NCBI GenBank assembly: GCA_028710685.1 | Contig: JAQTTQ010000006.1 | Coordinates: forward strand, 1 to 42,903 | Direction: 5' to 3' | DNA: 42,903 nt | Source: Candidatus Omnitrophota bacterium | GTDB lineage: Bacteria; Omnitrophota; Gorgyraeia; Gygaellales; Profunditerraquicolaceae | In this document: positions 1 through 42,903 of the stretch, piece after piece | How the letters are laid out: every line of letters starts with the position of its first letter | Numbering within the stretch: the first letter of the stretch is position 1 | Notes under the pieces: generated by a model | Database searches by the model: none | Told to the model about the DNA's origin: nothing | The model's input: the letters and a program-made list of their open reading frames with translations, nothing else | Program-made: the position numbers and the translations under genes

Positions 1-52
1 GAACGCGCCTCGCCCGACCCTCGGCCGACACCCCCTTCCAAGGACCCGTAGA
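1..52 (-). repeat. Element C copy 3 (edge-truncated intergenic repeat)
   Basis: On the minus strand this stretch carries GGGTCCTTGGAAGGGGG followed by GAGGGTCGGGCGAGGCGC. The same words occur in the same order near 20045-20100 and 31935-31980. The copy is cut by the window edge and lies after the 3' end of the primase gene, matching the position of the two other copies downstream of an operon. Confidence 0.6.
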
Positions 53-194
53 CCAACATCGAGCTACCAGTGACAGCAATGACATTTTTTTCCGCACTTA
101 AACTTTTACTTACCACGCTCAATCCCCCTGCTCCTTACTCCTAACCTACGAACACAATTAATAAAAAATCCTGTCATAATCGTCATAGCCGTCA
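53..194. other. Spacer downstream of primase with short repeats
   Basis: No gene is visible here. On the minus strand, right after the primase stop codon, three near-identical 9-mers of the TATGACGAT type follow each other and are succeeded by TTTTTT. A further GTCATTGCTGTCAC stretch lies beyond them. There is no convincing hairpin, so no terminator is called. Confidence 0.4.
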
Positions 195-2390
195 CTAAAA
201 CGGCCGCTCCGAATAATCAACCTCACCCTCCCTGCGGACGCGTATGCCGTCCCATCGCCGCGACGTACCACACCGCCCTCTATTGATAGCGGGATATTGA
301 CGCAAGAGCTCCCGGCCAAACAGGATCTTGCTAAGCGGCCGGTATTCGCTCTCCAGACACCAGTCCCGATAAGCCACATACAAAGCATCACTGCCTACGT
401 CCGACTGAGTATCCAAGACACACTGCTCCTCCACGAAGATGATCACGTTATTGTTCTCCTTGCGATAGGCGTCCTTCACGGTCTGCATGGACGCGCTCTC
501 TTCAAAATACCCGCGTTTCCTTAAACGCGTTAGGCCGTTAAGCGACCACAAGAAAATGCCGTCCAGCTCGCTGGCCACGATCTTGTGCTTTAACTTTGGA
601 TCACGTTCCTCTATGGAAAACTGCCGGTTAAACGGAAGGATTAAAAGCCGCCGGTAATACCCCTCGGTCTTATCCCCCACGCGCGGCATGTTATTGGTTG
701 AGAAAAGAAGCTTGCAGTAAGGTTTGAATTGAAACGGCTGGCCGTATTTTTCGTCAGCGGAGATCGTATCGCCGGTCACGATCGCCTTAAACATATTGTC
801 ATAGACATTGGTCTTGGCATTGGTTTCAAGACTGATATTGACCAGTTTGTCCCGAAGCCGGGCGATGTAATGGGAATCGTTAAACTTTTCAAGCGGGATG
901 GATGAGCAATTATCCTTGCCGATAAGCTCCTCGAGCACATACAAAACAACGCTCTTGCCGTTTGCCCCCTCGCCGAACAGAAAAAGCGCCTTTTCATAAT
1001 CATTGTCCCGGGTCAGGCAATACCCGAAATACTCCTGCAGAAGCATGATTCGGGCCGCGTCATTCTCGAAGATCTGATCTAGACTCTTCTGCCACAACAA
1101 ACACTCGGCATTCTCGCGGTATGTCACATTAAGCTGGTTGATGGAATAAACATTCGCCGAATGCGGCAAGAGCTTCATCTTGTCGATGTCATAAAGCCCG
1201 TTTTTGACATTAAAGAGCGTGATGCCATTAATAATGTCCGGCTTGATGAAAGTCTCGGTCTTAAGCGCGACAAGAACATTGCGAAGCTTGCTCGCCGAAA
1301 ACCCGGCCCCGCACGCATCCTTGATCCACTTCTGAACCTCCTCGATAAAGAGCGGCCGGTAACATCCGCCTTTGTATTCGTAATAGGTGTCGGCGAAGTT
1401 AATCAGCCGATGATGCTTGAGGATTTCGTCAGCGACCTCATTGGCATTAACCTTTCTGGCTATCAGCAGGCTTGGCCGCGATGGCGCATACACCTCACGA
1501 CAATCATTCACCGCCTTTTCGATAACCGACTGCCCATAAGTCCGACCATCGCCAAAATGCTTTTCATCCCACTTGGGCCGCATAAGTCCGGACTGCCGGA
1601 ATAACGCATCCATCTGCCCGGAGTCTTTGCCTGTCCAGAAGGCCAGCTTGTTGCAGAGCGCCAGATCCGCTTCGCTTTGAGAAGGATAATCGTTCTGCCA
1701 TTGGCCGGAATAAAGCCGCTGAAACCTCTCGGCGTCTTTGCTCTTGGCGATCAAGAGAAGAATGTCGTCCGCAGGCCCTTTACGAAGCCCAACGGGCGAA
1801 GTCCTGAGCGAGGACTTTTCAATATTTGAATTGGTCCGAGTCGAAGGATCCACAAACCGGCTGAATATGCCTTTGAGCGCATCAGTGCACTCATTAAGCT
1901 CAGCCGGATAATTTTCAAGACGATTGCCGGTAACGGTAAAGAATCGGCCCTTGGTATAAATCTCCAAGCCGATCTTTGAAATCTTGCAGGCCCGGGCAAT
2001 CGCACCCTTGCAAAGAATATGAATACCTGTGCCGCTTGGCGAATATTCTGAATATGAATTAAGCGCCTTAAGAATCTCAACCGCATGTGGCGCGATGGCT
2101 CCATCTTTAACGCAGTGGTCAATATCCACGCCCACATACGGCGGCTGAAATACAAAGCCGACTCCCGCATAGCCGCGCTGAAGCGCAAGGTCGCTTGCAG
2201 TCGTATAATCCGTCCATGTGCTTGGATCGTTTGTTTTGGCAGGACGTCCGGTCAGGACGTTCATCGGGACCTTGTCGGTACGGTCTTTATTGTGCCTGAG
2301 TTGATAACCGACCCAGCAAGGCAGTTTGAGTAATTCCTGAGGAATAACCTCTTCGATCTTTCTCTTCTCTTTTCTTCTCTCGTCTTCCAT
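195..2390 (-). CDS. Phage/plasmid-type primase-helicase (D5/P4 family)
   Basis: A 731-residue protein expected to prime and unwind DNA for replication of a mobile element. Residues about 15-175 look like a prim-pol-type domain, with the acidic VDIDH motif at 88-92 and SPSGTGIHI at 117-125. A middle linker leads to the D5-type superfamily 3 helicase, with Walker A GEGANGKS at 473-480 and a C-terminal winged-helix-like tail. Length and domain order match phage and integrative-element replication proteins. It follows the 76-residue gene with a 2-base gap, so the two are probably cotranscribed. The repeat array at 2640-3095 lies just upstream and could be its origin. No integrase is visible in the window. 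Confidence 0.9.
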   Translation of the reverse strand: MEDERRKEKRKIEEVIPQELLKLPCWVGYQLRHNKDRTDKVPMNVLTGRPAKTNDPSTWTDYTTASDLALQRGYAGVGFVFQPPYVGVDIDHCVKDGAIAPHAVEILKALNSYSEYSPSGTGIHILCKGAIARACKISKIGLEIYTKGRFFTVTGNRLENYPAELNECTDALKGIFSRFVDPSTRTNSNIEKSSLRTSPVGLRKGPADDILLLIAKSKDAERFQRLYSGQWQNDYPSQSEADLALCNKLAFWTGKDSGQMDALFRQSGLMRPKWDEKHFGDGRTYGQSVIEKAVNDCREVYAPSRPSLLIARKVNANEVADEILKHHRLINFADTYYEYKGGCYRPLFIEEVQKWIKDACGAGFSASKLRNVLVALKTETFIKPDIINGITLFNVKNGLYDIDKMKLLPHSANVYSINQLNVTYRENAECLLWQKSLDQIFENDAARIMLLQEYFGYCLTRDNDYEKALFLFGEGANGKSVVLYVLEELIGKDNCSSIPLEKFNDSHYIARLRDKLVNISLETNAKTNVYDNMFKAIVTGDTISADEKYGQPFQFKPYCKLLFSTNNMPRVGDKTEGYYRRLLILPFNRQFSIEERDPKLKHKIVASELDGIFLWSLNGLTRLRKRGYFEESASMQTVKDAYRKENNNVIIFVEEQCVLDTQSDVGSDALYVAYRDWCLESEYRPLSKILFGRELLRQYPAINRGRCGTSRRWDGIRVRREGEVDYSERPF

Positions 2391-2392
2391 CG

Positions 2393-2623
2393 TTACACTC
2401 CGTTTTGAAATAGATAATCTTTAACCCTTCGATAACAATCAAACAGCTTGCGCGCCTCTGAATCGGCATAAAAGTCCTCGCACGCCTTATGAACAGCTGG
2501 GATGTCGTCAAACAAGACCCGCTTAAGCCTCCCCGAGCCCTCAATACCCCGCATGGCGAACCCGCAATGCAGTAAATACGTAGCCAAATAGAGATTCCCT
2601 GCTTCAAAATGCTTGTTTTTCAT
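2393..2623 (-). CDS. Small DUF5659-like protein
   Basis: A 76-residue protein with an AGNLYLATYLLHCGF start, a short basic middle and a C-terminal helix ending in VKDYLFQNGV. From memory the pattern resembles DUF5659, a small domain often found beside phage-type replication genes; this is recognition, not a search result. An AGGAGG lies about 11 bases before the ATG. The stop is 2 bases from the primase start, which points to one transcript. Function unknown. Confidence 0.65.
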   Translation of the reverse strand: MKNKHFEAGNLYLATYLLHCGFAMRGIEGSGRLKRVLFDDIPAVHKACEDFYADSEARKLFDCYRRVKDYLFQNGV

Positions 2624-2639
2624 AGTTTCAATGCCTCCT

Positions 2640-3095
2640 GCTAGCTACATACGCAAAGATTTGCAAAACTGACGGAAATATTTTCATTTTTTTTCGACCT
2701 CTACTAGCTACATACGACGTTTTTTGTAAAACTGCCGGAAATATTTTCACTTTCTTCACTACTTTCACTCCCCTAAGCGTATATTCCCCTTTTTCCCTAA
2801 AAGTGTCGGAACTTTCTGCCCCCTCATAGGTGATTACGCAAAATTTCGAAAAGTGTCGAAGCTTTTGGGCAACTTTTTTCTCCAAGGCGTATATACAACC
2901 TTTTTTGCCAAAGTGTCCCATCCTCACCGTAGTTATATGTATTCCGGGCCACAATTTCGCATCCCTCACATATGAACACGCAAAAAATTGAAAAGTGTAA
3001 CACCCCTTATGCCCTCCCATAGGTGATTACAGGAAAATTCCGAAAGTGTCGGGGCCTCACCTATGTACACGCAATATTTTTCAAAGTGTCGAACC
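2640..3095. repeat. Degenerate short-repeat array, iteron-like
   Basis: About eight units share a core ending in AAAGTGTCG (or the variant AAAACTGACGG) on the plus strand. The core is preceded 5-15 bases earlier by a TAGGTGATTACGC, GCGTATAT or CTATGTACACGC word. Core positions are near 2667, 2728, 2800, 2850, 2911, 2991, 3043 and 3082, so spacing is irregular (about 40-80 bases). Reading frames change between units, so a coding repeat is unlikely. The array lies upstream of the primase operon, as iterons would, but a related copy near 34.5 kb is not next to a replication gene. Confidence 0.65.
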
Positions 3096-3097
3096 CT

Positions 3098-3142
3098 AAA
3101 AAAGAAAAAGCCCGCTCTCGCTCGTATACGAGAACGGGCTTT
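3098..3142 (-). terminator. Rho-independent terminator of the defence operon
   Basis: On the minus strand, AAAGCCCG and CGAGA pair with TCTCG and CGGGCTTT across an 8-base loop (3107-3142), with one internal mismatch. A T-rich run follows (complement of 3098-3109). It would end transcripts coming from the 3410-3790 gene and isolate the primase operon. Confidence 0.75.
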
Positions 3143-3409
3143 CCGATCCAGCAAAGGTTGAGCCTCGCAAGCGTCCCTGCGAAATCTCTCCGAAGCCTTT
3201 AGGCGAAGGAGGATGGCCGCCTTGAGCTGGTCGTTTCTTTCTATTCCAATCTTACCGCAACTACAATCTTCGACAAGATGGTCGTTACCAAGATATGGAA
3301 TAATTCGATCTTACGATTCCATAATAAAACATCTGGAATCTTTCTCAAGGGGGTCGTTACTACAAAATAGTAATAATTCGGAGAGGGCTAACTGCGGGAA
3401 TTTTGAAGC
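3143..3409. repeat. Spacer with about 2.5 copies of a 60-72 base direct repeat
   Basis: No gene is seen. On the minus strand CGAATTATT, a short AT stretch, GTAACGACC and then CTTG..GAAGATT occur twice about 72 bases apart (3300-3380). A third, weaker copy (AAACGACC) lies near 3235. The words differ from those of the array at 2640-3095. Confidence 0.45.
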
Positions 3410-3790
3410 TTAATCTTCATGCTGAAGCGGCTTGTCCGGGATCATGTCATAAACCATGGTCTGAATCTCATACTCAAACCATTCCTGAAACACCTTCCAT
3501 GATCTGTCCTTTGGCCACATTTCAGGATCCGTATACCAGCCACCAAGCTCATGCTCAAATATTTCCACGAAGTGCTTCTTCAAAAACTTTTCGTACTTCT
3601 CGTTTTCCTCATAGGCAGGGATCAGATATACATGCTTTGAATCAAAACCTTCGGTCTCGACCTCCTCCGGTTTCATCTCATGCTCGGGCCCGTCATATTC
3701 CTTGCTGGTGTAGACCAACCAATCAATGAAAGGCTTCTTGAGCTTCACGATCAAAGCGGCGCGGTTGATGTCGGGGAATTCCTCTAACAT
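3410..3790 (-). CDS. Conserved hypothetical protein, 126 aa
   Basis: An acidic soluble protein (many Glu and Asp) with a FIDWL segment near residue 21, a YLIPAYE strand near 55 and a C-terminal GGWYTDPEMWP...FQEWFEYE block rich in tryptophan. I recognise the pattern as a widespread uncharacterised family without an assigned role. The ATG is 7 bases after the stop of the 195-residue gene, with a GAGG ribosome site, so it is probably the last gene of the long operon. Nothing in the sequence ties it specifically to defence. Confidence 0.7.
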   Translation of the reverse strand: MLEEFPDINRAALIVKLKKPFIDWLVYTSKEYDGPEHEMKPEEVETEGFDSKHVYLIPAYEENEKYEKFLKKHFVEIFEHELGGWYTDPEMWPKDRSWKVFQEWFEYEIQTMVYDMIPDKPLQHED

Positions 3791-3797
3791 AACGACC

Positions 3798-4385
3798 TCA
3801 CTCTAAGCGCAAGAATACTGAAGCCGTCCCATCAGAATTCAAATCCCAAAAAACCGGATGATGCGGATTCAGCTTGCCATCAACTATATCTACTCCAAAT
3901 ATTTCACTTTCAATTATTGCCAATTGCTTCAGATTATTGCGAGCTAACACTGGAAAATCTATACTACCGACCTTAGGGTTCATGTGATGGACATCGTTCC
4001 GATAACTACCGTAAATGCCTCTTGCGGCATCAGCGCAAGTTTTTGATATTGTCTTATTTTGCTCTAGCTCGTTAATCAAATCTTCAATTGATTTTGTCCA
4101 GCCGCCACTCTTATCTCTATGCAACTTGACTCGATCTGCAACAAACACGATAATGCCCTCATTGATGCTATGGCTCATCATCACCGCGGCAATAAAATGA
4201 CCGTCGCGGTACAAATTGATACACTCTGCTGATGCAACGGCGAAATGATGATTGCCAATTATCCATTGATGCCCGATCTCCATGTATCTGCCAACTCGCT
4301 GATCGACTGAAGAATTAAAATCAGAGATTATCGCTTCTTTAACCTGTTGCATTCTCATTGTTTTCTGAATATCTGGATTTCGCAT
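3798..4385 (-). CDS. HEPN-like protein, 195 aa
   Basis: A mostly helical 195-residue protein. It contains YRNDVHHMNP near residue 128, an R-x4-H arrangement as found in HEPN ribonuclease or nucleotide-binding domains. The preceding segment (SHSINEGIIVFVADRV, then a helix ending in CADAARGIYGS) matches the usual helical scaffold before that motif. The start lies 1 base after the stop of the radical SAM gene, so they are coupled. HEPN identity is inferred from the motif alone; in this setting a toxin or effector RNase is plausible. It could also be a non-catalytic scaffold. Confidence 0.55.
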   Translation of the reverse strand: MRNPDIQKTMRMQQVKEAIISDFNSSVDQRVGRYMEIGHQWIIGNHHFAVASAECINLYRDGHFIAAVMMSHSINEGIIVFVADRVKLHRDKSGGWTKSIEDLINELEQNKTISKTCADAARGIYGSYRNDVHHMNPKVGSIDFPVLARNNLKQLAIIESEIFGVDIVDGKLNPHHPVFWDLNSDGTASVFLRLE

Positions 4386-4386
4386 A

Positions 4387-5412
4387 TTAATTACATAAAT
4401 TTATATCACTAAATACCTGACACCCACCCCTGCACACCGAGAAATGCAAACAGGTTTTGCACTTTTCGGAAGCTATCTTATTCCGCATATTAAGAAATAT
4501 AGCGTTGTTTTGCCAAGCATTAACAATCGATGAGCACTTAAGATCAACGCCCTTGACTTTCCGCTCCATAAATGAACATGGATACAGTATTAAATCTTCA
4601 GAAATGAATGCAGAGAAACACCCAGCTTCACAAGCCTCAACCGAGACAGGATTGTACTCAAGATGCGTAACGATACCCGGAACACAACAACTATCAAAGC
4701 CAATTTTTATTTTGGAATTGCTAACCAGAGAAAAGAAAAAGTCAACCTCGGGAGACATCTTTAGCATATCTGAACAACTACCTTTACCAGCAGGTTTGAA
4801 TAATAAGAATATCAAAGCATTGATTCCTGTCATTTTCTTGGCATCAGCCGTCAGAAGCCTTATGGCAGATTCAATCGAATTAGCAGATAACACGAAATGA
4901 ATATTTGTTTTAACCCCGGAGTCTATTAATTTGTGAAGATTCAAATAAAATTGGTTCTCAGGTTCATAAAAACTGATCGCCACTGCTCCACAATGCTTTT
5001 TAGAAGCGAGAATGATATTTTCTGTTAAGCCGTCGCCATTCGTGGTATATGAAGGAACAATATTGTACTTATCGCGGGTTACCTCAAGAATCTTTTCAAA
5101 GCTTGAATGCTGATTCGGATTGCCGCCACCGAGAGCTATTTGTAAGACACCACAGTCCTTCGCCTGTCTTAAAATGTATTCATAATTAACAAATGACATC
5201 TCTTTCCCAGCTTTTGATGATGCCCTATAGCAAAAAGAACAGCTCCTTTCGCAATAGTTTGTTATCGATACATCAAGAAGCTCAGGGCCATGAGCTGAGT
5301 ATATTGGCTCTAATGAATTGCTATCTTCAACGCGCGCAAAAAACCCGGTATTTTGGTTAAAAATTACCGTATATTTTTCCTCGTCATATCTCTTAAGCAA
5401 TAAAGAGTTCAT
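4387..5412 (-). CDS. Radical SAM/SPASM enzyme
   Basis: A 341-residue radical SAM protein. The 4Fe-4S motif CERSCSFC gives Cys54, Cys58 and Cys61, followed by the glycine-rich ALGGGNP strand. The C-terminal third is SPASM-like with many cysteines: GCFSAF..LYPCSF, then CKTCLHFSVCRGGC. The N-terminal 35 residues (VIFNQNTGFFARVED) resemble the short peptide-recognition region seen before some RiPP maturases. SPASM enzymes usually modify peptide substrates. The gene starts 2 bases after the FVTNSSS protein stop, which makes that protein the obvious candidate substrate or partner. The enzyme chemistry cannot be predicted from sequence alone. Confidence 0.85.
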   Translation of the reverse strand: MNSLLLKRYDEEKYTVIFNQNTGFFARVEDSNSLEPIYSAHGPELLDVSITNYCERSCSFCYRASSKAGKEMSFVNYEYILRQAKDCGVLQIALGGGNPNQHSSFEKILEVTRDKYNIVPSYTTNGDGLTENIILASKKHCGAVAISFYEPENQFYLNLHKLIDSGVKTNIHFVLSANSIESAIRLLTADAKKMTGINALIFLLFKPAGKGSCSDMLKMSPEVDFFFSLVSNSKIKIGFDSCCVPGIVTHLEYNPVSVEACEAGCFSAFISEDLILYPCSFMERKVKGVDLKCSSIVNAWQNNAIFLNMRNKIASEKCKTCLHFSVCRGGCQVFSDINLCN

Positions 5413-5414
5413 GC

Positions 5415-5834
5415 TTACCAGCTTGAATTTGTAGCATCAATATAAATATTTTTACCTTCGATCTTAAAAGAGTCGCAACAAACAAATGTTTCTAACGCAT
5501 TTACCTCTGAAGATAATGTGCCAAAATACAAAGTATCGCCTTGTTCTTTAGCAAGCTTAATCTTTTCGACTAAGCCGGTAGAAAAAACATCAGCAATAAA
5601 AATATCCCATTGTCTGCCTTTGTTCCAGCGATGAGAAGCAACTGCCGCATCGAACGGCTCCATATTTGAAGCGAACATTTTAAATAAATCTAAAAACATG
5701 GGATAAACCGGAGATTTCTTATTGATGCCAACGCATTTCATGAATTGATCCTCTGTAAATTCCTGCCCCTTTTTCAGGACCACTACAAAGCATGTAGATG
5801 AGCTATTTGTAACAAAATCAAACTTAATTTTCAT
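5415..5834 (-). CDS. FVTNSSS-motif protein, possible radical SAM substrate
   Basis: A protein of about 139 residues that begins MKIKFDFVTNSSSTCFVVV. I recognise a K-x-x-FVTNSSS N terminus from a broad set of uncharacterised bacterial proteins; I know of no experimental role. The rest is a small mixed alpha/beta protein ending in YIDATNSSW, so a TNSS motif appears at both ends. The ATG at 5834 has AGGAG 6 bases upstream and overlaps the previous gene by 11 bases. A GTG one codon earlier is possible. Adjacent placement to a SPASM enzyme suggests it is modified or recognised by it. This is inference. Confidence 0.7.
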   Translation of the reverse strand: MKIKFDFVTNSSSTCFVVVLKKGQEFTEDQFMKCVGINKKSPVYPMFLDLFKMFASNMEPFDAAVASHRWNKGRQWDIFIADVFSTGLVEKIKLAKEQGDTLYFGTLSSEVNALETFVCCDSFKIEGKNIYIDATNSSW

Positions 5835-6243
5835 CACGCACTCCTAATACAGAATTTAATATATTCAAGGCGCCATCGGAACTCATGGTGAACATTTCTA
5901 AATTGTAATCTCCTGTAACGTGCTCTTTGCGCCACAGCAACACAGTATTCTTGTGTTTTAATAATTTTTTCGCTCCGGCTACCGACACATCGTCCGGAAG
6001 ACAATACTTTTTTTGAAGAAATTCACTAAACGAGCTGTATTCACGACTGTGATAATTTCTATACTCATCAAGCAAATCGACAGTTTCCGAGAAAAAACAG
6101 TCATAAACTCTGCTTAATAACCTGCCCGCAAAACTATTGCGCCCAACCCGCATTGTTCTTAAGAATCGCCCCTTGCTTATATTCTTTACGACATGAAAAA
6201 TATAGGCCTTGTTATGGTCTTTCTTGTATTCGTAATGAATCAT
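5824..6243 (-). CDS. Hypothetical protein, 139 aa, in NACHT-rSAM cassette
   Basis: A basic protein with no family I recognise. Visible features are a short N-terminal HYEYKKDHNKAYIFHV strand-rich segment, a basic stretch (RFLRTMRVGRNSFAGRLLSRV) and a C-terminal region with LWRKEHVTGDYNLEMFT. There are no membrane segments. The ATG shares one base with the TGA of the NACHT gene (TGATG), so translation is coupled. The TTG one codon earlier is a less likely start. Its fixed position between the NTPase and the FVTNSSS gene suggests a dedicated adaptor role, which is inference. Confidence 0.65.
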   Translation of the reverse strand: MIHYEYKKDHNKAYIFHVVKNISKGRFLRTMRVGRNSFAGRLLSRVYDCFFSETVDLLDEYRNYHSREYSSFSEFLQKKYCLPDDVSVAGAKKLLKHKNTVLLWRKEHVTGDYNLEMFTMSSDGALNILNSVLGVRDEN

Positions 6244-8474
6244 CAAACATCACCATGTATTAACTTGACTTCGTTTATCAAAGTATCGGCTCGATTTTTA
6301 TAATACTCATTGTTGCATTTCTGATATTTCTCGAATATCGCCAAGGCAGTCACTTGGTGCTCACTATATAATAAAGACAGTATATTTTTTGCCGTAGCGG
6401 AGCCGGTCTTTTCAGCAGATGCAATGAAAAACAAAAATTCTAAGGCAGGATTATTTACATCACCGGCTTTAATAATCTCATCTATATATTCAAAATAATG
6501 CTCCAAGGGTATCTCGTCATCTCTGCCGCCATAAGTGCTTAAATGTCTCTTAATCAAAAACGCCTCAAATTTCTCCTGGCGATCAACGTCTTGCATTGCG
6601 ACCAATAAAGAAAAAAGCATTGTAATATTTAAATTTTTGTATGTCTGCGGATCATAACGATAATAAATCAACATTCTTAGAATAAACTCGGCCTTTTCTT
6701 TAGAAGACAAATATTCTCTTTTTACCTGTTCGACATCTTGATCTGTTAGATCGGCGTCATTTGTTTCGAATAAATAATGAAGATATTTTTCTTTCCACCA
6801 TCCCGTTTTCGCTAATATTTGATCGAGTTTCTGCTTACTCCGGTCTTTTTTCGAAATAAAAAATAAATATTTACTGACCCCTTCGAACAAAGGTTTCTGT
6901 GGCAAAACCTCATCAGCGATAAATTGGGTGAATTTTTGTTCATCTTCGGGCAACAATATATTGGCCAAATAATCGGCGATCAGAAAGTCTCTGATTTCAT
7001 CAAATGTAAAGCTTATAACTTCCCCATCCAACAAAACTCCAGTTTTATCAACCACATCCCTTCTAAAGAAGATGTTTTCATCTATCAGCTTAAGTATCAC
7101 ATTTTTATCGATCGCGGTCTTGTCAATAACAACCTGCATTGGAACATCTTTGTGCAGCCTGGAATCAACCATGTGTTTTACGATTTCACGAATAACTTTC
7201 TGAATGGAATCATTCCCATTAGTTTTACCTTTGATTCCATCTCGAATCTGTCTATAGTATTCCTGAAAAAGGTCAAGCATGTAAACATTCAGAATTGAAC
7301 CGATGCTTCGTCCTTGATGCGCTTCGCAAAAAATACGCAATAACAAGAAATTACTGACCAGCTTCTCATAAACTCGCCCAGCAAAAGACTTCCATTCAAT
7401 TTCAAAAAACGAAAGATACTTTCGGAATAACTTATCCTTCTCATGCTCCTCAAGTTTTGAATTTATGCCCTTAATCTTTTGTATTTCTGAGGCAAACCAC
7501 GCTGTCTCGATACACTTATAATTTAAATCATAATATTCTGTTCTGCATGTCAGAATTATTCGGACAAACGGGTTTGAAAGCATATCTCCAATAAAAGCAT
7601 TCAATGCGTTGGGGAAATTTGCATCGCTCGATTCATTTAAAGCATCGATAATTACAATGAAATTTGTTTTTCTTCGCCCACATTCATGCTCAATGAATTT
7701 ATTTAAGGCATCAAAATCTGTTCCGCCGGTTATTCTTTCTGTGACAAAAGCTTTCATTGAGCTGTTATTCAGTCCGTAAAAATCACCCCCGTAGAATAAG
7801 GCAATAGGCACTTCCAACTTTAATAAAAATTCTTTTGCGAGGTCGCATATTAGGTTGGTTTTACCTTGCCCCGCATCATCTAACAGCACAAGAACTCGCG
7901 ACTTCAATACATTAAACTTTGCGATAGTCTCTTCCATTTTCCAGCGAGCTTGCCAAGGAAAATCATTGCTCTTTTCCGGCATGTTATTTAAAACAGCGGC
8001 GTTCCGTGTAATTGAAAGATTTAATTCTTTGAGTTTAGCTTTAAATGTTCTCAAAGAAGGGCGTGTAAGCTTCCGAAAAACCTTAAAAGCAATTTTTTGT
8101 TGAATCTCCTTGTCGAGGACTGAATTCGTATATGTAAAATCGCGCCTGTTAATATGGTCGATAAACTTATTACAGAACAGAAAAGGATGGCAAAAATATC
8201 TGAGCTCTTCCTTAACTTGATTGATTTCAATGTAGGAATCTGGCAAGTATTTCTTCGAATTGATTTGTTTCTGAATTTGATCCTGCGTAAATGACAATAA
8301 TCTCTTTTGAATGGCTATATTCTGCTTTCTACGCTTAAGGCACTCTCGAATATAATTAAACGGCCACTTAATAAGTCCCTTCAAAGAAGGCACCACAAGT
8401 AAAGCAATAACAATGCTGACCGCAATTGCGACGGCATTCTGCGAAACATATTGTTTTACCACTTGCCAATCCAT
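6243..8474 (-). CDS. Membrane-anchored NACHT/STAND NTPase
   Basis: A 743-residue protein with one hydrophobic helix at about residues 14-31, a basic cytoplasmic stretch (RECLKRRK), and a NACHT-type NTPase core. Walker A is DAGQGKTN at 200-207 and Walker B is FIVIIDALNE at 272-281, followed by a sensor-like RIILTCRTEYYD strand. The C-terminal 300 residues are helical, with a FDEIRDFLIADYL segment typical of NACHT proteins. STAND NTPases of this type include antiphage sensors such as AVAST proteins. The ATG at 8474 overlaps the stop of a 30-codon ORF; a TTG one codon earlier is possible. The N-terminal membrane helix suggests action at the inner membrane. Confidence 0.85.
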   Translation of the reverse strand: MDWQVVKQYVSQNAVAIAVSIVIALLVVPSLKGLIKWPFNYIRECLKRRKQNIAIQKRLLSFTQDQIQKQINSKKYLPDSYIEINQVKEELRYFCHPFLFCNKFIDHINRRDFTYTNSVLDKEIQQKIAFKVFRKLTRPSLRTFKAKLKELNLSITRNAAVLNNMPEKSNDFPWQARWKMEETIAKFNVLKSRVLVLLDDAGQGKTNLICDLAKEFLLKLEVPIALFYGGDFYGLNNSSMKAFVTERITGGTDFDALNKFIEHECGRRKTNFIVIIDALNESSDANFPNALNAFIGDMLSNPFVRIILTCRTEYYDLNYKCIETAWFASEIQKIKGINSKLEEHEKDKLFRKYLSFFEIEWKSFAGRVYEKLVSNFLLLRIFCEAHQGRSIGSILNVYMLDLFQEYYRQIRDGIKGKTNGNDSIQKVIREIVKHMVDSRLHKDVPMQVVIDKTAIDKNVILKLIDENIFFRRDVVDKTGVLLDGEVISFTFDEIRDFLIADYLANILLPEDEQKFTQFIADEVLPQKPLFEGVSKYLFFISKKDRSKQKLDQILAKTGWWKEKYLHYLFETNDADLTDQDVEQVKREYLSSKEKAEFILRMLIYYRYDPQTYKNLNITMLFSLLVAMQDVDRQEKFEAFLIKRHLSTYGGRDDEIPLEHYFEYIDEIIKAGDVNNPALEFLFFIASAEKTGSATAKNILSLLYSEHQVTALAIFEKYQKCNNEYYKNRADTLINEVKLIHGDV

Positions 8475-8566
8475 CAATAATACTCCCTAATATACCCATA
8501 CGCCCGGTCGAAAAGGTCTTGGTCGGTGTGGAGATTGTATTTAATTTCTTTTCTGCTTGAATTCAT
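8474..8566 (-). CDS. Tiny ORF, 30 aa, coupled to NACHT gene
   Basis: An ATG at 8566, 14 bases after the AbiJ-like stop, opens a 30-codon frame ending in a TGA that shares a base with the NACHT ATG. The peptide is charged and aromatic (KYNLHTDQDLFDRAYGYIREYY core). No strong ribosome site is visible. It may be a real small protein, a translational coupler, or the remnant of a larger gene. Confidence 0.35.
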   Translation of the reverse strand: MNSSRKEIKYNLHTDQDLFDRAYGYIREYY

Positions 8567-8580
8567 TTTCACGCTCACGA

Positions 8581-9429
8581 CTATTTCAACTTCTCAATTA
8601 AATCATTAACCGTTGCCTGCACAACAAGCCAGCTTATATTACAAGTGTCTTTGTCCGGATAACAATTTTGTAACATCTGTTGATGCGGATGAATGAAATT
8701 TCTAAAATCACGTAAAGAATGTGAATATTTCTTAATATCATAATCAATCCAGCCCACATCATGGGCAACATCGATCATTTCAACTAACTTCCATTCAGTG
8801 AAATCCTTGACTCTGCCACTTTTTTTATCGAAAGGGGCTGACTTCGCCGAGTTTGCTTCTTTCGGATTTCTCGACAGTACGGACAAAAATAACCCCTCCA
8901 GCATTGACCCCATCAGAATTGTCGCAGATAAATATGCACCATTGTTCACACAAATTTCGACCTCAGTCCATCGAACTGACAATACCTCTGATAGCTTACT
9001 CTCAATATTTAACTTCGAGAAATCGGGCTTAGGTAATGGCTGTAAATCCTTCACGTCTGAAATATCCACAAAGAAATCTGGCTCACACTGTTTAAATTGA
9101 GGCGTAATGCCTGAAAGTTCGACCTTCAAGCCCTCTAACGATAAAATATCGTTTAAGCATGCTATCGCCTTCGCCGTATTAGTCCTATCTGCTTTATATT
9201 CTTTCGGATTCGCTAAACGTAAAATAACAGCCTTAAGATTATTTTCTGATAAAGATTTTAACGTTTCTAATGTCCACCACTTACGGGTGGATCCATCGTG
9301 AGACAGATTAGCAAAACCGACCTTTTGGAAAAATCTTGTTAATTCCGAACCCGACCTATAAGCCGGAAACTTTTGCTGATCATCTCCGCAAATCATTTCA
9401 GCTAATAGTTCCATGGTTTGTCCATCCAT
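8581..9429 (-). CDS. AbiJ-like abortive infection protein with HEPN domain
   Basis: A 282-residue protein. The N-terminal 75 residues (RSGSELTRFFQKVGF...STRKWWTLETL) look like an AbiJ N-terminal domain. The middle has the LNDILSLEGLKVEL...G.TP pattern common in this family. The C-terminal helices carry SLRDFRNFIHP near residue 245, giving a HEPN-type R-x6-H motif. HEPN domains of abortive infection proteins are usually RNases that shut down infected cells. The ATG shares one base with the stop of the PD-(D/E)XK gene (TAATG). Family assignment is by recognition of pattern; the catalytic role is inferred. Confidence 0.7.
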   Translation of the reverse strand: MDGQTMELLAEMICGDDQQKFPAYRSGSELTRFFQKVGFANLSHDGSTRKWWTLETLKSLSENNLKAVILRLANPKEYKADRTNTAKAIACLNDILSLEGLKVELSGITPQFKQCEPDFFVDISDVKDLQPLPKPDFSKLNIESKLSEVLSVRWTEVEICVNNGAYLSATILMGSMLEGLFLSVLSRNPKEANSAKSAPFDKKSGRVKDFTEWKLVEMIDVAHDVGWIDYDIKKYSHSLRDFRNFIHPHQQMLQNCYPDKDTCNISWLVVQATVNDLIEKLK

Positions 9430-10934
9430 TATTTCACCTTTGAAGCTGATATTTTGTTGTCCTTGCGCGCGTCTATAAGAATCACATATTTTTCGTTAAC
9501 AAGGTCCAGTTCTTCTAATATCTTTTTAACCTTTGCCTCTTCGTCCAAAGAAAAGAAAATAATGACTTTTATCGCCTTGTCTGTATCATGGGCTTTTTTG
9601 TAGACTTCAACTTGATTTTCTAAGTTTTGTCTCAACTTTGAATTTGACGCCAACTTAAACTCGACCAGAGTTTTATCCTTGGCGCCTCGAGAAATTTTAA
9701 AATCAACCGGGCCACGGCCTTCATTGGCTTCACGGGTCACATCAGAAAAAGTTGCAAACCATGTCAGCCTATACATAATCTGGAGATCAGCCTCTTTACG
9801 AATAACATCATTTTTCCGGTAAAATATTCGATAGCCGTCTTTATTTTCAATAAAATCTTTCAAAAATAATACACGATCATAGCTTTCCGCAAGCGTATAT
9901 ATACCTTTATTGTAAAATTTAGTCTGCTGGGATAATCTTTCAATGAAATCGGATAGATCCGCTACAAACAAATTATGTATTTCTTCTACCTTTTCTTCAC
10001 TAATAGATCGCGCCTCATCGCCATGATCTTCCTTAAATTTTATATAGTGATCCAATAGCTCTGGATACTTACGAATAACAGCATTAACAGCTGTTACTAT
10101 GTCGTGCTTTTTCGGAACCTTTTCTTTCCCCTTCTTGGTATATTCTGGCTTTGGCAAATTTTGTGAAAAATAAAAATTTAACTCTGATCGCAATTGCTGG
10201 TTTGAAACAGATAATACTATATCGTCAAACCGATTAACTAAATCTGGGCGATTAATCCATGTATCATCTTTTGTTAATAAATCTTTTGGTGTAAGTAATA
10301 CATAATCTTTCTCGACATTAGAAACATTGATAAAAGGCAACAGAAACTTCCCGGAATTCCATGTCGATGTATTATAGTTAAAGGTGACATGCCTCACTGT
10401 AAATTCGTAAAGCAAGGATTTGTAAATATATTGTCTTGCGAAGCTCTGCGTATATTCAAGCAGATATCCTTTGATGAGATTTATGACAAAATCGCTAATA
10501 CTATCTCTGCCTGTATTTTCTTTAATGAGACAAAGCTTTTCCAGATGAGAACTCCGTGAGATTGTATTTCTGTCAAATCCAGAAAATATCCCGTTTAAAT
10601 TGTCATTCAATGCTCTCGCAAACTCTATCCCAGGCCCCCTTCCTCCATTGCCAACTTCACTGTAACCGAGCCATGTTTGCTTAACTTCAGGAAAACAATA
10701 CCAGCTTTTCAAAAGTCCATCGTTTATATTCTTAGCAATTGATTGATCTCTTAAAAAGGCAACATACCGCAAAATCGCGCTGTGCAAATTTTGATATTCT
10801 TGCTTCTCGCTATTAAACAAAAGAAATGGATCAACAAAAAGCGGAAGGTCATTTATAAGGGATATATTAAAAGCACCGTATTTTTCTATGACGTCTTGCC
10901 TTACATTAAAAAAATCCGAGAAATAAACATTCAT
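9429..10934 (-). CDS. PD-(D/E)XK nuclease-like protein in RM operon
   Basis: A 501-residue protein whose C-terminal 95 residues hold a PD-(D/E)XK nuclease signature: GPVDF with Asp411, then LVEFKLA with Glu425 and Lys427, and a following QVEVYKKA helix with the usual Gln. The first 400 residues are strand- and helix-rich, begin MNVYFSDFFNVRQDV, and match no family I can name. The start overlaps the hsdS stop by 4 bases (ATGA). Position directly after hsdS suggests an accessory restriction or defence nuclease. It could instead be the effector of the AbiJ/NACHT genes that follow. Confidence 0.7.
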   Translation of the reverse strand: MNVYFSDFFNVRQDVIEKYGAFNISLINDLPLFVDPFLLFNSEKQEYQNLHSAILRYVAFLRDQSIAKNINDGLLKSWYCFPEVKQTWLGYSEVGNGGRGPGIEFARALNDNLNGIFSGFDRNTISRSSHLEKLCLIKENTGRDSISDFVINLIKGYLLEYTQSFARQYIYKSLLYEFTVRHVTFNYNTSTWNSGKFLLPFINVSNVEKDYVLLTPKDLLTKDDTWINRPDLVNRFDDIVLSVSNQQLRSELNFYFSQNLPKPEYTKKGKEKVPKKHDIVTAVNAVIRKYPELLDHYIKFKEDHGDEARSISEEKVEEIHNLFVADLSDFIERLSQQTKFYNKGIYTLAESYDRVLFLKDFIENKDGYRIFYRKNDVIRKEADLQIMYRLTWFATFSDVTREANEGRGPVDFKISRGAKDKTLVEFKLASNSKLRQNLENQVEVYKKAHDTDKAIKVIIFFSLDEEAKVKKILEELDLVNEKYVILIDARKDNKISASKVK

Positions 10935-12037
10935 CCAAAGTACCTCTGCGTCAGGGCGTTGAACTGATTGTCCAGCTCATTTGTGCTTTTAAACAAGAAT
11001 TCTTTTGTATGGCTTATTAAATCTACAAGTTCAGAAAATCTTTTTTGTAGCTCTAAAGGTGGAACAGGAATATCAATTTTAGACAGTTGTCCCATGCTAA
11101 CTCTTGTTCTCGTCTGCCCATGTAAAAAATTAGATATGAAAGCTAAAGCGGAACTGGAGTTAAAAAAATGGCATAAGAATTCAGCCATAATAATTTTGCA
11201 CTGAGGTCTACATTGAACACAATCTGCTTTATTAACAGCCACGGCAATCTGCCGAGGTAGAATACATGCCCTAATATTTGGATTGCCCATTGTAGCGATT
11301 AATATGTCTCCCGGCAAACAAGTATGTTTCTTAATAGTTTTATAATGGCTCTCGGAAATGTAGGCTTTATCTTGATCTAAAAATTCCCCTAAGCCAATAT
11401 TTTGCAACCTCACAATCCTAACACCCGATTCTTTATAATGTTCCGTTTTAAGGTTAGAGCCAAATGGCCCATCACTAAATCTCTCACAAATATCGCGAAG
11501 ATTTTTCTTTGGCCAATTTTTGCTGTTCACATAGAGATCCCCAAACATATCCAAAAACGTAGCGCGGAGAAAGTCATCGAGAAGCTGAAGGGATTGTTTA
11601 CGCTTTTGACGAAGCGCGTCGGCTTGGTCAAGAATCTCCACAATCGTTTTTTGGCGATCAAAATCCTCTTTCGGCAATTCAATAGCGGAAATATAGCTCT
11701 TAGAGATGTGCTTGAGACCAGCTCCTTTAAAACCTCTCTCAAGGATGCGCATATTGCCCCTGAGGAAATAATAATAAAACTTTGCATGAGCTTTCTTCTT
11801 ATCGATCGGCTGTGCAACAAGACAATCTGTTGATACTGCAAACTTATTGTCAGTAAAATGAACGCTTGCGTTTCCCCCTGTTCCAAATATTAGCGCATCG
11901 CCATCAAACAAATACTCGTTAAGGAATTTTGTCTGCTCATCACTTGAGGTATAAAAGAAATACCGACCTTGTTCCAAACCGTCTCCGGCTTTTATTCCTG
12001 ATTTATTTTTAAATTCAAATACATCGGAAAACTTCAT
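10931..12037 (-). CDS. hsdS: Type I restriction specificity subunit HsdS
   Basis: A 368-residue specificity subunit that would select the DNA target for the HsdM/HsdR complex. It shows two target-recognition halves: residues about 1-125 (with GDALIFGTGGNASVHF) and about 165-345 (with ICERFSDGPFGSNLK and PGDILIATMGNP). Each is followed by a conserved helix (KTIVEILDQADALRQKRKQSL and RFSELVDLI). The first half lacks the usual opening helix, so it is slightly shorter than the common 400 residues. The ATG overlaps the hsdM TGA by one base. Confidence 0.9.
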   Translation of the reverse strand: MKFSDVFEFKNKSGIKAGDGLEQGRYFFYTSSDEQTKFLNEYLFDGDALIFGTGGNASVHFTDNKFAVSTDCLVAQPIDKKKAHAKFYYYFLRGNMRILERGFKGAGLKHISKSYISAIELPKEDFDRQKTIVEILDQADALRQKRKQSLQLLDDFLRATFLDMFGDLYVNSKNWPKKNLRDICERFSDGPFGSNLKTEHYKESGVRIVRLQNIGLGEFLDQDKAYISESHYKTIKKHTCLPGDILIATMGNPNIRACILPRQIAVAVNKADCVQCRPQCKIIMAEFLCHFFNSSSALAFISNFLHGQTRTRVSMGQLSKIDIPVPPLELQKRFSELVDLISHTKEFLFKSTNELDNQFNALTQRYFG

Positions 12038-13590
12038 CAGATTAACTCTCTCAATTTTTTTAGACCTGCGCCAATTTCTTCTTCAATCTTTTCTATCTTA
12101 TCCAGTATCTTCTCCGGCTTTTCATACTTTACTGGCTCATAGGCAATTTCCTTATAACGGTTGATGCTTAAGTCATAGTTGTTATCAATAATCTCTTTGA
12201 CCGGGACAAAGAAATGCTTCTCTTTTCGGTCATCGTTTTTGTTTTTACTGCGGGCCTTCCATTCTTTCGCGATGTCAGGCAAATCATTGGCGGCGATCTT
12301 TTCGCGCTTATCATCCAGCGAATATCCATCGGACTGCATGTCATAAAACCACACCTTTTGTGTTGTGCCGCCTTTGACAAAGATCAAAATGGCCGTACTT
12401 ACTCCTGCGTATGGCTTGAACACCCCGCTCGGCATGGACACGACACCTTGCAATTCGCACTTTTTAATCAGCATCTCACGCAGATCCCTATGCGCGCCGC
12501 TTGAACCAAAAAGAACGCCATCGGGCACGATTACTGCCGCACGGCCGCCGATGCGAAGAGAATTAATGATGCGGTTTACAAACAGAAGCTCGGTCTTGGT
12601 TGTCTTGAGCGAAAAGCCTTCGTTAATATCACCGGCGTCAATACTGCCCTTGAACGGTGGATTGGCAAGAATCACATCGTATTTATCGTCCTCGTTGAAA
12701 TTTTTGGAAAGCGTGTCCCGACGGTCAATATTCGGATTAGAAATCCCATGCAAAATAAGATTCATGAGGCCGATACGAACCATCGTTGAGTCAAAATCAT
12801 ACCCGAAGAAAGTCTTCTCCTTGAGCTGTTTCCACAGGCGCTCATCCGTGATCTTGTCTCCCAACGTTCCTCTTGTGAAGCCATTCTCATCTGTGAACAA
12901 CTGCTCTTTGCTTGTGTGCTGTGTCAGAATGTGTTGATACGCGCCCAACAGAAAACCTGCAGTGCCGCATGCCGGATCGCAAATCGATTCCGGTAATTTT
13001 GGCGCAACTAATTCGCACATAAGCTGAATAATATGGCGTGGCGTTCTGAACTGCCCGTTCTTGCCCGCCTGAGCGATTTCTCCTAACAAAAATTCGTACA
13101 TATCACCCTGAGTGTCATGAAACATCTGCCCAGCCTGCATCTGCTTCTCGATGTCTTCATATAAACGATCAATGATGCTCACCGCTTCAACAAGCAACGA
13201 TGCTTTTGGAATAATAAATACCGCGTCTTCCATGTGCCGGGCAAAGGCTGTATTGCTTCCATTAAGCTGTTTAATGAAGGGAAATATCTTAGTCTGCATG
13301 TGGCGAAGCATTTCTCCGCCTTCCATCTGTTTAAAATGGCTCCAGCGCAATGTTGCCTTATCAACGGTCTCATCTGAGTTTGGTATTTTGAACTTTCCAG
13401 AAAACATAGACACATATTTATCACCTGTAAACTCTGCGTCACTTTTTTGTTTGGTGTCGAGCTCATCCAGACGGCGCATGAATAGCAAATAGGAAATCTG
13501 TTCAATGGCGGTCAACGGATTAGAAATCCCTCCGCTCCAGAATTTGTCCCACAACTGATTAATCAACGACTTCATGTTTGGTGTTAACAT
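12037..13590 (-). CDS. hsdM: Type I restriction adenine methyltransferase HsdM
   Basis: A 517-residue N6-adenine methyltransferase. Residues 1-150 form the helical HsdM N-terminal domain (SNPLTAIEQISYLLFMRRLDE). The SAM-binding motif I DPACGTAGF is at 205-213 and the catalytic NPPF at 310-313. The C-terminal coiled region (DKIEKIEEEIG) probably binds HsdS. Length is normal. The start codon follows the hsdR stop by 2 bases, with GGGGA as ribosome site. All key residues are present, so the enzyme is expected to be active. Confidence 0.95.
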   Translation of the reverse strand: MLTPNMKSLINQLWDKFWSGGISNPLTAIEQISYLLFMRRLDELDTKQKSDAEFTGDKYVSMFSGKFKIPNSDETVDKATLRWSHFKQMEGGEMLRHMQTKIFPFIKQLNGSNTAFARHMEDAVFIIPKASLLVEAVSIIDRLYEDIEKQMQAGQMFHDTQGDMYEFLLGEIAQAGKNGQFRTPRHIIQLMCELVAPKLPESICDPACGTAGFLLGAYQHILTQHTSKEQLFTDENGFTRGTLGDKITDERLWKQLKEKTFFGYDFDSTMVRIGLMNLILHGISNPNIDRRDTLSKNFNEDDKYDVILANPPFKGSIDAGDINEGFSLKTTKTELLFVNRIINSLRIGGRAAVIVPDGVLFGSSGAHRDLREMLIKKCELQGVVSMPSGVFKPYAGVSTAILIFVKGGTTQKVWFYDMQSDGYSLDDKREKIAANDLPDIAKEWKARSKNKNDDRKEKHFFVPVKEIIDNNYDLSINRYKEIAYEPVKYEKPEKILDKIEKIEEEIGAGLKKLRELI

Positions 13591-13592
13591 TC

Positions 13593-16400
13593 TTATTCCC
13601 CTTTATCTGCGACCTTTAAAGTAAGGTCTACGATCTCTTCAATCTCGTTAGGCTTGAATATTCCCCGGATCCCTTGAGGATGGATCTGGGTAAACGGCGC
13701 ATTGACTAGGTCGCGTTTTTCAACGGCCCCCTTCTGCAAAATGAATGACTTTAGCGTTAGCAGAAACTGAATTTGAATCTGCCCATAGTTGTTATGCTTT
13801 CTAATAAATTCATCGAAGGCCAGAGATACGCTTTCTGTGAACGTTGCAAGGGTTTCAATTCCCAAAATATGCTTGATAAACTGAACAAAATGCGCACTCC
13901 GATTGTCGTAAATTTCACGGAGGATATATTCGGTCACATTCGGATAACGTTCCTCGAGGATCTTTGCCAGCTCTACAATTTCATCTTCCGACAAGTCCTG
14001 ACCTTGGGATAATTTCTGCAAAGCCGGATTGGTCCTGACCAAATCTCGGATAAACTCCTCGACCTTGAGCCGGTACTGATTGGTTGTTAATCGTTCGTGC
14101 TTTGGCCCGAACTCAATATAATCTTTCTGGACAAGCAAATCTTGCAAGTCAGTTGGTAACACCTCTCTCGTGCGTTTGGGCCCTCTAAATTTCATTAAAG
14201 GCCCAAGTGATTCAATTACCTCATCCAGATCGTCATCGGTAAATACCATCCAGAAATTCTCACCTGTGACTTTTCTGATCAGCTCTTCCTGCTCTGCGAC
14301 GATATTAACTTCTAAAGGCAACTCGGAAACCGTTTCAATGACGCCCTCTTTTAAGTTCTCAAACTTTTCATGGTCTTTAAGAATATGAGCAGTGCTTAAA
14401 TCAACAATATCCAGCTCAAAGTGCATTGCTTTAAAATCAGCTTCGGACTTTGCCCGCATGATAGGCGTGACATAAAGACGTAAGTATTTGAATTTATCAT
14501 CGTTCATGTGGAGCCAAAAACCCGGCTCAAGAACTTCATCCAGATACTTCTTGCCGTCTAAAACTATTACATTGTTCGATGGCAATTGCCGAATATCATT
14601 CATGATTTGTTTCTGTGTCTTTTCAGTAATCCCTGCGTTTTTGGTGCTTACTGCGGCCTCCAGTTTCTTTAACCGCGCTTCAAAAAGACGCACCGGTAAA
14701 GGCAGGCTTCCACCTGGTTCTTTGCCTTTTGGCTTCATTTTGAAGTATTCAAAATTCTTCCAGCAGTCCATTATCAAAAACTTTTCTTTCTGGGGACACC
14801 AAGGCTTAATCGCCTCAGGATCCAAGATCCTTGTTCCCCTGCCGATCATCTGCCAGAATTTCGTATACGACAGAACCGGCTTGGCAAATACCAGATTGAC
14901 TACCTCTCTGACGTCAATTCCGGTGTCCAGCATATCAACGCTAATTGCGATCCGAGGCATATCCTGATTTTTAAAACGATCAAGGATGCCACCCTTACCA
15001 TGTACACCTTTGACATCAGAAATAATCACCTCAGCTAATTGCCCTTTATATTCCGGATAGAGGGCGTTAAAGACTTCGCACAATCGGTATGCATGCTTCT
15101 TCGATATCGCGAAAACAATGGATTTCCCCGGCAAGACACCGTTTGGGTCTTTAATACACTCCTCCATAAACTCCCGAACAATGACCGCGTTAGTCCCTCT
15201 ATTGCTGACTTTCTTCTCGAGCTCTGTTCCCTCAAAATTGATTTCATCGGGATCTTGTCCATCAGCGAGTAGGCGTTTTTTGTCTGCCTCAGCAATCGTT
15301 GTGCTATTGATCCCTTCCTGCTGGAACTTGGTTTGAATACCAAAAACCTCAAAGTCACTTAAATACGGAGGGACATTATTAACCGCCTCTTCATAAGTGT
15401 AAGCGTATGTCGGCAAGCCTTCGTCACACTCAAAAAGCCCGAAGGTATTATGATCAATGTGATCCTTAGGTGTTGCGGTCAGCCCAAGTTGAAGAGCATC
15501 AAAATAATCCAAAATGTTTTTATAGACGTTATAGATTGAACGGTGGCTTTCATCGGCAATGAGAAGGTCAAAGAAATGGGGCGTAAAGGGGCAATCTTCT
15601 TGCTGAATCAAGTTCAGCATCGTTGGGTAAGTCATCACGTAGACGCGTCTATCAAGAACAAACTCGCGCTCCCCCTCCTTGGGCCAAATAGGGGCATTAG
15701 GCAAATGTTCTTTAAAAGCATCCAGAGCCTGTTCCTGTAAAGCAATTCTATCGACCAGAAAAAGAACACGCTGGGCATGATTTGTGCGCGCAAGAACATC
15801 CACTATCCCCATACATGTGCGCGTCTTACCTGTGCCTGTAGCCATAACCATCAAAAATTTACGGCGTCTTTTTTCAATTGCTTCCAGAACAGCGCGGATG
15901 CCTTCGATTTGATATGGGCGTCCGGAAATCCTTGTGTCCACCAATTGACTGGAAAGCGGCTTGCTATTGTCACGCAGAAACTGCATTCGCTCGAGGTCTG
16001 ATCTGGAAGGATAGCCTAAAATCTTCCGCGGAGGAAAGCGCTCGGTATCCCAGAAATAAAGATCATAACCATTCGTATAAAATACAAATGGCATCGGGGC
16101 ACCTGTTGTTTCGTGAATTTTTTGGGCGTAATTACGCGCTTGTTCTTTTCCAATCTCAGCATCAACAGTTGTCTTTTTGGCCTCAACAACTGCCAACGGT
16201 TTGCCATCTTTGCCAAGCAAAACGTAATCAGCAAATATGTGCCCTTGATAAGGCGTCTGAGGTTCGGCAACCCCCGCAGGAAGTCCAACCCATATATCCA
16301 ATTCTTCGGTTACATGAAGCGGATTCTTGACTTCCCAGCCAGACAGTTTCAACCGCTGGTTAATGATGAATTGCCTCGTTTGTGCTTCGCTTTTTGTCAT
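13593..16400 (-). CDS. hsdR: Type I restriction endonuclease subunit HsdR
   Basis: A 935-residue ATP-dependent translocase-nuclease of the EcoEI-like kind. The nuclease site is Asp58 with Glu73-x-Lys75 (VVEAK). Helicase motif I is ATGTGKT at about 187-193 and motif II is DESH at 283-286. A C-terminal helicase lobe carries QMIGRGTR, and a long helical end would bind the methyltransferase. The ATG overlaps the radC stop by 4 bases, an arrangement that puts restriction under the same promoter as radC. No frameshift or lost motif is seen. Confidence 0.95.
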   Translation of the reverse strand: MTKSEAQTRQFIINQRLKLSGWEVKNPLHVTEELDIWVGLPAGVAEPQTPYQGHIFADYVLLGKDGKPLAVVEAKKTTVDAEIGKEQARNYAQKIHETTGAPMPFVFYTNGYDLYFWDTERFPPRKILGYPSRSDLERMQFLRDNSKPLSSQLVDTRISGRPYQIEGIRAVLEAIEKRRRKFLMVMATGTGKTRTCMGIVDVLARTNHAQRVLFLVDRIALQEQALDAFKEHLPNAPIWPKEGEREFVLDRRVYVMTYPTMLNLIQQEDCPFTPHFFDLLIADESHRSIYNVYKNILDYFDALQLGLTATPKDHIDHNTFGLFECDEGLPTYAYTYEEAVNNVPPYLSDFEVFGIQTKFQQEGINSTTIAEADKKRLLADGQDPDEINFEGTELEKKVSNRGTNAVIVREFMEECIKDPNGVLPGKSIVFAISKKHAYRLCEVFNALYPEYKGQLAEVIISDVKGVHGKGGILDRFKNQDMPRIAISVDMLDTGIDVREVVNLVFAKPVLSYTKFWQMIGRGTRILDPEAIKPWCPQKEKFLIMDCWKNFEYFKMKPKGKEPGGSLPLPVRLFEARLKKLEAAVSTKNAGITEKTQKQIMNDIRQLPSNNVIVLDGKKYLDEVLEPGFWLHMNDDKFKYLRLYVTPIMRAKSEADFKAMHFELDIVDLSTAHILKDHEKFENLKEGVIETVSELPLEVNIVAEQEELIRKVTGENFWMVFTDDDLDEVIESLGPLMKFRGPKRTREVLPTDLQDLLVQKDYIEFGPKHERLTTNQYRLKVEEFIRDLVRTNPALQKLSQGQDLSEDEIVELAKILEERYPNVTEYILREIYDNRSAHFVQFIKHILGIETLATFTESVSLAFDEFIRKHNNYGQIQIQFLLTLKSFILQKGAVEKRDLVNAPFTQIHPQGIRGIFKPNEIEEIVDLTLKVADKGE

Positions 16401-17104
16401 AGTAACCCTGCTAGCCCTTCGTCTGCGAAACTGTAATATTGGTTATCTCCGACAATGACATGATCAATGACCTTGATCTGCATCAACTTTCCCGCATCGC
16501 TCAACTCTTTGGTGAACTGCTTATCCTGCGTGCTTGGCGTTATGTTAGCGCTGGGATGGTTATGAACACAAACAATCGACTTGGCGAACTTCTGCAATGC
16601 GGCGTGGATTATTTCACGGACAATCGGGAATGCCTGATCAACAGTGCCAACGGCAGTATCCACGATGTCGATAATACGGTTATTGCTATCAAGATAAACG
16701 ACCTTAAAAACCTCTGTCTTAAGGTCGCGGAGCTGGGGCATGACGATATCCACAACGTCCTTGGCAGAGGCGATCTTCTGCTTCCCGGTGGACACATCGT
16801 CCTGTCGATAGCGCCGCCCGATTTCAAGCGCGGCCTGAATATGAGCGATCTTGGCCCCGCCCAAGCCCTTGAGATCTTTCCAGTCCCGGGCGTCGGTATG
16901 GGCCATGTTACGAAATGTGCCAAATTTCTTGAGTATCTTGCGGGCGAGATCGATTGCGCTCGTGCCCTGCGTGCCGGTGCGAAGAAGAATGGCCAGAAGC
17001 TCCGAATTACTCAAAGCCCCCGCACCCTTTTTGAGGAGTTTCTCTCTCGGCCTGTCATCCGCAGGCCAAGTCTTTATGCCTGATATTTTTCTTTCCTTCA
17101 CCAT
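16397..17104 (-). CDS. radC: RadC-family JAB/MPN protein
   Basis: A 235-residue protein with an N-terminal helix-hairpin-helix part (LSNSELLAILLRTGT...LKGLGGAKIAHIQAALE) and a JAB1/MPN metalloprotease-like domain with HNHPS followed by an Asp (TPSTQD). Length is typical. RadC proteins are common in defence islands and mobile elements; the original link to DNA repair is not supported and the substrate is unknown. Here it is the first gene of the restriction operon, coupled to hsdR by an ATGA overlap. Confidence 0.9.
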   Translation of the reverse strand: MVKERKISGIKTWPADDRPREKLLKKGAGALSNSELLAILLRTGTQGTSAIDLARKILKKFGTFRNMAHTDARDWKDLKGLGGAKIAHIQAALEIGRRYRQDDVSTGKQKIASAKDVVDIVMPQLRDLKTEVFKVVYLDSNNRIIDIVDTAVGTVDQAFPIVREIIHAALQKFAKSIVCVHNHPSANITPSTQDKQFTKELSDAGKLMQIKVIDHVIVGDNQYYSFADEGLAGLL

Positions 17105-17400
17105 TCTTCTCTTCTCTGTTCTTCACTTAAAATACTGAGCCCATTGTGAGCCATTAATGAGCCAATTGAGCCATTTATGAGCCAACCGCCCCTTTTGCCC
17201 CATTACCGCATCTATGTCCCGTTTGTCCCCTTTGTGTCCCCTTAGGCTAATCGCGCACTAATCGCGCAATGTCCGATATGTCCGATAAATGTCCGAAACC
17301 TGTCCCAAATGTTCCATATCTTTGTGGACATTTTTAGAGACATTTCCCGGTTTTTAGGGACATTTCTTTTAGAGACATTTTTAGGGACATTTTTCACTTT
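17105..17400. repeat. Cluster of four short-word repeat families
   Basis: On the minus strand the spacer reads, in order: five copies of AATGTCCCTAAA or AATGTCTCTAAA; three CGGACAT words; two GCGCGATTAG copies 11 bases apart; three GGGACA words; and five GGCTCA words (TTGGCTCATTAATGGCTCA type). The first copy encodes the last residues (ENVPKK) of the upstream gene. No clean promoter for radC could be picked out inside these repeats, and no terminator hairpin is visible. Confidence 0.7.
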
Positions 17401-18890
17401 TTAGGGACATTCTCTGTTGCACAGAAATAAGCCCCTTTCTTATACCCAACCTTTCTCACCAAACCACTTTCAGTCAACTGTTTTAAATCTCTCAAGGCAG
17501 TCTTTTTAACGATATCCTTAAATAATTCTAGGTATGCCGCAATCGTCATTTGCTTTTTCTCGTTAACCATCAACCGGAGGGCTTCAATCTGGCGTTCATT
17601 CAAACCAAGCTTTTTAAGATCAGTCTGTCTATGCTCAGGAATGCTTGGCGCAAGATCCAAAATCTTATCCCCGGGACCATAAAATTTAACGACAAAGAAA
17701 TCCCCTTCCTCCGAGAACTCCGGGGCTGAAAGGCCATGCTCTTTCATAAGTTTCTTCATCTTTTCTATACCAGTACCAAAGCGCTCCATATCTAAAGTTT
17801 CATGAAAGATGCCACAGATGGCCTTATTGCGTGTCGCATGAGTGCCTTCCAGCTTCTTAATATTTAGACCGGGTAAAAGACCGCCGGGATTGCGAACCTC
17901 CACGCGATCATCAAAAACAGCTACCATAATTGGCGCACCTTGACGGTTGTAGTTACGATGAGCTATTGCATTAATGACCGCTTCACGAATAGCCTCGAAA
18001 GGGTATTCAGGAATATCTACCCGTTTAAACTCGACGATCTTGTTCGCCAAGCGAGTATTCCGCACGAAAAATGCTTGCACCTGAGCAAGCATTTTATAAA
18101 TAGGCCCTTTGATCTCTTGCGAATCTATAAACTCTGAACGCGTTGTCCCTTTGAATCGGGCAATACGAATCTCATGGTTTGTGATGATGTCGGAAGGATT
18201 TTTACCGAAGAATAGAATTCCTGTATTCGTAGGCCAAAGCCCGCCATCTTCTTTTTTAACAACTTTAAGGACGTTGGTCAGGATATCCTTGATTGATGTC
18301 TTAGGAACTTTAACATTAAGCTTGGTAGCGCGATTCTGCAGAAAATCTTTCACGCACTGCTCGTCGATTGCTTCATAGCCCACTTCACGAGGGATCGCCT
18401 CATCAAAAGGCCCTTTACTAACTTCGCCTTTATCATCCAAAAATGAAATCAAACTATTGAGAACTTGAACCTTTAAGTCATCAACATTGCGGAATCGTTT
18501 GTATATAAATACAGCTTTTATGGATTTAAAGAAGGTCTGCTCATCCTTATCCCGCTTTGCGTCATCTCCGGACGCTCCCTTTACAAAAACAAGAATTTCT
18601 CCGCGCGGGCATTCTTTTTGAAACTTCCTGAATTCTCGCTCTGTCGCCGAGAAGCCATCTTTGCCTTTGTCTCCATAATCCTTACCAAGAATCCCAAGAT
18701 AAATATCGCTGTCGCAAACATGCTTCAAGTATGTCGCCGCGGGCGACTTACCCTTTGCGGGAAGATCCTCAAAAAGGAATACATCAAAGCACTGCCGCAA
18801 AGTCGAGTTACCGTTGATCAAATCCTTGATCGCGAACCTCTCCTCACGAAGCTCTTTTTGATTAGCACTAACAAATAGTTTGTATTTCAT
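17394..18890 (-). CDS. DUF4062 + AlbA/RecG-like ATP-binding protein
   Basis: A 498-residue protein. Residues 1-150 look like DUF4062 (KLFVSANQKELREER..FLFEDLPAKGKSP..YLGILGKDYG), a domain found in signalling and immune-type proteins. Residues about 195-410 match the AlbA_2/RecG-like regulators with a C-terminal ATPase fold (YPFEAIREAVINAIAHRNY and DRVEVRNPGGL). A winged helix closes the protein (KKTALRDLKQLTESGLVRK). It is probably a DNA- or ligand-sensing regulator. The C-terminal ENVPKK lies in the repeat cluster, where NVPK-like words continue past the stop in another frame. The start is 1 base from the stop of the Xre regulator. Confidence 0.8.
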   Translation of the reverse strand: MKYKLFVSANQKELREERFAIKDLINGNSTLRQCFDVFLFEDLPAKGKSPAATYLKHVCDSDIYLGILGKDYGDKGKDGFSATEREFRKFQKECPRGEILVFVKGASGDDAKRDKDEQTFFKSIKAVFIYKRFRNVDDLKVQVLNSLISFLDDKGEVSKGPFDEAIPREVGYEAIDEQCVKDFLQNRATKLNVKVPKTSIKDILTNVLKVVKKEDGGLWPTNTGILFFGKNPSDIITNHEIRIARFKGTTRSEFIDSQEIKGPIYKMLAQVQAFFVRNTRLANKIVEFKRVDIPEYPFEAIREAVINAIAHRNYNRQGAPIMVAVFDDRVEVRNPGGLLPGLNIKKLEGTHATRNKAICGIFHETLDMERFGTGIEKMKKLMKEHGLSAPEFSEEGDFFVVKFYGPGDKILDLAPSIPEHRQTDLKKLGLNERQIEALRLMVNEKKQMTIAAYLELFKDIVKKTALRDLKQLTESGLVRKVGYKKGAYFCATENVPKK

Positions 18891-18891
18891 C

Positions 18892-19104
18892 TTACTTGAC
18901 CTCTTTTGTGCTCTTAGCCGAAAATGTTATTTTCTTTTTGGTTAAATACTTCTCGACGTGATACTGCTGAATCTTACTGGGAACGGTCTTGCCGTTAAAC
19001 CAGCGGCTCACGGTCGAAAAAGCAACGCCCAGCTCTTTAGCTAAATCCTGCTGAGTAATCTTGTTTTCAAGACGGTACAGTTCTAATTTTTTTATCATAT
19101 CCAT
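18892..19104 (-). CDS. Xre-type helix-turn-helix regulator
   Basis: About 70 residues from the ATG at 19104, chosen because AGGAG lies 8 bases upstream; a longer frame exists but lacks such a site. The helix-turn-helix is KITQQDLAKELGVAFSTVSR followed by WFNGKTVPS. It is cotranscribed with the DUF4062 gene from the promoter at 19159-19187 and probably controls that promoter. The C-terminal KYLTKKKITFSAKS tail is basic. It acts in the cytoplasm as a DNA-binding dimer by family knowledge. Confidence 0.8.
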   Translation of the reverse strand: MDMIKKLELYRLENKITQQDLAKELGVAFSTVSRWFNGKTVPSKIQQYHVEKYLTKKKITFSAKSTKEVK

Positions 19105-19158
19105 ATGCCTAGCTCCTGTGGTTAGCATAGTCATTTTTCCCTTTTGCGCATATTGCAT

Positions 19159-19187
19159 CTTATAGCACAGAATTAATTAAAAGTCAA
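19159..19187 (-). promoter_or_regulatory. Sigma70-type promoter of the Xre-DUF4062 pair
   Basis: On the minus strand TTGACT (19182-19187) and TATAAG (19159-19164) are separated by exactly 17 bases, with a TGC extended -10. Transcription would begin about 40-50 bases before the Xre start codon. Confidence 0.75.
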
Positions 19188-19273
19188 TGTGAAACTACCG
19201 ATAAAAACCGTGAGGGTTAACAAGACTGCCCTATGAAATAGGACAATTGATCTATGGAATAGAACAGGCGGGA

Positions 19274-19546
19274 TTACAGGACGGATTCTTGAAACTTGCC
19301 GGTCGTTGCATCCACAATCCGGAAATGGGTCTTGCCAATGCGATCCTTCCACTGCTCCTCGATATTCAGGCTCCAGTCCCCCAGTGGCATAACTTTCTGG
19401 ATCTCCCGCAGGCGAAGTTTACCGGCCGGGACCGCGCCCAAAAGATCGCCCTCGGTTGAGATGTTTTCCACGTAAACTTCCTCGCCAGCCAGCCGGACGC
19501 TGATGTAGCGGGTTTTCTTAACAGCTTGCTCAATAATCTTTGCCAT
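19274..19546 (-). CDS. Duplicated 90-aa protein, copy A
   Basis: A 90-residue soluble protein with no family I recognise. It reads as a small beta-rich fold (RYISVRLAGEEVYVENIS, then LRLREIQKVMPLGDWSLNIEEQWK). The ribosome site GGGAGGTAGG precedes the ATG. A second copy at 30039-30311 differs at only about ten residues. The homology runs on for roughly 180 bases upstream and includes the dyad at 19697-19728, so gene and control region were duplicated together. DNA or RNA binding is possible but not shown. Confidence 0.75.
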   Translation of the reverse strand: MAKIIEQAVKKTRYISVRLAGEEVYVENISTEGDLLGAVPAGKLRLREIQKVMPLGDWSLNIEEQWKDRIGKTHFRIVDATTGKFQESVL

Positions 19547-19696
19547 GCGCCTACCTCCCTTTTGGGGTCAAGTAGGCCATAGGGTTGAGCGGTTGGCAAG
19601 AAATTAATTGGGGTTACGAGCCTACCCCTCTTATATCAATTATCTGCCATAACTTGATTTAATACAAATAGTTGCAAACAGTTCACGAAGGCTATT

Positions 19697-19728
19697 TTGT
19701 CACAAATACTATATACTTTTTGTGACAA
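19697..19728. promoter_or_regulatory. Palindromic operator, copy 1
   Basis: TTGTCACAAA and TTTGTGACAA form perfect 10-base arms around a 12-base AT-rich spacer. The same layout recurs at 30546-30577 and, with slightly different arms, at 31445-31476. Shared spacing across three loci suggests one DNA-binding protein family. Confidence 0.65.
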
Positions 19729-19740
19729 GATCTTGAGGCC

Positions 19741-19766
19741 TAATGTTCACTGTTTAGTGAACATTA
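19741..19766. promoter_or_regulatory. Perfect inverted repeat upstream of 90-aa gene
   Basis: TAATGTTCACT and AGTGAACATTA are perfect 11-base arms around GTTT. The T-run needed for a terminator is missing on both sides, so an operator is more likely. It is not present in the duplicate module at 30 kb. Confidence 0.55.
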
Positions 19767-19811
19767 ACACTTGGCAGGTTTATTACATTTCTTGTAACAT
19801 TTGCGCAGATT

Positions 19812-20111
19812 AAATGTCCACCGGCCGGAAATGTCCACTTTTTACGAGACATTTCTATTTAGTGGACATTTAGGTGTCCATCCATGTCCATCAAAATGGC
19901 CTTTTTTGCCCCTCCCGAACGCCCGCAGGATACCCCTAAAACCGCCTGTTTTCCGACGCTGGGCGCTTGTTTTGGCCGGGTTGACCTCTTATGCCCAAAC
20001 CCCAAAAGTGATGGACATGGACATCGTTTTTTTTGACCACTATCACTGGCTCCTTGCGCCTCGCCCGACCCTCACCCAAGCCCCCTTCCAAGGACCCAGA
20101 ACTGCCTCCAA
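19812..20111 (-). repeat. Element C copy 1 (300-base intergenic repeat)
   Basis: The stretch aligns along nearly its whole length with 31520-32003. It contains AATGTCCACCGGCCGG, an AGTGGACATTT dyad partner, a CGACGCTGGGCGCTTGTTTT block, and GTGATGGACATGGACATCG. It sits directly after the terminator of the DsrE-DUF202 operon. No protein is conserved in any frame between copies, so it is probably a noncoding element, either structural RNA or DNA. Confidence 0.7.
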
Positions 20112-20115
20112 GCAT

Positions 20116-20157
20116 AAAAAACCCCTATGACTATGCCACCTCAGCACAATCATAGGG
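20116..20157 (-). terminator. Terminator of DsrE-DUF202 operon
   Basis: On the minus strand CCCTATGA (20150-20157) pairs with TCATAGGG (20123-20130) and is followed by GTTTTTT. The loop is long (19 bases), yet the stem is perfect and correctly placed 25 bases after the DUF202 stop. Confidence 0.65.
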
Positions 20158-20181
20158 CCTTAACGATCAAGCTTGGCTGTG

Positions 20182-20412
20182 CTAAGGCTGATGGATACCC
20201 CTATGACGTCTTCGGGATTCAAAAATTCCCCAAAGCAGGATAAAGACACCACCGACAGCTACTACCCATCCCAAACAAACAATGAAGAAATTTTCTGCAA
20301 AAAGCTTAATTGCCGCCAAACCAAAAATCCACGCTGATAAAGCCGTGCGAATGTAGGCTAACATCGTACGCTCATTGGCTAATGCTGTGCGTAATTTATC
20401 TGTGTCGATCAT
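20182..20412 (-). CDS. DUF202 (YidH-like) small membrane protein
   Basis: A 76-residue inner-membrane protein. The opening LRTALANERTMLAYIRTALS is the hallmark of DUF202, followed by two membrane helices (AWIFGLAAIKLFAENFF and IVCLGWVVAVGGVFILLW) and a basic RRRHR end. It follows the DsrE gene by 11 bases. The biochemical role of the family is unknown. Confidence 0.85.
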   Translation of the reverse strand: MIDTDKLRTALANERTMLAYIRTALSAWIFGLAAIKLFAENFFIVCLGWVVAVGGVFILLWGIFESRRRHRGIHQP

Positions 20413-20423
20413 ATTATCTCCGG

Positions 20424-20744
20424 TTAAAACGTTACGACCTTGTCCGACTCTTTGACGATGTCATACATATCCTTCATGGTTGAGATCGGGCACATTTCAG
20501 AGCCTTCCTGCTCCCTGCTTTTGATACAGCTTCCGCAGGCATAGATCTTGCCACCGGACTGCATGAATTTCTCTGCCTGCTCAACTGTGTTGAACTTCTC
20601 CGTGCCGATCTTTTGATACTCGACCCCCTTGCCCATGAAGAAGATTTTGACCTCGTCCTTCTGTCCGAGCGCGAAATTCGCATAGCGAATCGCGTTCCAG
20701 CAGGTTTCCGCGTCGTTACTTGAGATAACCACTCCGATTTTCAT
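20424..20744 (-). CDS. DsrE-family sulfur-relay-like protein
   Basis: A 106-residue protein of the DsrE/DsrF-like fold. The opening KIGVVISSNDAETCWNAIRYANFAL is typical, then VKIFFMGKGVEY, and a conserved YACGSCIKSR segment with two cysteines that could carry a persulfide. An extra cysteine lies at MCPIS. It is cytoplasmic and cotranscribed with the DUF202 gene. Family members transfer sulfur or bind small ligands; the partner here is unknown. A 23-codon mini-ORF ends 15 bases upstream. Confidence 0.85.
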   Translation of the reverse strand: MKIGVVISSNDAETCWNAIRYANFALGQKDEVKIFFMGKGVEYQKIGTEKFNTVEQAEKFMQSGGKIYACGSCIKSREQEGSEMCPISTMKDMYDIVKESDKVVTF

Positions 20745-20759
20745 AATTTTGTCCTTTTG

Positions 20760-20831
20760 TTATAACGCCCCGACTACCGCCTCGGCCAAGCTCCGCATCG
20801 CATTACTATAATCCTGCCACCGGCCAGCCAT
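20760..20831 (-). CDS. Mini-ORF, 23 aa, directly upstream of dsrE-like gene
   Basis: An ATG at 20831 opens a frame with the core GRWQDYSNA and SLAEAVVG, ending in TAA 15 bases before the dsrE-like ATG. The same peptide core (GRWQDYSNAIGSLAEAAVG) ends just before the beta-lactamase start at 32835. A recurrent peptide immediately before two unrelated genes suggests either a leader peptide or a mobile 5' module. Low certainty that it is translated. Confidence 0.35.
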   Translation of the reverse strand: MAGRWQDYSNAMRSLAEAVVGAL

Positions 20832-20870
20832 ATGACCGGATGAAAACTTTTTTCCGCATCCTACCTTCCT
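20777..20870 (-). repeat. Intergenic repeat E3, full copy
   Basis: The left part (20777-20827) is nearly identical to 32859-32908. The right part (20821-20870) is identical over about 50 bases to 27453-27502. The right part also includes AGGAAGGTAGG followed by an ATG, which looks like a ribosome site and gene start. The remaining 20871-21048 stretch is AT-rich and shows no gene. Confidence 0.7.
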
Positions 20871-21048
20871 CCAATTACTTACAGAATCCCACCTACCGTG
20901 TTTAAAACTGTGCAAAGAATGAATAAACGTGACTTTGAAATTTTGATATCCCTTTGTTAATATTAAACTTAAACAAAAATCTTGCATTAGTCAAATAAAT
21001 ACATTATTTCTCATTTTTATCTTACCCTTGGCGCTTAAACTGTTCAAA

Positions 21049-22443
21049 TCAATCTTTCTGAAACCTATAGTTAAAATTGGATTTCGGTTTATCACCAAAA
21101 AATAACTTCAGATGACCTTCTTGAGCCATACGCAATATGGTGTCTTTAGCATAATTATACAATGCCTCATCAGTCTGTTTTTCAATCCAATCGGTACCTT
21201 TTATTTTAAGCAGTGGTATGACATTTTGTATAAAAAAATCCCTCACGCCCTGACTTCTCAAAAGACATGCGCCGATATATCGCGGAGGCAACCATTCTTC
21301 TATAATTTCCTCTATTTTCGGATTAATTAAGTACCGGACGCGATAGCTTGTATAACCGTAAGACGAAATGTACACTTCCAATATTTCCGCGACATCTGAA
21401 CCATCTGTTGTAGCAAGGTCTCCGATTTCCAAATCGCGCTGCGTCATATCCTTAAGTTCTTTTGTCGCGCTTCCTCCAGATCGAGCAGAATCAAGAATCT
21501 GCTTAAATTTTTGCGGGTATTCAATATCTGCTATCTCGAATGCCCTTGAAAGAACATTAATGCATATAACTGGAATCTTATTAATTGCGTGCTTCACATC
21601 CTCAACCGTAAAATCTTTGAAATGCTCTTCAGCTAATGCATGAGCTGATTTACTTGATCCGCCGTAACCTACTTTATATGTAGGACCCAAAACTATTTTC
21701 TCGCCACTAGTGGCGATAGAAAGAGCTTTTTTATATCGTTGCTTAATTGAAGACATAATGTTTAAGCCCAAATTAGAATCAAAGGTGATACTTGAATTTA
21801 GAAACCAGCACTTATCCCGATCTAAATCATCCGCCAGTGCTTTACATCGCGTCAAAAGTTCCTTTGATTGAAAATTAAAATTTCCCATTGATTTACCAAA
21901 AAATTCAGTAATATCCTGGTTTGCGTATCTTATATCCGATAGGGCTTCGGCGGTAAGAAAAAGCTTAAAATATTTCTGGTCAGCCGCTTCCGAAAAACAG
22001 ATCAAATTGCACAGGTATTCTTGCAACTTACGGAATCTTATCTCAAATTCATCCACGATGCTTCTATGAAAAAGGTGGTGAACCCGTCTCCCGGAAATTG
22101 TTTCATTTCCCGGGTTCGCTTTCGGATACCCAAACTTTGTTTCTTCTTCTGACTCTGCTATCCAACCTGCTACTCGTATGCATGACATACAAGATGAAAC
22201 AACTTCACTAACAATAAGATATAAATAATATGATTTTGCGTCTCTCTGAGAATAACCTGCAATTGAGCGAAATGAATCTTCCGTCACCGACAAGTTACGA
22301 AGTAAGTGACCACCTATCTCAAGAGGAATCAGAAAAGGTAAATTTCTCTCGTCATCGGTTTGGGTATTTCTCTGAACAGGTATTCTTTCTATTAGTTTAA
22401 TTAATTGTTTCTTGCAAATAAAGATTATTTTAGAAATGTTCAT
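21049..22443 (-). CDS. Hypothetical protein, 464 aa
   Basis: I do not recognise this protein. It is soluble and largely helical. The first 25 residues are hydrophobic and basic (KIIFICKKQLIKLIERI) without a clear signal peptide. Other visible blocks are RVHHLFHRSIVDEFEIRFRKL (near residue 125), GPTYKVGYGGSSKSAHAL (near 255) and a compact C-terminal domain after SARSGGSA. The ATG is 1 base after the stop of the MerR-type gene, so the two form a pair. A role governed by that regulator, possibly in defence, is inference. Confidence 0.7.
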   Translation of the reverse strand: MNISKIIFICKKQLIKLIERIPVQRNTQTDDERNLPFLIPLEIGGHLLRNLSVTEDSFRSIAGYSQRDAKSYYLYLIVSEVVSSCMSCIRVAGWIAESEEETKFGYPKANPGNETISGRRVHHLFHRSIVDEFEIRFRKLQEYLCNLICFSEAADQKYFKLFLTAEALSDIRYANQDITEFFGKSMGNFNFQSKELLTRCKALADDLDRDKCWFLNSSITFDSNLGLNIMSSIKQRYKKALSIATSGEKIVLGPTYKVGYGGSSKSAHALAEEHFKDFTVEDVKHAINKIPVICINVLSRAFEIADIEYPQKFKQILDSARSGGSATKELKDMTQRDLEIGDLATTDGSDVAEILEVYISSYGYTSYRVRYLINPKIEEIIEEWLPPRYIGACLLRSQGVRDFFIQNVIPLLKIKGTDWIEKQTDEALYNYAKDTILRMAQEGHLKLFFGDKPKSNFNYRFQKD

Positions 22444-22444
22444 T

Positions 22445-22762
22445 TTAAATCCGACTTTTCCATATAATCATGTTTTCAATGTTTCTTGTGGTAAAAACCG
22501 GATACCCTCTATGGTCGCGTTTTGGCTTAATCCAGCCTTTCTTGACCCAATAATACAAAGTGCCACGAGAAACTCCTAGGATTTTAGCTACTTGAACCAT
22601 ATTGTACCGCTTAATTGATCTCTTTATTTTTCTCCTGAAAATCTGTTTATCGTATTCTTCAATTTGGGAGTCTATTTTTTGTTCTTTTCCCGTTTTCTGC
22701 TTCTTCAACCGCTCTAAAGTTCGTAAATCTACTCTCAATAATATTTCATAAAATTGTTCCAA
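22445..22762 (-). CDS. MerR-like DNA-binding protein
   Basis: A protein of about 105 residues with a charged N-terminal coiled part (LERLKKQKTGKEQKIDSQIEEYDKQ) and a C-terminal MerR-type helix-turn-helix: MVQVAKILGVSRGTLYYWVKKG followed by the wing KPKRDHRGYPVFTT. The only usable start is a TTG at 22762, since no in-frame ATG lies upstream before a stop; the start is therefore uncertain. It precedes the 464-residue gene by 1 base. It likely regulates its own operon. Confidence 0.7.
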   Translation of the reverse strand: MEQFYEILLRVDLRTLERLKKQKTGKEQKIDSQIEEYDKQIFRRKIKRSIKRYNMVQVAKILGVSRGTLYYWVKKGWIKPKRDHRGYPVFTTRNIENMIIWKSRI

Positions 22763-23351
22763 CCTCTGTTTCTCTTCCTCATTTTAAAAAATCTTTCATA
22801 AGATAACCTCCATTTTAGTTTTTCTATATTCTTTACTCATTTCTGAAGCGTAACGCCTTAACCCTACGGGAAAGACTGCTTTGTTAAGTTTAAACTTGTT
22901 TTTTATGTGGAAACCCGCAAAAGAAACAATGCACTAATTCTTCTTTATTGTTTTCAATTTTTATCTTACGATTACAACAAGGAAGATCAAAAATTTCCAT
23001 ATCGTCTGTCTCAGGAGCTATGTGCAGTTCTTTCTGCTCTATTTCTTTTCCTTCGAAGCTAATCGAAATCAAACCAGAGATAGGCTTATGGAAATCCTTT
23101 TTGAGAGGACGAATAAGATTTTCGTTAATTAATCCTGCCATAATATTCTCAGCAATCCTGCGAATATAATCAAGTTGTGATTCTGTCCACCAGTTATTAC
23201 CCTGCGCTTGTTGACCGCAATATGGACAAAAAAACCTGCTTTCTATTTCTTTATCTTCCGGTTTCTCTTTAGATTCTTCTACAACCATATAAGAGTCCAA
23301 TCCTTGCTGGGCAACATCAGCTAATTCTTCTTTCTCTAATAAAACCTTGAA

Positions 23352-24819
23352 CAGTACTCTGTTAAAAAACATTTTTGTTCTCGATTATTTTCAAAAACAG
23401 TTTTTATGTAAGTTATGAATTTGCGTAACTTACGTAATTACAATGCGTTGCGTTGAAATTACCCTTGCTTTTTTCTCGTAATGCGTGTTATTCTATAGGC
23501 ATAGCTGCGATTCAGAACTTTTTCAAAAGGAGCAACGCATATGCCTATCTTAAAAGCGCGCATCAGATTCATCGAGAAGTTTCTCGCTAACTTTAATTCT
23601 GTCTTCTCAACAAATCATCAAAGAGCGATATTTCGGGAATTCATCTACGGTTTGTTTTCTGACTACAAGCGCCTTTCTCTGGCTGCCGTCGCCAATAATA
23701 CTCATATGAATTATCAAAGGCTGCAGTACTTCTTCTCGGAATCACGCTGGAGCGTAAAAGAACTCAATGACATCCGTCTACGCCTACTTCAGAATCAAAG
23801 AACGACAAAAGCAAATAACAAAGGCGTCTTGGCTATCGATGATACTGCCTGCCCTAAACCCTATGCCGAAAAAACCGAAGGAGCACAGGTACAATATTGC
23901 GGCTGCTTGGGCCGCGAGGAAAACGCCAATGTCGCGGTAGCCAGCTGCTTTGTCTCAAATTCCAAACATTTCCCTGTAGACTTTAAATCTTATCTGCCTA
24001 TTACGACACCGAATCCCAAAGATTTCAAGAGCAAGCTTGATTTAGCCAAAGAACTTATTGTTGATGCCGTTAATAAGAAAATACCTTTTTCTTCTGTTGT
24101 CATGGACGCATGGTATACGTCCACAGACTTGATTGAATTCGTGGCTTCCAAAAATCTATCTTTGGTGGCTGAAGTCAAAATCAACCGCTCTATTTTCTTT
24201 ACCCACCCTCAAACCAAGCAGTGGCGTTATCTAACCGGCGATAAGATCATACCGCTCATCAAAGAGTTCTATCCACACAAACTTAAAACTGTCAACATCC
24301 CTCAAGCAGACGGCACTGATAAAAATATCCTAACGTATTCCTTTAAGTCAAAGCTTAAAGATTGCTCAACCGAGATGCAAGTTATCTTCATCTTTGAAAA
24401 GTGGTCTAAAACTGATGATAAAGATGTTCATATCCTGATTACTACTGATCCCAAGATGTCCGTGCGTTCAGCCATCCTAACCTATCTCCTGCGTTGGGGC
24501 ATCGAAGAATCTTTTCGAGAGCTTAAAGATACGTTCTGTTTTGACCAGTATCAAGTGCACCACCAAGAACAAATCCAAAGACATTGGATTATGGCATTCC
24601 TGGCTTGGACGCTTACTTACTGGATCAAACAAAACGGCTGTTTATCGAAAATTCTCGGACAACCGCCTCAGACAATAGGAGAATGCAAACACGCCGTCTC
24701 TTCTCTCATCATTATTGACTCAAGCTTCCTCTTATCAAAGAACAAGGATATTGCTGCTCACCTTTACAACATCAAATCCGAACGCTTTAAAAAGAAATTA
24801 GAAAACTAACAAAGTCCTG
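23352..24819 (+). mobile_element. IS element, 1468 bp, with 6-bp target duplication
   Basis: The left end is CAGTACTCTGTTA and the right end, read inward, is CAGGACTTTGTTA (11 of 13 match). CTTGAA flanks both ends directly (23346-23351 and 24820-24825). The transposase stop codon lies inside the right inverted repeat. It is the only plus-strand gene of the region. The sharp duplication and intact transposase suggest a recent insertion. Confidence 0.9.
23541..24809 (+). CDS. DDE transposase, IS4/IS701-like
   Basis: A 422-residue transposase. Catalytic acidic residues are visible: Asp100 or Asp101 in AIDDTACPK, Asp189 in VVMDAWYTS, and Glu322 in RWGIEESFRELK, the Y-R-W-x-I-E-x-x-F signature of IS4-like enzymes. 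The QYCGCLGREENANVAVA block after the first Asp resembles the IS701 group. The start has AAAAGGAGC ribosome site 9 bases upstream. IS701 elements usually make 4-bp duplications, while here it is 6 bp, so the subgroup is not certain. Confidence 0.9.
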   Translation: MPILKARIRFIEKFLANFNSVFSTNHQRAIFREFIYGLFSDYKRLSLAAVANNTHMNYQRLQYFFSESRWSVKELNDIRLRLLQNQRTTKANNKGVLAIDDTACPKPYAEKTEGAQVQYCGCLGREENANVAVASCFVSNSKHFPVDFKSYLPITTPNPKDFKSKLDLAKELIVDAVNKKIPFSSVVMDAWYTSTDLIEFVASKNLSLVAEVKINRSIFFTHPQTKQWRYLTGDKIIPLIKEFYPHKLKTVNIPQADGTDKNILTYSFKSKLKDCSTEMQVIFIFEKWSKTDDKDVHILITTDPKMSVRSAILTYLLRWGIEESFRELKDTFCFDQYQVHHQEQIQRHWIMAFLAWTLTYWIKQNGCLSKILGQPPQTIGECKHAVSSLIIIDSSFLLSKNKDIAAHLYNIKSERFKKKLEN

Positions 24820-24905
24820 CTTGAACTCTCTTTGGCAAAAAGGACAAGCTCTTCTAAAAAATCCTTTATCATCTAGAGGGAAAGAGACGCATTTTTTGAT
24901 TTCGC

Positions 24906-25700
24906 TCATTTAGCACCTCCTGATATTTGATTAAATCGCCGTATAATAATTGTCGATAGTGTTGAGGCTGTATTTATTGCAAGCTCTGCGATACATTCCG
25001 ATACCTCTGTTGATAAAATACCTTTCCCATGTGCATCTCCTAAGGCATTTCTTAATCCGCCCAACTGCGTAACAAGTCCAGAGAGAACATTCACAAGAGT
25101 CAATGTGGAACCCGTGGAATCCAAATCATCAAATTTAAGGATTGTTCGCGTTGATTTCCACAGCTCAGTAACTTGTCTCTTCGTAGGCAAAGCTATGTTT
25201 ATCTTATCATGACAAATAGTCATGGTGCTCTCGAGACATGCTATACTACTAGTAATTGCTCCATCGAAATCGCCATCCCGAATAGATTCCCTAGCTTTCT
25301 CTAGATCCTTATATGCAGAATAAAAACCTTGAGCTTAAAAAAGTCCTCTTGCGATTGAAATAACCTGTCGGGTGGTTTCGGCAGTCACCAAGCCACACGT
25401 TTTACAAAACTCCAATGTGGTTTCTCTTTTTCTAATTTTGCAAAAAAGATTTTCTGTATAAACTGAAATACCTCCCGAATGTCGCAAGACTCGTATTTTT
25501 GGCAGAACCGCATTGCATCCGATATCTCGATAAATCTTACCAGCATCACAATTGAAACAGGCTGTTGGATTTACTTCATTTGTAGAATATGATCCAGAAA
25601 GTTGTGCTGCCCTACATATGAGACTACCCATACCTATCTGTTGCAAATGACAGTCTACATTATCATTTTCTTTTGGTTCTAATAATTTTTCATTCGACAT
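24906..25700 (-). pseudogene. Abi_C-type abortive infection gene broken by a stop codon
   Basis: One reading frame from ATG 25700 (AGGAG 8 bases upstream) to TGA 24906 is interrupted only by TAA at 25335-25337. The N-terminal half is cysteine-rich (ACFNCDAGKIYRD, LRHSGGISVYTENLFC, CKTCG). The second half begins AQGFYSAYKDLEKARES, then GDFDGAITSSIACLEST, and ends LGDAHGKG...AINTASTL, which I recognise as the abortive infection C-terminal domain (Abi_C). Both halves stay in the same frame, so a single substitution explains the break. Stop readthrough is the alternative. The 3' end overlaps the zinc-ribbon gene by 4 bases. Confidence 0.75.
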
Positions 25701-25735
25701 TTTATCATCTCCTAGCACCTATCTGTTGAATGAAT

Positions 25736-25954
25736 TCATTTTGTCTTCTTACTTCTTTCTGCTTCAGCATAATCCCACCGAATATAAGGCATTTTATCGG
25801 ATTCCTTAAAATTCCAAATCTTGCGGAAAGCATCCATAAATTCTTCCGGGATAAGAAACCTCGCTTCATAACAAGCATAGCCTCTTTTGTCTTTCTGATC
25901 ATAAACTTCTATCCGTCCTCCTCTATAGCCTTTATATTTAGGGTTCATAATCAT
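25736..25954 (-). CDS. Small hypothetical protein, 72 aa
   Basis: A basic and aromatic protein of about 70 residues with blocks KGYRGGRIEVYD, YACYEARFLIPEEFMDAFRKIW and MPYIRWDYAEAERSKK. It shows no membrane helix or known motif. The start may be the ATG at 25954 or the one two codons later. It lies 35 bases upstream of the broken Abi_C-type gene and may belong to the same unit. I do not recognise the family. Confidence 0.6.
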   Translation of the reverse strand: MIMNPKYKGYRGGRIEVYDQKDKRGYACYEARFLIPEEFMDAFRKIWNFKESDKMPYIRWDYAEAERSKKTK

Positions 25955-26005
25955 CTCTTCAACAACACTAAAAAATACCTTTTCTTCTTCGGCATATTTA
26001 ATCCC

Positions 26006-26211
26006 TATAATTGGTTAGGCGTTCCGCCGTATATATCCGGAGTAAAATCTGATTACCAATATCCCTTAGAATCAATATCCATAATGGTAAGCTTATTTGG
26101 CCATCTAGCTCCAGTATCAATATTCCAAACATTACATACATGAATCGACTGAGGCGTATTATAAAAGTCGGTTGTTGTATGACCGATAAAAATATCCGTA
26201 TGGACTGCCAT
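26006..26211 (-). pseudogene. 3' fragment of a second metallophosphoesterase gene
   Basis: The fragment aligns with the last third of the phosphatase at 27752-28441: DIFIGHTTT, then HVCNVW.DTGA, LTIMD.D, and a closing YGG.PNQL. A TAA replaces a Gln codon after GYW, and the catalytic N-terminal part is missing. It is therefore a decayed partial duplicate. The rest of 25955-26235 shows no other gene. Confidence 0.8.
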
Positions 26212-26235
26212 AATATTCTACGGTAGAACTGGCTT

Positions 26236-27243
26236 TTAATTATTCTTATTTATCAAATTCACAACCAGCGTAACAATAACATCGCGCTCACTAGGCTTAC
26301 TTTCGGCAATCATCAAGGTCAAGGCGACTAAAGCGTTATCAGCAATGCGCTTTGAGCCGTCTTCTTTATACAGGATACCATTTTTCTCTAAGAACCATAG
26401 AAATATTGAAGCAGCGATCCGCTTGTTGCCATCAACAAATGAATGATTTTTAACAATGAAATAAAGCAAATTAGCTGCCTTCTCTTCAACGCTTGGATAT
26501 AAATCTTTTTCGTCAAATGTCTGATAAATTGAAGATACGGAGCTCTTAAATGATTTATCGCGCTCTGTACCAAATAAATCTGAAGTACCAATTCTCTCTT
26601 TAAGCTTATTTACGGCTTCTATTGCTAATTCGGAACTTAAAACAAATTTCTCTTCTTTTGACGTTTTGCCTATCTTAAGTCGCCTGTAGTCATAATCATC
26701 TAAGAGCCCAAGCGCATAGTTATAATCACTGATTACTTCAAGCAACCCCATGGCTTCTTTATATTCAAGCTGCTTGCGATCTTTCATGCTGCCTATAAGC
26801 TTTACTGCCCGCTGCAAGGCCTGAAGTTTTTGAGCTTGCTCCTTTAAACGTTTCTCATTTAAGGTGTAACCATCAATTAAATGCCGTTTTAAGACATTCG
26901 TTGCCCAGATACGAAACTGGGTAGCACGAGAAGAATTAACTCTATAACCTACGGAAATAATAACGTCTAGATTGTAAAAAGTAGTTTGATATACTTTACC
27001 GTCCGGAGCAGTATGTGCAATTTTTGCACATACTGAACTTTGTTCTAACTCCTTGTCTTTAAATATATTGCTTAAATGTTTTGTGATTACGCTACGCTCT
27101 GACTTAAAAAGTGCAGCAATCTGCTTTTGGCTAAGCCAAACCGTCTCTTGTTCTAGCTTAACTTCAAGCTGGATTTTTTTATCTTTAGTCCGATAAATGG
27201 CAATTTCGCCCTTTGCCTGCATTTCAGTGAGCTTATTTTTCAT
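26236..27243 (-). CDS. RhuM-Fic/Doc fusion protein
   Basis: A 335-residue protein. Residues 1-150 are the RhuM-type domain (AIYRTKDKKIQLEVKLEQET, WLSQKQIAALF, YNLDVIISVGYRVNS, FRIWATNVLKRHL). The C-terminal 140 residues are Fic/Doc-like, with the active motif NHSFVDGNKR near residue 265 matching HxFxxGNKR. Fic enzymes transfer AMP or phosphate groups to proteins and often act as toxins. GAGG lies 7 bases upstream of the ATG. A fragment of a second RhuM gene lies at 30581-30810. Confidence 0.9.
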   Translation of the reverse strand: MKNKLTEMQAKGEIAIYRTKDKKIQLEVKLEQETVWLSQKQIAALFKSERSVITKHLSNIFKDKELEQSSVCAKIAHTAPDGKVYQTTFYNLDVIISVGYRVNSSRATQFRIWATNVLKRHLIDGYTLNEKRLKEQAQKLQALQRAVKLIGSMKDRKQLEYKEAMGLLEVISDYNYALGLLDDYDYRRLKIGKTSKEEKFVLSSELAIEAVNKLKERIGTSDLFGTERDKSFKSSVSSIYQTFDEKDLYPSVEEKAANLLYFIVKNHSFVDGNKRIAASIFLWFLEKNGILYKEDGSKRIADNALVALTLMIAESKPSERDVIVTLVVNLINKNN

Positions 27244-27260
27244 AACTTACCTCATCTAAA

Positions 27261-27269
27261 TTTATACCA
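27261..27269 (-). promoter_or_regulatory. Possible extended -10 promoter of the RhuM-Fic gene
   Basis: On the minus strand TGGTATAAA lies about 18 bases before the start codon. No good -35 is seen, so the call rests on the extended -10 alone. The rest of 27270-27452 is AT-rich, with no gene. Confidence 0.3.
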
Positions 27270-27452
27270 AGACCTATGAATAAACGTGATTTAGCTTATT
27301 TTCAACACCTACAAATTGAAACCAAAAATGAAGAATATAACCGGATATCAAACTGTATTTAACCATTTGGTATATATGTGTTTAATTCTGCTAATTTGTC
27401 TTTATATATCTCCTCAAGAAAAGGCATAATAGTCCTGTGGGAGCGGAACCAG

Positions 27453-27502
27453 CGGCCAGCCATATGACCGGATGAAAACTTTTTTCCGCATCCTACCTTC
27501 CT
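27453..27502 (-). repeat. Intergenic repeat E3, right half
   Basis: About 50 bases are identical to 20821-20870, including AGGAAGGTAGG and an ATG. The repeat begins at the stop codon of the 77-residue gene. Beyond the shared part the two copies diverge completely, so the peptide opened by that ATG is not conserved. Confidence 0.75.
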
Positions 27503-27734
27503 ATTTATTGTTTAAAACCTTGGGGACATCTTCGAGCTTCATCAGCCTGCCCTTCCAGAACACCAATCCATAGACATTACCGTTATGAAGCTCAAGGGGC
27601 ACGCTCCAACCAGCATGAGATTGCGTCCCGCCGTAGGGTGAAAGGCTGTCGATCTTCTCCAGCTCTTTCTTGCCAATTTTGCCTAACGGTTTTTTCAAAT
27701 CATTATGTCGAAGAAAAAATGTCGTCGTTCCCAT
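27501..27734 (-). CDS. Small hypothetical protein, 77 aa
   Basis: A small basic protein with the blocks TTTFFLRHNDLKKPLGKI, LSPYGGTQSHAGWSVPLEL and VYGLVFWKGRLMKLEDVP. It begins 17 bases after the phosphatase stop, with GGAG about 10 bases upstream, so it is probably the last gene of the AbiE operon. I recognise no family. The beta-strand-rich pattern suggests a compact domain, possibly nucleic acid-binding. Confidence 0.55.
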   Translation of the reverse strand: MGTTTFFLRHNDLKKPLGKIGKKELEKIDSLSPYGGTQSHAGWSVPLELHNGNVYGLVFWKGRLMKLEDVPKVLNNK

Positions 27735-27751
27735 AAAAATTTACTCCAAAC

Positions 27752-28441
27752 TTAGAGCTGATTCGGCAATCCGCCGTATAAATCCTTTGATAACTCCGAT
27801 TGCCAGTATTCCTTTGTATCAACATCCATAATCGTCAGCTTGCCCGACCATCCAGCGCCGGTGTCCAAATCCCACACATTGCAAACATGAATCGGCTGAA
27901 GCGTTCTATAAAGCTCTGTGGTCGTATGTCCGATAAAAATGTCGTCGTATTTTGTGATCTGCGCTTCCCGTCTATAATTAGCCGCTTCCCATGCGTCTTT
28001 TAACAAGTCCCTGTCCCACACAAGTACCTGAGCGCTATTTTGCTCCAATGGCAAATCCGGCACAAAACCGGCATGGACAAAAAGTTTATTCCCGACATCC
28101 AACCAAAGATGTCCGCTTTTTAGGAAGTCGATATGCGTCTGCGGCATGGGTCCGCCATTATAGGACGCCATCGTCCGGTCACCGCCTTGGCTTCTCCATA
28201 TCTCCGGCTTATCGCCTCGCAAGGCCCAATCCAACGCCCACATATCATGATTGCCAATGACCAGATCACAATGCTTGATCTTTAACAACTCGTCGATGCA
28301 CTGCCTGACATCCGGATACCCGTCACAAACATCGCCCATCACGATTAGGCGATCTTTTTTATAATCAAACTTCGAGCGCTCAAAACACTGCACCATCGCC
28401 TTATAGGCACCATGGATATCACCGATGACATAGGTCTTCAT
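27752..28441 (-). CDS. PP2A/Ap4A-type metallophosphoesterase
   Basis: A protein of about 229 residues. It shows the metal-binding motifs in order: GDIHG near residue 7, GDVCDG near 34 and GNHDMW near 64, with later histidines in FVHAGF and IGHTTT. This is the calcineurin-like Ser/Thr phosphatase or Ap4A hydrolase fold. The ATG at 28441 is chosen because it overlaps the AbiEii stop as ATGA; longer starts exist. Its place right behind AbiEii suggests it works with, or counteracts, that nucleotidyltransferase, which is inference. Confidence 0.85.
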   Translation of the reverse strand: MKTYVIGDIHGAYKAMVQCFERSKFDYKKDRLIVMGDVCDGYPDVRQCIDELLKIKHCDLVIGNHDMWALDWALRGDKPEIWRSQGGDRTMASYNGGPMPQTHIDFLKSGHLWLDVGNKLFVHAGFVPDLPLEQNSAQVLVWDRDLLKDAWEAANYRREAQITKYDDIFIGHTTTELYRTLQPIHVCNVWDLDTGAGWSGKLTIMDVDTKEYWQSELSKDLYGGLPNQL

Positions 28442-29352
28442 TCCCATCCCTTTGGAGACGTCCATGTCTTATCAAACGCGACATTCTCATTGATCGCTAT
28501 AATAGGCTCGATAAGGAAACGCTCTATTTCTTTGGCTGTAGCCGATAAGGTTTCCGGCGCGTGTTGGATATCTCCCTTTTTCACAAAAGCATTCCAGAGC
28601 GTCTGCCTGTCGGACTTTTCGTCATAAATTTCATCAGCAAACAAAGGTTTCTTAGGAGGGATATCCGTCTTGCGATTGTTAAAGGTTTTCTTTATCGCAC
28701 TGGCGATATTCGCCCCCTTAAATTCAAATTGCCTCGTCATAAGCCAGATATCATAAAAGTCTTTCATCCTGCTATTCAACAGCCCGAGTTTGATCATGGC
28801 TTCAAATTTTTCACTGATCACGCTCTCCTGAGGATATCCATTTAAATGCGGCTTTGGAAAATCCAAGATTACCGGATAATCAACAACCTTAGACTTTGGA
28901 TACACGATATCGCCAAATCCAACGTCAATTTGCATTGGAATACGCGCGCGATCTAAAAAGCCGGTGAATTTTACTCGCACCCCTTCATAATCCGCGTCTT
29001 CTTTGATCTTTATTCCTTTGACCGTCTGAGCATCAAACTTAAGCCCATCAGGATCCACGCTGATATCGCACGCGTCTTTCATTACTGTTTCGATAGCCGC
29101 GATCGCGTTATCAAAGCGGGCCAAGAAGTCAATATCAAGGGTTGTCCGCCTGTCAGGGATCTGCCATACAGCGAATAAAAGCGCACCCTTCAATACAAAC
29201 TTATCTGCGTATTTTGATTTGCTGAACCGGTAGAGAAACCTCTCCATGCCGTAATACTGCAAGACTTCCGAGAAGGGGCGATTGGTTTCTTTCGCTTTAT
29301 TTTGAAGCTTCGCCTTGACGGAAGCCTCTATGTCTTTAATTTCGTTTTTCAT
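28438..29352 (-). CDS. AbiEii-type nucleotidyltransferase toxin
   Basis: A 304-residue nucleotidyltransferase-like toxin of type IV toxin-antitoxin systems. The active-site strand FVLKGALLFAVW is followed by RRTTLDIDFL, giving the expected GA(x) and DxD motifs. A later Lys/Asp region (ISEKFEAMIKLG, SRMKDFYDIWLM) is typical of this family. It is coupled to the AbiEi gene by an ATGA overlap. Related enzymes modify tRNA acceptor ends with nucleotides and stop growth. All key residues are present. Confidence 0.9.
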   Translation of the reverse strand: MKNEIKDIEASVKAKLQNKAKETNRPFSEVLQYYGMERFLYRFSKSKYADKFVLKGALLFAVWQIPDRRTTLDIDFLARFDNAIAAIETVMKDACDISVDPDGLKFDAQTVKGIKIKEDADYEGVRVKFTGFLDRARIPMQIDVGFGDIVYPKSKVVDYPVILDFPKPHLNGYPQESVISEKFEAMIKLGLLNSRMKDFYDIWLMTRQFEFKGANIASAIKKTFNNRKTDIPPKKPLFADEIYDEKSDRQTLWNAFVKKGDIQHAPETLSATAKEIERFLIEPIIAINENVAFDKTWTSPKGWE

Positions 29353-29951
29353 ATCATGGTTTCAATTATTGGCTTAATAATTCTATCGACCCGGCAAATT
29401 TTCGCGTATTCCATAATCTCTTTTGGCTTGACGCGTTTTTCAGTAATGGCAATCTTTAGGGCGTCTCTGGCAACATTCGCGCCAATCCTATTGCGAAACT
29501 TAAAGCAATCAGCAATAGTCTTGGCAAGGCTGTAGACTTTTACGGTATGCCCTTCTATTTCGTGTTTCTCCACGCCTGATTTCCATGTGTCCAAAGCAAA
29601 CCTGTAGAATCTGACAGGCGGATATTTTATTCTGCTTTCATGGCTACCGCGTGGTATAGCGACATCGACATATTTGGGTATTTCATTGGTTGCCTCATGA
29701 AAAGCCAGTGCCGAAAGAAGACATACAATTCCTTTGGGAATCTTGATTGAGATGGCCACCATATCGGGATTAGAAATCGACATGCCTTCCGATAGACCAT
29801 AAAGCCCTCTATCAAGTTTCTGGATGTTATTATTCGCGAGGCTGATCTTGATAAGCGATTTATTGAAACCGGCCGAGTCAAGTTCAGAGGAACTGGCCAT
29901 TCCGCCTTTTTGTTTGAGAAATTGGATTAGCTGGGATTCTTTTGAGCCCAT
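29349..29951 (-). CDS. AbiEi-type antitoxin and transcriptional repressor
   Basis: A protein of about 200 residues with an N-terminal winged helix (SQLIQFLKQKGGMASSSELDSAG) and the AbiEi body (LDRGLYGLSEG, SALAFHEATNEIP, VKVYSLAKTIADCFKFRNRIG). The ATG at 29951 has AAGGAG with 8-base spacing; two starts further upstream are less well placed. AbiEi proteins repress their own operon through inverted repeats, and a dyad overlaps the promoter at 29973-30015. It forms the antitoxin half of the AbiE pair. Confidence 0.9.
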   Translation of the reverse strand: MGSKESQLIQFLKQKGGMASSSELDSAGFNKSLIKISLANNNIQKLDRGLYGLSEGMSISNPDMVAISIKIPKGIVCLLSALAFHEATNEIPKYVDVAIPRGSHESRIKYPPVRFYRFALDTWKSGVEKHEIEGHTVKVYSLAKTIADCFKFRNRIGANVARDALKIAITEKRVKPKEIMEYAKICRVDRIIKPIIETMI

Positions 29952-29972
29952 TGACATCACTCCTTATCTGTC

Positions 29973-30015
29973 TACACTTGTGCATAAGTGTATAGCATTT
30001 GGGATTGCATGTCAA
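29973..30015 (-). promoter_or_regulatory. AbiE promoter with overlapping operator
   Basis: On the minus strand TTGACA (30010-30015) and TGC-TATACA (29989-29994) are 15 bases apart, a short spacer helped by the extended -10. The dyad TACACTT-N6-AAGTGTA (29973-29992) overlaps the -10 and start site, the place expected for AbiEi autorepression. Confidence 0.65.
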
Positions 30016-30038
30016 GCGGTATTTTTCTACAGGCGAGA

Positions 30039-30311
30039 TTAAAGAACGGATTCTTGAAGCTTGCCGGTCGTGGCGTCCACGATCCGGAAATGGGTCTTGC
30101 CGTTGTGGCCTTTCCACTGCTCTTCGATATTCAGGCTCCAGTCGCCCAAGGGCATGATTTTCTGGATTTCCCGCAGGCGAAGCCTACCGGCCGGGATCGC
30201 ACCCAAGAGATCACCCTCGCTTGAGATATTCTCCACATAAACTTCCTCGCCAGCCAACCGGACGCTGATGTAGCGAGTTTTCTTAACTGCTTGCTCGATA
30301 ACTCTTGCCAT
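30039..30311 (-). CDS. Duplicated 90-aa protein, copy B
   Basis: The second copy of the 90-residue protein at 19274-19546, differing mainly by conservative changes (AKII to ARVI, KLRL to RLRL, KDRI to KGHN). The ATG at 30311 has GGGAGGTGG upstream, as in copy A; a longer in-frame start is not supported. Conservation of the protein with silent and conservative changes suggests selection. It lies downstream of the AbiE promoter region but reads in the same direction, ending 24 bases from that promoter. Confidence 0.75.
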   Translation of the reverse strand: MARVIEQAVKKTRYISVRLAGEEVYVENISSEGDLLGAIPAGRLRLREIQKIMPLGDWSLNIEEQWKGHNGKTHFRIVDATTGKLQESVL

Positions 30312-30329
30312 ACGCCCACCTCCCGGTAA

Positions 30330-30430
30330 ATTTTTGCAGGGCAAAAATTTACAGAGCAATTGAACAATAGAAATTAGAAAATAGAAAAACAGGTTCGATT
30401 GCGGTCTATTCTCTATTTTCAAAGATTTCC
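30330..30430. repeat. Hairpin insertion in control region of copy B
   Basis: About 90 bases absent from the copy A control region. They include GAAAATAGA and TCTATTTTC as arms about 20 bases apart, and AAATTTTTGC against GCAAAAATTT just upstream. The inserted segment pushes the operator away from the gene. Confidence 0.5.
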
Positions 30431-30545
30431 GGGTCGAGCGTTTGGCAAGGACTGAATTGGGATTGAGAGCCTACCCCTCCCATATCAATAATATGCCATA
30501 ACCTGCTTTAATATTAATAGTTACAGAGAATTCAGGAGGGCTTTT

Positions 30546-30577
30546 TTGTCAGAAATAATATATACTTTTTGTGACAA
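30546..30577. promoter_or_regulatory. Palindromic operator, copy 2
   Basis: TTGTCAGAAA and TTTGTGACAA form arms with one mismatch around a 12-base spacer, the same geometry as at 19697-19728. It lies upstream of copy B of the 90-residue gene and marks the end of the duplicated module; homology to copy A stops at about 30581. Confidence 0.6.
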
Positions 30578-30580
30578 GAT

Positions 30581-30810
30581 TTTTCTTGCCATCTGCGGCA
30601 GTTATTTCCATTTTGGAAACAACTGAAGGCTCTTGTAATTCACCGCTATCAAAAATATTCTTTGCGTAGGTCAATAATAGCTGGTACCGCTACACCAAAA
30701 AGCTCCGCTATTTTCTTCTGAGTAAGCCAAAAAGTTTCGGCATTGTACACCACCTCAATCTGAACATTACCCTGGGGAGAATTATAAAAAATAATATTGG
30801 ATTCGCGCAT
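30581..30810 (-). pseudogene. Truncated, frameshifted RhuM gene fragment
   Basis: From ATG 30810 (AGGAG 5 bases upstream) the frame reads FYNSPQGNVQIEVVYNAETF, then WLTQKKIAELFGVAVPAI, a RhuM N terminus. A +1 shift after about 49 codons leads to KNIFDSGELQEPSVVSKMEI and then TAADGKK. The sequence then runs into the duplicated 90-residue gene module, so the rest is lost. It begins 7 bases after the DUF6088-type gene. Confidence 0.8.
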
Positions 30811-30817
30811 ATGTCTC

Positions 30818-31429
30818 CTATCTAATATTCTTTTGCTCTAACTTCTTTATTATTTTCTCTATCCAAGCCGGTGCAAAACGAAGATCGGCCATAAGAATCT
30901 GTTTATCCTTCTCTACCAGTTTCCTTTTCAATATCCCAATTATCCTATCGTCAATGTTCTCCTGCCCTATGAAACGCAACGCCTGAAAAACAAGCCCGCT
31001 GATCTTACCTGCAGTCGCCATATTTTTTGGCGATGTCTTCTTAAACTTAATATGCCAGTTACCAACTTGAACCACCCGGGTGGAGCCATCTGTTAATAAA
31101 ACAATTTTTGCCGGTACCTGATCAGATAAGCCAAGTAAGTTGGCCGCATACGCACCGGAAGGCTGAATCTTAAGATTATCTTTTTCGGCAAGTGCGGCGG
31201 TAATACTATCAACGCTCGGAGGCACATCTCCAAAATCCGGATGCTTCCGGGGATAGTCATAAAGCCCGCGCGCTAATCTACGAATATCTCCAGATCGAAC
31301 CAAACGACTCAATGCCTGATCTACAGCGGCACGATTGCCAAGATCAAGAAGATGGCTTGGGGCAAACACCCATCCCTTTTTCTTGCCGATAATTCGACGA
31401 AGGATTTTACTCTCAATAGATTCTGTCAT
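30818..31429 (-). CDS. DUF6088/AbiEi-like regulator
   Basis: A 203-residue protein with an N-terminal winged helix (GWVFAPSHLLDLGNRAAVDQAL, SGDIRRLARGLYDYPRKHPDFG). This motif belongs to the AbiEi-like antitoxin group, and from memory the full pattern fits DUF6088. The middle (LSDQVPAKIVLLTDGSTRVV) is also typical. No AbiEii-type toxin follows; instead a broken RhuM gene does. The dyad at 31445-31476 lies 16 bases before the start codon and could be its own binding site. Confidence 0.75.
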   Translation of the reverse strand: MTESIESKILRRIIGKKKGWVFAPSHLLDLGNRAAVDQALSRLVRSGDIRRLARGLYDYPRKHPDFGDVPPSVDSITAALAEKDNLKIQPSGAYAANLLGLSDQVPAKIVLLTDGSTRVVQVGNWHIKFKKTSPKNMATAGKISGLVFQALRFIGQENIDDRIIGILKRKLVEKDKQILMADLRFAPAWIEKIIKKLEQKNIR

Positions 31430-31444
31430 ATTTATCGCTTTTTA

Positions 31445-31476
31445 TTGTCAGAAATAATATATCGCACTTCTGACAG
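31445..31476. promoter_or_regulatory. Palindromic operator, copy 3
   Basis: TGTCAGAA (31446-31453) and TTCTGACA (31468-31475) form perfect 8-base arms. Their centre spacing equals that of the dyads at 19697 and 30546. It lies 16 bases upstream of the DUF6088-type gene. Confidence 0.6.
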
Positions 31477-31519
31477 AAAGTAAAGTTATTTCTAAGCCCC
31501 GGCGCCATTCCACTCCCAC

Positions 31520-32003
31520 AAATGTCCACCGGCCGGATAATGTCCACTTTTTACGAGACATTTCGATTTAGTGGACATTTACGTGTCCATCCATGTCCAT
31601 CAAAACGTGGCTTTGGCTAAGTGGAAGCCAAACCACGGCCTTTCTGGCCAGCTTTTTTTGACCATCCCGAACGCTTGCAGGACACCCCTAAAATCGCCTG
31701 TTTTCCGACGCTGGGCGCTTGTTTTTCCCGGGTTGACCATTGTTTAAAAAAATATGGTTTGCCTTCCGATAGGCAAAGCCATTGATACCCAAACCCCAAA
31801 AGTGATGGACATCGATCCTTCGACTCACTCGCTTCGCTCCTTAGCTCAGGACTTCATTTTTTTGACCACTACGAAGTGCTGAGCAAAGGACACGGCGATA
31901 AGCCGTGTCCTGCGTCGAAGCATCACTGGCTCTCCGCGCCTCGTCCGACCCTCACCCAAGCCCCCTCTTCCAAGGACCCGCGGCCGCCTCCAAGCATAAA
32001 AAA
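31520..32003 (-). repeat. Element C copy 2 with three hairpin insertions
   Basis: Homologous to 19812-20111 in the same order, but longer by roughly 190 bases because of three inserts. The hairpins are 31606-31637 (CGTGGCTTTGGCT arm), 31754-31782 (ATGGTTTGCC arm) and 31887-31911 (perfect 10-base arms AGGACACGGC, loop GATAA). The copy lies after the beta-lactamase terminator. No coding frame is conserved. Confidence 0.7.
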
Positions 32004-32040
32004 TCCCTATGACCTCGCTTTTCAAAACGACCATAGGGAT
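31998..32040 (-). terminator. Terminator of the beta-lactamase gene
   Basis: On the minus strand ATCCCTATG (32032-32040) pairs with CATAGGGAT (32003-32011) and is followed by TTTTT. It begins 10 bases after the beta-lactamase stop and resembles the DUF202 terminator in stem sequence (CCCTATG), so the terminator belongs to the repeated module. Confidence 0.7.
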
Positions 32041-32049
32041 GAGTTGTTA

Positions 32050-32835
32050 TTACAACAGGTTTTGAGACTTAAAGATGCTCTCCATGATCGTCCGGGCAGT
32101 CTTGCCCGATGGATTATCGCCTCCGGTAATATTACATGCAAAAACGTAGGTCGTACTGTTATGTTCAAGAAAACCTACAAACCAGCCCAAGTTCCATTTC
32201 CCGTCCGAACCCATGCCAGAGCCGGTCTTACCGTAAAGCGTTCCTTTATCGGTCTTCTCTGCCTGCATAACATCGCGTAGTATCGCGATATTCTTTTCAG
32301 AAAACGGAAGTTTATCGTCCAAAAGCTTATTCAAAAGAGCAACCTGCTCATCCGCGCTGATCTTGATGGATGTAGTATCCGGACGCGGAAGCCAGAAAAT
32401 ATCGATCCCTGATGAAATATCCTGTGAGCCGTAGCCAATCTTTTCAATATATTCCTTCATCCGGGCTTCGCCTATTTCCCGCGCCAATATCTGATATGCA
32501 GGAACGGCCGACACCCGAAACGCCTCACGTAGCGTTAAGTCCTGATTCCACCCTTCTATATCACGCTTCACCTCATCCCATTTATACCACGGCTCGTCAG
32601 CCCCCTTGATGAGCCCAAGCTCAAGACCGATGAGGGTATTGTAAATCTTGAATGTCGAACAGGGCGCAAAGCGCTGGTGAGCGCGCGCGAGATTAATATT
32701 GACCATTTCACCGGTTGCGCGATTATAGATCACCAGAGCCGCGTCATACCCTTGCAAAAGAAACCTGTCGATTTCTTGAGCAAACGCAACCGCGCTCATA
32801 AGCAAAAATCCAACGATCAAAGCGAATTTTTTCAT
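32050..32835 (-). CDS. bla: Class D (OXA-type) beta-lactamase
   Basis: A 261-residue serine beta-lactamase. A signal peptide with a hydrophobic core (FALIVGFLLMSAVAFA) predicts export to the periplasm, cleaved near residue 19. Active-site motifs are STFK at 60-63, SAV at 109-111, YGS at 135-137 in place of the usual YGN, and KTGSG at 203-207, with WNLGWFVGF after it. Class D identity follows from S-x-x-K, S-x-V and the YG motif order. The Asn to Ser change may alter the spectrum. The 5' flank is an E3 repeat and the 3' flank a terminator with element C. Confidence 0.92.
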   Translation of the reverse strand: MKKFALIVGFLLMSAVAFAQEIDRFLLQGYDAALVIYNRATGEMVNINLARAHQRFAPCSTFKIYNTLIGLELGLIKGADEPWYKWDEVKRDIEGWNQDLTLREAFRVSAVPAYQILAREIGEARMKEYIEKIGYGSQDISSGIDIFWLPRPDTTSIKISADEQVALLNKLLDDKLPFSEKNIAILRDVMQAEKTDKGTLYGKTGSGMGSDGKWNLGWFVGFLEHNSTTYVFACNITGGDNPSGKTARTIMESIFKSQNLL

Positions 32836-32858
32836 CCTGCCCTTTTATTCCCCAACTG

Positions 32859-32908
32859 CCGCCTCGGCTAAGCTCCCTATCGCATTACTATAATCCTGCC
32901 ACCGGCCA
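32859..32908 (-). repeat. Intergenic repeat E3, left half
   Basis: Nearly identical to 20777-20827. On the minus strand it encodes GRWQDYSNAIGSLAEAAVG and a TAA 12 bases before the beta-lactamase ATG. A start codon for this frame is not clear. Confidence 0.65.
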
Positions 32909-32959
32909 ACCCGAACTTTTAAAATAAACTTTTTGACATACTTGCAGTCATAATTCCGG

Positions 32960-34237
32960 CTAAAATTTCGGCTTGCTCTTTTCGATTTCTTTACCCAGCT
33001 CGATATCGATTAATTTCGATTTCTTAAATGCTAATATCTGCGAAGGATAAACGCTTCTGTGTCCGGTCATAAGGAAACTGATCACGCACACCAAGGCCGC
33101 GTAAGGCGCTATCTGCGGCCCAAAAAGTTCGATGGCCATGATGCTTGCGGCAATAGGCGTATTCGCCGCTCCCGCGAGAAGCCCGACAAAACCTAAAGCT
33201 GAAAAAAGCATAATATCAAGACACAATAGCTGTGCGAATATGTTCCCTGCGCTAGAACCGACGAAAAAGATAGGTGTCACGATCCCGCCACTTCCGCCGA
33301 AATTAAGCGTCATACTGGTAGTAAATGATTTAAGTATAAACACATACCATGGCAGGGTCTGACCGTTTAAAGCAGACTCTATTGAATTAAGCCCAAGGCC
33401 AAGATAATCGGAAGAAAATAACAAAGCGACCGCAATTAAAACCGTTCCGCCAATTAAACCTTTTAACGGCTTCCAAATTTTTATTTTTTTAGATATCCTT
33501 TTACCGTGGCTCAACATTTCGATCAGAAGAAATGAACATAATCCGAAAAACACTCCGGCAAGAATAATTTCATAAAACAGAACCGCTGAAAAATTGAGCG
33601 GCTTTATAAGAGTGTGATGAAAATAGCGGATGCCGAGCGCCGAAGAAACGTTGTAGCTAATTACACCGGCGATAAAAGACGGTAACATAACGTCATAAAG
33701 AATAGTGCCGACAAAAAGAACCTCAACCCCGAAAATAGCTCCCGCAATCGGTGTCCCGAAGACAGAGGCGAAGCCTGCGCTGATACCGCAGACAACCAGC
33801 TTCTTGCGATCGTGAGCGTCAAAACTAAAAAACCGCGCGAATGTTGAAGCGATCCCGGCGCCTATCTGGGCACAAGGCCCCTCCTTGCCCGCGGAACCGC
33901 CACAGGCGATAGTAATGATAGTCGCAACGAGTTTAACCGGAACAACAGCCGTCTTTATTATGCCGCCGTTTTTATGGATGGCTTCAATAACTTTTTCTGT
34001 ACCGTGGCCTTCGGCATCAGGGGCTAAGAATTTTATCAAGAGAGCACTTAGAAACAGCGCTAAAGGCAGGAGAAAGAAATAATACCGCTGCGCACTCGTT
34101 ATCTCTGAGGACCAATTTAGTGCTTTCAAAAAAATACTCGTGGATACACCCACCATGCAACCGACTGCAACTGATAATATTACCCACTTCAAAACACTAT
34201 AAAAAATAAACCCCTGCTCCTTAATATGTTTTTTCAT
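32960..34237 (-). CDS. ClC-type chloride channel or H+/Cl- antiporter
   Basis: A 425-residue inner-membrane protein with about ten hydrophobic helices. Signature motifs are GSAGKEGPCAQIGAG (the G-K/R-E-G-P selectivity segment) and GGSGGIVTPIFFVG near the C terminus. The proton-glutamate found in antiporters occurs in the GKEGP motif. The opening basic KKHIKEQGFIFYS is normal. No regulatory CBS domain is present. It may be a chloride antiporter for acid or osmotic balance. Its 3' end faces the beta-lactamase operon. Confidence 0.9.
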   Translation of the reverse strand: MKKHIKEQGFIFYSVLKWVILSVAVGCMVGVSTSIFLKALNWSSEITSAQRYYFFLLPLALFLSALLIKFLAPDAEGHGTEKVIEAIHKNGGIIKTAVVPVKLVATIITIACGGSAGKEGPCAQIGAGIASTFARFFSFDAHDRKKLVVCGISAGFASVFGTPIAGAIFGVEVLFVGTILYDVMLPSFIAGVISYNVSSALGIRYFHHTLIKPLNFSAVLFYEIILAGVFFGLCSFLLIEMLSHGKRISKKIKIWKPLKGLIGGTVLIAVALLFSSDYLGLGLNSIESALNGQTLPWYVFILKSFTTSMTLNFGGSGGIVTPIFFVGSSAGNIFAQLLCLDIMLFSALGFVGLLAGAANTPIAASIMAIELFGPQIAPYAALVCVISFLMTGHRSVYPSQILAFKKSKLIDIELGKEIEKSKPKF

Positions 34238-34247
34238 CTTTCTTTAG

Positions 34248-34481
34248 CTAAAAGTTGTCTCTTAGTGAAATCCAAATTTCTCGCTTAAAACACCCCTGTT
34301 TCTCCGCGACAACGAGCATTTCAAAGTCTTCTGTGGTCAGCTTGTCGTTTCTTGAGTATCCCTCGAGCTTCACGATCTTTTTGAACCCAAGCGTCTTTAA
34401 AAGCCATGTTACCCCGCTGGGCACGTAATAACGCTCGTTATACTTAAGCTCCCTTTTATTGCCGGAGTTATCCTCAAATAC
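34248..34481 (-). pseudogene. 3' remnant of a methyltransferase-like gene
   Basis: A frame without a start codon encodes ERYYVPSGVTWLLKTLGFKK, then SRNDKLTTEDFEMLVVAEK, and ends at TAG 34248. The pattern resembles the C terminus of a SAM-dependent methyltransferase. A TAA closes the frame upstream at about 34482-34484, where the repeat array begins, suggesting that the repeat insertion or a deletion removed the rest. Confidence 0.6.
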
Positions 34482-34499
34482 TTATCCTAACGTTTGAAT

Positions 34500-34610
34500 C
34501 TTTTCAATATTGCCTAATTATACGTCAAAAAAGCGAAAAACTGACGAAAATATTTATAATTCTTTGGTCCCAAGGCTTATATACAACCTCTTTTGCCCAA
34601 GTGGCCACCT
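34500..34610. repeat. Short-repeat array related to that at 2640-3095
   Basis: Two units match the left array: GAAAAACTGACGAAAATATT corresponds to AAAACTGACGGAAATATT (2666-2683), and CCAAGGCTTATATACAACCT corresponds to CCAAGGCGTATATACAACCT (2882-2901), each with extended flanking similarity. The array lies right after the aminotransferase operon terminator, just as the left array follows the terminator at 3098-3142. The rest of 34653-34791 shows no gene. Confidence 0.65.
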
Positions 34611-34616
34611 CAAAAA

Positions 34617-34652
34617 TAAAAAAACCACTTCCGGCCAGTCGACTGAAAATGG
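34617..34652 (-). terminator. Terminator of the Ara4N-type operon
   Basis: On the minus strand CCATTTTC (34645-34652) pairs with GGAAGTGG (34625-34632), including two G-U pairs, and a run of eight T follows. It lies about 140 bases after the aminotransferase stop. Confidence 0.55.
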
Positions 34653-34791
34653 CTTTTCCAGTATAGGCGAAACAGTGATCAGCTGTTCCGTAAGTCTATC
34701 ATGATTTTATAACAGCCCGAATCCTTCTCAATAGGGTCGGTTCCCCCGTTAGAAATAGCTTTATTTATGCCATTCCTTCGCGCGTATGGCT

Positions 34792-35913
34792 TCACTTCAT
34801 TTGCCTGACTGATTTTATAATGTAATCCGTTTCTTTAGCACTCAACTTCGGGTATAGAGGCAGGGATATTGTGGAATCGCCTATCCTTTCCGCAACCGGG
34901 AGATCTCCCGTATGATAACCCATTGTTTTTTTAAAATAATCCAGCGTATGAATAGCACGATAATTTACGGCGGCGCCGATCCCTTTTGTCTGAAGATGAC
35001 GCAGAGCTTTATCACGTTTCCTGGGATCCACCCATATCGTGAACAAATGCCGGCCGCTTTTGCTGTTTTTCGGCACCTTGGGAAAGCTTATCCCTTGTAC
35101 ATCCGAGAAAGCCTCTGCATACTTTCTTGCGATTTCTTCTCTCTTTGCCCTGTATTTTTCTATATTCGCGAGTTGGTTCAATAGTAACGAGGCTTGTATA
35201 TTCGACATATTACATTTCCAGCCCAACATCTTCACTTCCCAATGTCTATATCTACCTACGTATCTATCGGCGGCCCCTTTGGTTATACCATGCAGACTAA
35301 GTTTTCTTATTAAATCGGATTTCTCTTTGTTATTTAACGAGACTGCCCCGCCTTCTCCGCAGGTAATACTTTTGGTCGCGTAAAAGCTGAAACATACCGC
35401 GTCAGCTAATTCACCCGCTTTATATCCGTCTCTTTGAGCTTCTATGGCATGCGCCGCGTCTTCTATGACAATCAACTTATGCTTGTCGGCGATATCCTTT
35501 ATTTTCCTCATATCGCACATATTGCCGTAAAGATGGACCGGTAAAATAGCTTTTGTCCTGTTTGTAACGGCTTTCACTATCAAATCCGCGTTTAAATTCC
35601 CCGTCTCGGGTTCGACATCGACGAAAACCGGCTTAGCCCCGGCATGCATTATTGAAGTAGCGGTAGCGACAAATGTCATAGGAGTTGTAATAACCTCATC
35701 GCCCGGGCCTATCCCGTAAGCGAGCATGGACAAATGCAGCGCCGATGTGCAACTCATCAAACCAATTGTGTATTTACGGTCAATATATTTGGAGAACCTT
35801 TTTTCGAACTCCCGGACAGCGTCCCCGGTGGTAAGAAAAATCGAACCTAATACTTTGCAGACATCTCTTTTTTCTTTAGTCCCGATATTATGCTTAAAGA
35901 AATCTATCTTCAT
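34792..35913 (-). CDS. arnB: ArnB-like PLP sugar aminotransferase (DegT/StrS family)
   Basis: A 373-residue PLP enzyme. PLP contacts are in SCTSALHLSM, IEDAAHAIEA, and the internal aldimine lysine in FYATKSITCGEGG. These segments and the LGWKCNMSNIQASLLL block are closest to ArnB, which makes UDP-4-amino-4-deoxy-arabinose. The gene starts 7 bases after the ArnA-like decarboxylase, which fits the same pathway. Other nucleotide sugars cannot be excluded without the substrate. The product would feed lipid A or polysaccharide modification at the envelope. Confidence 0.8.
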   Translation of the reverse strand: MKIDFFKHNIGTKEKRDVCKVLGSIFLTTGDAVREFEKRFSKYIDRKYTIGLMSCTSALHLSMLAYGIGPGDEVITTPMTFVATATSIMHAGAKPVFVDVEPETGNLNADLIVKAVTNRTKAILPVHLYGNMCDMRKIKDIADKHKLIVIEDAAHAIEAQRDGYKAGELADAVCFSFYATKSITCGEGGAVSLNNKEKSDLIRKLSLHGITKGAADRYVGRYRHWEVKMLGWKCNMSNIQASLLLNQLANIEKYRAKREEIARKYAEAFSDVQGISFPKVPKNSKSGRHLFTIWVDPRKRDKALRHLQTKGIGAAVNYRAIHTLDYFKKTMGYHTGDLPVAERIGDSTISLPLYPKLSAKETDYIIKSVRQMK

Positions 35914-35920
35914 CTTATCT

Positions 35921-36961
35921 TTACCATTTTTCAGCCGCTTGCCGTAAAAAATAGTCCAGCGTTTGGCTTAAAGAATCCGACAGCTTCACGGAAGGTCTCC
36001 ATCCTAAAAACTTTCGAGCGTTATGAATGCGGGGCTTTCGATACGGAACGTCCTGATAACCTTCTCCATAAAAAGAAGTGCCGTTAATATCTTTAACCCC
36101 GGAAATTTTAGGGAACCTACCATGTAAAGGATGACGTTTGAATTTTTCCATAAGCATCCGCGCCAATTCCTTGACGGTAAATTCGTTATCGGGATTGCCG
36201 ATATTGAATATTTTGCCGTCGCAGACATTATTCTTATTCTCGACGATCCTGAACAAACAATCTATACCGTCAGAGACATCGGTAAAACACCGCTTTTGTT
36301 TACCGCCGTCAACCAGCAAAATGGGCCTTCCTTCCACCAGGCTCAAAATCAATTGCGTCACTACGCGCGAACTTTTATTCCTGGCGGACTCCAAACTGTC
36401 CAAACGAGGGCCTATCCAATTGAACGGACGAAAAAGCGTGAACTTCAAATTCTCTTGTTTGCCGTAAGCCCAAATTACCCTTTCCAATAACTGCTTGCAG
36501 CATGAGTAAATCCAACGCTGCATCCGGGTCGGGCCAAGCACAAACGAAGAGTTATTCTCGTCAAACTCTTCATCCCCGCACATGCCGTAAACTTCCGACG
36601 TTGAAGGAAAAATAAGCCGTTTCCCATACTTTGCACAATATCGCACTATTTTCAAATTTTCCTCGAAATCGACCTCGAAAACCGAAAGCGGCCTGCGCAC
36701 ATAATCTATCGGCGTAACCAGCGCCGCAAGAGGTAATATCTGATCGCTGGCCGCGATCTCTTTTTCGACCCAGCGCCGATGGACTCTTATATCTCCCTGT
36801 TTAAAATGAAAGTTTTTATACGAAAGAAGACGACCGATATTGAAGGAGCGTAAATCGACCCCGGAAACCTCATAATCCCCTTTCTTAAGAAGTTTTTCAG
36901 CGATCATATTACCGATAAAACCGTTTATCCCTAAAATAAATATCTTCCTTCTTTTTTTCAC
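35921..36961 (-). CDS. arnA: ArnA-type UDP-glucuronate decarboxylase (dehydrogenase domain only)
   Basis: A 346-residue short-chain dehydrogenase/epimerase-fold enzyme. The NAD-binding motif is GINGFIG near residue 12. Catalytic [11 protein letters not shown] and [10 protein letters not shown] (Tyr-x3-Lys) are present, along with [18 protein letters not shown] and [15 protein letters not shown], hallmarks of the ArnA decarboxylase half. The formyltransferase half of E. coli ArnA is absent. It is coupled to the cupin gene by a 4-base overlap. It would convert UDP-glucuronic acid into the 4-keto-pentose that ArnB aminates. Confidence 0.85.
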
Positions 36962-37290
36962 TTTCCCCGCTCCGTATAGTATTTATCCTTTTGAACCGAA
37001 GGCACCTTGACAATAACCGTGACCGCGTCTTTGACAACTCTGTAATCAACGGCCTCACCGGGACCGATCACGATTATATCTCCTTTAGCAAAATTTTTTT
37101 TATTAAGACGTATAATACCTCTAACCACCAGGGTTATCTCGCTGGCGACTTTATGAAAGTGTTTATTTACGCGGGCGCCCGCTTTTTCACTTTTCACGGC
37201 GACCTCGAATTCCGTAGTCCTATAAACGGCTCTGGGAAAATCACCTATAAACCAACCCCGTATCATTTTATCTAAATTGGACTTTCTCAT
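36958..37290 (-). CDS. Small cupin protein
   Basis: A 110-residue single-domain cupin. The metal-binding motif is [17 protein letters not shown] (His-x-His replaced by H-F-H, then Glu), followed by [15 protein letters not shown]. Similar cupins in sugar clusters act as isomerases, sensors or stabilisers; the substrate is not shown. It is coupled to the transporter gene upstream by an ATGA overlap, and to the decarboxylase downstream by the same kind of overlap. Confidence 0.8.
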
Positions 37291-38363
37291 ACCTTCACCC
37301 TCATTTCGTCGCTGTTTTTCTTGTGATACGCACCGCTTTGCGCGGTGCCGGCATATATCCCGGCTATCGATACGACAACCCCGAGAATTTCCATGAACGG
37401 CGTGTAACGGGCAAAAAATATGATGTCCCAGGCAAAAGCCAGAACCGGCTGTAAAATCAATATCAAACCCGCGTGCAGCGGAGATATCCGGGAAAGTCCC
37501 GCTGAAATAAATATCCAGGCTAAAACCTGCGGAAAGATGCCGTACCCTAACAAGGCCAACCAGCTTTGAGTATCGGGAATACGAAAACTTTCTTTGAATA
37601 AAAGCGACGCGATCCCCATTATGAACATATTTGTGATCGTGATCAAAGCAAGCGTCGCCAGGTTATTTACTAAAAGCGCCCCTTCTTCAGAAACTATCTT
37701 GCGCAATAAAAGCAAATAAGCGGCATAACACGCGGCCGTGACCAATCCAAAGAAGATGCCGAGCTTATGCAGAGAATCCAACACGTGCCAATCCATGCCA
37801 AAGATCATGAATAATCCCGCTACGGCCAGTAGAACGGCAAATACCGACTTTAATGTAATTCTTTCCTTCAAGATCAGAATACTGAAACCCGCGAGGAAAA
37901 AAACCTGCAAGCTGGATAAAAGTGTGGCCAACCCGGGGCCGATATATAAAATACTCCTGTGCCACAAAATAAGGTCCAGACTAAAAATGAGCCCGCAGAA
38001 AAGCGCTAAAACAAAATGCCGCCGGCCTTGCCACAACCGGCCTCTCATGAACTTTGTTATGGCGAAAAGAACGATACCTCCGAAAAGCATTCTGTAAAAA
38101 CCTATAACCGTCGGCTGGACGTCGGCAAGTTTCACAAATACTGAGGAGAAGCTTATCATGAACGCGCCTATGGCGACATATAGTATGCCGATTTCCCGCT
38201 TTTCATGAAGGTATCGCAGAGGCGAATACTTAGCCTTCCAATGGGCTAAGGTGTATCGCAGAGGCGAATACTTAGTCTTCCAATGGGCTAAGGTATATCG
38301 CAGAGGCGAATACTTCGCTTTCCAATAGGCTAAGGTATATCGCATAGGCGAATACTTTTCCAT
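37287..38363 (-). CDS. EamA/DMT-family transporter with repeat-encoded N terminus
   Basis: A 358-residue frame. Residues from about 57 on form a two-EamA-domain membrane protein of ten helices (IGILYVAIGAFMISFSSVFVK onwards; a second domain from about 205). The first 51 residues are three and a half copies of KYSPLRYTLAHWKA, encoded by a 42-bp tandem repeat. No in-frame ATG exists between the repeat and the first helix, so either the repeat is translated or a weak alternative start is used. The likely role is export of a small molecule or lipid-linked sugar; an ArnE/F-like flippase role is only a contextual guess. Confidence 0.75.
   Translation of the reverse strand: MEKYSPMRYTLAYWKAKYSPLRYTLAHWKTKYSPLRYTLAHWKAKYSPLRYLHEKREIGILYVAIGAFMISFSSVFVKLADVQPTVIGFYRMLFGGIVLFAITKFMRGRLWQGRRHFVLALFCGLIFSLDLILWHRSILYIGPGLATLLSSLQVFFLAGFSILILKERITLKSVFAVLLAVAGLFMIFGMDWHVLDSLHKLGIFFGLVTAACYAAYLLLLRKIVSEEGALLVNNLATLALITITNMFIMGIASLLFKESFRIPDTQSWLALLGYGIFPQVLAWIFISAGLSRISPLHAGLILILQPVLAFAWDIIFFARYTPFMEILGVVVSIAGIYAGTAQSGAYHKKNSDEMRVKV
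38211..38357 (-). repeat. 42-bp tandem repeat, 3.5 copies
   Basis: The units end at 38316, 38274 and 38232, with a half unit to 38211. The period is a multiple of three and the frame stays open. Units differ at a few bases (TLAYWKA, TLAHWKT, TLAHWKA), so the array is not extremely recent. Confidence 0.8.
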
Positions 38364-38421
38364 AGAGAAACACCAGCTTTGCCATTAAGGCAGGGTGTTA
38401 TTAGAAAAGGCGGTTTAGCAT

Positions 38422-38456
38422 AAAAAGACCGTTTGAAACTGATAAACGGACTTTTT
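38422..38456 (-). terminator. Bidirectional terminator after the ferritin-like gene
   Basis: AAAAAGACCGTTT and AAACGGACTTTTT form a 13-base stem with one mismatch and a 9-base loop. It gives a T-run on both strands, so it could also stop plus-strand transcription. Confidence 0.75.
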
Positions 38457-38476
38457 GGACAATTCACCGTTAACCG

Positions 38477-38956
38477 TTATTTCATATCTGAAAGAAGAGA
38501 CTCCAGATCCTCTTCATGTTCAACTTCATCCTCGAGAATTTCAAGAATGATGTGGTAAGTTATCGGGTCATTGCCTTTCACAAAATCCAAAAGCTTTTTG
38601 TAAGTTTCAATCGCGCACTGCTCGCCCTTGATGTTTTGTTTAAGAAGTTTTACCGTATCGGGATCGCTTGGCGCGTCGTAACCGCAATTGGTCTCTTTAA
38701 TCAAATCTTCAGGTGTTAACAGAGGGATGCCTCCCAAGGTGATGATCCTTTGCGTCAGCATCTCGGCGTGCTTTAATTCTTCCGCCGCGTGCTCGGCTAA
38801 TTCACCGGCAATAATCCCTCTCATCCTGCCGCAGGCGACCTTGGAGCCTACCCAGTATTGATAATAGGCCAGCCATTCGTCCGCGTACGCCTTGTTCAAC
38901 ATCTCCAACAGTTTTTTAACATCCACTCCTACAATCGCTTTTCCTTTTGTTCCCAT
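38477..38956 (-). CDS. Ferritin-like (DPSL/bacterioferritin-type) protein
   Basis: A 159-residue four-helix protein. Diiron ligand motifs are visible in each helix: ADEWLAYYQYW (Glu), HAAEELKHAEML (Glu-x2-His), GEQCAIETYKK (Glu) and LEDEVEHEEDL (Glu-x2-His). GGAGGAG precedes the ATG. Family members store iron or detoxify peroxide. A second ferritin-like protein with a VIT domain lies at 40527-41396, so iron handling is a theme of this end of the window. Confidence 0.85.
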   Translation of the reverse strand: MGTKGKAIVGVDVKKLLEMLNKAYADEWLAYYQYWVGSKVACGRMRGIIAGELAEHAAEELKHAEMLTQRIITLGGIPLLTPEDLIKETNCGYDAPSDPDTVKLLKQNIKGEQCAIETYKKLLDFVKGNDPITYHIILEILEDEVEHEEDLESLLSDMK

Positions 38957-39001
38957 TTTGTCTCCTCCCTTTTGATCAAACAGGTTATTTCAGCGTCTTG
39001 A

Positions 39002-39814
39002 TCAGCTAAAAGCCACATCCAGGATCATCATAGCCAAAAAGCCGATGATAGTTCCTGCCGTAGCTAAATCCGTATGGCCATTGCGCTGCGATTCCGGAAT
39101 TACCTCTTCGACAACGACAAAAATCATCGCCCCTGCCGCGAACCCCAGGGCATACGGCAATAAAGATTTAGCCCATATTACAGCCGCCGCTCCCAGGACA
39201 GCCGCAATCGGTTCGACTATCGCTGAAAGCTGGCCATACCAAAAACTCTTTAGTCTTGAGATCTTTTCACGGCGCAAAGAAACCGACACGGCAAAGCCTT
39301 CAGGAATATTCTGGATGCCGATCCCCAACGCCAGAGCCACGGCGGCGGTACCGGACGCCTCAGGCAGACCCGAAGCGACCGCTCCTATCGCCACACCCAC
39401 CGCGAGCCCTTCCGGAATATTGTGAAGGGTTATCGCTAAAATAAGCAAAATACTGCGATGCCATGATGTTTTGACGCCTTCGGCTTCATTAGTCGGGAAA
39501 CCAAGGTGCAAATGCGGCAGGGATTTGTCGATTAATCTTAGAAAAATTGTCCCGAGCAGAAAGCCGAAGGCGGCGGGAACCCACGGTATCATTCCGCAGC
39601 TTGCCGACATCTCGATGGCGGGAGCTAAAAGCGACCAGAAACTTGCGGCGAGCATCACTCCGGCGGCAAAACCCAGCATGACATCAAAGATCTTTTGGCT
39701 GAATTCTTTCGCCGCGAAAACAAGCGACGCGCCGGCCGCGGTCAAAGCCCACGTGAAGATACCCGCGATCAACGCCTGAAGAACCGGATGTAAACACTGA
39801 ATCGATCGTATCAT
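39002..39814 (-). CDS. ZIP-family metal transporter
   Basis: A 270-residue inner-membrane protein with eight predicted helices. The metal-binding helix IV is LHNIPEGLAVGVAIGA and helix V is GIQNIPEGFAVSVSL, both with the N-x-P-E-G core. A histidine-poor loop (LPHLHLGF) sits between helices III and IV. It probably brings in zinc or iron. It is separate from the ferritin-like gene by 45 bases and may share its transcript. Confidence 0.88.
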   Translation of the reverse strand: MIRSIQCLHPVLQALIAGIFTWALTAAGASLVFAAKEFSQKIFDVMLGFAAGVMLAASFWSLLAPAIEMSASCGMIPWVPAAFGFLLGTIFLRLIDKSLPHLHLGFPTNEAEGVKTSWHRSILLILAITLHNIPEGLAVGVAIGAVASGLPEASGTAAVALALGIGIQNIPEGFAVSVSLRREKISRLKSFWYGQLSAIVEPIAAVLGAAAVIWAKSLLPYALGFAAGAMIFVVVEEVIPESQRNGHTDLATAGTIIGFLAMMILDVAFS

Positions 39815-40052
39815 AAGCTCCTCACGGTAAGTTGTCCTATTTTACCATGAGAAGCCGGAACGCCCAATATTTATTGAACGCGCCGGCCGGCCAGTGGGAT
39901 GAATCGTAAGCATCCTTACATGTTACTAAAAAAACCCGCTCCTCTACAGCTATAACTCCACGGCCAAGCGCGCCGCGCGGCATATCCAAGCCGTTGCGGG
40001 TACATATTGCGCGAGGGAATTCACCCTTGAGACGTGCGGCCGGACAAAACCT
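39815..40052. other. Spacer without a recognised gene
   Basis: I see no gene or tRNA. On the minus strand GAGCGGGTTTTTTTAG resembles the end of a terminator, but no matching stem is clear. A CGCGCCGCGCG palindrome lies near 39980. Confidence 0.4.
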
Positions 40053-40376
40053 TTAGGATCTCTTTTTTTTATATCTTTTTATCCCTGACAATAACTTATC
40101 CAGACGTCTCCCCCGAACCAGCATCTCCTTTTGCAAACGTGTTAATTTCTTGATTCTCATCTCGAGCTTAAAAGCGGATTTGAACTGCCGGTACTCCAGC
40201 CGCCACACCAACTTTACTGGCCTCTTGTACCTGGTATACCTCGCCCCTTTCTTGCCTTCGTTATGCTCGGCTATCCTGCGCTTTAAATTACTTGTGCTTC
40301 CGGTGTAATACGTTCCGTCCTTACACCGGACAATATAAACCCAAAACCTGCCTTTGCGTTTGAATTTTCGCGGCAT
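40053..40376 (-). CDS. GIY-YIG domain protein (UPF0213-like)
   Basis: A 107-residue single-domain protein. The GIY-YIG core is WVYIVRCKDGTYYTGSTSNLKRRI, with the usual Asn and Arg, then NEGKKGARYTRYKRPVKLVW and a Glu in FKLEMRIKKL. The basic C-terminal tail (IKRYKKKRS) suits DNA binding. Such small proteins are broadly present in bacterial genomes; the role is unknown. Length fits the family. Confidence 0.88.
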   Translation of the reverse strand: MPRKFKRKGRFWVYIVRCKDGTYYTGSTSNLKRRIAEHNEGKKGARYTRYKRPVKLVWRLEYRQFKSAFKLEMRIKKLTRLQKEMLVRGRRLDKLLSGIKRYKKKRS

Positions 40377-40455
40377 TGTATTTATAAATGGAAAGGTACG
40401 GCCGTATCAATCACCACAAGCCTTCTGACGATAACCAGAGGACGGCTGATAGCGG

Positions 40456-40484
40456 CTTAATTAAGTATCGTGTCCCCGGATAAT
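40456..40484 (+). repeat. REP-like repeat, plus orientation
   Basis: CTTAATTAAGTATCGTGTC followed by CCCGGATAAT. It begins with a CTTAATTAAG palindrome. The same sequence occurs inverted at 41828-41854 with few changes, bracketing the ferritin-VIT gene and the small secreted protein. Confidence 0.65.
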
Positions 40485-40526
40485 CCCCTGAAATGCGCGG
40501 TTCAGGCGCCGGCACGCAGCCTTGTA

Positions 40527-41396
40527 TTATATATCCAGCCCGAAGATGTTCCGTATCAGGAGGCCGATGAAGAAATTCACCGCCGCTACGGAAACGCTCA
40601 AGCCGGCCATCTCCAGAAAACGTTTGCGGAAATCCAGGTCCTTCGCCACTGAAATGTAAAAAGTAAAGATAAAGATCACCAGCAGGGCGTTGGCTATGGT
40701 TATCCCAAGGCAGAGAAAAATATTCTTGAACAGCAAATATGGCAATATTAATAGAAACACCGTCCCCACGTAAGCGATGCCTGTATAGACCCCGGACTTC
40801 AACGGGTTTTTCTCCCCGCCTTCATGCTTGGTAGATATGTATTCAGACGCTGCCATGGACATCGAAGCCGCGATCCCGGTGATCAACCCAACCACCGCTA
40901 TGATGCCGGTGTTGCGTATTGCCAGAGTGAATCCGGCCAGGGCCCCGGTAAGCTCTACCAGGGCGTCGTTGAGGCCGAGAACGATGGAACCGGCGTATTT
41001 AAGCCTCTCCTCATCTATAAGCTCAAGCAATTCATGCTCGTGCTTTTCTTCATCGAGTATGATCTGCTCTATCTTAGGAGAGATCACTTTCAGTTTCTCA
41101 TAAGCGTCGCCGGCTATATCCTCGTCCCTTTCCATAAGTTTTAACCCGAAGTTCAATCCGAAGACCCTTGATAAAAAAATGTAGAAAACCGCCTTGAAAG
41201 CGTCCGAAGAGACCTCGGCCCCGGTGAGCTCCCTGAAAAAACGGTAATGCGCCAGTTCTTCACCGGCAAGTTCCAGAAGGATTTTGCGGTGGGCCTCGTT
41301 GCCGGAGGCCGACGCCAGCCTGCTATATATCCGGTGTTCGGTGATCTCGTTCTTCTGCGCCCTCAGAACTTTTTTTCGTAAAGACGGTTCAAGCAT
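40527..41396 (-). CDS. Ferritin-like/VIT1 membrane iron transporter
   Basis: A 289-residue protein. Residues 1-140 are a rubrerythrin-like four-helix bundle with ligands in KNEITEHRIYSRLA, ELAGEELAHYRFF and ILDEEKHEHELLELI. Residues about 145-289 form a VIT1/CCC1-type domain (SIVLGLNDALVELTGALAGFT, then MSMAASEYISTKHEGG and four further hydrophobic segments). The architecture matches membrane-bound ferritins that move iron across the inner membrane. It is complete. Confidence 0.88.
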   Translation of the reverse strand: MLEPSLRKKVLRAQKNEITEHRIYSRLASASGNEAHRKILLELAGEELAHYRFFRELTGAEVSSDAFKAVFYIFLSRVFGLNFGLKLMERDEDIAGDAYEKLKVISPKIEQIILDEEKHEHELLELIDEERLKYAGSIVLGLNDALVELTGALAGFTLAIRNTGIIAVVGLITGIAASMSMAASEYISTKHEGGEKNPLKSGVYTGIAYVGTVFLLILPYLLFKNIFLCLGITIANALLVIFIFTFYISVAKDLDFRKRFLEMAGLSVSVAAVNFFIGLLIRNIFGLDI

Positions 41397-41437
41397 ACGT
41401 TACCTCCGCAATTAGCGAATGTTTTTATCCGCAACTT

Positions 41438-41773
41438 TCACTTTACCGTGATGCGCACGGCTTTGAGCCCGCCGAAATCTCCGTAATATTGCACCGTCAC
41501 TTTATCCGCGATGTTGATATTCCCGAGGGAAATTTTCGAGGTACCTTTGACGATCACCGCCACGTCCGGCACGATGAAACTGATCTCGTCGGCCTGGCCG
41601 GCGTGGAATGTGCGCACCACAATTTTGTCTCCCACCCAGTCCACGGCCGTTATCACCCCGGAAACCGCCGATAATTCAGCCTTTTGTACCGTGTCTGCGC
41701 AACAGACGGCGTATGGAGACAGAAACGCCGCCAGAAAGACAACAGCCGCCACTGCAATTCCGATTAACCGCAT
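41438..41773 (-). CDS. Small exported protein, 111 aa
   Basis: A signal peptide (RLIGIAVAAVVFLAAFLSPYAVCCA) is followed by a small beta-rich domain: SAVSGVITAVDWVGDKIVVRT, ISFIVPDVAVIVKGTSKISLG and DKVTVQYYGDFGGLKAVRI. The two cysteines lie near the cleavage site, so a lipoprotein cannot be excluded. No family is recognised. It probably sits in the periplasm. It is 41 bases upstream of the ferritin-VIT gene and may share its transcript. Confidence 0.7.
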   Translation of the reverse strand: MRLIGIAVAAVVFLAAFLSPYAVCCADTVQKAELSAVSGVITAVDWVGDKIVVRTFHAGQADEISFIVPDVAVIVKGTSKISLGNINIADKVTVQYYGDFGGLKAVRITVK

Positions 41774-41959
41774 ACATCCTCCTCCATATTTTCTATAACC
41801 GGTATCCTGCTATGCCTCCCACGTGTAATTCCGGGGACACAATACTTAATTAAGAAATCCTGGGTGCCTGTATTGAGTAGTTCGACAAGCTCACTCCCCA
41901 AGCAGTTCGACTGGCTCACTTTTGAAGCCGATCGAAGAAGCAGGCTGTGGCACGTCAAA
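41774..41959. repeat. Spacer with inverted REP-like repeat and a short direct repeat
   Basis: 41828-41854 is the inverted partner of 40456-40484. At 41880-41894 and 41905-41919 GTTCGACAAGCTCAC and GTTCGACTGGCTCAC are direct repeats 25 bases apart. No gene is seen. Confidence 0.6.
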
Positions 41960-42903
41960 TTATTCGGGCGGTTTCAAAGAGATCTTATCTATCTTATCGC
42001 GTAACGCGGCGATATCTTCCCGGCTTGCCAGGACTTGTAAGACATCCCCCTCCTCTATAACGCTGGAACCGTTGGGTATGATGAATTTGTCGTCCCGGGA
42101 GATCAGCACGATCAGGCAGCGCTCCGGGACCCCTATTTCAAATACGCGCTTACCTACGATAGCGGAATTATACGGGACAATGACGTCTGTCAATTCCGCG
42201 TCTATATCCTGACCATACTCCATTGCCAGGGGATTACGAGTCATCCTTCCGGCCGGGACATCAACCTTGAGCCTGCGGGAAACAAAAGAAATGGAAGTTC
42301 CCTGAATCAATACCGAGGTAAGCACCACGAAAAACACTATATTGAATATGATGTGCGCCTGCGGCAATCCCGCGAGCCAGGGGAACGTAGCCAGTATTAC
42401 CGGCACGGCGCCCCGCAGTCCCACCCAGGCCACCATCGCCTTCTCTTCAACCGGCATCTTGAAAGGCAACAGACAGAGAAGAACGCCCAAAGGGCGGGCG
42501 AAGAACATCAACGCCACCGCCACAAGCATTCCGGTCCCCATCACCGGAGGTATATGCGAAGGAAAAACAAGCAAACCGAGAGTCAAAAACATTATTATCT
42601 GCATCATCCAGGCCAGGCTCTCGTGAAAACGCAGGATCGTTTTCTTATGAATGAGATAGTTCTTATTCATCATTATGCCGACTATGTAAACCGCGAGAAA
42701 ACCGTTGCCCTTCAGGAAAGTAGTGAAAGAATAGATTATAAGCACAAGAGAACTGGTCAAGACCGGGTAGAGATCAAGGGTGTCCAGCTTGAGATGATTG
42801 ATAATCCACACGCTAAGACTGGCGAAACAGTATCCCATTACCGCGCCGATCCCCATATCCATTACGAAGGCCGGCAGCAGCCCCGAGAGAGAAGACATCC
42901 GGT
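41960..42903 (-). CDS. Cation/proton antiporter with TrkA-C domain, 5' end missing
   Basis: A partial gene that runs off the right edge. At least 312 residues are visible. The first 220 form membrane helices of a CPA1-type exchanger (GNGFLAVYIVGIMMN, KAMVAWVGLRGAVPVILAT). The C-terminal region is a TrkA-C/RCK-C-type regulatory domain (ELTDVIVPYNSAIVGKRVFE, IIPNGSSVIEEGDVLQVLAS). Comparable potassium/proton antiporters have about 480-580 residues, so the N-terminal half is outside the window. The ATG at 42898 is internal. Confidence 0.88.
   Translation of the reverse strand, partial: RMSSLSGLLPAFVMDMGIGAVMGYCFASLSVWIINHLKLDTLDLYPVLTSSLVLIIYSFTTFLKGNGFLAVYIVGIMMNKNYLIHKKTILRFHESLAWMMQIIMFLTLGLLVFPSHIPPVMGTGMLVAVALMFFARPLGVLLCLLPFKMPVEEKAMVAWVGLRGAVPVILATFPWLAGLPQAHIIFNIVFFVVLTSVLIQGTSISFVSRRLKVDVPAGRMTRNPLAMEYGQDIDAELTDVIVPYNSAIVGKRVFEIGVPERCLIVLISRDDKFIIPNGSSVIEEGDVLQVLASREDIAALRDKIDKISLKPPE

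What the first reader, a model, noticed from the sequence alone, without database searches (positions are those of the whole stretch)
5415..5834. FVTNSSS signature followed by a second TNSS near the C terminus
The protein opens with FDFVTNSSSTCF and ends with DATNSSW. A conserved N-terminal Ser/Thr/Asn/Cys block next to a peptide-modifying SPASM enzyme looks like a core or recognition site. If so, a protein of about 139 residues rather than a short RiPP precursor would be the substrate.
Basis: partly seen in the sequence, partly recalled or inferred. Interest (0 to 1): 0.55.

Follow-up and report, generated by a model that had tools for sequence, protein, structure and literature searches.

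The report
Shared N-terminal tag for radical enzymes
Dozens of otherwise unrelated bacterial and phage proteins begin with the same short peptide, and almost wherever this tag occurs a gene for one family of radical-SAM enzyme occurs too, so the tag is probably where that enzyme binds and chemically modifies the protein, which appears not to have been described before.

Summary
The ORF is real (minus strand, 139 aa) and begins MKIKFDFVTNSSSTCF. It lies in a four-gene operon: STAND NTPase, untagged paralogue, tagged protein, radical SAM/SPASM enzyme. Searching with the enzyme alone gave 67 relatives from many phyla; the gene just upstream encodes the tagged protein in 64, and the other three are cut at contig edges. 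In 299 Bacillota genomes all 9 tag hits lie beside such an enzyme, on four different protein bodies. Large phages carry arrays of tagged proteins plus the enzyme; RB43/KP15-like lab phages carry two tagged proteins and a distant enzyme. Without their first 20 residues, 345 tagged proteins fall into 48 sequence clusters; intact, they form one. Conservation concentrates in residues 1-17, and AlphaFold gives residues 1-9 mostly pLDDT below 50. The C-terminal "TNSS" is not conserved. Best reading: the tag is the enzyme's docking and probably modification site, the substrate is a whole folded protein, here in a defence-like STAND operon. Modification and its chemistry are not shown. No description was found in the open-access papers searched.

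The parts
5415..5834 (-). Tagged protein P0001 (139 aa, ATG at 5834, stop 5417-5415), proposed substrate
   Evidence: family of 74 homologues; AlphaFold2 mean pLDDT 90.9
5787..5834 (-). N-terminal tag, residues 1-16 MKIKFDFVTNSSSTCF: proposed docking and modification site
   Evidence: strongest conserved stretch, residues 1-4 and 6-9 pLDDT <50, shared by 48 body clusters
4387..5412 (-). Radical SAM/SPASM enzyme (341 aa), proposed tag-modifying enzyme
   Evidence: CX3CX2C at residues 54-61 and SPASM cysteines invariant in 5 homologues
5824..6246 (-). ORF2 (140 aa): untagged paralogue of the tagged protein
   Evidence: profile-profile match to the tagged family 98.1%, E 1.2e-13 over 110 columns; same order of helices and strands in its model
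6243..8477 (-). STAND NTPase (744 aa) with an N-terminal hydrophobic segment (residues 14-32)
   Evidence: Avs2 model 74.8 bits; Walker A AGQGKTN, NE of the Walker B region and FTFDExRDF in the family; hydrophobic segment

Best explanation
The block M-K-[IVL]-[KR]-x-D-[FY]-[VI]-[TS]-N-S-S-S-x-x-[FY] at the very N-terminus is a transplantable substrate tag for one family of radical SAM/SPASM enzymes. The enzyme docks on the flexible tag and alters one or more residues of its T/S-N-S-S-S core, while the rest of the protein, a folded domain of any kind, is the cargo. In the window the cargo is a small domain that also exists as an untagged paralogue next door; the two work with a STAND NTPase with exchangeable N-terminal effector domains, most likely in anti-phage defence. 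Large phages use the same tag and enzyme for whole sets of their own small proteins. Shown by sequence: tag, pairing with the enzyme, independence of tag and body, flexibility in the model, SPASM architecture, STAND architecture. Inferred: that the enzyme acts on the tag, which residues change, what the change is, and the defence role.
For: Search by enzyme only: tagged protein directly upstream in 64 of 67 genome loci and 5 of 5 viral loci; of the 3 misses, 2 keep its body cut at a contig edge and 1 starts inside the enzyme. The same 7 of 72,556 plasmid records hold both genes. In 299 Bacillota genomes all 9 tag hits lie beside an enzyme of the family, with 4 kinds of body; none of the other 290 genomes has the enzyme at E<=1e-40. 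Viral contigs: separate scans by tag and by enzyme share 18 contigs, expected 0.002; 21 of 30 tag contigs hold the enzyme, 12 of 13 of those >=100 kb, plus 2 of 2; 56 of 80 viral enzyme loci hold a tagged protein nearby, one of them doubtful. Isolated phages: enzyme in 172, tagged proteins in 175 and 174 of 50,697 records, nearly the same genus make-up. A second tag form (DVITNSSTEIF) also lies with a diverged enzyme, in 6 of 9 loci. Tag codons vary freely, e.g. both kinds of Ser codon, so the peptide is what is kept. Flexible tag. Closest solved enzymes are the peptide maturases SuiB and SkfB. STAND N-termini include SMEK in 16, trypsin in 7 and a TIR in 1 of 49 members.
Against: No modification has been seen; everything is sequence. 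24 of 80 viral enzyme loci lack the strict tag and their contigs do too; most are short pieces and 2 hold the variant tag, but G949 (437 kb) has a distant enzyme and no tag was found. 9 of 30 tag contigs show no enzyme, one of 203 kb. In phages the enzyme is often not adjacent (adjacent in 30 of 80). The enzyme alignment A5 contains rows from 7 of the 9 Bacillota genomes, so the enzyme hits there are partly built in. Class III enzymes have a longer spacing of the cluster cysteines. The tag could be a docking site with the chemistry elsewhere, e.g. at C119 or W139.
Confidence: 0.78

Rival explanations
1. The tag only docks the protein to the enzyme: the tagged protein is an accessory subunit or carrier, and the enzyme acts on something else, such as a nucleotide (viperin-like) or another protein.
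For: Weak similarity of the enzyme to prokaryotic viperin models (PADLOC 38 bits; NCBIfam 32.1 bits against a cut-off of 180). The tag includes residues (K2, K/R4, D6) that look like recognition.
Against: The enzyme carries a SPASM domain and its nearest solved relatives are peptide maturases. One enzyme with up to 6 or 7 differently bodied tagged proteins in a phage is odd for an accessory subunit. The best conserved core is T/S-N-S-S-S, rich in modifiable residues.
Confidence: 0.14
2. The motif is simply the first strand and turn of a common fold, kept for folding.
For: From residue 13 the tag runs into strand 1 of the model.
Against: Residues 1-4 and 6-9 have pLDDT below 50; the ORF2 paralogue keeps the fold without the tag; bodies behind the tag fall into 48 clusters, some of about 470-500 aa.
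Confidence: 0.04
3. The tag serves another recognition event (localisation, degradation, packaging) and the radical SAM gene is only a frequent neighbour.
For: In large phages enzyme and tagged genes are often apart.
Against: Co-occurrence in plasmids, genomes, metagenomic and isolated phages, over different cargoes and gene orders (upstream or downstream of the enzyme).
Confidence: 0.04

Closest known systems
FxSxx peptides with radical SAM/SPASM enzyme in VMAP ternary conflict systems (PMC7159879, passages seen)
   Same: A radical SAM/SPASM enzyme next to a motif-bearing polypeptide inside an NTPase-based conflict system
   Different: There the partner is described as a peptide processed by a peptidase, in vWA/MoxR/VMAP systems; here a 130-140 aa folded protein with an N-terminal T-N-S-S-S tag, a STAND NTPase and an untagged paralogue, and the same tag on unrelated bodies and in phages
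SuiB (PDB 5v1q) and SkfB (6efn), radical SAM/SPASM peptide maturases
   Same: Nearest solved sequences to the enzyme family (E 4.8e-12 and 3.8e-9)
   Different: Only remote similarity; those act on short precursors (function of SuiB recalled), here the candidate substrates are whole proteins
Avs2 STAND NTPases (PADLOC)
   Same: Window NTPase matches the Avs2 core (8.7e-22); N-terminal domains are exchanged between relatives
   Different: Shorter than the 1375-1576-position Avs2 models (744 aa here, mostly 711-1077 in relatives), and accompanied by the tagged protein, its paralogue and the radical SAM enzyme
SMEK nuclease partners of short prokaryotic Argonautes (PMC10810196, abstract seen)
   Same: SMEK domain in 16 of 49 STAND relatives
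   Different: No Argonaute gene is annotated in the four plasmid loci; the window's own NTPase has no SMEK match
phrog_7397 (unknown function)
   Same: Its first 24 positions match the tag of a phage protein weakly (E 0.0056)
   Different: An uncharacterised family; the call gives no description of a tag

Membership tests
Radical SAM/SPASM enzymes | CX3CX2C cluster motif | tested here: met
   C54, C58, C61 invariant in 5 class I enzymes; class III members have a longer spacing
Radical SAM/SPASM enzymes | C-terminal SPASM cysteine domain | tested here: met
   TIGR04085 30.7 bits, cut-off 27; C261, C279, C318, C321, C327, C331 invariant in 11 enzymes of several classes
RiPP precursor peptides | Short precursor with N-terminal leader and C-terminal core | tested here: not met
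   139 aa with a folded body behind the conserved N-terminal block; other tagged proteins reach about 470-500 aa
RiPP precursor peptides | Enzymatic modification followed by proteolytic release | not testable with these tools
   needs mass spectrometry
RiPP recognition element (RRE) | RRE domain fused to or beside the enzyme | not tested
   about 50 residues precede the cluster motif; no RRE search was made
FxSxx / VMAP systems | FxSxx motif in a peptide partner | tested here: not met
   the conserved block is N-terminal DF[VI][TS]NSSS
Avs-type STAND defence systems | STAND NTPase core | tested here: met
   invariant Walker A, NE and D/R residues of FTFDExRDF in 49 members; Avs2 match
Avs-type STAND defence systems | Exchangeable N-terminal effector domain | tested here: met
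   SMEK in 16, trypsin in 7, TIR, phosphorylase and esterase-like in 1 each of 49
Avs-type STAND defence systems | Protection against phage | not testable with these tools
   needs plaque assays
Prokaryotic viperins | NCBIfam viperin model at its cut-off | tested here: not met
   NF038283 32.1 bits against a cut-off of 180

The most novel reading that the evidence does not exclude
Bacteria, at least one archaeal bin and many tailed phages share a general, tag-directed protein modification: a radical SAM/SPASM enzyme recognises and alters a short N-terminal T/S-N-S-S-S tag on any cargo. Bacteria use it to arm the sensor of a STAND immune system; phages use it on sets of their own small proteins, possibly to imitate or saturate that sensor.
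Probability: 0.45. Interest if true: 0.95.

Novelty: new variant of a known kind. Interest (0 to 1): 0.85.

Why it matters
Radical SAM/SPASM enzymes are known mostly from short peptides or single dedicated proteins (recalled). A tag that can be moved between unrelated proteins would be a new, portable way to install radical chemistry on protein N-termini, and would give a function to a large set of unnamed phage genes. It is directly testable: E. coli phage Lw1 carries two tagged proteins and the enzyme. It also adds a radical enzyme and a tagged/untagged protein pair to STAND-type defence.

Tried and rejected
Rejected: a role for the C-terminal TNSS; the motif as a mere structural strand; membership of the viperins. 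Led nowhere: Pfam and NCBIfam for the tagged protein; Foldseek against PDB and BFVD gave no match at E<=0.001 and the VIA second look only Z<=4.1, which shows neither that the fold is new nor that it is known; paper searches for the tag letters and for radical SAM with STAND, SMEK, huge phages or RB43-type phages (listings and starts of abstracts seen, passages of three papers) found no description of this pairing. That is limited to open-access full texts. The neighbourhood of the enzyme in two enterobacterial phages at first suggested no tagged protein; it turned up about 20 kb away in the same phage group.

Rows dropped before counts: class I set 74 sequences reduced to 57 below 80% identity; enzyme tree 161 reduced to 81; 343 of 345 proteins were long enough for body clustering; 30 of 70 tag-bearing viral contigs were tested for the enzyme, mostly chosen by length. 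Tag residues N10-T14 were part of the regular expression, and parts of the core, so their invariance there is partly by construction; one search was looser. Centres of the Bacillota and Bacteroidota samples were genomes known to have the system. In the Bacteroidota sample the looser pattern hit 20 of 296 genomes, of which only the centre showed a real N-terminal tag. Labels class I, II and III are mine.

Full report
What is there. The finding lies on the minus strand. The ORF at 5834-5415 encodes 139 residues, MKIKFDFVTNSSSTCF...DATNSSW. It is the third of four tightly packed genes: a STAND NTPase (8477-6243), a 140-aa protein called ORF2 here (6246-5824), the finding's protein, and a 341-aa radical SAM/SPASM enzyme (5412-4387). 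No Pfam or NCBIfam family matches the tagged protein or ORF2 convincingly. The window's contig belongs to a 1.24 Mb, 84-contig genome; the strict DNA pattern for the tag occurs in 1 of 285 genomes of the phylum, the own genome.

Pairing with the enzyme in cells. Relatives of the tagged protein on plasmids lie in the same gene order, and a search with the enzyme returns the same 7 of 72,556 plasmid records. A scan of genome contigs with the enzyme alignment alone gave 67 relatives in bacteria of many phyla and in one bin labelled Micrarchaeota. A tagged protein lies directly upstream in 64 of these 67 and in 5 of 5 viral relatives. The three others: L012 and L045 keep the body of the same protein, cut or disrupted at the contig edge, and L061 starts inside the enzyme. 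NTPase, small protein, tagged protein and enzyme recur in that order; by script, ORF2 was called in 71 and the NTPase in 69 of 73 loci with a tagged protein, though a few of these calls, e.g. ORF2 in L053, are wrong frames.

Different bodies, same tag. In 299 Bacillota genomes the pattern hit 9 (the reversed control hit 6). All 9 hits are N-terminal and lie beside an enzyme of this family, but only one has the window's kind of body. Three have another body of about 140 aa. Four have bodies of about 470-500 aa, and one a 276-aa body, lying downstream of a diverged enzyme. With an alignment of the enzymes, the same 9 genomes and no others of the 299 score at E<=1e-40; rows of that alignment come from 7 of these genomes, so the informative part is the absence elsewhere. 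In 296 Bacteroidota genomes only the centre genome has either.

Phages. A search with the tagged protein found only its N-terminus in two large phage contigs, on several proteins each; both contigs encode the enzyme elsewhere, E about 1e-90. Of 30 tested contigs 21 hold the enzyme, 12 of 13 of those of 100 kb or more. A separate scan by the enzyme gave 80 loci, 56 of them with a tagged protein on the piece, one doubtful; the other 24 and the doubtful one have no strict tag on the whole contig, though L301 and L306 carry a variant, D-[VI]-I-T-N-S-S-T-E-I-[FY]. The two scans share 18 contigs where 0.002 are expected by chance. A search for the variant gave 9 pieces, 6 with a diverged enzyme on the same piece.

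Isolated phages. Enterobacterial phages related to RB43 and KP15 hold a distant enzyme (172 of 50,697 records, about 27% identity) and two tagged proteins, MKIRSGFVSNSSSSSF (175 and 174 records), with nearly the same genus make-up. I compared counts, not full accession lists, and read both enzyme and tags in RB43 and Lw1.

Tag and body are separate modules. 345 tagged proteins form one BLASTP cluster when intact and 48 when the first 20 residues are removed; single linkage at E 1e-3, so remote kinship between bodies is not excluded. ORF2 of the window operon is the same fold without the tag: profile match 98.1%, E 1.2e-13, and the same order of the main helices and strands in its AlphaFold model. 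In L057 a second tagged copy lies in the ORF2 position.

Conservation and structure. In 57 non-redundant class I proteins residues 1-17 average 3.34 bits and the rest 1.75. C119 and the terminal W139 are also conserved; the C-terminal TNSS is not. In AlphaFold2 with 52 sequences the body is confident (mean over the chain 90.9), while residues 1-4 and 6-9 fall below 50; strand 1 starts at residue 13. Tag residue 14 is Thr in 69 of 69 cellular class I proteins, mixed in 187 phage proteins with Lys at position 4, and Ser in 66 of 72 with Arg there. The enzyme tree puts class I in one clade (37 rows, support 95) with classes II and III in their own.

The enzyme and the operon. The family keeps CX3CX2C (longer spacing in class III) and SPASM cysteines, and is nearest, among solved structures, to SuiB and SkfB. 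The NTPases share STAND motifs. Their N-termini or other parts match SMEK in 16, trypsin in 7, and TIR, phosphorylase or esterase-like domains in single members of 49; the window's has a hydrophobic segment. The window lies among type I restriction genes. This is the anatomy of a defence system in which an exchangeable effector is controlled by a STAND core; the tagged protein and its untagged paralogue may be sensor parts. That role is inference.

How it most likely works. The enzyme docks on the flexible N-terminus and changes residues in T/S-N-S-S-S. Evidence is by association, but it holds over genomes, plasmids, metagenomic and isolated phages, over many cargoes, and over two tag forms. 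The chemistry is open: oxidation of a Ser or Thr, or a link from an aromatic residue (F7 or F16) to a neighbour, are both possible; the variant tag lacks F7, so a link from F7 could not be general.

Known or new. The closest description I saw is of FxSxx peptides with radical SAM/SPASM enzymes in VMAP ternary conflict systems (PMC7159879, passages). The idea of a radical SAM enzyme with a partner in an NTPase system is therefore known; the N-terminal tag on unrelated folded proteins, the STAND operon with an untagged paralogue, and the phage arrays were not found in the papers searched.

Noticed in passing
L308:6844-9060; L309:3756-5975: In RB43/KP15-like phages a protein of about 740 aa with a von Willebrand A domain (for L308) lies between the two tagged genes; vWA proteins are also part of the conflict systems of PMC7159879.
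   Followed up: partly
L312-L319: Arrays with a second tag form, HSxIDVITNSSTEIF, up to four per piece, with a more diverged enzyme.
   Followed up: partly
L097-L100: Bacillota tagged proteins of about 470-500 aa with a hydrophobic stretch and a coiled-coil-like body, downstream of an enzyme whose cluster cysteines are spaced more widely.
   Followed up: partly
L309:26837-27859: The RB43 copy of the enzyme ends differently from Lw1 and lacks the last SPASM cysteines as annotated; Lw1 is the better test phage.
   Followed up: partly
window 2638-3091: Degenerate direct repeats (five copies of 45 nt, two of 56 nt) beside a primase/helicase gene with NrS-1 polymerase and D5 domains (195-2390): possibly the replication origin of a mobile element.
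   Followed up: no
window 9429-27243: Defence-like neighbours: DpnII/MboI-like nuclease (weak), type I restriction genes, RadC, RhuM-Fic fusion, a transposase.
   Followed up: partly
L053, L057: Two Deltaproteobacterial bins have several tagged paralogues before the enzyme; no NTPase was called upstream of them.
   Followed up: no
PMC12390700 (passage): An Aeromonas giant phage is reported with eight radical SAM genes among its structural genes; whether it has tagged proteins was not checked.
   Followed up: no
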